Position numbers and translations under genes: made by a program
Notes under the pieces: generated by a model
The model's input: the letters and a program-made list of their open reading frames with translations, nothing else
Told to the model about the DNA's origin: nothing
Databases searched by the model: none
Source: Acidobacteriota bacterium
GTDB taxonomy: Bacteria > Acidobacteriota > Terriglobia > Acidiferrales > UBA7541
DNA: 49,721 nt
Assembly (NCBI GenBank): GCA_013286165.1
Contig: JABDGF010000011.1
Location: forward strand, 1 to 49,721
Direction of reading: 5' to 3'
Shown: positions 1 to 49,721 of the stretch, piece by piece
Layout: every line of letters begins with the position of its first letter
Numbering within the stretch: position 1 is the stretch's first letter

Positions 1-1940
1 AGTTTGGTTTCGATGCCGACGGCGCCGGCGATTGTGCGGCGGACTTCGATTCGTACTGCTGGAGCTCGGCGGAGGCTTCGGCGTCCGACGGATTTAGTTT
101 CAGCGCTTCGCGCAATTCTGCGGCGGCATCGGAGAAATTGTTGCGGGCTGCGTAGGCTTCGGCGAGAGCTTTGTGGTTGTCTGGAATTTCCGGGTGCGCG
201 GCGGTGAGTTGCTTGAGGGTGGCGAGGCCCTTTTCGTAGTCGCCGGCTTTGGTCTGGCAGACGGCGTAGGCGAAGGTGAGCGCGGGCGTGGAATCGAGTT
301 TCGATTCGACGGGCTGAAAGGCGGCGAGCGCGTCTTTGTAGTTCTTCAGCAAGAAATAACTGAGGCCGAGAGTGATGTGCGCGCCTGCGTCATTGGGGTG
401 CGCGGCGATGTAACGAGTAAGCGGCGGAATTGCGTCGTCGAAGCGGCGCGCGGAAAATGCGGCGCGGCCCCAATTGTAATCGAGAGTATCGAGCGCGGGA
501 TTCCACTGGTACGCCTGCTCGAAAAAGGTGAGGGCAGTGGTGTAGTCCTTGTCGCCGGCGGAGATGACGCCGAGATTGTTGTAACTGTCTGCGATGGGGC
601 CGGCGAGTTGGGCTTCGTATTCGGCGGCGTGCTTCACGGCGTCGGGAGCGGCAGCGGTGTCTCCCGCGGATTTGAAGGAGGCGGAAGCTGCCGCGCGGCT
701 GCTGACGGTGTCTTGCGCGGCGCTGTTCGGCGCAGAGGATGAATTGTCCGCGGACTTGCCTTGATTTTCCTGCACGCTGCGGCGCGAAAGATCCTGCGAG
801 ATGGCCATTTCGCTTTTTGCTTCGTCGGCGTGGCCGGATTGGAGGAGAACGCGGCCGAGCAGGTAGTGAGCGCGCTGGACTTGGTAATGGTTGCGCGAAG
901 GGTCGTTGGTGAGCGCGATCGATTTGCGGAGAGCGGCTTCGGCTTCGGGAAATTTGTTGAGTTCGAAATAAGCCTGGCCGAGAGAAAGAAACGCGTCGGG
1001 ATCGGCGGGATTGAGAGTGGTGGCTTTCGAAAGTTCGACGACGGCTTCATCGAGCTTGTGCTGGCTGAGATCGATGTAGCCGAGTTGGGAGTGGCTGTAA
1101 TAGTCGTTGGGATTATTGGCGAGTTCTTTTTGAAATTCAGCGATGGCGAGCGGGAAATTAATTTCGCCGAGGCTGAGGACGTAGGAAGCGCCGAGGGAAT
1201 AATGCGCGCCGGGAGTTTTCGGGTCTTTGGCGATGGCTTTTTTGAATTCGACGATGGCCTGCTCGGGGTAACCGTACTGCGCGTAGGCGCGGCCGAAACT
1301 CATGCGAAGCGGAGCGGAATCGCCAAACGCGGCAAGCATTTCGCCAAAAACTTTCGCGGCGCTTTTTTCGTCTTTTGAGGCGAGATAGGCGGAGGCGAGC
1401 GCGTAGCCGTTGTCAAAATCGGGTTCGAGAGCGACGGCGTTTTCGAGTTGGATGCGGGCGGCGGGAAGTTCCTTTTGCTCGATCAGGGTGCGGCCGAGGA
1501 TGCGGTGAGCTTTTGCGTTTTTGGGATCGGCATCGACGACGGTCTGGGAGAGCGCGCGAGCTTTTGCGAAATCGTGAGCGGAGAGCGCGGCTTCGGCGTA
1601 GTCGAGCTGGAGCTTGAGGTCGGCGGGAACGAGAGCGACGGCGGCGTCAAAAAAATTGGGAGGCTTTGGGAAAGTCGCCTGCTTTGGCGCGGTTGTAGGC
1701 GAGCTGAACGAGGGCGCTCGAGAGGAAGAGCTTGTATTGGTTGGCGGCTTCGGGGAGATCGCCGGAGGTCTGAAAATTTTGCGCGGAATCGTAGTGCTGC
1801 TGGAGGAGAGAGCCGGAATCGTTGGCTCCGGGAAATTGGCCACGGGCGGGTGGAGCGGCGAGATGCAGCGAGGCGGCGATGGCGCCTGCAAGCACGACGC
1901 GACGAAACGGGGGCGCAAATTGGTGGAGGCGGACGGCCAT
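1..1940 (-). pseudogene. Secreted TPR-repeat protein, frameshifted; 3' end outside the window
   Basis: The start at 1940 gives an N-terminus with a hydrophobic signal segment (VVLAGAIAASLHLAAPPARG) followed by tetratricopeptide-like helices. The frame hits TGA at 1647 just after a run of seven T (A at 1649-1655 on the plus strand). With six T the reading continues as FFDAAVALVPADL and stays open to the window edge, for about 640 residues in all. That second frame shows many TPR units of about 34 residues with typical patterns such as AHYSLGASY, YSHSQLGYIDL and DSYNNLGVISAGDKDY. The family acts as a periplasmic protein-protein scaffold; no enzyme domain is visible. The break is either a sequencing error, a real mutation or slippage on the homopolymer. 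The C-terminus is not in the window. Confidence 0.8.
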
Positions 1941-1990
1941 ATTGTGCCCCGTATTATGAGTGAAATTTGGGGTGGCGAACCGTGTTTTTG

Positions 1991-2069
1991 TGTCGATTAG
2001 AAAATGTCTCCGGCTATTGTTTTGTTGGAGTTACGGCGCTTTCTAATCGCATCCAGTGTCGATTAGAAA
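1991..2069. repeat. Direct and inverted 10-13 bp repeats (TGTCGATTAGAAA)
   Basis: TGTCGATTAGAAA occurs at 1991-2003 and 2057-2069, and TTTCTAATCG at 2040-2049 forms a perfect 10-bp inverted repeat with 2060-2069. The right part lies inside the last codons of the neighbouring CxxC-protein gene; the left copy lies between that gene and the TPR gene. It could be a protein-binding site upstream of the TPR gene or a transcript-end hairpin. There is no T-run after it, so a factor-independent terminator is unlikely. Confidence 0.5.
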
Positions 2070-2532
2070 TTTCAGTTTCGGACTCGTCGGCGGGCGGATT
2101 TTGGGCATCGGAAACCGCAGGTTGCGGGGGCGGCGGAGGAACGGAAATGTGGTGATGTTCGACCTGGTGAATGATGCGGCGGGGAGTTTCGATCCACTTG
2201 CCGCGGTCGTTGATGTGCGTGAGAGCCTGAATGGCTTTGAGGACGGCGTTGGCTGAGGGTTCGCAGGACTCGGCGTGATCGACGATGTGGGCGGCGGCGA
2301 ATTTGACGTTGAGCAGACGGCGATCGTAGAGGCCGGTGGCGTGAGCGTGGCGGTAGATGGAGCGGGTGTCGTCGAGACTGTAGTCCGCGGAAATGGCGTA
2401 GCAGCTTTGCCAGTGGAGGAAATCGAGTTCGATGTCTTCGCGGTCTTTGTGGTTACAGATTTTGCATTTGCGGGCGTGACGATTGAGAGACGGAGACTTT
2501 TGAGATTTGGTTTGAAGTGGTGTTGTGGTCAT
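2014..2532 (-). CDS. Conserved hypothetical protein with N-terminal CxxC/His motif
   Basis: A 172-residue basic-to-neutral protein of unknown function. Near residues 20-45 it carries RKCKICNHKDREDIELDFLHW, a Cys-x2-Cys followed by His and a helical stretch. A short second block with SIYRHAHATGL resembles the helix-turn-helix layout of small phage-type DNA-binding or terminase-like proteins. The C-terminal 50 residues are proline-rich and look disordered. I recall similar proteins as common acidobacterial hypotheticals, but I cannot name a family. A zinc-binding, DNA-binding role is only an inference. It lies in the same direction as the TPR gene downstream, with an inverted repeat between them. 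Confidence 0.65.
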   Translation of the reverse strand: MTTTPLQTKSQKSPSLNRHARKCKICNHKDREDIELDFLHWQSCYAISADYSLDDTRSIYRHAHATGLYDRRLLNVKFAAAHIVDHAESCEPSANAVLKAIQALTHINDRGKWIETPRRIIHQVEHHHISVPPPPPQPAVSDAQNPPADESETEISNRHWMRLESAVTPTKQ

Positions 2533-2554
2533 TTGTTTCGAGGGTAACAGAGGG

Positions 2555-3320
2555 ACAGGCGAAAGTAGCCTGTACTAACGGACGGGAGAAGGACAGCTGG
2601 CAAATGCGGGAGACAAAGACAAAGGCGAGATTCAAAGGCGTGGAACATTTCACGGAGGGGGAGGAGAAAGGCGGAGGACACGGAGAGGTGTGGGTGAGTG
2701 GGCCCGGGGGTGAGGAAGTTTGATTTTGAGTGGGAGTGAGAAAAAGCGGGGAGAGATCCTTCGGCCGATGAATCGGCCTCTGGATGACGTCAAAGGCGGA
2801 AGCAAAAGCGAAAGCGAAAGCGGGGAGGGGTCCTTCGCTGCGCTCAGGATGACGCGGCTTGAAAAGAAGCCGCGCCGAAAAGGAAAGGCAAATTCAAGTG
2901 CGGAAGCAAAGGCAAATTCAGGTGCGGAAGCAAAGGCGAATTCAAGTGCACACAGGCAACAGCGGCCCGTGCCACAGACTGGCTTCCCTATTATGGATGG
3001 GGCAAGAAGATGTGGGGATTGCCAGGAGTGGAAATGGCCGAACCCGGGATCAACTGAGAGTTGGTCCCGCTCAGACTTGAAAGTCCGAGCTACATCGCGC
3101 TGCGCGCTACTTGGAATCGGCACAGACTGGCAGTCTATGTTACAGCTCGCTGCGCTCGCCAAAGGCGACGGCACACAGGCGAAGTCCAGCCTATGCCACA
3201 GACTTTATTCCCTGAGGTGATTGAGGCAAGAAGGTGGGGTGGTGCCTGGAGTGGAGATGGGGAAGAAAACCCTTCGGGATGCCGCGGGCATTCCTCAGGG
3301 TCATTTCGCGATTTTCGCGA
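2555..3320. repeat. Modular hairpin repeat region, copy A
   Basis: This gap holds no credible gene. It is built from short palindromes: ACAGGC/GCCTGT at 2555-2573, GGCCGATGAATCGGCC at 2763-2778, a GTCCTTCGCTGCGCTCAGGA block near 2829-2848, a GAGAGTTGGTCCCGC block near 3056-3070, AGACT/AGTCT pairs and a degenerate ACAGGCGAAGTCC block near 3176-3190. Purine-rich AAAGGC-like hexamer tracts separate them. The same blocks in the same order recur near 9.96-10.4 kb and 22.3-22.6 kb. It resembles a dispersed extragenic palindromic repeat; open frames across it are repeat artefacts. Confidence 0.8.
2883..2950. repeat. Tandem repeat of a 24-bp unit, about 2.8 copies
   Basis: Inside hairpin-repeat copy A, the unit GAAGCAAAGGCAAATTCAGG plus TGCG is repeated head to tail (2903-2926 and 2927-2950), with a shorter first unit at 2883-2902. 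Copies differ at only two or three bases. The spacer appears to have expanded by slippage of the AAAGGC-type tract that is much shorter in the other two copies. Confidence 0.8.
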
Positions 3321-3324
3321 AATG

Positions 3325-3369
3325 AAAAAAAAACGGGCGGGCCGAGTTGCCTCGGGCCCGCCCGTTTTT
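3325..3369 (-). terminator. Strong factor-independent terminator, probably bidirectional
   Basis: Arms CGGGCGGGCCGAG (3334-3346) and CTCGGGCCCGCCCG (3351-3364) pair with one bulged base around a TTGC loop. Nine A precede it on the plus strand, giving nine T after the hairpin on the minus strand, and five T follow on the plus strand. It sits about 15 bases past the stop of the TonB-dependent receptor gene and ends that transcript. Confidence 0.9.
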
Positions 3370-3384
3370 CTGGGTGGTGGGGAT

Positions 3385-6300
3385 TTAGAACATGTACTTC
3401 AGCGAAAGTTCCCAGATTCGCTGATTCGGCGCGCCCGCCTTGGTGTCAAGGTAACCGAAGGTTCCGGTTTGGCTTGGGCTGACCGTGAAGCCCGCGCCGG
3501 GGTTTTGGAAGTTCGCGGTTTCTTTCAACGTGATCTGGTTGCCGCTGGAGAATTCGGGCAGCGGGTGGTTCAGCCAGTTGAAAGCGGAAACGCGGAACTG
3601 GATGCTGTTGCGATCGTTGATGTGGAAGGTCTTGTACAGAGCCAGGTCGCTATCAAAGAACGACGCAGCCGCCGGGTAACCGTAAGTACGCGGACCCTGC
3701 GTGCCGATCGGAGGTGCGGTGAAGCACGATCCGTTGACGCGCTGGCCGAAGTACTGAACGCCGCCGACATTCTGCGAGCCGGCCAGGTTCGAGTTGGGGT
3801 TGCACGTGGTGATCGGCATGATGAGCATCGTGGCGTCGGTACCGAAGTACGAAGCCTGGCTGATGCCGGTGTTCGAGCCGTAACCGAACGGGAAACCCGG
3901 GCTCGGAGTGGTGGCCGCGGGAAGCGTGGTCGGATCGTAGTTCAGCGCCAACCCAAAGTTCGGGCTGTTGATGGCCTGGAGGTTGCCGCCGGATTGCCAC
4001 GACGTGATTTGTGAAATGGTCCAGCCGTTCGCCGCCGCACCAACGATCTTGTTTTCGCCGTGATAGACCTTGAGCAGATTGTAATCCGCCGAGGTATTCA
4101 CAACGTAAGGACGATCGATGGCCGCGACGCCGTAGTTGGCGTGAACGTTGAATGGATTGATTTGTTGACCGGTACCAAGGGTCTTGGACCAGGTGAAGTT
4201 GGCGTTGAAGGTCAACCGGTCTGAACGCTTGACCCAGCTGAGCTGCATCGCGTTGTAGTTGGAGTAGCCAACGTGCGAGTTCACCAGGATCTGGTTCGTC
4301 CCGTAGTACTTGCCGTATGGGTGGTAGTCGGCTGCCTGGTTGACGCCGCCGGTGGAGGCAGAGATGTTTTCCGGAGATGGCGCGATGATGCCAGTGACCG
4401 GATCGGGTGCGAAGAAGGCTCCGAGGGGAGTCTTGTTCTGGTCGGTGAAGCTGGCGTAACCGCTACCGGAAATGGTTTCGCCGCCCATGAAGAGTTCATC
4501 GGCGTTGTTACCGACGTAGGCGACTTCGAGCAACGAGTGCCACGGCAGCTGTTGAGACACGGTCATGTTCCACGCGTAAGTGACGGGAACATCGTAGTCG
4601 TTATAAGGAACTGCGTTGACCGAGCCTTGTGACGATTGACCGGTTTTGAGCAGGCCCGGACCGATTTCCGACAATAGAACGTTGTGGCCGCCCGGCACGC
4701 TGTAATTGCCGACGCCGAGCGCGGTGGTCAAAGCTGCGTCGTAGTCGTTGGTTTGGTCGTTGAAGCGGTAGGTACCGATGCCGCCGCGAACGACCGTCCT
4801 GCCGTCTCCGAACACGTCGTAGGCCATGCCGAAGCGGGGCGAAACGAACGCGAGGCGGTTCGGGGAACCGGTAGTCGGAATGCCGGGATCAATCGCGTGG
4901 TAGCGGATACCGGGGTTGGGCTGGCCTGCGGCGAAGTCAGAAGCGACCAAGCCGGGCAACCATACCGCGTTACCGACGCCATTGCGATCGTACCAGTGGC
5001 TAATGTGTTCGAAGCGCGCACCGACTTCAATGGTGAGCCGACGAGTGGCCTTCCACGAATCGTTGACGTAGAAGGAGATGGTTTGGAACGCCAAGCTTTC
5101 GACGGGAGCGCCGTTTTGTTCGGTGTAGCTCGTCGCCGTGCCGGTGAAGAAGTTGGCCGTTGGGTTTTGTCCGCCGATGAGCGTGCCGGTCAAAACGTCC
5201 GGAGCGCCGCCACCTTCGAAGTCGAGGTTGCCGTTGATGTTGGAGAACGAGCCCTGCAGGTTGCTTACGTTCTCCGTGAAGGCACCGATCTTGATGGTGT
5301 GCGTGCCCCAGACTTTCGTGAAATCGTCTTCGAACTGCGGCACTTCCTTACGAACTGTGTACTTGCCGGTGGGTTCGAAGATGTCTTGCTGCGAAAAGTC
5401 AGGATAGGCGTCGCTGCCATAACCGCCACCCGGTGCGCCGTATGCCGGAATGATCTTCGAACCGCCGAAGATCGAGGGGTACGGATAGCCGAGAGTGGTT
5501 TTGTAAACCTGCGAAATGTCGGACGGGCCAACGGGGAAATTGCCGTAACCCCAGGTCGCGATCAATTCGTTGGTGGTGGTGGAATTGAAAATGTGGACGA
5601 AGTGACCTGCGACGCTCTTAGTGGTTGAGAGCGTGGAGAGGCCGCCGCCCGGGAACGGAATTGCGTCGCCCGGCGTCCAGTAAATGTGAGCGCCGTTGCC
5701 CTGTACGAGCGAGCTATCGTTTCCGTACTGGAAGGAGAAGTAGAACTTGGTCTTGTCGCTGTAGTTGTAATCCACGCGGGCGCGGTACGTGTAGCCGTTG
5801 TGGATGTTGTCGATGGGTTCGTAGTAGTTGTAACCGCCCGGGGTGGTGGCCGGGTCGGCGTTGGCAGCGGGCCAGACTTTGGCTAGCGCAGCAGCGCCGG
5901 GATCCAGGAACGCGGTCGGAATGATGCCGTCGGGATAACCCGCCGTGTGGCCGATGATGGCGCCGTTGGAAAGACCGAAGCCATCGAGGTTGTTGCACCA
6001 GTTGGTGGCGGTGTTGGAGAAGCCGCTCGGGCAAAGAGCTGCGTTGCCCTGACCCGCCGACGTGAAGTTACCAGCCGCCATGCCTGGGCTGGGAATGTAG
6101 GAGTGAAGAACGTTGGCGTTGCCCTGGTTCTGGAGGTAGTGCTCGTAACCGAACCAGCCGAGAAGCTTCTTGTGGGTGAACGGGATCGGACCGCCGATGT
6201 TACCGCCTGGGTAGTAATAAGAAGCGTCACCCTTGGCGATGCCCTGGTGGTCGCTCTGCCAGTCGTTGGCGTTCAAGGCGTCGTTGCGGGCGAAGAAGTA

Positions 6301-7149
6301 GCCTTCACCGTGGTAATCGGCGCCGCCGGATTTGCTGATGGTGTTGACGATCACAGGACCGTGGGAGACGTCCGCGCCGAAGTTGGAGGTCTGCACGGTG
6401 ACTTCCTGGGTCATGTCCGGGTTGATGGTCGCGATCGCGTTGCAGTTGCAACCGGGGTCGTTGATGTCCACGCCGTCCGCCAACTGGCTGGTGCCGCCGC
6501 GGTTGGGAACGCCGTTGAACGAGATGTTGTTGCCGACGGCGCTCTGGCCGGTGGAAACGGCGAGAAGAGCGGCGCCGACGCCGGAGTTGCCGGTGGCGCT
6601 CGGTGCGACGGTGACGCCGGGGAGAACTTTCAAAAGTTCGGAGACGTTGCGGGTTTCCAGTGCGAGGTTCTCGATGTCCTGCGAGTCGAGAACGGCAGCG
6701 CGTTCGCCGTTGTCCACCGGGATGATCTGGGTGTTTTCAACGACGGTGACGCTGGTGTTGGAGTCGCCGACTTCGAGAGCGAAGTTGGGGACTTTGATGT
6801 TGTCGCCGGCGTGAACGACGACGCCGATCTGTTTGCTGGTCTTGAAACCCTTCAGCTCGACCGTGATGGTGTAGCTGCCGGGGATCAAGGACGGGAACAC
6901 GAAGTTGCCGTCGCCGTTGGACGCGACCACGCGAACGTCGTTTGAGGCTTCGTTCGTGAGGGTGACCTGGGCGTTGGGAATGACGGCGCTGGAAGTATCG
7001 AGCACCGTGCCGGTGATGGTAGCGGTGGTTTGCGCGTGAGCGACGGGCAAAAACACGAGCAGTGCGAGCAGAAGAAGAGCTGCGCACCGAGCGAGCCGCG
7101 TCGTCACGAAAATGCTGGGACTTACAACAAGGTGTGACGAACTATTCAT
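3385..7149 (-). CDS. TonB-dependent outer-membrane receptor with N-terminal carboxypeptidase-regulatory domain (Oar-like)
   Basis: A 1254-residue outer-membrane protein. The ATG at 7149 is preferred because GGGAGG lies about 8 bases before it and a signal peptide follows (LLLLALLVFLPVAHAQ). Residues about 38-120 form a Cna-B/carboxypeptidase-regulatory beta domain (ATITGTVLDTSSAVIPNAQV). A plug domain follows (about 130-270: TVVENTQIIPVDNGERAAVL and the later SKSGGADYHGEGYFF), then a long beta-barrel ending in aromatic ELSLKYMF, as is usual for outer-membrane insertion. Acidobacteria use such receptors for uptake of large substrates with TonB energy. Position next to five glycoside hydrolases suggests oligosaccharide uptake; the substrate is inferred. 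It is divergent from the GH3 gene and ends at a strong terminator. Confidence 0.93.
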   Translation of the reverse strand: MNSSSHLVVSPSIFVTTRLARCAALLLLALLVFLPVAHAQTTATITGTVLDTSSAVIPNAQVTLTNEASNDVRVVASNGDGNFVFPSLIPGSYTITVELKGFKTSKQIGVVVHAGDNIKVPNFALEVGDSNTSVTVVENTQIIPVDNGERAAVLDSQDIENLALETRNVSELLKVLPGVTVAPSATGNSGVGAALLAVSTGQSAVGNNISFNGVPNRGGTSQLADGVDINDPGCNCNAIATINPDMTQEVTVQTSNFGADVSHGPVIVNTISKSGGADYHGEGYFFARNDALNANDWQSDHQGIAKGDASYYYPGGNIGGPIPFTHKKLLGWFGYEHYLQNQGNANVLHSYIPSPGMAAGNFTSAGQGNAALCPSGFSNTATNWCNNLDGFGLSNGAIIGHTAGYPDGIIPTAFLDPGAAALAKVWPAANADPATTPGGYNYYEPIDNIHNGYTYRARVDYNYSDKTKFYFSFQYGNDSSLVQGNGAHIYWTPGDAIPFPGGGLSTLSTTKSVAGHFVHIFNSTTTNELIATWGYGNFPVGPSDISQVYKTTLGYPYPSIFGGSKIIPAYGAPGGGYGSDAYPDFSQQDIFEPTGKYTVRKEVPQFEDDFTKVWGTHTIKIGAFTENVSNLQGSFSNINGNLDFEGGGAPDVLTGTLIGGQNPTANFFTGTATSYTEQNGAPVESLAFQTISFYVNDSWKATRRLTIEVGARFEHISHWYDRNGVGNAVWLPGLVASDFAAGQPNPGIRYHAIDPGIPTTGSPNRLAFVSPRFGMAYDVFGDGRTVVRGGIGTYRFNDQTNDYDAALTTALGVGNYSVPGGHNVLLSEIGPGLLKTGQSSQGSVNAVPYNDYDVPVTYAWNMTVSQQLPWHSLLEVAYVGNNADELFMGGETISGSGYASFTDQNKTPLGAFFAPDPVTGIIAPSPENISASTGGVNQAADYHPYGKYYGTNQILVNSHVGYSNYNAMQLSWVKRSDRLTFNANFTWSKTLGTGQQINPFNVHANYGVAAIDRPYVVNTSADYNLLKVYHGENKIVGAAANGWTISQITSWQSGGNLQAINSPNFGLALNYDPTTLPAATTPSPGFPFGYGSNTGISQASYFGTDATMLIMPITTCNPNSNLAGSQNVGGVQYFGQRVNGSCFTAPPIGTQGPRTYGYPAAASFFDSDLALYKTFHINDRNSIQFRVSAFNWLNHPLPEFSSGNQITLKETANFQNPGAGFTVSPSQTGTFGYLDTKAGAPNQRIWELSLKYMF

Positions 7150-7300
7150 TTTGGTGTTGCCTCCCAGGCCGTAGCAGGGCCTGCAAAACAGAGTCGAATC
7201 GTGCAATTGGGACAAGGAAAGTGACTCGAGCGCGGAAGAGCGCAGCGAGCAGCGATCGACTTTGACCCACCCCTTACAACACTAACGGTTTCGGCAGAAC

Positions 7301-7345
7301 TGTAGCGTTACCGTAACCGCGTACATGACTGGTAGCGTTTTACGC
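7301..7345. promoter_or_regulatory. Candidate paired operator between TonB receptor and GH3 genes
   Basis: The 459-base gap between the two divergent genes holds TAGCGTTA (7303-7310) and TAGCGTTT (7333-7340), spaced exactly 30 bases, or about three helical turns. Around them are the palindrome GTTACCGTAAC (7307-7317) and the imperfect GCGTTTTACGC (7335-7345). The TAGCGTTA core recurs inverted in the other divergent promoter of the locus at 13570-13577. The likely binder is the LacI-type regulator encoded nearby. This is inference from shared motifs; no promoter boxes are assigned. Confidence 0.4.
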
Positions 7346-7608
7346 CGCGACCTATGGGGTGTCAAGGTTTTTCTATGGAATGTATCTGGAAAACTAATGG
7401 TACGGCGGGTTTAGGAGGGCTAGGCGGCTTGAGCATATGACGGGGGCGGAGCGATGGGAAGAGATATTCGGATGGGATTGCGCAGCTGGTTCACCCCAAA
7501 TGGGCGTGGATTCGCGTCATTACCGTATCCGGTTACGAACGCATGACGCCATTCTGTCCTCGGTGTAACATGCGCGCGCCCGAGCGGGAATGGCGGGGAG
7601 GAGAGGCG

Positions 7609-9954
7609 ATGAGGCGGATTCTGACGATTGCGGTGGTAGCGGTGGTGGTGATGACGGCGGCGGGAGCGACGGCTCCGGTGGCGCCCTATAAGAATCCGAA
7701 ATTGCCGATTGAGGAGCGGGTGAGCGACCTGCTGAAGCGTATGACGCTCGAGGAAAAGGTGGATCAGCTTTGCGGCGGGCACAAATACGGAATTCTCGAT
7801 CCGACGGGACAGTACAAGGCCGAAGATGCGGCGACTGTGTTTCGCGCGCTGTACAACGTGGATTCGAAGATCACGCCGCACGATGCGGCGGTGCTGCGAA
7901 ACGCGGCGCAACGATACGAGATGGAGAAGTCCCGTCTTGGGATTCCGGTGATGTTTCTGGGCGAGGGGCTGCACGGATTCATGGAGAACGGCAGCACGAG
8001 TTTTCCGCAGGCGCTGGGATTGGGGAGCACGTGGGATCCAGAGCTGGTGAATCAGGTGTTCACGGCGGTGAGCGATGAGATGTCCGCAGCGGGGATCAAT
8101 GAGGCGCTATCGCCAGTGATTGATCTGGCGCGCGATCCGCGGTGGGGCCGCACGGAAGAGACGTACGGCGAGGATCCGTATCTCGTGTCGCGGATGGGCG
8201 TGGCGGCGATCGAAGGATTTCAGGGCACGAATTATTTGATCGACCGGCACCACGTAGCAGCGACGGCAAAACATTTTGTGCACGGGTACATGGAGGGCGG
8301 GCGAAACACGGGGCCGTCGAATATCTCGGAGCGCGAGCTGCGCGAGTCGTATCTGGTGCCGTTCAAGGCGGCGGTGCAGGAAGCGAAGACGGGCAGCGTG
8401 ATGGCTTCGTACAACGAGATCGATGGAATTCCGGTGCACATCAACCACTGGATACTCGATACGGTGCTGCGGAAGGAGTGGGGATTCAAGGGCTACGTGA
8501 TGAGCGATGGCGAAGGATTGCAGATGCTGGTTCACACGCATCACGTGGCGGAAGACAAGGCGGATGCGGCGCGGCTGGCGCTGGCGGCGGGAGTGGATTA
8601 CGACCTTTCGGATGGGTCTGTGTATCGCACGCTGATCGATTCGGTGAAGTCGGGAAAAGTGCCGCAGGCGGAAGTGGATCGCGCGGCGGCGCGAATTCTG
8701 ACGCTGAAATTCAGGCTCGGTCTTTTTGAGAATCCGTACGTGGATGTGGACTACGCGGTGAAAACCACGAACAGCGCGGAGCATCAGAAGCTGGCGGAAA
8801 AGGCGGCGGAAGAAACCATTGTGCTGCTGAAGAACGAAGGCGGCCTGCTGCCACTCGATACTGCGAAATACAAAACGATTGCGGTACTTGGGCCGAATGC
8901 GGCGGATGTTCACCTGGGCGGTTACAGCCGCGAGGCGGCGCACAAAGTGAGCGTGCTGGATGGAATCAAGGCGCGCGTGGGATCGAGCGCGACGGTGGTT
9001 TACGCGGAGGGCGGAAAAATTACTGACGCGAAGGAAGGTTGGGCGGGGTGGTATCAGAATGACGTGAAATTAGCGGATCCGGCTAAACAGCTCGAGGATG
9101 TGCATGCGGCTGTGGAGGTGGCGAAGCAGGCGGACGTGGCGATTGTGGTGGTGGGCGAGAACGAGACGACGAACCGCGAGGCGTGGGCGGAAAATCATTT
9201 GGGCGATCGCGACTCGCTCGATTTGCTGGGGGCGCAGGAGGAATTAGTTCGCGAGGTGGTGGCGACGGGGAAGCCGACGATTGTGTTTTTGTTGAATGGG
9301 CGGCCGCTTTCGATCAATTACATTGCGAAGAATGTGCCGGCGATTGTGGAGGGTTGGTATCTGGGGCAGGAGGGCGGGACGGCTGCGGCGGCGGTGCTTT
9401 TTGGCGATGTGAACCCGAGTGGGAAGACGGACGTGACGTTTCCGCGGAGCGTGGGGCAGCTGCCGGATTATTACAATCACAAGCCGTCGCGGAATCGGAG
9501 CTATGCGTTTGTGGATAATTCGCCTTTGTATCCGTTTGGGTATGGTATGTCTTATACGACGTTTAAGTATTCGAACTTGCGGTTGGATGCAGCGTCGATT
9601 GGGCTGAACGGGGCGACGACGATACATGTCGATGTGACGAATACCGGGGCACGGGCGGGGACGGAGGTGGTGGAGATGTATGTGCACCAGAGGATTGCGT
9701 CGGTGACGCAGCCGGTGAAGAAGCTGATTGGATTTCGGCGGGTGATGCTGGGGGCGGGAGAGACGCGGACGGTGGATTTGGCGTTGGGGCATGAGTCGCT
9801 GGCGATGATTGGGGGCGACATGAAGGCGGTCGTCGAGCCGGGCACATTTGAAGTGATGGTGGGGGGGAGTTCGGTGGAGACGGAGAAGGTAGAGTTGAAA
9901 GTGCAGAGGCCGACGCTTGGGGCGGGGGCGGGTGTTGGGAAGACGCAGAAGTAA
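7609..9954 (+). CDS. Secreted glycoside hydrolase family 3 (beta-glucosidase or beta-xylosidase)
   Basis: A 781-residue exported GH3 enzyme. The ATG at 7609 follows GGGGAGGAGA and begins a signal peptide (MRRILTIAVVAVVVMTAAGA). The N-terminal TIM barrel shows RMTLEEKVDQLCGG, PVIDLARDPRWGRTEETYGE, TAKHFVHGY and GYVMSDGEG, whose Asp (about residue 300) is the family nucleophile. The alpha/beta sandwich contains ENETTNREAWAENHLGDRDS, the usual acid/base region. A fibronectin-III-like C-terminal domain starts after YPFGYGMSYTTFKYS. GH3 enzymes remove terminal beta-linked glucose or xylose from oligosaccharides. Most relatives have SDW at the nucleophile site, whereas this one has SDGEG. It is divergent from the TonB receptor and probably shares its control. 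Confidence 0.93.
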   Translation: MRRILTIAVVAVVVMTAAGATAPVAPYKNPKLPIEERVSDLLKRMTLEEKVDQLCGGHKYGILDPTGQYKAEDAATVFRALYNVDSKITPHDAAVLRNAAQRYEMEKSRLGIPVMFLGEGLHGFMENGSTSFPQALGLGSTWDPELVNQVFTAVSDEMSAAGINEALSPVIDLARDPRWGRTEETYGEDPYLVSRMGVAAIEGFQGTNYLIDRHHVAATAKHFVHGYMEGGRNTGPSNISERELRESYLVPFKAAVQEAKTGSVMASYNEIDGIPVHINHWILDTVLRKEWGFKGYVMSDGEGLQMLVHTHHVAEDKADAARLALAAGVDYDLSDGSVYRTLIDSVKSGKVPQAEVDRAAARILTLKFRLGLFENPYVDVDYAVKTTNSAEHQKLAEKAAEETIVLLKNEGGLLPLDTAKYKTIAVLGPNAADVHLGGYSREAAHKVSVLDGIKARVGSSATVVYAEGGKITDAKEGWAGWYQNDVKLADPAKQLEDVHAAVEVAKQADVAIVVVGENETTNREAWAENHLGDRDSLDLLGAQEELVREVVATGKPTIVFLLNGRPLSINYIAKNVPAIVEGWYLGQEGGTAAAAVLFGDVNPSGKTDVTFPRSVGQLPDYYNHKPSRNRSYAFVDNSPLYPFGYGMSYTTFKYSNLRLDAASIGLNGATTIHVDVTNTGARAGTEVVEMYVHQRIASVTQPVKKLIGFRRVMLGAGETRTVDLALGHESLAMIGGDMKAVVEPGTFEVMVGGSSVETEKVELKVQRPTLGAGAGVGKTQK

Positions 9955-9960
9955 AAGCGA

Positions 9961-10400
9961 AGAGAGATCCTTCGGCCGATGAATCGGCCTCTGGATGACG
10001 TCAAAGGCGGAAGGGCAAAAGCAAAGGCAAAAACGACGGCGGCGGCGAAGAGGGGTCCTTCGCTGCGCTCAGGATGACGCGGCTTGAAAACTAGCCGCGC
10101 GGAAAGGCAGAGGCAACGGCGAAGGCACACAGGCGAAGTCCGGCCTGTGCCACAGACGGGCGTCGCTATTGTGATTGGGGCAAGAAGTTGGAGTGGTGCC
10201 TGGATTGGAGATGGTTGAACCTGGAACCAACTAAGAGTTGGTCCCGCTCAGACTCGAAAGTCTAAGCTACATCGCGCTGCGCGCGACTTGGGGGCGGCAC
10301 AGACTGACAGTCTATGTTATGGGTCGCTGCGCTCGCCTAGGGCACACCCCTCTGAGAGCGGGGTGCAGACAGGCTGAGAGCCTGTCCCGCTGCGGCTCGC
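9961..10400. repeat. Modular hairpin repeat region, copy B
   Basis: This gap between the GH3 and lacI-type genes contains no gene. Blocks in order: GGCCGATGAATCGGCC (9974-9989), the CTTCGCTGCGCTCAGGATGA block, CACAGGC/GCCTGTG with an 8-base loop, CCAAC/GTTGG, AGACT-CGAA-AGTCT, AGACT-GAC-AGTCT, a CCCTCTGAGAGCGGGG block and ACAGGC-TGAGA-GCCTGT. Several hairpins share the loop TGAGA or CGAA. It matches copy A in order and near-identical sequence but has extra hairpins at the right end. Confidence 0.8.
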
Positions 10401-11438
10401 CTATGCGTGGATTTTGCGGTAGGTGGATTCGCGGATGATTAACTTGGGCTGCAAAAGGATGCTGCGGGGTTTGGGCTTGGGGCCGGATTGCGATTCGGCG
10501 TCGATCATAGCGATGGCGAGGGTGGCGGCGCGTTCGCCGATCGCGAAACTTTGCTGATCGACGCTAGTGAGCGGGATGCGGAGAAAAACGTCGTAATGAA
10601 GATTGCCGCAGCCGACCAGAGCCACGTCTTCCGGGACGCGCAGGCCGGCGTCGAGAATCGCGCGCATGGTGCCGATGGCGAGCGGATCGCTGAAGCAGAA
10701 AATTCCGTCGGGGCGCGGATTGAGTTTCAGAAGCGACATGGCGGATTCGTAGCCGACTTCGTGCGCGCTTTCGTCAAGCATGTCGTGCGTGACGATGTAT
10801 TCGGGGCCAAGCGCGAGGCGGTGCTTGGCGAGAGTTTTTTTGTAGCCTTCGAGGCGGCCGCGAGCGGGCGTGATTTTTGCGCCGCCGATGTGCGCGATCG
10901 TTTTGCAGCCGACTTCGATGAGGTGCTCGGTGGCGATCACGCCGATCAGTTCGTCGTCGCCGCCGACGAAATTAGCGTCGATGCCGGGAACGCGACGGTC
11001 GATCAGGACGAAGGGAATATTGGCTTCGATGACGCGTTTGAGGGCTGCGGCGGTCCAGTTGGACGAGGCGATCACGAGGCAATCGACGCGGCGCGCGATG
11101 AGCTGGTCGATCACCTGGCTTTCGATTTCCTGATCTTCTTCCGACGACGAAATCACGAGGTTGTAGCCGGCTTTGCGGAGAACTCCGCCGAGGCCATTGC
11201 CGATTTCGGAGTAGAAGGAGTGGACGAGGTCTGGAACGACGAGGCCGATCATATTGGAGCGGCCGGTGACGAGGGCGCGCGCGGCATAATTCGGCTTGTA
11301 GTTGAGCTCTTTGACGCGCTTGAGCACACGGGCGCGCGTGGCGGCGCTGATGTCCGAATGGTCGCGCAGAGCTTTCGAAACGGTGATGACGGAAACGCCG
11401 AGGTCGCGGGCGATGTCCTTCATCCGAACGGGCTTCAT
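10401..11438 (-). CDS. LacI/GalR-family transcriptional regulator
   Basis: A 345-residue regulator with the family's normal length. Residues 5-50 form the LacI helix-turn-helix and hinge (MKDIARDLGVSVITVSKALR then KPNYAARALVTGRS). A periplasmic-binding-like ligand domain follows (MIGLVVPDLVHSFYSEIGNG, RVPGIDANFVGGDD, DGIFCFSDPLAIG). AGAGGAA lies about 8 bases before the ATG. It sits in the middle of the hydrolase locus, downstream of the GH2 gene in the same direction, so it most likely senses a sugar released by these enzymes and controls the two divergent promoters. The effector is unknown. TAACGATA at 11483-11490 and AGAAAGCGTTTGCT at 11565-11578 upstream may allow autoregulation. Confidence 0.93.
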   Translation of the reverse strand: MKPVRMKDIARDLGVSVITVSKALRDHSDISAATRARVLKRVKELNYKPNYAARALVTGRSNMIGLVVPDLVHSFYSEIGNGLGGVLRKAGYNLVISSSEEDQEIESQVIDQLIARRVDCLVIASSNWTAAALKRVIEANIPFVLIDRRVPGIDANFVGGDDELIGVIATEHLIEVGCKTIAHIGGAKITPARGRLEGYKKTLAKHRLALGPEYIVTHDMLDESAHEVGYESAMSLLKLNPRPDGIFCFSDPLAIGTMRAILDAGLRVPEDVALVGCGNLHYDVFLRIPLTSVDQQSFAIGERAATLAIAMIDAESQSGPKPKPRSILLQPKLIIRESTYRKIHA

Positions 11439-11564
11439 GAAAAAATTCCTCTGGAGCGAGACGCGAGAAACCGCAAAGGCCCTAACGATACGCTCGTTGA
11501 ATGGATTCGTAAATATAGACGCACGGATGCGACGCCGTGTTCCGTGGAAAATTAAACAATTTTG

Positions 11565-11578
11565 AGAAAGCGTTTGCT
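11565..11578. promoter_or_regulatory. Candidate LacI-family operator upstream of the lacI-type gene
   Basis: AGAAAGCGTTTGCT is an imperfect palindrome around a central CG with 10 of 14 symmetrical positions, the usual shape of LacI/GalR operators. It lies in the 180-base gap between the GH2 and regulator genes, about 130 bases upstream of the regulator start. Autoregulation is inferred; the sequence differs from the TAGCGTTA motif of the divergent promoters, so the two may not bind the same protein. Confidence 0.3.
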
Positions 11579-11617
11579 GGCGACTTTGTTTGAACTAGGT
11601 CCGAAATTCGCTTCCCG

Positions 11618-13459
11618 TTATTGAGCCGGTGCGGCTGCCGCGGCTTTTTCCTTATAAAAGTTTTGGAGCACGTAGAAGGCTTCCTTGCGCTGACCGCGAT
11701 CGGAGACCAGGCCTTTGCGATTGTGGAAGTCCTGCACTTGCGGGAGCTGGCGAACGGGCGACTGAAAATCCATCAGGACCCAAGGCGACATACCGGCGAG
11801 GAACGGAACTTTGCTCCACATCGCGAGTTGATGTTTGTAGAGGTCGGCCTGATATTCCTCGGTCCAGCGCTCATCGGCCGCGCCGTGGCGATTGAAGGGA
11901 GCGTCGGCACCAAATTCGCTGACGATGAGCGGCTTGTCGTACGGTGTGGTCCAGTGGGTGTGGTCGGTGGTGTCGATCGAGTGCTCGTACCAGCCGATGT
12001 ATTCGTTGAGGCCGAGGACGTCCACGATCTGGCCGAGAGGATCGTCGATCACACGGGTGTCTTCGCCTTGCTTGGTGGTGACGTTCATCGCGGCAGTGAG
12101 GAGGCGCGTGGGATCCATCGCTCGCGCTTCGGCGGCGGTTTGAGTAAAGAAGGCGGTGCGGCCGGCGTTGATGGGAGTTTCGTTGCCGAGCGACCAGAGG
12201 ATGACAGCGGCGCGATTGTGGTCGCGCGAAATTTCTTCGCGCAGCTGGTTCTTGGCGTTATCGAGCGTGCCGGGATTTTTCCAGTCGATGCTCCAGTACA
12301 CGGGAATTTCGGACCAGACCAGAAGGCCCATGCGGTCGGCGGCGCGAACCATCGATTCGTGATGCGGGTAGTGCGCGAGGCGGACGAAATTGCAGCCGAG
12401 TTCTTTGGCCCAGCCGAGGAGCGTGGCGTCGTCTTCGGATGAAAAGGCGCGTCCGCCACGGAAGGGAGCTTCTTCGTGTATGGAGATGCCGCGGAGAAAG
12501 ATAGGTTTGCCGTTTAGGAGGATTTTGTCGCCGCTCGTTGAGATGGAGCGGAAGCCGATTTGATCGGTGACGGAATCGCCGGCGCCGGAGAGGACGACTT
12601 TGTACAGCTTGGGATTTTCGGGCGACCAAAGATCCAGTTTCTGCGCGGGAAATTGGAACGTGCCTTTGCCGTCAGCATCAGTGGTGACGGTCTGCTTGAT
12701 GTTGGCTTCGGGAATATCGATGGTGACGGCTTGCGCCCCGGATGTGCCTGCGACTTTCACCCAGCCGGCGATTGAGTCGAGCGAGCCCTTCGCGAGTTGG
12801 ACGAAGTAATCCTGAATGTAGGTCTTGGGGACTTCGACGATTTCGACGTCGCGGGTGATCCCGCCGTAATTCCACCAGTCGGTATTGAGCGTGGGAACGC
12901 CGTCCGCGTGGCGCGTGTTGTTGACTTCAACGACGACGAAGTTGTCGCCATCGACGAGCGTGTCGCTGACGTCGAAATTGAAGGGTGTGTAGCCGCCGGT
13001 GTGATCGCCGAGGAAGTGGCCGTTGAGATAAACGCGAGTGAAATAATTCGCAGCGCCGAAGTAGAGGAAGGGGCGGATGCCGTCTTTCTTTTTGTAGTCG
13101 AAGGAATATTTGTACCAGAGCGGGCCTTCATAGAAATAAAGACTGTCGCGCTGCATGTTCCAGTCGCCGGGAACTTTCAGGCCGGGCGAGAGATCAAAAT
13201 CGTACTCGAGGAGTTCCTGTTTATTTTTGACTTTGTGATTTTCGAAGAAGCGGGAGTGAAGGCCGCCTTCGTAGGGATCGACGATGGCGCGCCAGGTGCC
13301 GTCGAGGGAGATGGTGGTGCGGTTGGGGACGTTGGCGACGAGATCCTGTGGCGGTTTGGATTCGGGAGCCGCGGTGAGCTGCGGCGCGGGGAAAGGCGAA
13401 GCGGAAACGTGGATCGAGGCGAAGATCATTGCTAAGAAAAGGAAAGCAAGACGCTTCAT
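11618..13459 (-). CDS. Secreted glycoside hydrolase family 2 (beta-galactosidase or beta-glucuronidase type)
   Basis: A 613-residue exported GH2 protein. The ATG at 13459 is chosen for the preceding AAGGTGA and the signal peptide MKRLAFLFLAMIFASIHVSA. The sugar-binding jelly-roll shows LDGTWRAIVDPYEGG, VPGDWNMQ and YEGPLWYKYSF. An immunoglobulin-like domain follows, then a TIM barrel with ILLNGKPIFLRGISIHEE, LWSLGNETP (acid/base Glu about residue 427) and IVSEFGAD (nucleophile Glu about residue 515). The family cleaves terminal beta-galactose, beta-glucuronate or beta-mannose; the YEGPLWY region looks closest to glucuronidase-like members, but specificity cannot be set by eye. It is divergent from the GH3-PA14 gene and upstream of the LacI-type regulator. 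Confidence 0.9.
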   Translation of the reverse strand: MKRLAFLFLAMIFASIHVSASPFPAPQLTAAPESKPPQDLVANVPNRTTISLDGTWRAIVDPYEGGLHSRFFENHKVKNKQELLEYDFDLSPGLKVPGDWNMQRDSLYFYEGPLWYKYSFDYKKKDGIRPFLYFGAANYFTRVYLNGHFLGDHTGGYTPFNFDVSDTLVDGDNFVVVEVNNTRHADGVPTLNTDWWNYGGITRDVEIVEVPKTYIQDYFVQLAKGSLDSIAGWVKVAGTSGAQAVTIDIPEANIKQTVTTDADGKGTFQFPAQKLDLWSPENPKLYKVVLSGAGDSVTDQIGFRSISTSGDKILLNGKPIFLRGISIHEEAPFRGGRAFSSEDDATLLGWAKELGCNFVRLAHYPHHESMVRAADRMGLLVWSEIPVYWSIDWKNPGTLDNAKNQLREEISRDHNRAAVILWSLGNETPINAGRTAFFTQTAAEARAMDPTRLLTAAMNVTTKQGEDTRVIDDPLGQIVDVLGLNEYIGWYEHSIDTTDHTHWTTPYDKPLIVSEFGADAPFNRHGAADERWTEEYQADLYKHQLAMWSKVPFLAGMSPWVLMDFQSPVRQLPQVQDFHNRKGLVSDRGQRKEAFYVLQNFYKEKAAAAAPAQ

Positions 13460-13566
13460 GAAGGTCACCTTTTTGGCCGTTAGACTGTGGAGCGCGCGAG
13501 ATGCGAGAACGAGCGCGGCAGAAAGCAATTGACAACGTGAAACCGCGGTGCCAAAGTTTCGCGCGT

Positions 13567-13580
13567 AGTTAACGCTAACT
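13567..13580. promoter_or_regulatory. Candidate operator between GH2 and GH3-PA14 genes
   Basis: AGTTAACGCTAACT is a palindrome with 12 of 14 symmetrical positions in the 284-base gap between the divergent genes. On the minus strand it reads TTAGCGTTAAC and contains the same TAGCGTTA core found at 7303-7310. The same regulator could thus bind both divergent promoters. No -10/-35 boxes are assigned. Confidence 0.4.
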
Positions 13581-13743
13581 TCGCCGCATATGCCAGCTTT
13601 TTCAAAGCCCGCATCACCCTGTGAAACGTATCGAAGCGCCTGTTATTTTACCCATCTGCTGATTGAACTGATTGCGAAAAATCCCTGTCCTTGCGCGCGC
13701 TGGTGTGCCGATTTGCGCCGCGCATGGGCTCACTGAGGCTCGA

Positions 13744-16320
13744 ATGCACAATCCGACGAAAACCTGGAAGACGATTTCGGCTGCGCTGTGTGTGATGGCT
13801 GCGCTGGCGGTGTGCGCGGTGCTGGTGCGTGCGCCGAAGGCGAATGCGCAGGCGGCGACGGCGAGCGGCGATGCTGGGAAGAAGTTTCAGCCAGTGAGCG
13901 AAGCGGATGCCGATGCGCGCGCGGAAAAAATTCTGAGCCAGATGACGATCGAGGAAAAAATCGATTACCTCGGCGGCGTGAACAATATGTATTTGCGCGC
14001 GATTCCGCGGCTGGGGCTGCCGGAATTCAAAATGTCGGACGGGCCTCTGGGCGTGCGCGGGACGGGCGAATCGACGGCGTATCCCGCGGGAATCATGGAA
14101 GCGGCGAACTGGAATCCAGAGCTGGAATATAAGGTGGGCGAAGGCGTGGCGCGGGATGCGAAGGCGCGCGGCGTTTCGACGATGCTTGGGCCGGGCATGA
14201 ACATTTATCGCGCACCGATGTGCGGGCGCAATTTTGAATATTTCGGCGAGGATCCGTTTTTGGCGTCGCGCATGGCTGTGGCGGTGATCGAGGGCATGCA
14301 GAGCGAGGGCGTGATCGCGACGGCAAAGCACTACATGGGCAACAACCAGGAGTACGACCGCTACAACGTGAGTTCGGATATTGATGAGCGGACGATGCGC
14401 GAAATTTATTTGCCGGCGTTTGAGGCGTCGGTGAAAGAGGCGCATGTGGGCGCGATCATGGATTCGTACAACCTGATCAACGGCGAGCACGCGACGCAAA
14501 ACAAGTTCATCAATATTGATGTGGCGAAGAAGGATTGGGGATTTCCGGGCGTGATCATGAGTGACTGGGACGCGACGCATGACGGGGTGGCGGCGGCGAA
14601 CGGCGGAATGGATTTGGAGATGCCGTCGGGAAAATTTATGAATAAGGAAACGATTTTGCCGGCGATCAAGGATGGTCGCGTGACGGTGGCGACGATCGAC
14701 GACAAGGTGCGGCGCGTGCTGCGGTTGATGATCGAGTACGGATATTTGGATCACCCGCAACTGGATCCGAATGCGAGCGTGTACAACCAGGAAGGGCGGC
14801 GCGTGGCGCTGGAGGCGGCGCAAGGCGGGATGGTGCTGTTGAAGAACGACGGGAATTTGTTGCCGCTCGATAAGTCGAAGCTCAAGACGGTTGCAGTGAT
14901 TGGGCCGGGTGCGTTTCCGGCAGTGCCGGAAGGCGGCGGCAGCGCGCATGTGGATCCGATCGTGAAGGGCAGCTTTTTGGAGGGGATTGGCGCGTACTTG
15001 ATGGGCTCGAATGTGAATGTGGTGTACGAACGCGGAGCGGTGACGCCGGTGGAGGCGTTTGGCGCGACGACGCAACTGACGACCACGGCGGATGGAAAGA
15101 CGCCGGGCGTGAACGCGGAATATTTTACGAATGCGAAGCTAGACGGGAAGCCTTCGGCGAAGCGCGTGGATAAGCAGATCAATTTTGGATGGGACGAGGA
15201 CGGCGATCTGAACGCGCCGGCGGGTTCGGCATCGGCACGGTGGACGGGGTATTTCACTCCGGGGAAGTCGGGCGAGTACACGATTTTCGTTGGTGGACAT
15301 GATGGCTACCGATTGCTGATCGATGACAAGGAAGTGGTGCGGCAGTGGGAGTGGGAAAGCACGCCGATCCAGGGGAACACTTACAAGCTGGAAGGCGGCA
15401 AGGCGCACAAGCTGGTGATGGAATATTTCCGGAAGGACAGCAAGTTTCAGGCGGGGCTCGGGATTGTGTTCGCGCAGAATGCGGCGGTGGATAAAGCGGC
15501 GGCGACGGCGGCGAAAGCGGACGCGGTGATTTTGTGCGTCGGGTTCGACGCGGAGACCGAGGGCGAGGGGCGCGACCGGACGTTTGCGCTGCCGAATGGG
15601 CAGAATGCGCTGGTGAATGCGGTGCTGGCGGCGAACAAGAACACAGCGGTGGTGATTTCTGCGGGCGGCAACGTGGACATGACGGAGTGGATCGGGCAGA
15701 CGCCTGCGCTGCTGCATACGTTTTATCCCGGGCAGGAAGGTGGGACGGCGCTGGCGGCGATTTTGTTTGGCGACGTGAGCCCGTCGGGGAAATTGCCGGT
15801 GTCTTTTGAGCGCGAGTGGAAAGACAACGCGACGTTCAACAGCTACTACGACAACGGGACGAAACACGTGAAGTACACCGAGGGAATTTTTCTGGGCTAC
15901 CGGCACTTTGATAAGTCGGATGTGAAGCCGCTGTTTCCGTTTGGCTACGGGCTTTCGTACACGACGTTTAAGTACGGGAATTTGAGTGTGACGCCGTCGT
16001 TTAAGAAGGGCGAGCCGGTGACGGTGAGCTTTGACGTGACGAATACTGGAGCGCGCGAGGGAGCCGAAGTCGGGCAAGTTTACGTGAGCGACACACATTC
16101 GAGCGTGCCGCGGCCGGTGAAGGAATTGAAGGGCTTTGGCAAAGTGGATTTGAAACCGGGCGAGACGAAGACGATCACGGTGAAGCTGAATGACCGGTCG
16201 TTTTCGTATTACGACGTGGCGAAGCACGGATGGGTAGCGGAGCCGGGCGATTTCGGGATTATCGTGGGAAGCTCGTCGGCGAAGACGGAACTGACGGGAA
16301 AGACGACGCTCGCGCAGTAA
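13744..16320 (+). CDS. Secreted glycoside hydrolase family 3 with inserted PA14 domain
   Basis: An 858-residue exported enzyme. The ATG at 13744 is preferred for the signal peptide that follows (ISAALCVMAALAVCAVLVRA) and a TGAGG upstream. The barrel has QMTIEEKIDYLGGVNNMY, SDGPLGVRG, RNFEYFGEDPFL, ATAKHYMGNNQE and GVIMSDWDATHDG, with the nucleophile Asp about residue 274. Inside the second domain, about residues 460-585, lies a PA14 module (VNAEYFTNAKLDG, ARWTGYFTPGKSGEYTIFVG, GYRLLIDDKEVV), a carbohydrate-binding insert known from beta-glucosidases, where it shapes chain-length preference. FPFGYGLSYTTFKY starts the fibronectin-III-like end. It probably acts on beta-glucosidic ends, complementing the shorter GH3. 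It is divergent from the GH2 gene and upstream of GH31. Confidence 0.94.
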   Translation: MHNPTKTWKTISAALCVMAALAVCAVLVRAPKANAQAATASGDAGKKFQPVSEADADARAEKILSQMTIEEKIDYLGGVNNMYLRAIPRLGLPEFKMSDGPLGVRGTGESTAYPAGIMEAANWNPELEYKVGEGVARDAKARGVSTMLGPGMNIYRAPMCGRNFEYFGEDPFLASRMAVAVIEGMQSEGVIATAKHYMGNNQEYDRYNVSSDIDERTMREIYLPAFEASVKEAHVGAIMDSYNLINGEHATQNKFINIDVAKKDWGFPGVIMSDWDATHDGVAAANGGMDLEMPSGKFMNKETILPAIKDGRVTVATIDDKVRRVLRLMIEYGYLDHPQLDPNASVYNQEGRRVALEAAQGGMVLLKNDGNLLPLDKSKLKTVAVIGPGAFPAVPEGGGSAHVDPIVKGSFLEGIGAYLMGSNVNVVYERGAVTPVEAFGATTQLTTTADGKTPGVNAEYFTNAKLDGKPSAKRVDKQINFGWDEDGDLNAPAGSASARWTGYFTPGKSGEYTIFVGGHDGYRLLIDDKEVVRQWEWESTPIQGNTYKLEGGKAHKLVMEYFRKDSKFQAGLGIVFAQNAAVDKAAATAAKADAVILCVGFDAETEGEGRDRTFALPNGQNALVNAVLAANKNTAVVISAGGNVDMTEWIGQTPALLHTFYPGQEGGTALAAILFGDVSPSGKLPVSFEREWKDNATFNSYYDNGTKHVKYTEGIFLGYRHFDKSDVKPLFPFGYGLSYTTFKYGNLSVTPSFKKGEPVTVSFDVTNTGAREGAEVGQVYVSDTHSSVPRPVKELKGFGKVDLKPGETKTITVKLNDRSFSYYDVAKHGWVAEPGDFGIIVGSSSAKTELTGKTTLAQ

Positions 16321-16371
16321 GATCGGATTTCGATTCGGCGACGGGCTCGCGTCGCGTGAGTTGGGATCGGT

Positions 16372-16387
16372 CCGGCAATTTTGCCGG
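16372..16387 (+). other. Short perfect hairpin after the GH3-PA14 gene
   Basis: CCGGCAATTTTGCCGG forms a 7-bp stem with a two-base loop about 50 bases after the GH3-PA14 stop. No T-run follows, so it may be only a weak pause, processing or attenuation site between this gene and the GH31 gene 90 bases on. Confidence 0.3.
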
Positions 16388-16477
16388 AGTATTTGGGGTT
16401 GTGTATTTCCGGCAGGGCAAAAATCCAGAAGGGCGGCCAGCGCTGAAGTAGGCGAGGGACCGTAAACGGATACAATC

Positions 16478-18826
16478 GTGAAAAACCGCATTATCGTTGG
16501 TGTTTTGAAGCTATTTGGATGCTTGTTGCTGCTGGCGGCTTCGGCTGGGGCGCAGTGGAACCAGCTGAATCCGGTGAAGGCGGTGAAGCAGCAGGCGGAC
16601 GGCGTGGTGTTCACGATGGATCGCGGGACGCTGAGGCTCGAGGTGTGCGCCGACTCGATCGTGCGCGTGACGTACGCGCCGGGCGCGACATTTCCGGACA
16701 CGCCGCAGTATGTGGTGACGAAGAACACGTGGGCGCCGGCACCATTCACGTTTACGAGCGATGACAAGAGCGCGACGATCGCGACGGGCAAGCTGAAGAT
16801 CACGATCACGAAGAACGATGGCGCGATTCTGTTTGCCGATGCGAGCGGCGGAAAGCTTTTTCAAGATTACGACCGGACGCTGACGCCCGCGACGGTGAAC
16901 GGCGAGCAGACGTATCACTCGGAAGTGTTTTCGAATTTGTGGGATTCAAACGAAGCGTTCTACGGGCTGGGGCAGCATCAGGCGGGCGTGTGGAATTATC
17001 ACGGCGAGGACGTGGATATTTCGCAGGACAACACGAACATCTCGGTGCCTGTTGTGCTCTCGTCGCGTGGATACGGCATTTTCTGGAACAACCCGTCGCG
17101 CAGCCGCTTCAACAACCGTTTTCCGCACGCGCTGTATCTGAGCGCGGAAGTGGCGGACACGGTGGACTACTACTTTTTGTACGGGCCGGACTTCGACAAG
17201 ATCATTGCGTCGTATCGCGAGATGACCGGCGCGGCGCCGCTTTTCGGAAAATGGGCGTACGGCTACTGGCAGTGCAAGAACAAGTACAACTCCGAGGATG
17301 AAGTGCTGGCCGTCGCGAAAAAGTATCGCGACCAAAAAATTCCCGTCGATAACATCGTGCAGGACTGGTTCTGGTGGAATCACATGGGCGAACCGGTCTT
17401 CAACAAAAATTATCCCGATCCGAAGGGAATGATCGACCAGCTGCACAAGCTGGACTTCCACATCATGTTTTCGTTCTGGCCGTATTTCGATCCGCCGTCG
17501 CCGGTGTATGACGATATGGCTTCGAAGGGATATTTCATCGACAAGACGGTGGTGGGCGGATTTCACCCCCAGGGGATGGCGCTGTACGACGCGTTTAATC
17601 CGGCAGCGCGGAAATATTACTGGAACCTGATCAACACGGGACTTTTTCAGCTGGGTGCGGATGCGTGGTGGCTCGATACGGATGAGCCGGAGACGGAAGG
17701 GCGGCAGACGCCGATTCTGGTGAACAACAAGGTTTCGATCGGCAGCGGCGCGCGCTATGCGGATCTTTTTCCGTTGATGACGACGACGGCGGTGTATGAG
17801 GGGCAGCGCAGCGCGACGGATCAGAAGCGCGTTTTCATTCTGTCGCGGTCGGCGTATGCGGGCGTGCAGCGCAATTCGGTGTCGGCGTGGTCAGGCGACG
17901 TGGAATCGAACTGGCTGGCATTTGCGCGGCAGATTCCGGCTGGACTGAATTTCGAATTGAGCGGATTGCCGTACTGGACGACGGACATCGGCGGGTTTAT
18001 TAACGGTGGAAATCCTGACGACCCGGCGTATCGCGAACTTTATATAAGGTGGTTTGAGTACGGATCGTTCTGCCCGATTTTCCGCGCGCACGGAACGCGG
18101 ACGACGAACCAGAACGAAATCTGGTCGTATGGCGCGGATGCGCAGACGATTCTGACGAGCTACGACCGGCTGCGTTATCGATTGCTGCCGTACATCTATT
18201 CGATGGGATGGATGACGACGGATCAGGGTTACACGCCGATGCGGGCGCTGGCGATGGATTTCCGCACCGATGTGCGCGCGCAGAACATTGGCGACGAATA
18301 TATGTTCGGGCCGGCGATTCTGGTGGCGCCGGTGACGGAGCCGGGCGCGACGGTGCGTCATTTATATTTGCCGAAGGCGAAGTGGTACGACTTCTGGACG
18401 GGCAAGGCGGTGGATGGCGGCGCGGCGATCGATACGGCGGCGCCGATCGAGCGGATGCCGCTGTTTGTTCGCGCGGGATCGATCCTGCCGATGGGGCCGG
18501 ATGTACAGTGGGCGAGCGAAAAGCCGGCGGACCCGATCGAGCTGCGCGTTTATGCGGGCGCGGACGGACATTTCACGTTGTACGAAGATCAGGGTGACAC
18601 GTACAACTACGAGAAGGGCGCGTTCGCGACGATCGCGTTTGCGTGGGACGATGCGTCGCACACGTTGACGATTGGCGAGCGGAAGGGAAGTTTTACGGGG
18701 ATGCTTGGGAAGCGGACGTTTCACATTGTGTTTGTGGGAGCTGGGCACGGCGCGGGGATTGATCCGAGCGCGACGGCGGACAAGACGATGGAGTACACGG
18801 GCGCGCAGGTTAGCGTGGTGCGATAG
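16478..18826 (+). CDS. Secreted glycoside hydrolase family 31, alpha-xylosidase type
   Basis: A 782-residue exported enzyme starting at GTG, followed at once by a signal peptide (GVLKLFGCLLLLAASAGAQ). After an N-terminal beta-sandwich, the barrel shows LFGKWAYGYWQCKNKYNSED and IPVDNIVQDWFWW, patterns typical of alpha-xylosidases. WWLDTDEPE carries the nucleophile Asp (about residue 400), and SAWSGDVESNW carries the acid/base Asp (about 474). C-terminal beta domains follow. Known relatives remove alpha-xylose from the non-reducing end of xyloglucan oligosaccharides; alpha-glucosidase activity cannot be excluded. It lies 157 bases downstream of GH3-PA14 and 168 upstream of GH42, all on the plus strand, so co-transcription is plausible. 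Confidence 0.92.
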   Translation: MKNRIIVGVLKLFGCLLLLAASAGAQWNQLNPVKAVKQQADGVVFTMDRGTLRLEVCADSIVRVTYAPGATFPDTPQYVVTKNTWAPAPFTFTSDDKSATIATGKLKITITKNDGAILFADASGGKLFQDYDRTLTPATVNGEQTYHSEVFSNLWDSNEAFYGLGQHQAGVWNYHGEDVDISQDNTNISVPVVLSSRGYGIFWNNPSRSRFNNRFPHALYLSAEVADTVDYYFLYGPDFDKIIASYREMTGAAPLFGKWAYGYWQCKNKYNSEDEVLAVAKKYRDQKIPVDNIVQDWFWWNHMGEPVFNKNYPDPKGMIDQLHKLDFHIMFSFWPYFDPPSPVYDDMASKGYFIDKTVVGGFHPQGMALYDAFNPAARKYYWNLINTGLFQLGADAWWLDTDEPETEGRQTPILVNNKVSIGSGARYADLFPLMTTTAVYEGQRSATDQKRVFILSRSAYAGVQRNSVSAWSGDVESNWLAFARQIPAGLNFELSGLPYWTTDIGGFINGGNPDDPAYRELYIRWFEYGSFCPIFRAHGTRTTNQNEIWSYGADAQTILTSYDRLRYRLLPYIYSMGWMTTDQGYTPMRALAMDFRTDVRAQNIGDEYMFGPAILVAPVTEPGATVRHLYLPKAKWYDFWTGKAVDGGAAIDTAAPIERMPLFVRAGSILPMGPDVQWASEKPADPIELRVYAGADGHFTLYEDQGDTYNYEKGAFATIAFAWDDASHTLTIGERKGSFTGMLGKRTFHIVFVGAGHGAGIDPSATADKTMEYTGAQVSVVR

Positions 18827-18994
18827 GGCGCGAGGTAGACCCACAGGCGGCGCGGAAGCTCGAGTACGAAAAATACTTTATCGCGGGGCGTGCGAGGTGT
18901 TCGAGGCTGCCGAGTGCCGCGAATTTAGTTGGTGGCAAAGCGGTAGCTGCGCTCCCGCAGTCCATATGGTGCGTTGCGGTAGCGCGGAGGTTGC

Positions 18995-21127
18995 GTGAAC
19001 AAGGCGGCGATGTGGCGCGGAGTGGTGGCGGGGCTTGTGTGTGCGGGGCTGATTGCTGCACCGGTGGTACCGTCGTTCGCGGGTGAGCATGCGACGAGCG
19101 GCGATAAGGTGGTGGTGTTAGCCAACGATCCTGCGGCGCTGGAGCATTGGCCGTCGCTGATGCTGGGAACGGCGTGGTATCCGGAGCAATGGCCAGAGTC
19201 GCGCTGGGAAGCAGATTTGCAGCTGATGGAAGCGGCGCAGATTCGCTTTGTGCGGATGACGGAATTCGCGTGGGCGAAGATGGAGCCCCGCGAGGGGCAG
19301 TACGATTTCGAGTGGCTGGACCGCGCGATCGCGGCGGCCGCGAAGCATCACATCGCCGTGGTGCTGGGCACGCCGACGGCGACACCTCCTGCGTGGCTCA
19401 CGCAAAAATTTCCTGAGACATTGCGAATCGAGCAAGACGGCCAGCGCGTGACGCATGGCAATCGCGCGCACGCCTCGGCGACGTCTCCGCGCTACCTGGA
19501 ATTCTGCCGCCAGATCGCCGGCAAGATGGGCGAGCGCTACGGACACAATGCCAACGTGGTTGGCTGGCAAATCGACAACGAGTATGGCTATGGGCAAATT
19601 TCGTACGACGATGCGACTCGCAAAGAATTTCAAGAGTGGCTGGCTGCGAAATACGGGACCGTGGCGAATTTGAATGAGCGCTGGGCGACACAGTATTGGA
19701 GCGAGGTGTACGACAACTGGAGCGAAATTCCGATTCCGGTGGGCGAGCACAATCCGGGGCTGATGCTGGATTGGAAGCGGTTTGTGACGCACGTGTGGGT
19801 CGCGTATCAGCAGAACCAGATCGATGCGCTGAAGAAGTTCATCGAGCCGCGGCAATTCATCACGGGAAATTTGATGGGGCTGTGGGACGGCGTGGACAAC
19901 TACGACGTGGCGAAGCCGCTGACGTTTGCTTCGTGGGACGACTATGTGGGAACGGGACACGTGGATCCGGCGATGAACGGGATGATTCACGATCTGACGC
20001 GCGGATTCCTCGGCCGGAATTTTTGGGTGATGGAGACGCAGCCGGGTGCGGTGAATTGGTCGAAGCTGAACAATTTTTTGAATAAGGGCGAAGCGCGCGC
20101 GATGGCGTGGCAGGCCGTGGGGCACGGCGCGGACGCGATCGGTTACTGGCAGTGGCGCAGCGCGTTGAACGGGCAAGAAGAGTTGCACGGAACGCTGCTG
20201 GGACCGGACGGGACGCCGGTACCGTTCTACGACGAAGTGGCGCAGCTCGGTGCAGATTTTGCGAAGACGCAGGAGGCGCTGCGCGGTACGAAGCCGGTGT
20301 CTGAAGTGGCGCTGTTGCAATCATACGACAGCCGGTGGGCGATCGAATTTCAGAAGCACACCGAGAAATACAATCAGATTGGAATTCTTCACGATTACTA
20401 CGCCGCGTTGCAAAAGCGCGCGCAATCGGTGGATGTGGTGAATCCGTACGACAAGCTCGACGGGTACAAGTTGGTGGTGGCACCGAGCTTGAATGTGATT
20501 CCGGAGGATCTTGCGGCACATTTGCGCGAGTACGTGCAAAACGGCGGGCACCTGGTGCTAGGTCCGCGCTCGGGGCAGAAGGATCAATACAACGGGCTTC
20601 TGCCGCAGCGGCAGCCGGGATATTTGGCGGATGTGCTGGGCGGGCGAGTTGAGCAGTATTACGCGCTCGAAGGCGATGTGCCGTTGGGTGGCACATGGGG
20701 TGAAGGTACGGCGTCGGTGTGGGCGGAGCAGCTAAAGACGAATTCTGCGGAGACGCATTCGCTGGAGGTTTACGGCGAGTTTAACGGTTGGCTGGATCAT
20801 CAGCCAGCGGTGCTGACGCGCGCGTTCGGCAGGGGAACGATCACTTACATTGGCACGGTGGTTGATGGGAAGACGATGGCGGCTGCGGCGGATTGGATGG
20901 CGAAGCAGAGTGGCGTTGAGCCGGCGTTTGGCGCGGTGCCAGAGGGAATCGACGTGAGCCGGCGCGAAGGAGATGCGAAACGCGTCTTCGTGCTGATCAA
21001 TTTCAACCGCGTGCCGCAACAGGTGACGTTGCCACGCGCGATGACGGCGCTGCTGGCTGGGTCGGGCACGGTGACGTCTGTAACGTTGCCGGGGTACGGG
21101 GTGGAAGTGCTGAGTGACGCGAAGTGA
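18995..21127 (+). CDS. Secreted glycoside hydrolase family 42 beta-galactosidase
   Basis: A 710-residue protein starting at GTG with GGAGG 5 bases upstream and a signal peptide (GVVAGLVCAGLIAAPVVPSFAG). The barrel has LGTAWYPEQWPESRWEADL, VRMTEFAWAKMEPREGQYDF and GTPTATPPAWL, all family signatures. WQIDNEYG holds the acid/base Glu (about residue 196) and FWVMETQPG the nucleophile Glu (about 347). A trimerisation domain and short C-terminal beta domain follow. GH42 enzymes release beta-galactose from small galactosides and are often cytoplasmic; export here fits a periplasmic oligosaccharide-trimming pathway. The stop overlaps a GTG of the next reading frame. Confidence 0.93.
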   Translation: MNKAAMWRGVVAGLVCAGLIAAPVVPSFAGEHATSGDKVVVLANDPAALEHWPSLMLGTAWYPEQWPESRWEADLQLMEAAQIRFVRMTEFAWAKMEPREGQYDFEWLDRAIAAAAKHHIAVVLGTPTATPPAWLTQKFPETLRIEQDGQRVTHGNRAHASATSPRYLEFCRQIAGKMGERYGHNANVVGWQIDNEYGYGQISYDDATRKEFQEWLAAKYGTVANLNERWATQYWSEVYDNWSEIPIPVGEHNPGLMLDWKRFVTHVWVAYQQNQIDALKKFIEPRQFITGNLMGLWDGVDNYDVAKPLTFASWDDYVGTGHVDPAMNGMIHDLTRGFLGRNFWVMETQPGAVNWSKLNNFLNKGEARAMAWQAVGHGADAIGYWQWRSALNGQEELHGTLLGPDGTPVPFYDEVAQLGADFAKTQEALRGTKPVSEVALLQSYDSRWAIEFQKHTEKYNQIGILHDYYAALQKRAQSVDVVNPYDKLDGYKLVVAPSLNVIPEDLAAHLREYVQNGGHLVLGPRSGQKDQYNGLLPQRQPGYLADVLGGRVEQYYALEGDVPLGGTWGEGTASVWAEQLKTNSAETHSLEVYGEFNGWLDHQPAVLTRAFGRGTITYIGTVVDGKTMAAAADWMAKQSGVEPAFGAVPEGIDVSRREGDAKRVFVLINFNRVPQQVTLPRAMTALLAGSGTVTSVTLPGYGVEVLSDAK

Positions 21128-21189
21128 GTGCGGAAATTTACAAACTCGCGCTTGCGTTGATTGAGGTGCGGCGTGATAGTGAGCGGCAA

Positions 21190-22260
21190 ATGAGCTTCGC
21201 AATATCCGCGAGACCGATTCGCATTTCACTTTTCGCTGCACTCGTGCTGATGCTTGGGTGCGCCACGCTTGCGCAGTCGTCGCACATGAGTGCGGGCGAG
21301 GCGCGGATCACGGGATTTGTGCGCGAGGCGGGATCGGGGAAACCGTTGACTTCTGTAAGAGTGGAAGTGAGTGCGCTGGGCAACGGCGTTTCGGAAATTT
21401 ACGTGACGTCGGGAACCAATGGGGAATATCGGATCGCAGGCGTACAGGACGGAAACTACGATCTGGTGGTGAACGAAAAAGGGTACAAGCCGTATCGCGA
21501 GCACATCACTCTCGCGAACGGGAATCATTTGACCGAGATCATCCAGCTGGAGAAGGAGGACGCCGCGGCGGAAACGCCGGGTGCGGTGCTTTCGGCGCAC
21601 GAGCTGACGGTGCCGCAGAAGGCGCGCGACTTGTATGCGAAAGGAATCGCGCTGAAGGCGAAGCCGGATTATGCGGGCGCGCTGGAGCAATTTCAGAAGG
21701 CGATCAAGATTTATCCGACGTATTACGAGGCGTACGCGGAAGCGGGCGTGGCGGAAGTTAATTTGAATCAGCTGGACGCGGCGCAGCAGGATTTGCAGAA
21801 GTCGATCGACATGAGCGAGGGGAAGTATCCGCTGGCGATGTTTTACATGGCAGGACTTTTTAACAACAAGCGCGCGTTTGACGATGCGTTGACGGTGGGG
21901 AAGAAGGGCAGCGCGATCGACGAGAATGCGTGGCGCGGGAATTTTGAGATTGCGCGGGCGTTGATTGGGCTGAAGCGCGGCGACGAAGCGTTGCCGTACG
22001 CGAAGAAGGCAGTGGCGGGAGCGCCGGATAATCCGCAGATGTATGTGGTGCTGATGAATGCGAATCTTGGCGCGCATGACTATGCGGCGGCGCTGGTGGC
22101 GATTGATGCGTTTCTCAAACTGAACCCGAGCGGGCAGCAGGCTGATCAGGTGAGGCACTTGCGGGAGCAGGTGCAGGTGGCGGCGCAGAGGCAGGCGGGG
22201 GCGACGGGTGCGCCGGCGGCGACGAATTCTGGTCCTGCGACAAATACAAAACCACATTGA
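21190..22260 (+). CDS. Secreted TPR protein with carboxypeptidase-regulatory-like domain
   Basis: About 356 residues from the ATG at 21190; a GTG at 21124 that overlaps the GH42 stop is an alternative start, but the signal sequence (ISLFAALVLMLGCATLAQSS) fits the inner start better. Residues about 35-110 form a regulatory-like beta domain (ARITGFVREAGSGKPLTSVR, NGEYRIAGVQDGNYDLVV). The rest is built from about five TPR units (ALEQFQKAIKIYPTYYEAYA, GDEALPYAKKAV). The tail is rich in Ala, Thr and Asn. Such proteins are probably periplasmic scaffolds. Overlap or near-contact with the GH42 gene suggests one transcript. No catalytic motif is visible. Confidence 0.82.
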   Translation: MSFAISARPIRISLFAALVLMLGCATLAQSSHMSAGEARITGFVREAGSGKPLTSVRVEVSALGNGVSEIYVTSGTNGEYRIAGVQDGNYDLVVNEKGYKPYREHITLANGNHLTEIIQLEKEDAAAETPGAVLSAHELTVPQKARDLYAKGIALKAKPDYAGALEQFQKAIKIYPTYYEAYAEAGVAEVNLNQLDAAQQDLQKSIDMSEGKYPLAMFYMAGLFNNKRAFDDALTVGKKGSAIDENAWRGNFEIARALIGLKRGDEALPYAKKAVAGAPDNPQMYVVLMNANLGAHDYAAALVAIDAFLKLNPSGQQADQVRHLREQVQVAAQRQAGATGAPAATNSGPATNTKPH

Positions 22261-22337
22261 TTTGGAGGTGGGGAGTTTGGATAGACAGTTTGTCTATTTT
22301 GGGGGATGGGTGTGTGTGGAGGGGCGTTGGCCAGCGG

Positions 22338-22600
22338 GAAGGCGGGGAGGGATCCTTAGGCCGGTGAACCGGCCTCTGGATGACGTCAACGTCAAAGGCA
22401 GAGGCGGAAGGCACACAGGCGAACTCCAGCCTGTGCCACAGACTGGCTTCACTATTGTGTGTGGGGCAATAAGTTGGGGTGGTGCCGGGAGTGGGAATGG
22501 TTGAACCCGGGACCAACTGAGAGTTGGTCCCGCCCAGACTCGAAAGTCTAAGCTACTCGCGCGCACTTGAGGCGAAGGCGCGCGCTTGGGCAGAGGTGCG
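22338..22600. repeat. Modular hairpin repeat region, copy C
   Basis: The gap between the convergent TPR and beta-lactamase-like genes holds the shortest copy of the repeat. GGCCGGTGAACCGGCC (22359-22374) replaces GGCCGATGAATCGGCC of copies A and B, so an A:T pair became G:C and the stem is kept. CACAGGC/GCCTGTG, CCAAC-TGAGA-GTTGG and AGACT-CGAA-AGTCT follow in the same order. The CTTCGCTGCGCTCAGG block and right-end hairpins are missing. No gene is seen. Confidence 0.8.
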
Positions 22601-22601
22601 G

Positions 22602-24053
22602 TTAGTTCGGTGGTAGGCGGTTCTCGATGAAGTCGGCGACTCGGCTGGCGGAGGGCGGGTCGAGATTCGAGAGCACTACTACGGTGTAGCCGGAGGCGGG
22701 GCAGATGGCTAGTTCGCCATTCATGCCGGGGGCGCCGCCGCCGTGGCCGAAGCAAGCTACGCCATTGGGCAGAGTGCGGTTAAAGAAGCCGTAGGCGTAT
22801 TTGCGGCCGCCGGGCGTGTCGGCTTTGGCGGTGACTAGCAAATCGGTGTGCGCGGCGTCGAGCAGTTTGTGGTTTTCGATCGCGTTCGCGAAGGCGAGCA
22901 AGTCGCCGACTGTTGAGTAGCCGCCGCCGGCGGACGTGGCGCGGTAGGGAAGCGTGTCGTCGTTGCGAACGAGAGCGTTCGGATCCGTATCGGAGTGGCG
23001 ATAGCCGACGGAGCGATTCGGAACGGCTTGGTCTTCTGGAAGGGAATCCGTGGAGGTCATTCCTGCCGGTTTGAAAATGTGTTCGCGAACGTAATCGTAA
23101 TAATCCTGCCCGCTGGCTTTTTCCACGACGATTCCGAGAAGAATGAAACCGTAATTGGCGTAGTCCCAGCTGGTGCCGGGCTCGAAGGTGGGCTCGCGCT
23201 TGCCGTAGAGCTTCACGTAGTCTTCGAGCGTTTTGAGTTCGAGGCGGTGCTTATCGAATTCGGGGCCGAAGAAATCGCCGGCGCCGCCGGTGTGGGTGAG
23301 CAGCTGGTGGATGGTGACTTTCGAGGCCCAGGCTTGATTCGGATAGTCGGGAAGAAATTTCGCGAGCGTGTCGGTGAATTTCAACTTGCCGGCTTGATTG
23401 AGCTGAACGATGGCGGTGGCGGTGATCATTTTGTTCATCGAGCCGATGCGGAATTTCGTGTCGAGCGTGTTGGGGATTTTATTTTCGCGGTCGGCGAAGC
23501 TGTAGGCGGCGGAGAAGATGGGCTTGCCGTCTTTTGCGACGAGCGCGGCGCCGGAGAAAGTGCCGTCGGCGGCGCTTTTTTCGAGTTGTGAGCGGAGAGC
23601 GTCGATGGCGGCGGCTTGAGTCATCGCGGGGAGCGCGAATTCAGGGGGCGTGGGAATCGCCTGGATGCCGAGCTTCTTGATTGCGTGGGGCGGTGCGGGG
23701 TCGACGATGATGTCGGCCTGCGCGAACTGGTCGGACTTTTTTTCCTGGAGGAGCACGGTGCAGGTGGTCTCGGCGCAGTCTTTCACTTTGCGAAGGTCGA
23801 AGCCGCCGGTTTGGTGGGCGAAGTCGAATTCGTCGTCGATGTGGGAGACGCGGTCGGGCGCGTTTTTCTGGAGGAAGGCGAGCAGGGTGGCGCGGTCTTG
23901 CGAATCGAAGGCGGCGAGCCAGGCGGCGAATTGCGAGCCAGCGGGGGTGGAAGGGAGGATCGGTGGCGTCTGGGTTTGTGACTGGGTCTGAGCGCGGAGC
24001 GGCGCAGCGATTAGTGCGATGGCGAGAAGCAGAAGCGAAGTGAGTTTGGTCAT
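22602..24053 (-). CDS. Secreted serine hydrolase of the beta-lactamase (class C / AmpC-like) family
   Basis: About 483 residues from the ATG at 24053, chosen because a signal peptide starts there (MTKLTSLLLLAIALIAAPLRAQ); no clear ribosome site helps the choice. Residues about 25-150 form an N-terminal domain without clear identity. From about 160 the beta-lactamase/transpeptidase-like fold has FRIGSMNKM, where the SxxK Ser is about residue 205, the YAN motif in WDYANYGFILLG, and HGGGAPG as the third box. Members are esterases, D-aminopeptidases or cell-wall-related hydrolases more often than true beta-lactamases. It is divergent from a LysR regulator, an arrangement typical of regulator-target pairs. 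Confidence 0.88.
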   Translation of the reverse strand: MTKLTSLLLLAIALIAAPLRAQTQSQTQTPPILPSTPAGSQFAAWLAAFDSQDRATLLAFLQKNAPDRVSHIDDEFDFAHQTGGFDLRKVKDCAETTCTVLLQEKKSDQFAQADIIVDPAPPHAIKKLGIQAIPTPPEFALPAMTQAAAIDALRSQLEKSAADGTFSGAALVAKDGKPIFSAAYSFADRENKIPNTLDTKFRIGSMNKMITATAIVQLNQAGKLKFTDTLAKFLPDYPNQAWASKVTIHQLLTHTGGAGDFFGPEFDKHRLELKTLEDYVKLYGKREPTFEPGTSWDYANYGFILLGIVVEKASGQDYYDYVREHIFKPAGMTSTDSLPEDQAVPNRSVGYRHSDTDPNALVRNDDTLPYRATSAGGGYSTVGDLLAFANAIENHKLLDAAHTDLLVTAKADTPGGRKYAYGFFNRTLPNGVACFGHGGGAPGMNGELAICPASGYTVVVLSNLDPPSASRVADFIENRLPPN

Positions 24054-24119
24054 GGATGGATATACGCACGCGGCAATAATTCGATTCATTGATGTTTGGG
24101 ATGGCATACTATTCATGCT

Positions 24120-25049
24120 GTGAATCTAGCATCCCTGAACCTAAATTTGCTCGTGGCGTTTGAGGCGCTGCTCGACGAGCGGAACGTGACGCGGGCGGCG
24201 CGGCGGATTGGCTTGACGCAACCGGCGATGAGCAATGCGTTGAACCGGCTGCGCGCGGCGTTTGGCGACGAACTTTTCCGGCGCGTGCCGGGAGGAGTGG
24301 CGCCGACGCCGCGGGCGCTGGCGATGTCCGCCGCGGTAAGGGCGGGGCTCGCGCAGTTTCGCGCAGCGGTGGCGGAGCCGAAGCAGTTTGATGCGGCGTC
24401 TGCGACGATTTCGTTTCGCGTGGCGATGTCTGAATATGTGGAGTGGATTTTGCTCGGGCCACTGATGGCGCGGCTTGGTCGCGAGGCGCCGGGGATTCAA
24501 ATTGTGGCGCGGCGCGTGGAGCGCGTGTTTTTGCCGCCGGAGGGGGCGCTCGAATCGGACGATCTGGACGCGGCGATTGGATTTTTTCCGGAGCCGAGCG
24601 CGCTGCAGCCGGGGACGCAGTCGCTCGAATTGTGGCGTGAAGACAACGTGTGCATTTTGCGGCGCGGGCATCCGTTGCTGGCGAAGCCGTTTGGTTTGCG
24701 GCAATTTGCGGGCGCGCGGCATGTGGCGAATATGATCCGGCCGGACACGCGGGGATTCATCGACGATATTCTCACCGGGCACGGGCTGAAACGGAAGCTC
24801 GCGGTGGCGACGCCGCACATGATCGTGATTCCGTCGATTGTGGCGGAGTCGGATCTGGTGGCGGTGATTCCGCGGGAGCTGGCGCGGCGGGCGAGAAAGA
24901 CGTTGGCGATCGAGGTGAGGCCGGTGCCGATCCGGATGCCGGCGTTTCATATGAGGATGTTGTGGAGGGAGAGAAATGCGGAGAATCCGGGGCACGTGTG
25001 GTTGAGGGCGCGCATCGCGGAGTGTGCGGGGAGGGTGAGGCGGGTTTGA
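24120..25049 (+). CDS. LysR-family transcriptional regulator
   Basis: About 309 residues from the GTG at 24120; this start gives the family-typical MNLASLNLNLLVAFEALL and leaves the divergent hydrolase start free. The helix-turn-helix is NVTRAARRIGLTQPAMSNAL with ALNRLRAAFGDELFRR after it. The effector domain runs from about residue 90 and contains ATISFRVAMSEYVEW and DLDAAIGFFPEPS, close to the NodD/PnbR-like branch. The 66-base gap to the divergent serine-hydrolase gene makes that gene the likely target. The inducer cannot be told from sequence. Confidence 0.9.
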   Translation: MNLASLNLNLLVAFEALLDERNVTRAARRIGLTQPAMSNALNRLRAAFGDELFRRVPGGVAPTPRALAMSAAVRAGLAQFRAAVAEPKQFDAASATISFRVAMSEYVEWILLGPLMARLGREAPGIQIVARRVERVFLPPEGALESDDLDAAIGFFPEPSALQPGTQSLELWREDNVCILRRGHPLLAKPFGLRQFAGARHVANMIRPDTRGFIDDILTGHGLKRKLAVATPHMIVIPSIVAESDLVAVIPRELARRARKTLAIEVRPVPIRMPAFHMRMLWRERNAENPGHVWLRARIAECAGRVRRV

Positions 25050-25139
25050 TGCGGTAGTGATGGAGTGCGCACGGAGGCGCGGAATCGGCGGCGTCGGGGC
25101 GTTGCGAAGACGTGCTAAAATTGTTGTCCGTTCAAAGCC

Positions 25140-25229
25140 GGAGGGGTGGCAGAGCGGTTGAATGCGACGGTCTTGAAAACCGTTGGGCCCGTAAGGGTCT
25201 CGTAGGTTCGAATCCTACCCCCTCCGCCA
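25140..25229 (+). tRNA. tRNA-Ser (anticodon UGA), CCA encoded
   Basis: The acceptor arms GGAGGGG (25140-25146) and CCCCTCC (25219-25225) pair, followed by discriminator G and genomic CCA. The anticodon stem ACGGT/ACCGT encloses CTTGAAA, giving anticodon TGA. The long variable arm (GGGCCCGTAAGGGTCTC) is typical of class II tRNA-Ser, and GGTTCGAATCC is the T arm. tRNA-Ser genes are frequent integration sites, and the DNA to the right has a different gene content. Confidence 0.97.
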
Positions 25230-25460
25230 CGCAGTCTGCTGGTTTCTCTCAGTTCCCATTTACCTCGGAGAAGGTGCTACTTTGCGCCCAGTTCACGCGA
25301 GACAATCTGCACTCGGAGGACGGCTCTACAGCAAACATTCTCCGAGATATCGCAGGAATCGCCTGTGCTCTCCCGAACCACCAGCGAGGTGCACTTCGTA
25401 TTGGCACGAATTCTCGCGTGAGGCCGGCACCCTAAGCCTCAGCAAGAACTTATCCAAAAG

Positions 25461-26198
25461 ATGGTTGACGAGCTGTTCGCGACTGATGTCGAAGCCGAGG
25501 CTTATCGCCAACGGTGGGAAGACACTCTCGAACCAGTGATCGTGAAGAACCTTGAGAATGTTCAGGGTGACGAGCGCGACGTAATCTTCATATCGACCGT
25601 CTACGGGAAAGATGCTTCTGGTAACTTCCATCAACGCTTTGGGCCAATCAACGGTGCTCACGGTCATCGACGACTGAACGTGCTATTCACAAGGGCGAAA
25701 AAACAGGTCCGCATTTTTAGCTCGATGAAGTCTACGGATATAAAAATCGAGACAACGAGTCGCGCTGGTGTTAAGGCCCTCAAGGGGTATCTTGCTTATG
25801 CCGAAACCGGGCACCTCGATGTCCCGCAACTGAGCGAAAAAGGCCCAGACAGTGACTTTGAGCGGTGGGTTATGGATATGCTCGTTGAGAATGGCTATGA
25901 GGTCGTACCGCAGCTAGGCGTGGCTGGTTATTTCATCGATCTTGCAGTACGCAACCCTGAAAACAATGGAGCTTTCATTCTCGGAATCGAATGTGACGGC
26001 GCGATGTACCACTCCGCGCGTTCTGCGCGAGATCGCGATCGACTTCGGCAGGAAACTTTAGAGAGACTCGGCTGGCGTATATATCGGATTTGGTCGACAG
26101 ACTGGTTTCGGAACCCGCGAATAGAGTTTCAAAAGTTGTCTGATACGCTCAACAAGTTAAGGCAAAACGGCACCGCTGGAGGCAGTGCGGGAATCTAG
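25461..26198 (+). CDS. C-terminal fragment of an SF1 (Upf1/Dna2-like) helicase with fused MTES_1575-type nuclease domain
   Basis: The 245 residues correspond only to the end of a much larger protein. ENVQGDERDVIFISTVYG and RRLNVLFTRAKKQV are the last helicase motifs (V and VI) of superfamily 1 enzymes. After a linker, residues about 125-215 form a restriction-endonuclease-like domain (FERWVMDMLVENGYEVVPQL, FIDLAVRN, LGIECDGAMYHS, RDRLRQETLERLGWRIYRIW). Full-length relatives exceed 1000 residues and often sit in defence islands. In-frame codons before the ATG (PKPQQELIQK) look homologous up to a TGA at 25419, so the gene is a truncated remnant. No walker A part lies in the window. It begins 230 bases from tRNA-Ser. 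Confidence 0.75.
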   Translation: MVDELFATDVEAEAYRQRWEDTLEPVIVKNLENVQGDERDVIFISTVYGKDASGNFHQRFGPINGAHGHRRLNVLFTRAKKQVRIFSSMKSTDIKIETTSRAGVKALKGYLAYAETGHLDVPQLSEKGPDSDFERWVMDMLVENGYEVVPQLGVAGYFIDLAVRNPENNGAFILGIECDGAMYHSARSARDRDRLRQETLERLGWRIYRIWSTDWFRNPRIEFQKLSDTLNKLRQNGTAGGSAGI

Positions 26199-26425
26199 CC
26201 CCTTGTGTAACAGGCATAAGCACATTCACTGACGCTGCTTTCTACCTAGACGCATACCCACTGAAAGCTCGGTAGCGAGATTGACTTAGGTTGCAGAGCC
26301 CGGCCCAAGCCAGAAGCTATCTCTTCCCCGGGCGAATTCTTTTCACGAGAGCGCCGACTTTCGCGCCTGCACCGTCCTGTTTATCGACTGAAGCAGCCTG
26401 ATGAGGAGAGCACTGCCAACGCTTG

Positions 26426-27499
26426 CTAAGCCGGAAGCTTTTGTGATGTGGGATACTGGTGTTGCTCACGGCCTACTGCGCCATCATACTTCTTTGTCGT
26501 TTTAAAAAGTTCGAAACGACCGTCACCCGCGTAAAACTTCAGTCTCTCGCGTAGCGCCTGCATTTCGGCTTGCGGCATCGGCGTGAAGCCGCGAGCGATC
26601 TCAAGGTTCTGTTCGAGTACAGCTAGCGAGTCCATGCCGCTGATCGTTGTTGCTACGGGTAGGCTCATCGCATAGCGCAAGCCTTCTTGTGCAGTAATCG
26701 CTCCACCCGTGACCATTTCACCAGAACCGCCCAGACTTTTCATCCCAAGCACCGCAACGCCCTTTTCCAGCGCCACAGGCAGCACTTGATTTTCGAAGCT
26801 CCGAAAACTGGCGTCAAACGCGTTTAAGGGCATTTGCACCGTATCAAAGGGAAAACCGTGCTGAAGCATTCGAAGGTGAATCGCTGGGTCTTTGTGGCCT
26901 GTGAATCCTATGAAGCGAACTTTACCCTGCTGCTTCGCTGTGAGTAACGCTTCCGCCGCGCCGCCAGATGTAAAGATCAAATCAGGATCGTTGTAATAGA
27001 TCACCTCATGTACTTGCCACAGATCGAGATGGTCGGTCTGAAGCCTCCGTAGCGATTGCTCCAGCATTTGCATGGCGATGTCTTTACCACGCCCGTGCGT
27101 ACACACTTTCGTCATCACGAAGGCCTGATCCCGCTTTCCGCGAAGCGCGTTTCCGAGCCGTTCCTCACTGACGCCATCGTGATAATCCCAAGCGTTGTCG
27201 AAGAAGTTCACTCCTGCATCTAGCGCACGCGCGACAAGCTCATTGGCTTCGTCTTGACCCTTCGTTGAGCCGAGATGAAAACCGCCGACTCCAAGAGCGG
27301 AGACCTGGACACCTGTCTTGCCGAGACCACGCTTGGGGACCTCCGCGACTGGGGATGAGCCAGCGGCAGACTGTCCGCGTCCGCCACGAGTGGAGTCTCG
27401 CGCGCGAGTCATGGCGCTAGCGGTGAATGCTGCAACGCCCTTTACAAAATCACGCCGCGTAAATCCATCCTCAAACTCGAATTCCGTATCAGCAGACAT
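26426..27499 (-). CDS. Aldo/keto reductase with Tat signal
   Basis: A 357-residue protein. GAGGGTAA lies just before the ATG. The N-terminus has TRRDFVKG and a hydrophobic stretch (VAAFTASAM), a twin-arginine export signal. The reductase domain (from about residue 55) has LGVGGFHLGSTKG, the active-site DNAWDYHDG, MTKVCTHGRG and LDLWQVHEV, giving the Asp, Tyr, Lys and His of the AKR superfamily. The family reduces carbonyls with NADPH. It follows a close paralogue by 24 bases in the same direction, so the two form an operon. Substrate is unknown. An exported NADPH enzyme would need its cofactor loaded before Tat export. Confidence 0.9.
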   Translation of the reverse strand: MSADTEFEFEDGFTRRDFVKGVAAFTASAMTRARDSTRGGRGQSAAGSSPVAEVPKRGLGKTGVQVSALGVGGFHLGSTKGQDEANELVARALDAGVNFFDNAWDYHDGVSEERLGNALRGKRDQAFVMTKVCTHGRGKDIAMQMLEQSLRRLQTDHLDLWQVHEVIYYNDPDLIFTSGGAAEALLTAKQQGKVRFIGFTGHKDPAIHLRMLQHGFPFDTVQMPLNAFDASFRSFENQVLPVALEKGVAVLGMKSLGGSGEMVTGGAITAQEGLRYAMSLPVATTISGMDSLAVLEQNLEIARGFTPMPQAEMQALRERLKFYAGDGRFELFKTTKKYDGAVGREQHQYPTSQKLPA

Positions 27500-27523
27500 T
27501 GTTACCCTCAGGGTCGCCGCGTA

Positions 27524-28558
27524 TTACTCTTGGATTTTCGGATATGGATGCCCGTCGTTCACGGTGGCTAGGACGGTTTCTTTCGTTTCGTCGGACTGCA
27601 TATCGATGGGGAAGCCGTGGGCCATGCGCGCTTCCGGATTGTCGAACTTGATTGAAGTCTTGTAGAGCTCGAAGTGTCCGTCGGCGGCAGCAGATCGGAC
27701 CCGATGTTCCAGCGCTTGCATCTCGACTTCTGACATCGGCTTAAAGTTCTGAGCGATGCTCAAATTCTGGCAGAGAATTTCGGGACGTTCCATTCCCGTA
27801 ATTGTCACCGTTACCGAAAGACTCATCGCGTAACGCAGAGATTCTTCTGCTGTGACAGTACCGTTCTGGATGGGCTCGCCATGTCCGCTGAGCGGTTTCA
27901 TTCCGAGGACGGCGATGCCCCTTCGCGTGAGTTCCGGTAGAACTAGTGCCTTAAAACTCTGAAATGTTGCGTCAAAGGCGTTTAGTGGCATCTGTACGGC
28001 ATCGAAGGGGAAACCGGTCGCGAGCATTCCCAGATGAACTGATGGATTTTTGTGACCGCTAAAGCCGAGAAAGCGAACTTTGCCTTCGCGCTGTGCCCTC
28101 AGCATCGCTTCGGCAGCGCCGCCCGGTCGGATGAAGAGTTCGGGATCATTGTCGAAACCCATGCCGTGCGCCTGCCAAAGATCAAGATGATCAGTCTGGA
28201 GGCGGTTGAGCGACTCTTCGAGCATCCGAGTCGCGAGCGATCCGTCGCGACCGTGCGTACAAACCTTGGTCATGAGGAATACTCTGTCGCGGCGACCTTT
28301 GAGGCCTTTACCCAACCAGTTTTCGCTCTTGCCGTTATGGTATTCCCAGCAGTTGTCGAAAAATGTCACGCCACCATCGACAGCTTCGTGAACGAGCGAG
28401 ACTGCGGTTTGTTCGTCTTTTGCTGCGCCTAGATGATGCCCGCCCATTCCAAGGATCGACACTCTAACGGAGTCATGTTTCCCAAAGGGGCGAGTCGGAA
28501 TAGAGCCAACAGGATTGAAAAGTGTTGCAGCTGCACGTCGATTCTTCGTGGAGGGCAT
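27524..28558 (-). CDS. Aldo/keto reductase, upstream paralogue
   Basis: A 344-residue protein from the ATG at 28558 (a TTG three codons earlier is also in frame). It has LGMGGHHLGAAKD, FFDNCWEYHNG, LMTKVCTHGRD and LDLWQAHGM, the same AKR active-site set as the next gene, and the two align along their length with about half the residues equal by eye. Unlike its partner it has no clear Tat motif, only NRRAAATLF near the start, which may be a decayed signal. Tandem duplication followed by different localisation is the simplest reading. The 297-base gap upstream shows no gene. Confidence 0.88.
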   Translation of the reverse strand: MPSTKNRRAAATLFNPVGSIPTRPFGKHDSVRVSILGMGGHHLGAAKDEQTAVSLVHEAVDGGVTFFDNCWEYHNGKSENWLGKGLKGRRDRVFLMTKVCTHGRDGSLATRMLEESLNRLQTDHLDLWQAHGMGFDNDPELFIRPGGAAEAMLRAQREGKVRFLGFSGHKNPSVHLGMLATGFPFDAVQMPLNAFDATFQSFKALVLPELTRRGIAVLGMKPLSGHGEPIQNGTVTAEESLRYAMSLSVTVTITGMERPEILCQNLSIAQNFKPMSEVEMQALEHRVRSAAADGHFELYKTSIKFDNPEARMAHGFPIDMQSDETKETVLATVNDGHPYPKIQE

Positions 28559-28855
28559 GATCAGCAAGCAAGATCATGAGTGCTTTGATTTGCGGCCACA
28601 ATACAGTGAAACGCGTAAACGTCCAATCCTCGATCGGCCTAGATGCGCCGTGCGCACTGCGGTGTCGTGACGTGCGACCCGTGGACCAACCGTCTATGTG
28701 GGCAGGAGAAGGATTGGCCACGGCAATCCGGTGCCGGGTAGCGAGTCTGATATTTCCACGCACCCGCTCGCCCGAAAAGCGTTGGCTCGTTTAGCGGGCG
28801 TGACGGACTCGTTTCATATAGCGGCGCAAAGCGATACGTAGGTGGTTTGAATGGT

Positions 28856-29248
28856 TCAAGAAGGCCGAGCGTCTGAGGCTTTTGAAACTGCATCTCGAAT
28901 CGAGGGCACCAACGTATCGAATAGCGTTGTCTTGTCGAGGACTCGAAATGCGCCGAGTTGTTCGGCTGCCTTCATCAGATCCTCGTCCGCTGGGTGGAAA
29001 GTGATCGCGATCACGGCGCATTCACAAGCTCTGGCTAGCTCAGCCAGATGAGATGGCTGAGAATCCTTACCGCACGGCATTCGAATATCGCAGATCAGCA
29101 CGTCCGCCTTCGCGGACTCTAAGCTTTTAACGGCCTGTTTGAAGTCTTCGGCTTCGCCAACCACCTGTATATCGGCTTGGCTTTCGAGCAATCGTCGGAC
29201 TGCGGCGCGGATCGCGTTCGAATCGTCTGCGATGAAAACCTTAATCAC
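28856..29248 (-). CDS. Single-domain response regulator, type 1, copy a
   Basis: A 130-residue stand-alone receiver with no output domain, starting at GTG behind GAGGG. It keeps the acidic pair in FIADDS, phospho-acceptor Asp54 in LICDIRMP, the Thr in AITF and the Lys in VLDKTTL, so it should be phosphorylated. It probably acts by protein contact, as CheY-like proteins do. A paralogue near 39 kb is about 70% identical by eye. It lies 100 bases downstream of a second receiver gene in the same direction. No histidine kinase is present in the window. Confidence 0.88.
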   Translation of the reverse strand: MIKVFIADDSNAIRAAVRRLLESQADIQVVGEAEDFKQAVKSLESAKADVLICDIRMPCGKDSQPSHLAELARACECAVIAITFHPADEDLMKAAEQLGAFRVLDKTTLFDTLVPSIRDAVSKASDARPS

Positions 29249-29349
29249 GGTCCCTCGTGTTTTAGAGATTCAGTTCCCTCAAAAGGTCGGCAGTGCCTGA
29301 TGTGTGAACAAACCCTACGCGGGTGTACCAAAATGGTCAAGGGGCTCGC

Positions 29350-29709
29350 CTACGCTTCCACCAGCTCTTCGGCTACCGCGACAACCTGACTCACGTTGTC
29401 TTTCTCCATGATTCGCGTTGCCCAAGGAACTTGCGTAGCTTTCACGACGCCCGCGTGCATAGTAAACAGAACTATGGGCACGGTCGGATACAAGGCGCGT
29501 ATTCGTCTGCCCGCTTCTACTCCGGACATACCGGGCATCGCAAGATCAAGGATGACCAAGTCCGGCCTGTGCTGCTTCGCCAGCTCGACGGCCTCCGCGC
29601 CATCCTTAGCTTCAGCGCATATTTCCAGATAAATGTGCTCGTGAAACGCACGGCAAAGCAGCTTCCGCATCAAGGGAGAGTCATCCGCGACCAAAATTCG
29701 TTTCGACAC
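29350..29709 (-). CDS. Single-domain response regulator, type 2, copy a
   Basis: A 119-residue CheY-like receiver starting at GTG. RILVADDSPLMRKLLC, phospho-acceptor Asp55 in LVILDLAMPGMSG, Thr in LFTMH and Lys in IMEKDN are all present. No output domain. It is divergent, across about 100 bases, from a small helical protein gene whose paralogue lies next to the matching receiver near 43 kb. That repeated pairing suggests that receiver and small protein work together. Confidence 0.88.
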   Translation of the reverse strand: MSKRILVADDSPLMRKLLCRAFHEHIYLEICAEAKDGAEAVELAKQHRPDLVILDLAMPGMSGVEAGRRIRALYPTVPIVLFTMHAGVVKATQVPWATRIMEKDNVSQVVAVAEELVEA

Positions 29710-29809
29710 AGTAGCTACAAGGGTGGCCGAAGCTACAGCGTGCGTACATACAGCAAACCACTATGCTCCTGGAAGAATGCTGAGGTATATTCCCATCAGA
29801 GGTCAAAAC

Positions 29810-30055
29810 ATGGCGCAGCCGTACTCCTGGACGGCAGCCTTCGAGAAAGCACAGAGCGAGACCGATCCGACACGGCTACAAGGCGCGGTTATGGCCGCAG
29901 AGGAAGCGATGGTCCAACGGAGGATGGAGCTTTCGGGCGACGACGCCGGGGCGCACCCAGAGCTAGAAGCGCTGCGCGCGGCGGCAATTGAGCTTTTGAA
30001 ATTAAAGACTGAGAAGCTAGGTTGGCCGGGTATTGGTTCGACTCCCAAGCCCTAA
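29810..30055 (+). CDS. Small helical protein, family X, copy a (unknown function)
   Basis: An 81-residue protein; the ATG at 29810 has AGAGGT 6 bases upstream and matches the start of its paralogue near 43.4 kb. Shared pattern: YSW, then AQxExD, VMxAExA, RxxELSxDxAG, and a tail with LLxxKxEKL and WP. About 40% of positions agree by eye. It is predicted to be all-helical and charged, with no membrane segment or known motif. Both copies lie next to a type-2 receiver gene. A partner or regulator of the receiver is an inference only. Confidence 0.65.
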   Translation: MAQPYSWTAAFEKAQSETDPTRLQGAVMAAEEAMVQRRMELSGDDAGAHPELEALRAAAIELLKLKTEKLGWPGIGSTPKP

Positions 30056-30766
30056 CGCGCGGCGATCAGCAGCCCGCCGACCCCACCGAAAATGAGTACC
30101 AGGCGCTTCATGGCGGCAACGTCAAAACTATAGCAAGCCACACGCCCTACTGCTCTGCACTTCGTGCCGCCTTTTTTATCCGGACGACGTGGACGAGTTC
30201 AAGTTGTCGCCCGCCGAGGGTTCGACAAGCCCTCCCCGGTCTGACTGAGCATAGCGGACACGGAACTGAAATCGGGCTGACTCTCAGACGAATAACTTTG
30301 AGCATCCATAGACACTAGCATGCCGGGCCAGTTGCTTTCAGTGCGCTTGCGTACGGACTGCCAGCGGAACCTGCCGATCGCCTAAAGTCCTGGTAAACGC
30401 CGCAACCGGACAAAGGAAGCTGCTGGCACCGCCGGCGAGAATCAAATCTCTGGCAAAGGGGAGGAACGCCGGACTTCCGAATTACGTGTCCACATAATTG
30501 GGAAGTCCGGCGGGGAGACGTTTGGAGAGTTGCCGTCAAGATACGCGACGGCGATGATTGATCCCATACTGCGGTGGCTTGAAACTTCAGAAGAGAGTTA
30601 TGTAGGGCGGCTCGTCGTGGCTCCCAGAAATCTCACAGCATAGTTGATTGTCTTGCTTGTTCTCAAACCGAGCGGGCTTGAGCAAGCCCGGCTTCGGAAC
30701 GGCTCACGTAACGAACTCGTTCGCGCATTCCGCTGACACCGAAACTGCTCGAATTACAGTAAATCC
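30056..30766. other. 711-base gap without a credible gene
   Basis: Only scattered short frames are seen. Two palindromes stand out: GCCGGACTTCC (30468-30478) with GGAAGTCCGGC (30501-30511), extended by AATTA/TAATT to a near-perfect 17-base inverted repeat, and CGGGCTTG-AG-CAAGCCCG (30673-30690). The gap separates the first receiver group from pyrophosphatase. It could be decayed mobile-element DNA, but no transposase remnant is readable. Confidence 0.5.
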
Positions 30767-31333
30767 TTACTTTCGCTTCGCTGCCCTTATTCCCGATTTA
30801 ACCCTTCTTCGTGCCTCGCCGGGACCCTTAACGTCGAGGATGCGGTATTTTTCGCCAGAAAGTTTGTGGTAATCCACAAAAAATTCTCCCAGTTCTTTCA
30901 CGAACTGTTTCCCAAGCTGATTTACGTGCTTGACGCGGGCGTAACTGTGATTTTGTTCTTCTACGGCGACGATGCGGTCATTGCGTATCGTCTTTTTCTT
31001 GCTGTCTTGCTCGCCCTCAATGACTCCGATGATCCTGCACTTCAGTAAACAACCGGCGAACGCCGGTTCGTCCATCAACACCAGAACGTCGGTAGGGTCT
31101 CCGTCTTGGGCTAACGTGGATGGCACGAAACCGAAATCATAGGGAAAGGTCATACCGGCTGGAAGAACTTTTGTCAGAGCGAATATTTTGAGATCCGTAT
31201 CGAAAGCGAACTTGTTCCTGCTTCCTTTCGGAGTCTCAATAACGACTTGAAGAAGATCGGAATCGTCCTCGTCTTTGGGCGCGAGATGGACAGGGTTCGC
31301 CATCCCCGATTCTTTTTGCCGGTTCTTAGCCAT
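30767..31333 (-). CDS. ppa: Inorganic pyrophosphatase, family I
   Basis: A 188-residue soluble enzyme from the ATG at 31333, with CAGGAGAG upstream; a GTG three codons earlier is less well placed. The signature DGDPTDVLVL with three metal-binding Asp is at about residue 80, preceded by FPYDFGFVPSTLAQ. Family I enzymes hydrolyse pyrophosphate to phosphate with Mg2+. KNRQKESGMANPVHL at the start and the basic RRRVKSGIRAAKRK tail are additions relative to the usual core of about 175 residues. In this setting it may be a second, accessory copy rather than the housekeeping gene; that cannot be tested here. Confidence 0.88.
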   Translation of the reverse strand: MAKNRQKESGMANPVHLAPKDEDDSDLLQVVIETPKGSRNKFAFDTDLKIFALTKVLPAGMTFPYDFGFVPSTLAQDGDPTDVLVLMDEPAFAGCLLKCRIIGVIEGEQDSKKKTIRNDRIVAVEEQNHSYARVKHVNQLGKQFVKELGEFFVDYHKLSGEKYRILDVKGPGEARRRVKSGIRAAKRK

Positions 31334-31445
31334 GAGTTTCACTCTCCTGAGTCGGTCCCATTGTGTGCAGGTGTAATCAAATTAGATGATTCGCTCCACG
31401 AGCCGGGCCAGTCTTGCAGCCCGGTTCGCTCCGAGGTGGACATTT

Positions 31446-31802
31446 ATGTGGAAAGACCTGCTCATACGCTTCTTCGTTGGGGGAGCATTCGTGTCTGCCT
31501 TCGCAGCTGTCGGAACCGTCCTAAAGCCCAAGAGTTTTGCTGGTCTTTTCGGAGCGTCTCCTGCGATCGCGCTAAGCACACTTTTGCTGACTTCACGGAG
31601 CAACGGGGCGGTTTACGCCGCGTTGGAGGCTCGCTCGGGAATGATTGGCGCTCTTGCTTTCTGCGCCTACGCGTACTGCGTGATGAAGTTGATCGCGACG
31701 CGAAGGCCCGACGTTAAGTGGCCGACGTACGGATTTCTCGTCGTGTGGTTCGCTGTTGCGTTCAGCATTTGGTGGCTTCTTGGACTGGGGCACACGTCGT
31801 GA
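31446..31802 (+). CDS. Small membrane protein, DUF3147-like, first of a pair
   Basis: A 118-residue protein from the ATG at 31446, with GAGGTGG upstream. It has about four membrane spans: LIRFFVGGAFVSAFAAVGTV, a Pro-containing ASPAIALSTLLL helix, GALAFCAYAYCVMKLI and a Trp-rich VVWFAVAFSIWWLLG. IRFxxGG and FGASPAI match segments of the next protein, so the two are distant homologues. The stop overlaps the GTG start of the next gene (GTGA), pointing to coupled translation and probably a heteromeric complex. Function unknown. Confidence 0.7.
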   Translation: MWKDLLIRFFVGGAFVSAFAAVGTVLKPKSFAGLFGASPAIALSTLLLTSRSNGAVYAALEARSGMIGALAFCAYAYCVMKLIATRRPDVKWPTYGFLVVWFAVAFSIWWLLGLGHTS

Positions 31803-32227
31803 TCGTCAAACTCAATTGGGCCGCGGTGAAAGAAACGTCGGGAAAGGATTACGTTATCCGATTCATATTGGGAGGGCTTGTCACAGTCGCAACTGGACTG
31901 ATCGCGAAAAAGTTCGGACCCACAGTGGGCGGATTATTTCTGGCGTTTCCAGCCATATTCCCCGCGACGGCGACCTTAATCGCAGAACAACAAGCGCATA
32001 AAAAAGAACGCTACTCGCTTAAGGGGATGGTCAGAGGTCGCCTCGCTGTTGCTGTGGAAGCAAAAGGAACATCGCTGGGGACGGTGGGTCTCGCAGGATT
32101 TCTGCTTACTGCGTGGCTACTCATCAGAAGCTGCTCGCCGTGTACGGTGTTTCTGCTAGCAACCAGCGCCTGGGTGGTGACGTCGGTTTCACTGTGGTTT
32201 CTCATGAAACGAGTGTTCCGCCGCTGA
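31799..32227 (+). CDS. Small membrane protein, DUF3147-like, second of a pair
   Basis: A 142-residue protein whose GTG start overlaps the stop of the previous gene by four bases. It shows VIRFILGGLVTVATGLIAKK, FGPTVGGLFLAFPAIFPATA, GTVGLAGFLLTAWLLI and VFLLATSAWVVTSVSLWFLM as four membrane segments, with a cytoplasmic-looking basic loop (EQQAHKKERYSLKGMVRGRL). The pattern LGGLVxxxxxLxAxxxGPxxGGLxxAFPA is typical of DUF3147. Paired small multi-span proteins of this kind recall heterodimeric transporters, but no substrate is known. Confidence 0.75.
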   Translation: MIVKLNWAAVKETSGKDYVIRFILGGLVTVATGLIAKKFGPTVGGLFLAFPAIFPATATLIAEQQAHKKERYSLKGMVRGRLAVAVEAKGTSLGTVGLAGFLLTAWLLIRSCSPCTVFLLATSAWVVTSVSLWFLMKRVFRR

Positions 32228-32248
32228 TAGCCCTTAGTCGGGAGATTC

Positions 32249-33076
32249 CTATAGAACAGACGATTCACGTACCGCTCGCACCCAACTCTGCAGCTCGTCG
32301 CGGGTCATACAATTAACGATTCGCGAGCCCGGAATTTTCGCCGCCAGCGCGGAGGCTGCTGAAAATGCCATGAACCGAAGTTGCGACGGACCGTGGGAAT
32401 CGGTACCTAACGAGATTCGGCATCCGGACTTACGCGCCAGCTCCAGGAGGTCAGGGCTTAAATCCTGCCTGTCGGGGTAGCCGTCAATCTCCACAGCCTT
32501 ATCGAGGTCCGCAGCCATGTCGAATACTCTGCTCCAGTTGGCCGTAAGACCCATTCGGTAATTGTAAATTCTGCCGCGAGGATGACCTAGGATCTGAATC
32601 GCCGGGTTGCGAAGTGCCGCGATATAACGCTCCGTCTGATCTTCTGTTTTCCGAAGAGAGGAGTGAAAGCAGCCGAGAACTATGTCGAGTTCTGCTAGCG
32701 CGTCCCTCTCCATATCAACTTCACCACCCGGACTCAAATTCACTTCTACTGAGCGCAACACTCTGAGTTTTTCGCCGCGTTTCCTTAACGTACTGTTTAC
32801 TCCAACGATTTCACGTCCTTGCTTGCGAAGTTCTGGTTCGTCGATTCCTCCAGCGATCTTGAGTCCTTTGGAGTGATCTGTGATCGCGATGTACTCGTAC
32901 CCGCGTTCAGCGGCAGCCTCCGCCATTTCGGCGACAGTTCCTTCTCCATCGCTCCAGACCGAGTGCATCTGGAGGTCACCTTTAAGGTTTGACAGCCATT
33001 GTGTATGCTGACCCAGAATCGTCTCGGTTTGAGTGATGGTACGGAAGCCGCAGCGGATCGGAGGTACTTCAGTCAC
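32249..33076 (-). CDS. PHP-domain phosphoesterase part of an HhH-PHP protein
   Basis: A 275-residue PHP domain. Metal-binding motifs are LQMHSVWSDG, AITDHSKG, RSVEVNLSP, GCFHSSL, LGHPRGRIYN and GTDSHGPSQ. They resemble the C-terminal part of PolX-type proteins, and PHP domains hydrolyse phosphoesters, often in DNA. The frame continues upstream: the codon before its GTG is TAG, and beyond it the same frame encodes a helix-hairpin-helix domain. The joint (EKPP, stop, VTEVPPIRCGF) reads as one continuous linker. So this is either the second half of a gene broken by one base change, or it restarts at the GTG directly after the stop. Confidence 0.85.
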   Translation of the reverse strand: MTEVPPIRCGFRTITQTETILGQHTQWLSNLKGDLQMHSVWSDGEGTVAEMAEAAAERGYEYIAITDHSKGLKIAGGIDEPELRKQGREIVGVNSTLRKRGEKLRVLRSVEVNLSPGGEVDMERDALAELDIVLGCFHSSLRKTEDQTERYIAALRNPAIQILGHPRGRIYNYRMGLTANWSRVFDMAADLDKAVEIDGYPDRQDLSPDLLELARKSGCRISLGTDSHGPSQLRFMAFSAASALAAKIPGSRIVNCMTRDELQSWVRAVRESSVL

Positions 33077-33328
33077 CTAGGGCGGCTTTTCGATCCATTT
33101 CCGAAGCTCCTTTGCGATAAATGGCCCGACGCCGCTCAGTTCAGTCAACTGTCGCTGTGCGCGGTGTAAGTCGCTCGCTTCCTCAGGCCACAGAAACGCT
33201 TTGCGAGCGGCGCGGCGAAACGCCTTGTTCAACGGTGGCGGAACCTCGCCGCCGCGATTGGCAAGGAGTTCGGCGAGATCCGCGTTCGAAAGAGACTCAA
33301 CGGCTCGCTTCTTCGTCAATTTCGCCAC
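33077..33328 (-). CDS. Helix-hairpin-helix N-terminal part of the split HhH-PHP protein
   Basis: An 83-residue product from GTG at 33328. LTELSGVGPFIAKELRKWI is a helix-hairpin-helix DNA-binding motif; the preceding helices resemble the N-terminal region of PolX/PHP proteins. It ends with TAG at 33077-33079, immediately followed in the same frame by GTG and the PHP domain. Full-length relatives, as I recall them, carry both domains with the linker PP-E-V-x-E-P, which suggests that GAG became TAG here. Alternatives are a sequencing error, amber readthrough or stop-start reinitiation. Confidence 0.75.
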   Translation of the reverse strand: MAKLTKKRAVESLSNADLAELLANRGGEVPPPLNKAFRRAARKAFLWPEEASDLHRAQRQLTELSGVGPFIAKELRKWIEKPP

Positions 33329-33445
33329 GCTTTTAGCTCAACCAACCGAACGACATTTGGCTACTCCACGTTGCCGCCATAACCCTCCCCTAAACTGCCG
33401 TAAGGCCCGTTTCAGCCTGCGGCTGTCACGTTCTAACGCCCCTAA

Positions 33446-34621
33446 TTACCTTGCGGACGCTGCCTTTCGCTTCGACTGACCAGCGGCAGCGGGCTTTAGC
33501 ACGACCTTCGTCCACCCGTTCTTTCTGTCGTCGAAATTCTTATAAGCGTTCGGCGCTTCACTCAGATCAAGCTGGTGCGAAATTATGGCTGAGGGCTTCG
33601 CCTTTCCCACGTGGATCAGCTCGCGTAGCTTTCGATTGTAGGCCTTGACGTTTGCTTGGCCGGTGCGAATCTTCTGGCCTTTGAACCAGAAATTTCCGAA
33701 GTCGAAGGCAAGTTCACCTTTCTTCGCGAGCTTGTCCTCGGCTTTCGGATCTTTCGCGACGAAGACACCAACTACGCCGATGTTGCCCGTAGCCTTGACG
33801 GACTTCACGAGCCAATTCATCGTGAGATTCGGAACTTCTTCGCCTTTGGTATTCGTGCACTGATATCCGACGGCTTCGCAGCCGCAGTCCGTGCCTTTAC
33901 CCTCGGTTAGTTCCAGGATTTGATCTGCCGGATCACCCTTTTTCTGATCAATGGGAATCGCGCCTAATTCCTTGGCCAGTTTTAGGCGGTCGGGATGCTG
34001 ATCTACCACCATGATTTTCGAAGCGCCCTGAACCGATGCCGAAATTGCCGCCATTAATCCGACGGGGCCTGCGCCATAGATCACGACAGAATCTCCCGGA
34101 CAAAGTTTGGCGAGGCGCGTTGCATGCCAGCCAGTCGGGAAAATGTCCGAGAGCATCACGTAGTCGTTTTCTTTTTCGGAAACATCCTCGGGCAACTTGA
34201 GACAGTTGAAATCAGCGTAAGGAACTCTCAGGTAGTCAGCCTGGCCACCACTATATGGTCCCATTCCGGCAAATCCGTAGGCTGCGCCAGCGTTAGGCGG
34301 GTTCGTCGTAAGACAGAATCCAGTCAGTCCGCGTTCGCAGTTCTCGCAAAAGCCACAGGCAACATTGAACGGCAAACAAACATAATCGCCCTTATTTATG
34401 GAATCGACCGCGTCTCCGACCTCGATGACTTTGCCCAAGTTTTCGTGACCGAGAACCTTGCCTTTCTCAACATCTGTCCGACCTTCATACATGTGCAGGT
34501 CGGACCCGCAGATATTTGTGGTTGTAATTTCCACTAACACATCGGTTGCTTTTTCGATTTTTGCGTCTGGAACTTCATTAACACTCACATCTTTAGGGCC
34601 GTTGTAAACGAGAGCCTTCAT
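33446..34621 (-). CDS. Zinc-dependent alcohol dehydrogenase, glutathione-independent formaldehyde dehydrogenase type
   Basis: A 391-residue medium-chain dehydrogenase with GGAGG upstream of ATG. Catalytic zinc ligands lie in NICGSDLHMYEG and VLGHENLGKV. Structural zinc Cys are in ACGFCENCERGLTGFC. The NAD site is VVIYGAGPVGLMAA. Length and sequence (FPTGWHATRLA, DCGCEAVGYQC, FWFKGQKIRTGQANV) point to the formaldehyde-dehydrogenase-like branch, which dismutates or oxidises formaldehyde with bound NAD. The tail SKRKAASAR is basic. It stands alone; the upstream 569-base gap has only one weak small frame. A stress or detoxification role fits the neighbouring stress-type genes. Confidence 0.9.
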   Translation of the reverse strand: MKALVYNGPKDVSVNEVPDAKIEKATDVLVEITTTNICGSDLHMYEGRTDVEKGKVLGHENLGKVIEVGDAVDSINKGDYVCLPFNVACGFCENCERGLTGFCLTTNPPNAGAAYGFAGMGPYSGGQADYLRVPYADFNCLKLPEDVSEKENDYVMLSDIFPTGWHATRLAKLCPGDSVVIYGAGPVGLMAAISASVQGASKIMVVDQHPDRLKLAKELGAIPIDQKKGDPADQILELTEGKGTDCGCEAVGYQCTNTKGEEVPNLTMNWLVKSVKATGNIGVVGVFVAKDPKAEDKLAKKGELAFDFGNFWFKGQKIRTGQANVKAYNRKLRELIHVGKAKPSAIISHQLDLSEAPNAYKNFDDRKNGWTKVVLKPAAAGQSKRKAASAR

Positions 34622-34816
34622 TGGAAAACCTCCAAACTTAGTGCTGAACTCACCTCATCCTTTCAGCCGACCACCAAGAGTTGAATCAGGCCTTCTGGGT
34701 AGAGATTCATTCGTGAACTTGTAGAAACGCCGAGACGGGATTGAATGCCGCAGGTGGTCTAATTCAGTGATCGTCAAACTTTAGGCCGGAGCGAGGAATC
34801 GCGCCGCGCTTTTCGT

Positions 34817-35011
34817 TCACTTTGTCACAATTGAACGCATCCAATCGAGGAAAGCCTTCACGAGCGAGGTTCGCTTTCGGATCGCCTGAGATTGCGGGAT
34901 GAGTTTGACCTCAGGGGCATCGGGCCAGCGTTCGTCGAAAGGCAGCCGCTCACGCATGTTGGGAAGGATTCCCCAAGTCAACGAACTGGAGTAAACAAGA
35001 ATCCGCAGCAT
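34817..35011 (-). CDS. Possible small hypothetical protein
   Basis: A 64-residue frame with mixed composition (MRERLPFDERWPDAPEVKLI, later SLVKAFLDWMRSIVTK). No ribosome site stands before the first ATG and no motif is recognised. It is the only readable frame in the 569-base gap between the dehydrogenase and kinase genes. It could equally be a chance frame. Confidence 0.25.
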   Translation of the reverse strand: MLRILVYSSSLTWGILPNMRERLPFDERWPDAPEVKLIPQSQAIRKRTSLVKAFLDWMRSIVTK

Positions 35012-35190
35012 GGTTATGTTTATCAGAGCAGCCGAAATGGAGGCAATCGAATGAATACCTCAGTAGTTCGGCTCCGTCGTCAGCCTCGCCGCCGGTTCGA
35101 CCATGCGCAACTAGATTGCACGCTGGCTTTCGCTTTGGGAGCGTGCGAACCTAGCATCTTTCAACAGCCCATAGCTTCTGCTCAGGCGCG

Positions 35191-38136
35191 ATGATCGGCC
35201 AGAATATCTCCCACTACCGCATTCTGGAAAAGCTCGGCGGCGGAGGCATGGGCGTCGTCTACAAAGCCGAAGACACGCGCCTTCATCGCTTTGTTGCGCT
35301 GAAATTCCTCCCCCACGATGTGGCCGCGACTCCGCAGGCTCTCGCGCGTTTTGAACGCGAAGCGCAGGCAGCATCCGCGTTGGACCACGCTCACATTTGT
35401 ACGGTATATGAAATCGGTGAGCACAACGGTGAGCCGTTCATCGCGATGCAATTTCTGGAAGGTCAGACTCTGAAGCATCTGATCAGCAACCGTCCCCTCG
35501 CGCTCGATCAGCTACTGGAATATGCGATTGAAGTCACCGACGCGCTTGACGCCGCGCACTCCGAAGGAATCATCCATCGCGACATCAAGCCGGCAAATAT
35601 TTTCATAACGAAACGCGGCCACGCGAAGGTTCTCGATTTTGGACTCGCAAAACTCAATCCGGCGACTGACACCTCTGGCATCACTGCCGGTGCAACGCCG
35701 CTGCCACAGGAATTGCTTACGAGTCCCGGTACCTCAGTCGGGACTGTCGCTTATATGTCGCCCGAGCAGGTGCGCGGGAAGGATTTGGATCGGCGCACCG
35801 ATCTTTTTTCTTTCGGTGTCGTGCTATACGAAGCCGCTACCGGCGTAATGCCATTTCGCGGGGATACATCCGGCGTCATTTTCGACGCCATTCTGAATCG
35901 CGAACCAACGGCACCTCTGAGACTTAACGCGGATGTTCCAGCGCGCCTGGAAGAAATCATTCACAAAGCGTTAGAGAAAGATCGCAGTCTTCGTTACCAA
36001 TCCGCCGCAGATTTGCGAGCGGATTTACAACGCACCAAGCGTGATCTCGAATCCAGCCACCGCGCCGAGGTGCTGAAAGCAGAGCCCATGCCCTCGTCGG
36101 ATTCCGCACGCAGACCTGGATTGGAAGTCGGCTCGTTGGTACAAAACACGGCGCGCGAAGAAGGCATGGGCTACGGATCCGTTTCGGAAGCTGCACTGAG
36201 CAACGCGTCTGATGGCGGCTTCGGGCAAGCCAGCGGAACGGCAGGATCGCGCTCTGATTCCTCGCAGACGAACTCCCGTCACAGCGATCTCATCGTCCAG
36301 AAATCCCGGATTCATATGCCAATCGTCTCCGTTCTCGGACTGTTGCTCGTTGGAGCCGCGATTTTCGCCAGCTATTCACTGGTGCACCGTAATCCTGCCG
36401 AACCTTTCCTTACGTATACCGCCGCTCCGATCACTGACAGCGGCACTGCCGAGGCTACCGCCGTCTCGCCTGATGGCAGATTTCTCGCGCTCGTGGACCG
36501 CAGCGCAAACCGTCAGAGCCTTCGGCTACGCAACATCGCTACAGGTAGCGATACGGAGGTGGTTCACGGCGCACCCAGGGCTCAACTTGGTGGCCCCCAA
36601 TTTTCGCCTGATGGAAATTACATTTACTTTTGCAAATCCGATACACCCGTTGGATGCGACCTCTACCGCGCTCCCGTACTGGGCGGTGCGCCTGAACTAA
36701 TTTCACGGGACACCGACGGCAACGTAACGTTCGCTCCTGATGGTAAAACCATTGCATATTCCCGAAGCAATGACCCCGTGGTCGGTAAGTGGGCTCTGCT
36801 CGTCGCAAACGCCGACGGCTCGGACGAAAAGCCGCTGATCACGACGGAGGCAAAAGAGTCACCAACTTCTTTAGCATGGTCGCCCGATGGCCACCGCATC
36901 GCGATTTCTACGTTCAGCTTTCGCGATCAGGGCCTGGGCCGAATCGACATGTTCGATCTGGATCACAACGTCCTCGATAAATTCGTCCGCGGTAAGGATT
37001 TACTTCCATTCGGAATAGCATGGACTCCGGACGGAAACTTTCTGTTGTGCGTATACGTGCAAATGGGTGTCCACAATCTTACGTATCAAGTTGGATCTTA
37101 CGGTTATCCGAGCGGCAAGTTCCGAACGATTACGAACGACGTTTCATCGTATCGGGCGTTCAGTTTGTCCGCGGACGGTAAGACCCTTGCGGCGGTTCAA
37201 ACCGAGATAGCCAGTCAGCTCGATATCTTCCCGGCAAATGGAAGCGGCTCCGGTACAACTGTCCCCGGTCTCGGGCGCCAGACATATCTTGGAGGGTTCG
37301 ATTGGACGGCTAGAGACGAGCTACTGGTTACCGTAGGAGGCCGATTGGTCAGAACGTCACCGGACGGCTCCAGTCAAGCGGTGATTTTAAACAACGCAGC
37401 GAGCTTTATGATGGATCCAGTTTCATGCGATGGCGATCGTTTCGTGGCGCTCAACTGGATCTTCAGTTCTGCAGAGGGGGCGGTTCACATCTGGAAAGCT
37501 AACTGGGACGGTTCGGGCAGGTCCCAGGTGGCTCAGATGGGCGGCAACGGGGTGCTATGGGGGTGTTCACCCGATGGCAAATGGATCTATTACTCGGATA
37601 ATCCGCCCCTGTTAGGAGTCGCGCGCGTGGCTCCGAGCGGGGGGAAGCCGGAAGTTGTGCCCGGTTTCGAATATCCCGATGCGAATGTAGAGGGCCTGGC
37701 CATCTCCTCGGACGGTAAATCACTGGCGGCATTCGTTCAAAGGGTCCAGCCGACCACTCAAACCTACATTAACTCCATCGACGTCTTGAATCTCGAAACT
37801 ACCGGCAAGTCCTCCGCTCGCACGATTCGTCTGGACCCAAATCTCAATATCGTGTTTTATCAACCCGGTCCGCCGAGTGCCGCGGGGTTTCACTGGACTC
37901 CGGGAAACAATGCTCTTGCGTACATCGTGGAGGAGAACGGCGTGGACAATGTCTGGAATCAGCCGCTGGACGGCTCCAAGGCGGCGAAGCTTACGAATTT
38001 CACAAGTCAGAAGATTGCAGACTTTCGGTGGTCGCGGGACGGCAAAAATCTCGCAGTACTTCACTACACCGACGCCGCGGACGTTGTGCTGTTACGGGAT
38101 ACATCCGGCAGGACAGGCGGCACCAGTCGGCAATAG
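35191..38136 (+). CDS. Ser/Thr protein kinase with C-terminal WD40/TolB-like beta-propeller
   Basis: A 981-residue membrane kinase. The kinase domain (about 9-280) is complete: GGGGMG loop, Lys38 in [13 protein letters not shown] with catalytic Asp131, and DFG at 149-151. A Ser-rich linker leads to one membrane span at about 376-396 ([20 protein letters not shown]). The outer part has repeated propeller blades with xSPDGxx patterns ([57 protein letters not shown]). Such receptor kinases are common in Acidobacteria and sense unknown signals. It ends about 230 bases before an XRE regulator in the same direction. Confidence 0.94.
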
Positions 38137-38367
38137 CGACCGTAGACGTTCTCAATGTGCCTGGGGCCGTTCCATAGTGGACATTACCCCAGACGACTAA
38201 TGCGTAGTAAATCGACGCTTCACAAATTCCTAGAGTTAGCGCTTATCAATATTCCATTGAATTGCAGTAGCAGGGCGGACGGATACGCTCTTGATTGCAG
38301 TACGAGCAGTTCATCGGATTGTCCGACAGTTGGCCAGTGCTGCGGTATCCTGATGCGCGGAGGATTC

Positions 38368-38736
38368 ATGGAAATCGGACGTAAGTTGCGGGCATTGCGG
38401 GAAGAGAAGGAAATGTCGCAAGGTGACATCGAAAGAGCCACAGGTTTGCTTCGCTGTTATATCAGTAGGGTCGAGCACGGTCACACAGTGCCAGCCATCG
38501 AGACGTTGGAGAAGATGGCGAAGGCACTCGATGTGCCTTTCTGGCAGTTATTCCACGACGGAAATACCAAAGCTGTTCCGCTCAGGTTGCGCAACGTTGG
38601 TAAGGCGCAAAAAAGATCGGCGAAAGGCGACGCTCATATTTCAGAAGTTCGGAAGCGTTTCGTAAAAATGAATCCGAGAGATCAAAAACTCTTTCTGATA
38701 TTGGCAATGAAGTTCGCGAAAGAAGCCGAGGAATAA
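38368..38736 (+). CDS. XRE-family helix-turn-helix regulator
   Basis: A 122-residue protein; the ATG at 38368 is fixed by GGAGG 6 bases upstream. Residues 1-60 form a Cro/C1-type helix-turn-helix (IGRKLRALREEKEMSQGDIE, YISRVEHGHTVPAIETLEKM, ALDVPFWQLF). The C-terminal half is basic (KAQKRSAKGD) and ends with a helix (DQKLFLILAMKFAKEAEE). The pattern matches acidobacterial stand-alone XRE proteins. A hairpin at 38738-38759 follows the stop. Targets unknown. Confidence 0.85.
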   Translation: MEIGRKLRALREEKEMSQGDIERATGLLRCYISRVEHGHTVPAIETLEKMAKALDVPFWQLFHDGNTKAVPLRLRNVGKAQKRSAKGDAHISEVRKRFVKMNPRDQKLFLILAMKFAKEAEE

Positions 38737-38737
38737 A

Positions 38738-38759
38738 ATCGCGGAATGGAATCCGCGAT
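38738..38759 (+). terminator. Hairpin after the XRE gene, weak terminator
   Basis: ATCGCGGA and TCCGCGAT form a perfect 8-bp stem with a 6-base loop two bases after the stop. No T-run follows, so termination would be weak; the second arm also lies in the start of a decayed reading frame. Confidence 0.35.
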
Positions 38760-38940
38760 CCTCGTCGAAGCGCAACGCGAACTAAACAAACACAAATGAG
38801 ACTACTTCGTCATCGGCGACGGTGTCAGCATCGCTGCGGCTGGTCAAGGTGTTGCGGTAGTCGGCTGCGTTGAGTGCAATCGCGCGTTTCAAACGTCGCA
38901 GCAAAACATGCGGCGTTATGTGCCGCTTGCTCCACCACGA
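38746..38940 (+). pseudogene. Remnant of a small CxxC protein interrupted by TGA
   Basis: From the ATG the frame gives MESAILVEAQRELNKHK, then TGA (38797-38799), then continues DYFVIGDGVSIAAAGQGVAV, VGCVECNRAFQTSQQNMRRYV. Both sides read as one small protein with a CxxC motif, and a Trp codon (TGG) would restore it. I recall acidobacterial small proteins of the form ELKKHTWDTFV...GCPxC, so the resemblance is suggestive but from memory. The 3' end overlaps the convergent receiver gene. Probably decayed. Confidence 0.4.
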
Positions 38941-39302
38941 ACTGCTTCTCTTATCGCGGGCACCAATGAATCAAACAGAGTTGTTTTGTCCAGCACTCGA
39001 AAAGCGCCGAGCTGTTCGACCGCCTGCCTTAGATCTTCATCGGGCTGCGTAAAGGTCACAGCGATTACGACGCAATCACAAGCTTGCGCCAGCTGCGCCA
39101 GATCCTTTGGCTGGGATCCGTTGCCTGACGGCATTCGAAGGTCGCAAATCAAAACGTGAGGGTTCGCGGTCTTTAGAGTCCTTACGGCCTGTTTGAAGTC
39201 CTCCGCTTCACCAACCACACCAATATCGGGTTCGCTTTCGCGTAACCTACGCACCGCCGCACGGATCGCGCTTGAATCGTCAGCGATAAAAGCCCGAATC
39301 AT
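38916..39302 (-). CDS. Single-domain response regulator, type 1, copy b
   Basis: A 128-residue receiver with AGAGGAA before ATG. FIADDSSAIRAAVRRL, phospho-acceptor Asp54 in LICDLRMP, Thr in AVTF and Lys in VLDKTTL are conserved. It is about 70% identical by eye to the receiver at 28.9 kb, including the unusual stretch EAEDFKQAV and the end AFRVLDKTTLFDSLVP. No output domain. It lies last in a series of minus-strand genes that includes the kinase-hydrolase fusion and the second type-2 receiver. Confidence 0.88.
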   Translation of the reverse strand: MIRAFIADDSSAIRAAVRRLRESEPDIGVVGEAEDFKQAVRTLKTANPHVLICDLRMPSGNGSQPKDLAQLAQACDCVVIAVTFTQPDEDLRQAVEQLGAFRVLDKTTLFDSLVPAIREAVRGGASGT

Positions 39303-39335
39303 TATTCCTCTTTTTAGCCCTTCTGAAATTTAGTC

Positions 39336-40244
39336 TCATGGGGACTGTTCAAAAACGCAGACGTACGAATTGAAAAACATATACGACGCAGCGGAGCTTC
39401 CAAACAAACCAGATCCCTCGGCGTCACACCATGCTTCGGCCCACATCCATACCCGGTACTGTCTATCAGCATTCGCGAAGAAGTAGGTGTCCGAAGGGAA
39501 ACTCACCGCGAGTTGATTATTGTGATTCTCATACCAGCCAGTGCCGTCCGACCACTGGGTAATTCTCCGGTCCACATCGATTTGATGCGTTTGACCACGT
39601 AAGTCCCAGCTTTCGATAAGCACGCCGATGAAAGCATTGTTGTGCGCAGCGTAGCCCCAAGAATCATCATCCCAGCTGTAATATCCAACCGTATCGGCTC
39701 CGAAGCGAACAAATGTATTGTTCGCGATCGGTTGGAACCACACCGCGATGCCGGCACCGGCCCAAACCGATTCACTGCCATCGGACACATTAGTTTCTAC
39801 TATGAAATTTCCTTCAGACGCGTTCGGGATGCCGAATCCATAGTTACCGCTGTCTGACAATTCACCGGTGCCGTTGTTCCACATTTGATCGTACGGAAGT
39901 CCACGAAACGTCAAAATCGAACCGGAGCGGACTGGATTCTCGATGCGAGGTTTTGCCCGCAGGTCTGGTTTCCGTTTCGCCAAGCGTTTCGCAACACCGA
40001 GTTTCTTAGCTGCCGCTACGGCTTCGGCATTTCCGCTAATTATGCGATGAACCGGAGCGAGCAATGCGCGGTTAAGTCTTGCCGTCTCAGCGAATCGCGC
40101 TTTACGAATCTGCGCATCTTGTCGTAGCGTTTTTTCAAGTGGAAACGGTTTGTTACGAAACAGCGGACCTGGCTTCGAACCAGTTAGGGCGCTGACTTTC
40201 TCGGACAGTAATTTCGCCGCTTCGGCGGGCTTTCGGATTGCCAT
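39336..40244 (-). CDS. Hypothetical protein with basic helical N-terminus and beta-rich C-terminus
   Basis: A 302-residue protein with a strong site (AAGGAGAG) before ATG. Residues 1-105 are Lys/Arg-rich and helical with no signal peptide (MAIRKPAEAAKLLSEKVSAL, AKRLAKRKPDLRAKPRIE). Residues 110-302 are rich in Trp, Tyr, Phe and Asn (MWNNGTGELSDSGNYGFGIP, VGYYSWDDDSWGYAAHNN, YRVWMWAEAWCDAEG) and look like a jelly-roll or lectin-like beta domain. I do not recognise a family. It lies between the kinase-hydrolase fusion and a receiver, all on the minus strand. An exported domain without a visible signal is odd; a non-classical or phage-derived secretion route is possible. Confidence 0.7.
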   Translation of the reverse strand: MAIRKPAEAAKLLSEKVSALTGSKPGPLFRNKPFPLEKTLRQDAQIRKARFAETARLNRALLAPVHRIISGNAEAVAAAKKLGVAKRLAKRKPDLRAKPRIENPVRSGSILTFRGLPYDQMWNNGTGELSDSGNYGFGIPNASEGNFIVETNVSDGSESVWAGAGIAVWFQPIANNTFVRFGADTVGYYSWDDDSWGYAAHNNAFIGVLIESWDLRGQTHQIDVDRRITQWSDGTGWYENHNNQLAVSFPSDTYFFANADRQYRVWMWAEAWCDAEGSGLFGSSAASYMFFNSYVCVFEQSP

Positions 40245-40433
40245 AGTTCTCTCCTTTCAGCTGGTACCGGTTTGAAAGTTCAAGAAGTGAGCGCGGGCCT
40301 AGGCGGAATCCACGTCGAGAGGAGGTCCAACGAGCGGTTCCGGTGTACGTATCGAAAGGCCGACACTACACCGTTTAATAGGATTATCAAGAACTTCCGT
40401 CGAACGACCGGAGCACGATTCAGAACACGAAAG

Positions 40434-42272
40434 TTAGCCTGCGTTGTGCCACCCTAGGAACGCTCCGAGTTCCTCGAGGAACACGCTCCAGGCCGGTTCC
40501 TCCGCCAGCTGAATATGATTGGCACTGTTGAGCGGAACAAACCGGGCCCCGGGAATTTCGGAGGCAAGAATCCGACCTTCTTCGGCGGGTATGACTCGAT
40601 CGCGATCGGCGTGGAAGACGATCGTCGGCACCGCGACTTTGGGCAAGAGATCGCGGACGCTAATCTCATCGATCAACGTCAGAATACGGGCAGCATTCTC
40701 CGGGCTCGCCGATACTCGCTGCAGATCATTGAACCACTCGCGTTGCTCGGCTGAAGCCTTAGGAAAATAGAACTTCGTAAACATCGACTTAAAATCCGGA
40801 TTGTTCTTGCCCCAACCCATCCGCACGAGGGTCTGCAATGCGCGCCGCGCCGCCATTTCTTCCTCTGTTCCTCGTGCAGCCAAACCCCGTGAGAACGCAC
40901 CGAGCAGAATTAGGTGACTCACTCGTTCTGGATGACGTACGGCGTAGTCGATGGCTACCGCGCCGCCCTGCGATATCCCTAGCAGAGCAAATCGATCGAC
41001 GCCTGCCGCCTGAACGACCGTTTCCAAGTCCCGAACCCAAAGGGCGAAGGACATTTCTTTAACGTCCCACTGCGACAACCCGTTGCCCCGTTCGTCGTAG
41101 CGGATTAGGCGGTTATGTTTTGGCAACTCCGTGAGCCAGTGTTTCCAGATCGGGCTGTTCCACTCGTAGTCCAAATGGTTGAGCCAATTGGCGGATTTTA
41201 TTACTGGGTATCCTGAGCCAACGCTCGCGTAGGCCAGCCGGACGCCGTCCGTAGCGGTGCAGAATTGGATTTTTTGCCGTGGTGTCGAGACCGTCGAGCC
41301 TGTCTTTGAAACTGGGGTGACGAAGCCTTCCCCGGCATTCGGTTCAGCACTGACGTCGATTCGGTCCGTGCTTATGTGGGTCGCATCGCCCGCATTCGAG
41401 TCTCGCCGCACCCGCCTCAAATCCGCCCGCATGTCGGCCGCATGTTGGTATCTGAGATTGCGGTCTTTTTCGAGTGCCTTGTTGATGATCCTCGCTAGCT
41501 CCGGCGATGTAGCAGGATTCACTGACATAGGCGAAACCGGCACTCGATTCAGAATCGCCTCGAAAATCAGGCCACTCGTACTTCCGCGAAACGGAAGCGC
41601 GCCCGTCGCCATCTCATATAGCACCGCGCCGAACGAGAATAAATCCGTTCGCGCATCTAGAGGCTTGCCGCTCACCTGCTCCGGCGACATGTACGCCACC
41701 GTGCCCATCGCCGAACCAGGACCTGTCAAATCTTTCGCCGCAGCCTCGGTCGAGGCTGTAACGTTGACATTCTCCTCGGGCTCTCGCGTTATCTTCGCCA
41801 AACCAAAATCCAAGATCTTTGCGTTGCCGCGAGCGGTGATAAAAATATTCGCCGGTTTGATGTCGCGATGGACGATGCCCTTTGCGTGCGCCGCATCGAG
41901 AGCGTCTGCGATTTCGATTCCCAACCCGAACAGCATCTCCTGTGGTAGCGCGCGTCCGTCGATGCGATGCCTCAGCGTGATCCCTTCAAGACATTCCATC
42001 GCGATGAACGGATGCCCATCCTGCTCGCCGACATCGTAGATTGTGCAAATGTTGGGATGGTTCAGTGCGGACGCAGCCTGCGCCTCTCGTTGAAAACGCG
42101 CCAGCGTGTGCGGATCGCGTGCGAGAGCAGGTGGGAGAAATTTCAGCGCGACGAATCGCTTGAGGCGCGTGTCTTCTGCTTTGTAGACCACGCCCATTCC
42201 GCCAGCGCCGATCTTCTCGACGATGCGGTAGTGCGAGACAGTGCGGCCGATCGGCGGCTGCGGATCTGGCAT
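40434..42272 (-). CDS. Ser/Thr protein kinase fused to an alpha/beta hydrolase
   Basis: A 612-residue cytoplasmic two-domain protein. The kinase (about 12-285) is complete: GAGGMG, Lys44, HRDIKPAN with Asp137 and DFG at 155-157. A disordered linker (about 290-335) leads to an alpha/beta hydrolase: DERGNGLS, the nucleophile elbow GISQGG (Ser434), ADRDRVIP (Asp558) and [10 protein letters not shown] (His586), so the triad looks intact. No membrane span separates the domains. The hydrolase type, starting [20 protein letters not shown], is also known fused to cyclase and LuxR domains. Kinase control of the hydrolase, or small-molecule sensing by it, is an inference. Confidence 0.92.
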
Positions 42273-42404
42273 GTCGCGTTATCTTAGGTTGCGTGTAGGG
42301 GCAAGTCAACGAACCGGCGCGCGCAGCTTAGTGACCGGGTCGTAGGATCCAATACAGGTACGACTTTGTGTTAAGGACTCCGGAGCGCAACACAGTTCTT
42401 CAGG

Positions 42405-42593
42405 CTAATTGGCCGGTGGTATCACGAAGCGAATTCCGAGTTGTTTCTCGACCGCGTTAGCAGTGTCGCCTCCAAATAACCCCGCGCAAAGAACCAAGAT
42501 TTCATTCACGGCGGTTTGCCGGTCATGCCCCTGTCTGAGCGAGTCTTCGACGGCTAGTTTCGCCCATTCAGCGGCCTTTAGGTTGAGCGTCAC
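42405..42593 (-). CDS. Small helical protein, family Y, copy a (unknown function)
   Basis: A 62-residue protein starting at GTG. Pattern GHDRQTAVNEILVLCAGLFG then KQLGIRFVIPP is shared with the 65-residue protein near 43.9 kb (GRDRQDAINEALLACAQIFG, NLGIKLIM). The start site is weakly supported, with no clear ribosome site. No known domain. It lies between the kinase-hydrolase gene and a receiver gene in the same direction. Confidence 0.55.
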   Translation of the reverse strand: MTLNLKAAEWAKLAVEDSLRQGHDRQTAVNEILVLCAGLFGGDTANAVEKQLGIRFVIPPAN

Positions 42594-42737
42594 TTTGATG
42601 GTGGGAACTCCGCAGTGAGGGCTGGGTTTGCCGTTTAGGCACGGCGGCCAAGGCAGTCAGACTATCGTCCACTATGCACGGACGAAATACAGGGAAGGCC
42701 TTGGATTGGGCTGGGACGTGACTACATTCGGAAGGAA

Positions 42738-43106
42738 TTAGACTGGAGCTAGTTGGTGTACGTGAAACAGCAACGTATCAATTTCCGTCTTCGGAACGAT
42801 TCGGTCAATCAGTGAGCTAAGTATGCTGGCTTGTCCTTGAAGCGCGTTATCGTGCAGCGTGAATAGGATGATCGGAACGTTGGGCATTAGTGGCTTCAGC
42901 TGCTTTGCGGCAGCAATCCCACTCATAACGGGCATGCTGAAATCCAAAATAATGAGGTCAGGATGGCACCGTATGGCAATCTCGATTGCTTCCTTTCCAT
43001 TCTTGGCTTGCTCGCACAGTTCGTAACCCGCCTCGCGTTCGAACACTTCGCATAGCAATTTGCGAACGCGCGGATCATCGTCAGCAACAAGAATTACTTT
43101 AGCCAT
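42738..43106 (-). CDS. Single-domain response regulator, type 2, copy b
   Basis: A 122-residue receiver from the ATG at 43106. VILVADDDPRVRKLLCEVF, phospho-acceptor Asp55 in LIILDFSMPVMSG, Thr in LFTLH and Lys in IVPKTEI are present. It parallels the receiver at 29.4 kb in length and in DLxILDxxMPxMSG and the FTxH block, but the final third diverges. No output domain. The next gene upstream encodes a family-X small protein, as also seen beside the other type-2 receiver. Confidence 0.88.
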   Translation of the reverse strand: MAKVILVADDDPRVRKLLCEVFEREAGYELCEQAKNGKEAIEIAIRCHPDLIILDFSMPVMSGIAAAKQLKPLMPNVPIILFTLHDNALQGQASILSSLIDRIVPKTEIDTLLFHVHQLAPV

Positions 43107-43209
43107 CACACACCCACGTCGAGCACTTCTGATAGTTAGAACATCAGACGCAAGGCAAGGGAGCGATACAGCAGATGAGGTATTTCGACGGGAGCGGACG
43201 TACAGAGTA

Positions 43210-43473
43210 CTAGGAAGTTTTGTCGAAATCGGCTTCTTTCAGTCCTGGCATGGGCCAGTTTAAACGCTCGGACTTTATGTGCAGCAAGTCGTTTAGTGCG
43301 GATTGGATCTCCCGAGACTCTGTTCGAGCGGCTTGACCAGCTCCGTCCGAACTCAACTCCTGCATGCGCTCGAATATCGCGCCCTCGGCTTCCATCACGC
43401 GGTCGTGAAGTTTAGCCAGGTCGGGCTCGTCTTGAGCCTGCCGAAAAACACTTTGCCACGAATAGCTAGGCAT
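43210..43473 (-). CDS. Small helical protein, family X, copy b (unknown function)
   Basis: An 87-residue protein with a G-rich site before ATG. MPSYSWQSVFRQAQDEPDL, VMEAEGAIFERMQELSSDGA and LLHIKSERLNWPMPG match the copy at 29.8 kb; about 40% of positions agree by eye. It has six or seven extra residues at the end. It lies 100 bases upstream of a type-2 receiver gene in the same direction and is probably co-transcribed with it. No motif suggests a reaction. Confidence 0.65.
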   Translation of the reverse strand: MPSYSWQSVFRQAQDEPDLAKLHDRVMEAEGAIFERMQELSSDGAGQAARTESREIQSALNDLLHIKSERLNWPMPGLKEADFDKTS

Positions 43474-43701
43474 CGTTGGCCCCCGTTTTCCCGATTGTCG
43501 GTTAACAGGTTGGACGCCGGAGGGAGGGAGAGCGCGGCGAGGAAGGTGTTAAGTGACTATCCGACGATACGCCCGCGTACAGCGGAATGCAAGGAACAGC
43601 TCTTTAGTGCCTGATTCGTTTACTCAATCTAGGCACAGGCGGGTATTCAGTTCACGACCACGGCGTGGGACTTTCAAGAGTGAGGTCAGTCGGAGGCCTA
43701 T

Positions 43702-43848
43702 GTGCTCTACGGATATGGACTAATCGCGACACTGGTTATCCTGAACTTGATCCTCTGGCTTATGTGTCGCGCAGAGGGGTCCGCAAACAAGGCCGAGCGC
43801 GCGGCTGCATCGGAGCGGCGATCCAAGGCTAAGGTTCGCCCAGGTTAG
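43702..43848 (+). CDS. 48-residue single-span membrane protein
   Basis: GTG start with GGAGG 5 bases upstream. The first 22 residues are one membrane helix (LYGYGLIATLVILNLILWLM), followed by Cys and a charged tail (AERAAASERRSKAKV). The N-terminus is likely outside and the basic tail inside. The stop overlaps the convergent family-Y gene by four bases. The good ribosome site and clean hydrophobic pattern support a real small gene; function unknown. Confidence 0.5.
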   Translation: MLYGYGLIATLVILNLILWLMCRAEGSANKAERAAASERRSKAKVRPG

Positions 43849-44042
43849 TTTGGTTGCGTCATGATTAGCTTTATCCCCAGATTCCACTCAGCATCGCCCA
43901 ACGCTTCCGCTCCGAATATTTGAGCGCACGCGAGCAGAGCCTCGTTGATGGCGTCTTGGCGGTCTCGGCCGCTATCCAGCAAGTCCTTCAACGTGAGTTG
44001 GACCCACAATAGCGCTTTTCGGTTTTCGGTAGGATTTTCCAA
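43845..44042 (-). CDS. Small helical protein, family Y, copy b (unknown function)
   Basis: A 65-residue protein starting at TTG with GGGGA upstream. ALLWVQLTLKDLLDSGRDRQ and NEALLACAQIFGAEALG match copy a at 42.4 kb; the GxDRQ-x-A-x-NE core, CA, FG and LGI are shared. Both copies flank the receiver and family-X genes. Predicted as two or three helices; no domain recognised. The shared layout suggests a role with the neighbouring receivers, which is inference. Confidence 0.55.
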   Translation of the reverse strand: MENPTENRKALLWVQLTLKDLLDSGRDRQDAINEALLACAQIFGAEALGDAEWNLGIKLIMTQPN

Positions 44043-44051
44043 AATTCCCCA

Positions 44052-44174
44052 CTATGACGCGACGGTTACTGGATGCTGGGCTTTTCTTTGCCTGAGTTTT
44101 TCCGATCTGAACGATACGAAATGCAGTAATCCGAGAACGACGAAGAAGAATACCGCTACACCGGCTAGATTCAT
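44052..44174 (-). CDS. Possible 40-residue single-span membrane protein
   Basis: From the ATG at 44174 the frame gives MNLAGVAVFFFVVLGLLHFV followed by a basic tail (SFRSEKLRQRKAQHPVTVAS), the usual shape of a small membrane peptide with a cytoplasmic C-terminus. The frame is open further upstream, but that part has no membrane or domain character. Ribosome site weak. Function unknown. Confidence 0.35.
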   Translation of the reverse strand: MNLAGVAVFFFVVLGLLHFVSFRSEKLRQRKAQHPVTVAS

Positions 44175-44351
44175 GACTTCGACCGTACTTGTAGTCGCCG
44201 CGACTGACAAAACATCGAAGGCCCCGTATCGCGAGGTGAGTTCGCGCCCGTTGGCAGGTACACCTTCAAATCTGCTCGAATACCTACAACGCGGCATTTG
44301 ATCGCCATGCGCAGACCGGCACACTCAGTGCGTCGAGCCTGGAGGAAAGTC

Positions 44352-44888
44352 ATGGAGCAATCTGAACTGATGCAATTATTTGTCGATGAACTAAAGGACA
44401 TTTACAGTGCGGAAACGCAGCTGGTCAAGGCGTTGCCGAAAATGGCAAAAGCCGCTGTATCAGACGAGTTGAAAAACGGATTTCTCGAACACCTTGAAGA
44501 AACAAAAGGACACGTTGAGCGACTGGAGCAGATTTTCACTGTTCTGGAAGAGAAACCGACGGGAAAGCATTGTGCCGGTATGGAAGGCCTTATAAAGGAA
44601 GGGAGCGAAGCGGCACATGAAACCTACGAAGGCAATGCAAAGGACGCAGCCTTGATAGGTGCAGCGCAGCGTGTCGAGCACTACGAGATTGCGGCTTATG
44701 GGACAGTTCGCGCAATGGCGGCGAAGCTTGGTGACGACAATTCTGTCCGATTGCTTGCGGCCACGCTGAAGGAAGAAAAAGACACCGACGTAAAACTGTC
44801 GAACATAGCTGACAAAATGGTGATCAAACCAGACGGTCAGTCGGAAGAAGCGGCGGACTCACGGAAGAAGAAAGCCGCGAACGTCTAA
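44352..44888 (+). CDS. DUF892 / YciE-YciF family ferritin-like stress protein
   Basis: A 178-residue protein; ATG at 44352 has GGAGG 6 bases upstream. It shows FVDELKDIYSAETQLVKALPK, FLEHLEETKGHVERLEQIF, AAQRVEHYEIAAYGTV and LLAATLKEEKDTDVKLSNIA, the four-helix ferritin-like pattern with Glu/His metal ligands known from YciE and YciF. These proteins are linked to stress response, but their reaction is not settled. The tail is Lys/Ala-rich. It is followed by a clear terminator, so it is probably transcribed alone. Confidence 0.93.
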   Translation: MEQSELMQLFVDELKDIYSAETQLVKALPKMAKAAVSDELKNGFLEHLEETKGHVERLEQIFTVLEEKPTGKHCAGMEGLIKEGSEAAHETYEGNAKDAALIGAAQRVEHYEIAAYGTVRAMAAKLGDDNSVRLLAATLKEEKDTDVKLSNIADKMVIKPDGQSEEAADSRKKKAANV

Positions 44889-44916
44889 AAGAAACAAGTC
44901 AGCGTTAACCAAGTGC

Positions 44917-44948
44917 AACGGAGCCGCTGTGATGGCTCCGTTTGTTTT
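44917..44948 (+). terminator. Factor-independent terminator of the DUF892 gene
   Basis: AACGGAGCC (44917-44925) and GGCTCCGTT (44934-44942) form a perfect 9-bp stem with an 8-base loop, followed by TGTTTT, about 30 bases after the stop. Confidence 0.88.
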
Positions 44949-45078
44949 CGGACCAACGCCGCCCCTCAGGACTCCGCCCATAATCGGAGACTTCCGAACG
45001 TTTTTCTATCCGTAATGCTCGCTATTACAATTGAGTCCATAACGAAACGCAAACAGGCGCAAATAGGCGGTGGGTTCC

Positions 45079-45282
45079 TTACAGCGCCATTCGAAGTTCC
45101 TTCGCTACATAAAAACAGTTGCCGATGAAGAGGATTGAGTAATTCTCCTTCGCGCAGAAAAGGTCCGCGTCGGCCTTCGCGGCTTGTTCGGAATCGTACT
45201 GTTTTGCTAGCACTTTGAAAGGAACCCAGAAGTGCCGGTGAGTACCGTCTAGCTCATTCACGGCGAGAAAGACTTCACTCAT
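45079..45282 (-). CDS. Small hypothetical protein (67 residues)
   Basis: ATG with GGTGAG about 9 bases upstream. MSEVFLAVNELDGTHRHFWV begins a probable alpha/beta fold; the middle (DSEQAAKADADLFCAKE) is helical, the end (YSILFIGNCFYVAKELRMAL) a beta strand pair. Its plan resembles the 68-residue protein at 46.0 kb (start VYLNLI, central ASAKDAADAIARIG, end HLAFVNGKDFVALE), perhaps as distant relatives. Function unknown. Confidence 0.5.
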   Translation of the reverse strand: MSEVFLAVNELDGTHRHFWVPFKVLAKQYDSEQAAKADADLFCAKENYSILFIGNCFYVAKELRMAL

Positions 45283-45524
45283 GGCGATCGCTCACCCGAC
45301 GTTCCGTTCCTTCTCTACCTTCGGATTAGGTACGGTTCGGAGCGCCGCGTCCCGTAGCTCCTTTCCGTCTTCGAGAACGTACCCGCTGGGAGAGCGCTAC
45401 GGAATCAGTTCGAAGCGGTATAACGGAAACGCTAACGAAGAAAAAGCGAATGATCCCGAGGTTCGCGCCGCCCAAAGCGCTACAGAATTCCGCGTTTGCG
45501 AGGCATACCCGTATACTCGGGCCC

Positions 45525-45668
45525 ATGGATGGAGCTGTGTTGCTCGCTTCGCTGATAATCGCAGCGGGAGTAGTGGCGAGCGCGCTGTTTTTTAACTACG
45601 CGCTGATCGGCGCGGCTAACTGGATCAACCAAGAAACGCCTCGACAGCGCACCTTCAATTTCCATTGA
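45525..45668 (+). CDS. Possible 47-residue single-span membrane protein
   Basis: From the ATG at 45525: MDGAVLLASLIIAAGVVASA, LFFNYALIGAANWI, then a short polar tail (NQETPRQRTFNFH). One long or two short membrane helices. The region before the ATG is open in frame but looks non-coding. No clear ribosome site. It lies 88 bases upstream of the GlsB-like gene in the same direction. Confidence 0.4.
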   Translation: MDGAVLLASLIIAAGVVASALFFNYALIGAANWINQETPRQRTFNFH

Positions 45669-45756
45669 CATAGCTTCAAACGGGCTGCTCGCGACCTGAT
45701 TGCATCAAACCGGAACTGATTACGAGCGCACAGAAAGATTGTTACGAGGAGGATCA

Positions 45757-46005
45757 ATGAGTGGATTAGTTTGGTGGTTGGTTGTAGGAGGCATAGCGGG
45801 CCTGCTTGCCGGGCTTGTGATGAAGGGCGGCGGGTACGGCGTGGTCGCTGACATCGTTTTGGGCATTCTCGGAGCATTTGTCGGAGGGTGGCTATTTGGA
45901 TTGCTTGGTCTCGGCGCGGGCGGGGGAATGCTTGGCTCTATCGTAGTAGCGTTTATTGGCGCGTGCGTCCTGATTGGAATTACGCGATTGTTGAAACGAG
46001 CTTGA
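45757..46005 (+). CDS. GlsB/YeaQ/YmgE family stress-response membrane protein
   Basis: An 82-residue membrane protein; the ATG has GAGGAGGATCA directly upstream. Three Gly-rich spans: LVWWLVVGGIAGLLAGLVM, VVADIVLGILGAFVGGWLFG and GSIVVAFIGACVLIGITRLL, with KGGGYG between the first two, all family hallmarks. These inner-membrane proteins are induced by stress or stationary phase; their molecular role is unknown. Together with DUF892 and YXWGXW genes it forms a stress-type neighbourhood. Confidence 0.92.
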   Translation: MSGLVWWLVVGGIAGLLAGLVMKGGGYGVVADIVLGILGAFVGGWLFGLLGLGAGGGMLGSIVVAFIGACVLIGITRLLKRA

Positions 46006-46045
46006 TGACCAATCTTGTGCGCTGACAGGATCGCCGGTCGGTCAG

Positions 46046-46252
46046 CTACTTATTGGTCTGTTCCAGTGCTACGAAGTCTTTCCCGTTAACAAACGCCAAG
46101 TGGGTCGTCTCACCCATTAACGAGCCGCCGATACGCGCGATCGCGTCGGCAGCATCTTTGGCGCTGGCGAAAGGCGTAGCGCGTGAAATATCAGTCCAAA
46201 CGAAATTATTCGGCGCGGGTGCTGCAATTAAATTTAGGTAAACCTTAGGCAC
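46046..46252 (-). CDS. Small hypothetical protein (68 residues)
   Basis: GTG start with GGAG about 9 bases upstream. MPKVYLNLIAAPAPNNFVWT, a central helix (SAKDAADAIARIGGSLMG) and a final strand (THLAFVNGKDFVALEQTNK). No domain recognised. It lies 78 bases downstream of the YXWGXW gene in the same direction. Its plan recalls the 67-residue protein at 45.1 kb. Confidence 0.5.
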   Translation of the reverse strand: MPKVYLNLIAAPAPNNFVWTDISRATPFASAKDAADAIARIGGSLMGETTHLAFVNGKDFVALEQTNK

Positions 46253-46329
46253 TGAATATTCTCCGGCGGAGCTTCCGACCGTCCCGGGGCATCAGTGGAA
46301 GATGTCCCGCGACGGTCACGTTCGCGCGG

Positions 46330-47499
46330 CTAACGCGGCTTTTCCTCGCCTGCCGGTTTGCTTGTGCTTTTAGGTGGTGCTTGTTTCTGCTCCATCTGCT
46401 TCTGCTGGGTCGTGTGCTTCTGTTCCAATTGTTGCGTCTGTTGAGTGTGATTCTGTTCCATTTGCTGCTTCTGCGCGTCGTTGTAGTTCCTCGCCGTCGC
46501 TTGCTGATGCTCGTTCTCTTGTTGCTGTTGTAGTTTCTGGTGATCCTGAGCCTGCTTAGAAGCCAGCGCGTCTTGTTGCTGTTGGTATCTTTTGTCAGTG
46601 GCCTCGCTACCGGTGGCCGGAGGCGTGAATTTATGCGCCTGAAGATCGCTCGCGTGATTCGTCGTTGCAGGCGCTTTCGCGGTCTCTTCCGTGCGATTTC
46701 CTGCGGCAGGCGTGGCCGCACCGTTAGTCGGACGAGCTTCGTTTTCACGAGCGGCGCTGGCGGGCGGAGCCTTGTACTCACCGCCTGCTTTCGTTGACGC
46801 CACAGCGCCCGTTTTGAAGTCGCCCGGTTTTGCGGTAGCTGCGATCGGCGGCCTGCCTTGGTTAGCCGTTGCGCGCAGTTGCGGATTGGTTCTGGCCTGG
46901 GAAACTTGCTGAGCCTGCGCGGCCACTGGCCCAACGTGGCGTTGGGTCGAGTGGGTTTCCTGTTGTGGAGTGGGACGCGCATTTACTCCGCCTTCGCCTC
47001 CATTGAAGCTCACTCGATTCTCCGTCACGTTCACGACAGTCGTGTTATACGTGTTGTGAATGATCGTCGTGTTTACGTGCGTTACGTACGTGTTGTAGGC
47101 GAAATGCCCGCCGTCCCAACGTCCACCCTCGAATCCATTACCACCGTATCCAAAGCCGTAGTTAATTCCGCCATAGAAGCCGACCTCAGGGCCCCAGTAA
47201 CCTTCGTGAAAGATGAATGCATTGTCGCCCCAGCCCCAATAGCCGGGCGTCCAAAGAAATCCCACCTGCGGAGGCTGAATCCACGTGCCCGGAACCCAGT
47301 AGTAGCCGCCGTCATCGTCGTATGACCAATAGCCTGGGGTCCAAAGGTAGCCATCATCTGGGCATATCGGTTGTTCGTAGACAGGAATCGGTGGAGGTCC
47401 GAAACCGACGGAAATGCTGATTTGCGCCGATGCCGCTTGCGCAAGAATTAGGAATAAAGCTCCGAGGATCAAATACTGGATACATTTGATGCGCTGCAT
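46330..47499 (-). CDS. Secreted YXWGXW-repeat protein with Gln-rich coiled-coil tail
   Basis: A 389-residue exported protein with AAGGAG before ATG and a signal peptide (YLILGALFLILAQAASAQ). Residues about 45-105 hold the repeats: YLWTPGYWSYDDDGGYYWVP, LWTPGYWGWGDNAF and FHEGYWGPEVGFYGG. A Gly/Tyr/Asn-rich stretch and VNTTIIHNTYNTTVVNVTEN follow. The second half is Ala/Pro/Thr-rich and then strongly Gln-rich (QQQENEHQQ, KQQMEQNHTQQTQQLEQKH), predicted to be coiled coil or disordered. YXWGXW proteins are probably cell-surface or periplasmic with unknown role. A 245-codon frame on the same strand is a by-product of the CAG-rich bias. Confidence 0.92.
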   Translation of the reverse strand: MQRIKCIQYLILGALFLILAQAASAQISISVGFGPPPIPVYEQPICPDDGYLWTPGYWSYDDDGGYYWVPGTWIQPPQVGFLWTPGYWGWGDNAFIFHEGYWGPEVGFYGGINYGFGYGGNGFEGGRWDGGHFAYNTYVTHVNTTIIHNTYNTTVVNVTENRVSFNGGEGGVNARPTPQQETHSTQRHVGPVAAQAQQVSQARTNPQLRATANQGRPPIAATAKPGDFKTGAVASTKAGGEYKAPPASAARENEARPTNGAATPAAGNRTEETAKAPATTNHASDLQAHKFTPPATGSEATDKRYQQQQDALASKQAQDHQKLQQQQENEHQQATARNYNDAQKQQMEQNHTQQTQQLEQKHTTQQKQMEQKQAPPKSTSKPAGEEKPR

Positions 47500-47727
47500 A
47501 TTGCTCCTTTCGGCTGATGTAGCCGACGTTCACGCAGTCTATGCGCATGTTCTTGCCGCGAATTCGAAGCTGTGCAGGGGGACGGATAACTGAGGCCGAC
47601 ACTATTCTGTAGGGTTAGTAGTGACGATACAGGTCTGAATGTAATAACACGAGTAGCGAACGGTAGGTCGAGTGCAAGTGCAAAGCCGATTCGCCAAAGG
47701 ATTGTCTACGGCGGCTCTACCGAAACG

Positions 47728-48834
47728 CTAAGTTCTGGGGCTCAGTGCAGAGCAGACCTCACGAATCTGTTCGACGCTTATGCGATTGAAGAAGGGCAGA
47801 GCGATCGAACGTTGCGCAACTGACTCAGTCAGCGGTAGGGGAGTTCTAAACGGCAGATACCGATAGGCTGGCTGTAAATGAATCGGTCCGAAGTATCGCC
47901 CGAGGCCGATTCCGTGGGCCTGCATTTCTGTAACAATCGAATCGCGCTCAAGCTGACCAAAGTTCGGATTCAGCCAAACCACATAAACAAACCAGCTCAC
48001 CTTCCGATCGGAGAACGCAAGGGTAGGACGTGTTAGCCCCGTGATACCGGATAGATGTTGATAGTATTCGCGCGCAACTGACGCACGTCGTTCGAGAATA
48101 GAATCGATCCGCTTTAGCTGCTCGATTCCCAGCGCACAACTGATCTCGGAAAGCCGGTAGTTATAACCAACATCGGAATGTTGTAACCATGCTCCGCTGT
48201 CGTCTTTGCCTTGATTCCGAAGCTTCCGAATCTTATCCGCTATTTCTGCATCGTTCGTGACGACCGCGCCGCCCTCGCCAGTAGTGATTTGCTTATTCGG
48301 AAAAAATGCAAAGACCGCAACATCTCCAAACGTTCCGACTTTGCTTCCGCGGTACTCCGCACCAATTGCTTCACAAGCATCTTCAATAACCAGCAGTCTG
48401 TGCTTCCGAGCAATCTGGATAATCCGATCTAAATCTGCCGGAACACCAAACGTGTGAACAACAATAATGGCGCGCGTTCGCGGTGTAATAGCGGCTTCAA
48501 TGAGATCCGGATCGAGGTTGAATGTTCGTTCCTCGATATCGACAAACACCGGAGTAGCCCGCTCGTATCGAACGGCATTCGCGACAGCGATGAAAGTAAA
48601 GGAAGGCATGATTACTTCATGTCCGTCCGAGATTCCCAAAGCTCGAACGCAGAGATGAAGTGCAGCGGTTCCGGAGCTTACTGCTACGGCGTGCGATACG
48701 CCGATGTAGCGCGCAAGAGTTTCTTCAAATTCCTTCAGCTTTGGTCCGAGGCTCAGCGACGGCGTGCGCAGCACATCTGCGACGGCTCGGATCTCTTCTT
48801 CGGTAATATCTGGCGCGGAGAGAGGGATTCTCAT
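47728..48834 (-). CDS. DegT/DnrJ/EryC1/StrS-family nucleotide-sugar aminotransferase
   Basis: A 368-residue PLP enzyme. VSSGTAALHLCVRALG, FTFIAVANAV, EDACEAIGAEYRGSKVGTFG and FAFFPNKQITTGEGG are the family blocks; Lys181 in PNKQ is the cofactor lysine. It transfers an amino group to a keto-sugar nucleotide for surface-glycan or glycoprotein sugars. Its ATG overlaps the stop of the upstream epimerase gene (ATGA), so both are co-translated. The product may be an amino-sugar precursor of a nonulosonic acid or a bacillosamine-like sugar. Confidence 0.93.
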   Translation of the reverse strand: MRIPLSAPDITEEEIRAVADVLRTPSLSLGPKLKEFEETLARYIGVSHAVAVSSGTAALHLCVRALGISDGHEVIMPSFTFIAVANAVRYERATPVFVDIEERTFNLDPDLIEAAITPRTRAIIVVHTFGVPADLDRIIQIARKHRLLVIEDACEAIGAEYRGSKVGTFGDVAVFAFFPNKQITTGEGGAVVTNDAEIADKIRKLRNQGKDDSGAWLQHSDVGYNYRLSEISCALGIEQLKRIDSILERRASVAREYYQHLSGITGLTRPTLAFSDRKVSWFVYVVWLNPNFGQLERDSIVTEMQAHGIGLGRYFGPIHLQPAYRYLPFRTPLPLTESVAQRSIALPFFNRISVEQIREVCSALSPRT

Positions 48835-49721
48835 CGTTGTCTCGGCGCGGTTGACGAGCGTTTTACGAGTAGTTCTTGCGTTAGCAGAACGGTTGTTAAG
48901 ACGCTCACGATAGTTTCAGACGCAACGCCATCACCGTACGGGTTGCTCATTCCGATCAAAGGCTCACGGAATTCTTTCGAACGAGCTTTGTGAATAGCTG
49001 CAAGAATTGCTTCTTGCTGAGGCTCTGCGTCGATCACATTGTTGGCGCGTTCACGGCCTTCTTGCCGAAATCCCACATTGACAGTCGGAAGGCCGAACGA
49101 TGCAGTCTCCATGATTCCGCTACTGGAATTTCCAACGAATACTCCGACTTGTCGGAGCAGACTTAAGTATGTGAGCACATCCAGATTCGTAAATACTCTA
49201 CTGTTAGGCCTAGACTCGACGAACCCGCGTGTGCGCTGAATCAAGGACCGGCTTCCTGCGTCAGCATTCGGAAAGCAGAATAAGACTTGTCCGTCTAGCG
49301 ATTCCAACGCTCCGAACAGCGCGTCGGTTTCCGACAAAGTGTCGCGGTTGAGAGTAACGGGATGGTATGCGACGAGAATCGTGTCTCGATCCAGCGATAC
49401 GCCGAGCTTTTCAGCAAGTTCATCGCGATCGACGAGTTTCCGTCTGCGAATATGGTCTAGGGACGGAGCCCCGGCCCGGTGTACACGCCATTCTTCTTCA
49501 CCAAGCTGGATCACTCGATCGCGCGCTGCGTAGGACGAAGTGAAATGGATGTGACTCATCTTAGTCAGCGCGTTCCGCACTGCATCGTCGATCGCGCCTT
49601 GGCTGATCTCGCCGCCCTCAATGTGCGCAATCGGTATGCGCAACGCGAGTGCAACTGAAGCGGGAGCAAGCATTTCGTAACGGTCCGCGATTAACAAAAG
49701 CAAGTCTGGTCTCATCTGTGC
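48831..49721 (-). CDS. UDP-N-acetylglucosamine 2-epimerase (hydrolysing, NeuC-like), 5' end outside the window
   Basis: At least 296 residues, open to the window edge (AQMRPDLLLLIADRYEML). Motifs: AHIEGGEISQGAIDDAVRNA, HIHFTSSYAARDRVIQLGEE, ILVAYHPVTLNRD, VGNSSSGIMETASFGLPTVN and RANNVI, which match the NeuC/LegG-type hydrolysing branch rather than the plain WecB form. It would convert a UDP-HexNAc into a free or 2-epimerised sugar for nonulosonic-acid synthesis. About 80-100 N-terminal residues are missing. It is coupled with the aminotransferase gene by a four-base overlap; more glycan genes probably lie beyond the edge. Confidence 0.9.
   Translation of the reverse strand, partial: AQMRPDLLLLIADRYEMLAPASVALALRIPIAHIEGGEISQGAIDDAVRNALTKMSHIHFTSSYAARDRVIQLGEEEWRVHRAGAPSLDHIRRRKLVDRDELAEKLGVSLDRDTILVAYHPVTLNRDTLSETDALFGALESLDGQVLFCFPNADAGSRSLIQRTRGFVESRPNSRVFTNLDVLTYLSLLRQVGVFVGNSSSGIMETASFGLPTVNVGFRQEGRERANNVIDAEPQQEAILAAIHKARSKEFREPLIGMSNPYGDGVASETIVSVLTTVLLTQELLVKRSSTAPRQR

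Follow-up and report, generated by a model that had tools for sequence, protein, structure and literature searches.

Through what do receivers pass on their signal when they consist of a receiver domain and nothing else? Single-domain receivers carry no output domain, and for many of them the targets have not been established. The window analyzed here, which raises this question four times over, is the entire 49,721-nt contig JABDGF010000011.1 (C11) of the 2.19-Mb, 55%-complete assembly GCA_013286165.1 from an Acidobacteriota bacterium (Terriglobia; Acidiferrales; UBA7541). Genes were called with a simple codon score written for this analysis rather than with a standard gene finder. An initial annotation had described two receiver types, each present twice, together with two families of small proteins and two Ser/Thr kinases, as what looked like a signaling module in which receivers act through small protein partners.

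The genes are present as described. The first set comprises R1a (28856-29248, minus strand; Pfam Response_reg, 4.5e-17), R2a (29350-29709, minus strand; 8e-23) and the 81-aa small protein X1 (29810-30055), which is matched by the X profiles and lies on the plus strand, divergent from R2a across a 100-bp gap. In the second set, R1b (38916-39302, minus strand; 4e-16) is followed at a distance by R2b (42738-43109, minus strand; 4e-20), and the 87-aa X2 (43210-43473), encoded on the minus strand like R2b, precedes that receiver with a gap of 103 bp. The 62-aa Y1 (42405-42593) and the 65-aa Y2 (43845-44042), both on the minus strand, flank this second R2-X pair. One kinase carries a WD40-like propeller (35191-38136, plus strand; Pkinase, PD40) and the other is fused to an alpha/beta hydrolase (40434-42272, minus strand; Pkinase, Abhydrolase_1). 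The third codon position is the most variable in all four pairs, R1, R2, X and Y, as in genuine coding pairs.

R1 and R2 proteins are 119-130 aa long, and Response_reg (E-values from 4e-16 to 8e-23 across the four) was the sole family above cut-off; the domain scan detected no sigma-like domain in them. The acid pair, the phospho-Asp, Thr/Ser and Lys were seen by eye in all four window receivers and were kept in 18 of 18 aligned receivers, also judged by eye. That alignment holds R1b together with 17 X-adjacent receivers, among them the other three of the window; it contains neither the L129 receiver nor that of L041, which is frameshifted. The term "duplicated module" is loose for the two sets. 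R1a and R1b share 68% identity and are sisters in the tree, with a third close copy in the same genome (G000:C6:6628). R2a and R2b are about 40% identical and fall in different subclades, each grouping with receivers from other species of the genus (the nearest relatives of R2b, at 48-55% identity, come from these species), which argues against a single event. The R1 pair is also the only one to retain DNA similarity, and X2 is closer to another X of this genome, the third (G000:C7:38164; 72% DNA identity over 241 bp, which takes in some 120 bp ahead of the start codon), than to X1, so a single duplication of four genes was rejected. R1 and R2 are adjacent in set 1 only and stand 3.4 kb apart in set 2.

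The reported lack of a histidine kinase was borne out in that no HATPase_c match was found on the contig at E ≤ 1e-5. This means little: the assembly is 55% complete, the window amounts to a single contig of it, and 23 HATPase_c matches lie elsewhere in the genome. Outside the window the genome also has 48 of its 52 receiver matches and three Hpt matches.

X1 and X2 are 41% identical (z 13 against shuffles). Of the 95 genomes searched in the order, 29 hold members of the family; the 90 matches comprise some weak or broken ones and one ORF with two domains. In a sample of 396 genomes from the phylum, X was found in this genome alone among the candidates scored (at most 15 per listed genome), which makes absence less certain there than in the order search. 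Pfam, NCBIfam and PHROG held no X family: among 25 X domains scanned, none of their families was matched by more than one member, and the best E-value was 0.013. The PDB sequences gave no credible match; one to TRRAP (E 0.014) was weak and taken as chance. Term searches of open-licence papers brought up no account that we recognized as X, and no relatives of X were found in viral contigs. As far as its sequences tell, X stands as a separate family, unnamed in the libraries searched. Its members also occur fused to other signaling modules, as PAS_9-X (twice), PilZ-X-TonB_C and X-TonB_C.

X is predicted to fold as three helices, modeled in X2 at residues 6-14, 19-42 and 47-69 (mean pLDDT 81.5, pTM 0.65). 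A three-helix fold is specific to no function. Among the polar residues of the family, Glu and Arg are near-invariant, whereas Gln, Asn and Asp are invariant at no position. An identity as Hpt domain was considered and rejected: none of the three PF01627 matches in the genome falls at an X gene, and a conserved His column is absent among 74 X rows.

The Y proteins are 40% identical to each other (z 14 against shuffles), and comparison gave no sign that they are related to X. Y was matched in no other genome among 89 searched or in the 396-genome phylum sample, and not in viral contigs either; neither Y was matched in Pfam, NCBIfam or PHROG. Plasmids P0002 and P0004 likewise gave no relatives. 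In L165, a 125-aa ORF situated at the end of a contig was matched weakly (E 0.005 among 12,085 ORFs); we take it to resemble a transposon-associated family and did not accept it as Y. By these comparisons Y is a small protein unrelated to X and matched in this genome only.

X recurs beside single-domain receivers above chance. Such receivers make up 13 of 141 immediate neighbors of X, 3 of 130 next-but-one neighbors and 2 of 603 genes farther away; with the window excluded, the figures are 11/137 for immediate neighbors and 1/569 for far genes. This test omits eleven stretches in which the gene caller missed X (nine hold an X ORF, L149 and L150 broken matches only), and it includes the neighbor of the L131 X, which holds three stops. 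When distance was used instead, a single-domain receiver lay within 700 bp of 14 of 85 X ORFs compared to 2 of 307 control genes (12/83 vs. 2/307 without the window). All 81 stretches entered the distance test, 78 of them holding the 85 X ORFs, and as controls served called genes no longer than 300 aa that lie at least 3 kb from X. A spurious receiver match in L044 had been taken out before the local receiver profile was built, and the L041 pair was counted though its X has an internal stop and its receiver a frameshift. Divergent clusters of X contribute to the pairs: when the X sequences are collapsed at 60% identity, a receiver-adjacent member is present in 14 of 54 clusters (12 without the window). 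Outside this genome, nine close pairs were counted by eye where a whole-genome null gives 0.22. Across 89 genomes the X copy number tracks the number of R2-like receivers (rho 0.46 for counts), and the per-Mb densities do so as well (rho 0.44, within-genus permutation p 4e-4). In G044, a receiver, X and a second receiver follow one another on one strand, and the neighboring gene on the opposite strand encodes a HisKA_3 kinase.

The expectation that X keeps to lone receivers was thus upheld as an enrichment well above chance but not as a rule: for 67 of the 85 X ORFs the nearest 700 bp hold no receiver, and most X therefore do lie away from receivers, which the initial annotation had counted against its proposal. 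Many R2-like receivers in turn stand without X; in 20 stretches around such receivers no X match was better than E 2. Among 15 pairs, seven are on the same strand, five convergent and three divergent, and since orientation is not conserved, X and the receiver form no fixed operon.

These last observations are what one would expect if X, single-domain receivers and CRP-type regulators were expanded families piling up in common gene-turnover islands, with no functional link and with adjacency marking only where new small genes land. The scatter of receiver-adjacency over the X tree fits as well (the tree omits 3 of 85 rows, those under about 45 residues, and lacks support at 50 of 78 inner branches). 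So does the enrichment of CRP-type regulators beside X, at 9/141 immediate neighbors vs. 4/603 far genes, or 11/85 X ORFs vs. 11/307 control genes by distance. Against it stand the surroundings of receivers that lack X. In a set of 18 of the 20 stretches (two were dropped as the gene caller missed the receiver) plus two R1-like loci of the genome itself, neither CRP-type regulators (2/52 vs. 2/132) nor small genes (18/52 vs. 52/132) were enriched. The excess of small genes near X is itself weak (67/135 vs. 239/585, p 0.07), and multidomain receivers show no enrichment there (1/141 vs. 7/603 for immediate neighbors and far genes). We regard the island explanation as possible but somewhat doubtful.

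We lean, tentatively, toward X being a lineage-specific, all-helical signaling adaptor domain that forms the receiver's detached output part. With its CRP-type neighbors and its PAS, PilZ and TonB fusions, X looks like a general signaling adaptor. In places it is fused to PAS, an input module, or to PilZ/TonB-type proteins, and in others it has a gene to itself next to a single-domain receiver, the protein then being some 65-100 residues long. R1 or R2 would be phosphorylated by a histidine kinase whose gene lies elsewhere; the phosphorylated receiver may then bind X, or release it, and X would relay the signal to another protein, possibly the neighboring CRP-type regulators, and so serve as the output part. 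A broader version appears unlikely to us: that X is a free-standing, interchangeable output, the usual receiver-output protein having been split into two genes in one Acidobacteriota lineage, with the same X reused with receivers, PAS sensors and PilZ-TonB proteins and the choice of neighbor setting the input. The Ser/Thr kinases account for none of the 141 immediate X neighbors, and because they are not enriched there, both window kinases are judged incidental. The proposal that receivers act through small partners survives in part, as a possibility for X, an unnamed family enriched beside receivers, but without the kinases and without a single duplication of the two sets. It leaves X as a concrete candidate partner for lone receivers, open to simple binding assays.

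X could instead control how far the receiver is phosphorylated, acting as phosphatase or protector much like Spo0E, CheZ or Rap. A small helical protein beside phosphorylatable receivers would suit this role, and Spo0F, on which Rap phosphatases act, ranks among the proteins of solved structure closest to R2b in sequence. Catalytic motifs of receiver phosphatases carry an invariant Gln, Asn or Asp, whereas X has its near-invariant Glu and Arg. In addition, a search of the genome with the Spo0E-like profile PF09388 gave no match at E ≤ 1 (the control matched in 7 of 14 genomes, one above cut-off), and the PAS-X and PilZ-X-TonB fusions need no phosphatase. This role is improbable. Partner switching of the PhyR-NepR kind, where the phosphorylated receiver titrates X off a sigma factor or regulator, is less probable again: a small protein does adjoin the receiver, and receiver-driven switching of a small protein is known (PMC5964349), but the NepR profile PF18557 had no match in the genome at E ≤ 1 (control matched in 8 of 14 genomes, one above cut-off), R1 and R2 have no sigma-like part, and genes whose sequence reads as ECF-sigma-like lie 1.6, 2.8 and 5.1 kb from X in three stretches (L106, L136 and L065), none of them adjacent.

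Single-domain response regulators are described as a class in the same paper (PMC5964349). Like CheY, DivK, CpdR, MrrA and Spo0F, R1 and R2 consist of a receiver domain alone with its phosphorylation residues; unlike these, some receivers here adjoin a new small protein. PhyR-NepR likewise joins a small protein to a receiver protein, and Spo0E-like and other receiver phosphatases likewise join a small helical protein to a receiver, but the missing profile matches set both apart, as do the lack of a sigma-like domain for the former and of an invariant Gln/Asn/Asp for the latter. The CheY-like Cle receivers form a comparable set of lone receivers in one lineage, and here one X adjoins a GGDEF-EAL protein and some lie near PilZ genes, although the PilZ neighbor link is weak (p 0.08). 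PmrD and IraP/IraM/IraD are small proteins that bind receiver domains and alter the output of particular receivers with further domains. Going by their general description, X differs from them in being a multi-copy domain that is also found fused to PAS, PilZ and TonB.

All eight genes named in the initial annotation were found in the window, which is one entire contig (C11) of a 2.19-Mb assembly in 120 contigs that is 55% complete. These are the type 1 single-domain receivers R1a (28856-29248, minus strand) and R1b (38916-39302, minus), the type 2 receivers R2a (29350-29709, minus) and R2b (42738-43109, minus), and the small proteins X1 (29810-30055, plus, divergent from R2a), X2 (43210-43473, minus like R2b and upstream of it), Y1 (42405-42593, minus) and Y2 (43845-44042, minus). 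Identity within pairs was 68% for R1a/R1b, about 40% for R2a/R2b, 41% for X1/X2 and 40% for Y1/Y2. The four pairs scored 13 to 36 standard deviations over shuffled sequences and in each the third codon position was the most divergent; we therefore regard them as real coding paralogues. All four receivers match Pfam Response_reg and, as first described, keep the acid pair, phospho-aspartate, Thr/Ser and Lys. X and Y gave no significant match in Pfam, NCBIfam or PHROGs; neither did a 302-aa ORF (39336-40244) between R1b and the kinase-hydrolase gene (40434-42272, minus). Two small minus-strand genes (45079-45282 and 46046-46252), also without Pfam match, lie near one DUF892 and one Transgly_assoc gene. 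At 25140-26198 a tRNA-Ser is closely followed by the C-terminal part of an AAA_12/MTES_1575 protein, possibly what is left of an integrated element.

A profile built from X1 and X2 gave 39 matches in 15/89 genomes of the family, and a 25-row profile gave 90 matches in 29/95 genomes of the order, with up to 10 per genome; in a 396-genome phylum sample, where fewer candidates were scored per genome, the latter matched the source genome alone. The named relatives from the related-locus search are Acidobacteria MAGs (6 loci, 5 from isolates named palsa). All of 74 X rows share one Trp, and three further positions (two Glu and one Arg) are conserved at 96-97%. AlphaFold2 predicted three helices in X2 (residues 6-14, 19-42 and 47-69) from a 10-row alignment, with mean pLDDT 81.5, pTM 0.65 and a poorly predicted final ten residues; the amphipathic pattern across the family agrees with this prediction. 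No acceptable match was found for 25 X domains in Pfam, NCBIfam and PHROGs, or for the X profile among PDB sequences. The Y profile matched the two window genes alone among 89 family and 396 phylum genomes and nothing in viral contigs, and Y2 had no match in the plasmids searched; the Y-receiver association is the one seen in the window.

We examined the stretches surrounding all 90 order-level X matches, window included, counting receivers of 170 aa or less as single-domain. Such receivers made up 13/141 immediate X neighbours vs. 3/130 two places off and 2/603 farther away; with the window excluded, the figures were 11/137 vs. 1/569 farther (p = 1.1e-7). A receiver lay within 700 bp of 14/85 X ORFs, compared with 2/307 control genes from the same stretches (p = 1.7e-8), and of 12/83 without the window (p = 3e-7). 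At 60% identity, 14 of the 54 X clusters include at least one copy next to a receiver, or 12 with the window left out. Outside the source genome, a whole-genome null using copy numbers and genome sizes predicts 0.22 close pairs of X and receivers resembling R2; at least 9 were observed by eye among the matches listed. Over 89 genomes, X copy number correlates with the number of R2-like receivers (rho 0.46), as do their densities (rho 0.44, within-genus permutation p = 4e-4). Receiver-adjacent copies are scattered over the poorly resolved X tree (12 state changes over 82 rows), and when set against CRP-adjacent rows they did not cluster beyond shuffles (6 vs. a mean of 7.3; 98/500 as low); the pairing thus does not clearly descend as a single block.

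The proposal that X stays beside receivers holds as an enrichment but not as a rule; 58/85 X ORFs have neither a receiver nor a CRP-type regulator within 700 bp. The strongest rival to the adaptor reading favored below, that X and receivers share gene islands without a functional link, is possible though somewhat doubtful. Nine of the 85 have a CRP-type regulator alone and 4/85 a receiver longer than 170 aa at this distance, and the 15 X-receiver pairs are variously oriented (codirectional in 7, convergent in 5, divergent in 3). CRP-type regulators are themselves enriched among immediate X neighbours (9/141 vs. 4/603 farther, p = 9e-5), and PilZ suggestively so (5/141 vs. 8/603, p = 0.08). Kinase/PAS proteins are not (2/141 vs. 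6/603), and Ser/Thr kinases, two of which had been noted among the window genes, are absent (0/141 vs. 12/603). Around X-less receivers, no hidden X was detected in 20 chosen stretches (best E 2), and CRP-type regulators (2/52 vs. 2/132), PilZ and histidine kinases were not enriched; these receivers cluster with other receivers (5/52 vs. 0/132). The counts include broken X copies at L041, where the receiver is also frameshifted, and L131. Candidate ECF sigma factors, by resemblance, lie 1.6-5.1 kb from X in three stretches (L065, L106, L136). A genome without X (G032) has a small CPxC..C protein starting MKRSELT 76-93 bp from single-domain receivers (L168:386-634 and L177:1688-1900), perhaps another small receiver neighbour.

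The two sets had been read as a duplicated module, which the gene histories speak against. R1a pairs with R1b as its sister, and contig C6 of the source genome carries a third close copy; R2a and R2b fall into separate subclades, both of which also contain receivers from congeneric species; and a third X, on contig C7 (L033), is nearer to X2 than X1 is. The sets were thus most likely put together from genes duplicated separately. At the DNA level X2 is 72% identical to the C7 copy across 241 bp (window 43354-43593 on the X2 side). About 120 bp of this alignment precede the start codon, which suggests that X was copied together with its own promoter. A CRP-type regulator lies 381 bp from the C7 copy, whose 16.5-kb stretch contains no receiver.

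Receiver matches number 52 in the source genome, 4 of them within the window; its 23 HATPase_c and 3 Hpt matches all lie outside the window, in keeping with the reported lack of a histidine kinase there. The hybrid kinase sought elsewhere has candidates on six contigs (C3, C10, C25, C29, C38 and C53), with HATPase_c and receiver in one long open frame according to the listed frame lengths. A partner kinase may therefore be encoded elsewhere, or in the genome part absent from the assembly.

Pfam and X-profile matches identified fusions of PAS with X in two genomes (L121, L137), of PilZ, X and a TonB C-terminus in one (L109), and of X and a TonB C-terminus in another (L058). In the PAS-X proteins X follows PAS and no kinase domain was recognised; they appear to be sensors with X as the sole other recognised part. 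An N-terminal hydrophobic stretch precedes X in L053 (by eye), L037 carries a tandem pair of X domains, and a similar unnamed N-terminal part of about 90 residues stands ahead of X in two genomes (L128, L136). A REC-PAS-GGDEF-EAL protein is encoded 270 bp from one X. In genome G044 an X has a receiver on either side, all three on the same strand, and an adjoining gene on the opposite strand encodes a HisKA_3 kinase. From the X family, its adjacency to receivers, the fusions and the kept receiver residues, together with the predicted helical fold, we tentatively favor a model in which X serves phosphorylated receivers as a separate adaptor or output part: the receiver would be phosphorylated, X would bind it, and X would hand the signal onward. 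Given its fusions and its GGDEF-EAL and G044 contexts, X resembles a signalling adaptor domain more than a protein that partners receivers only.
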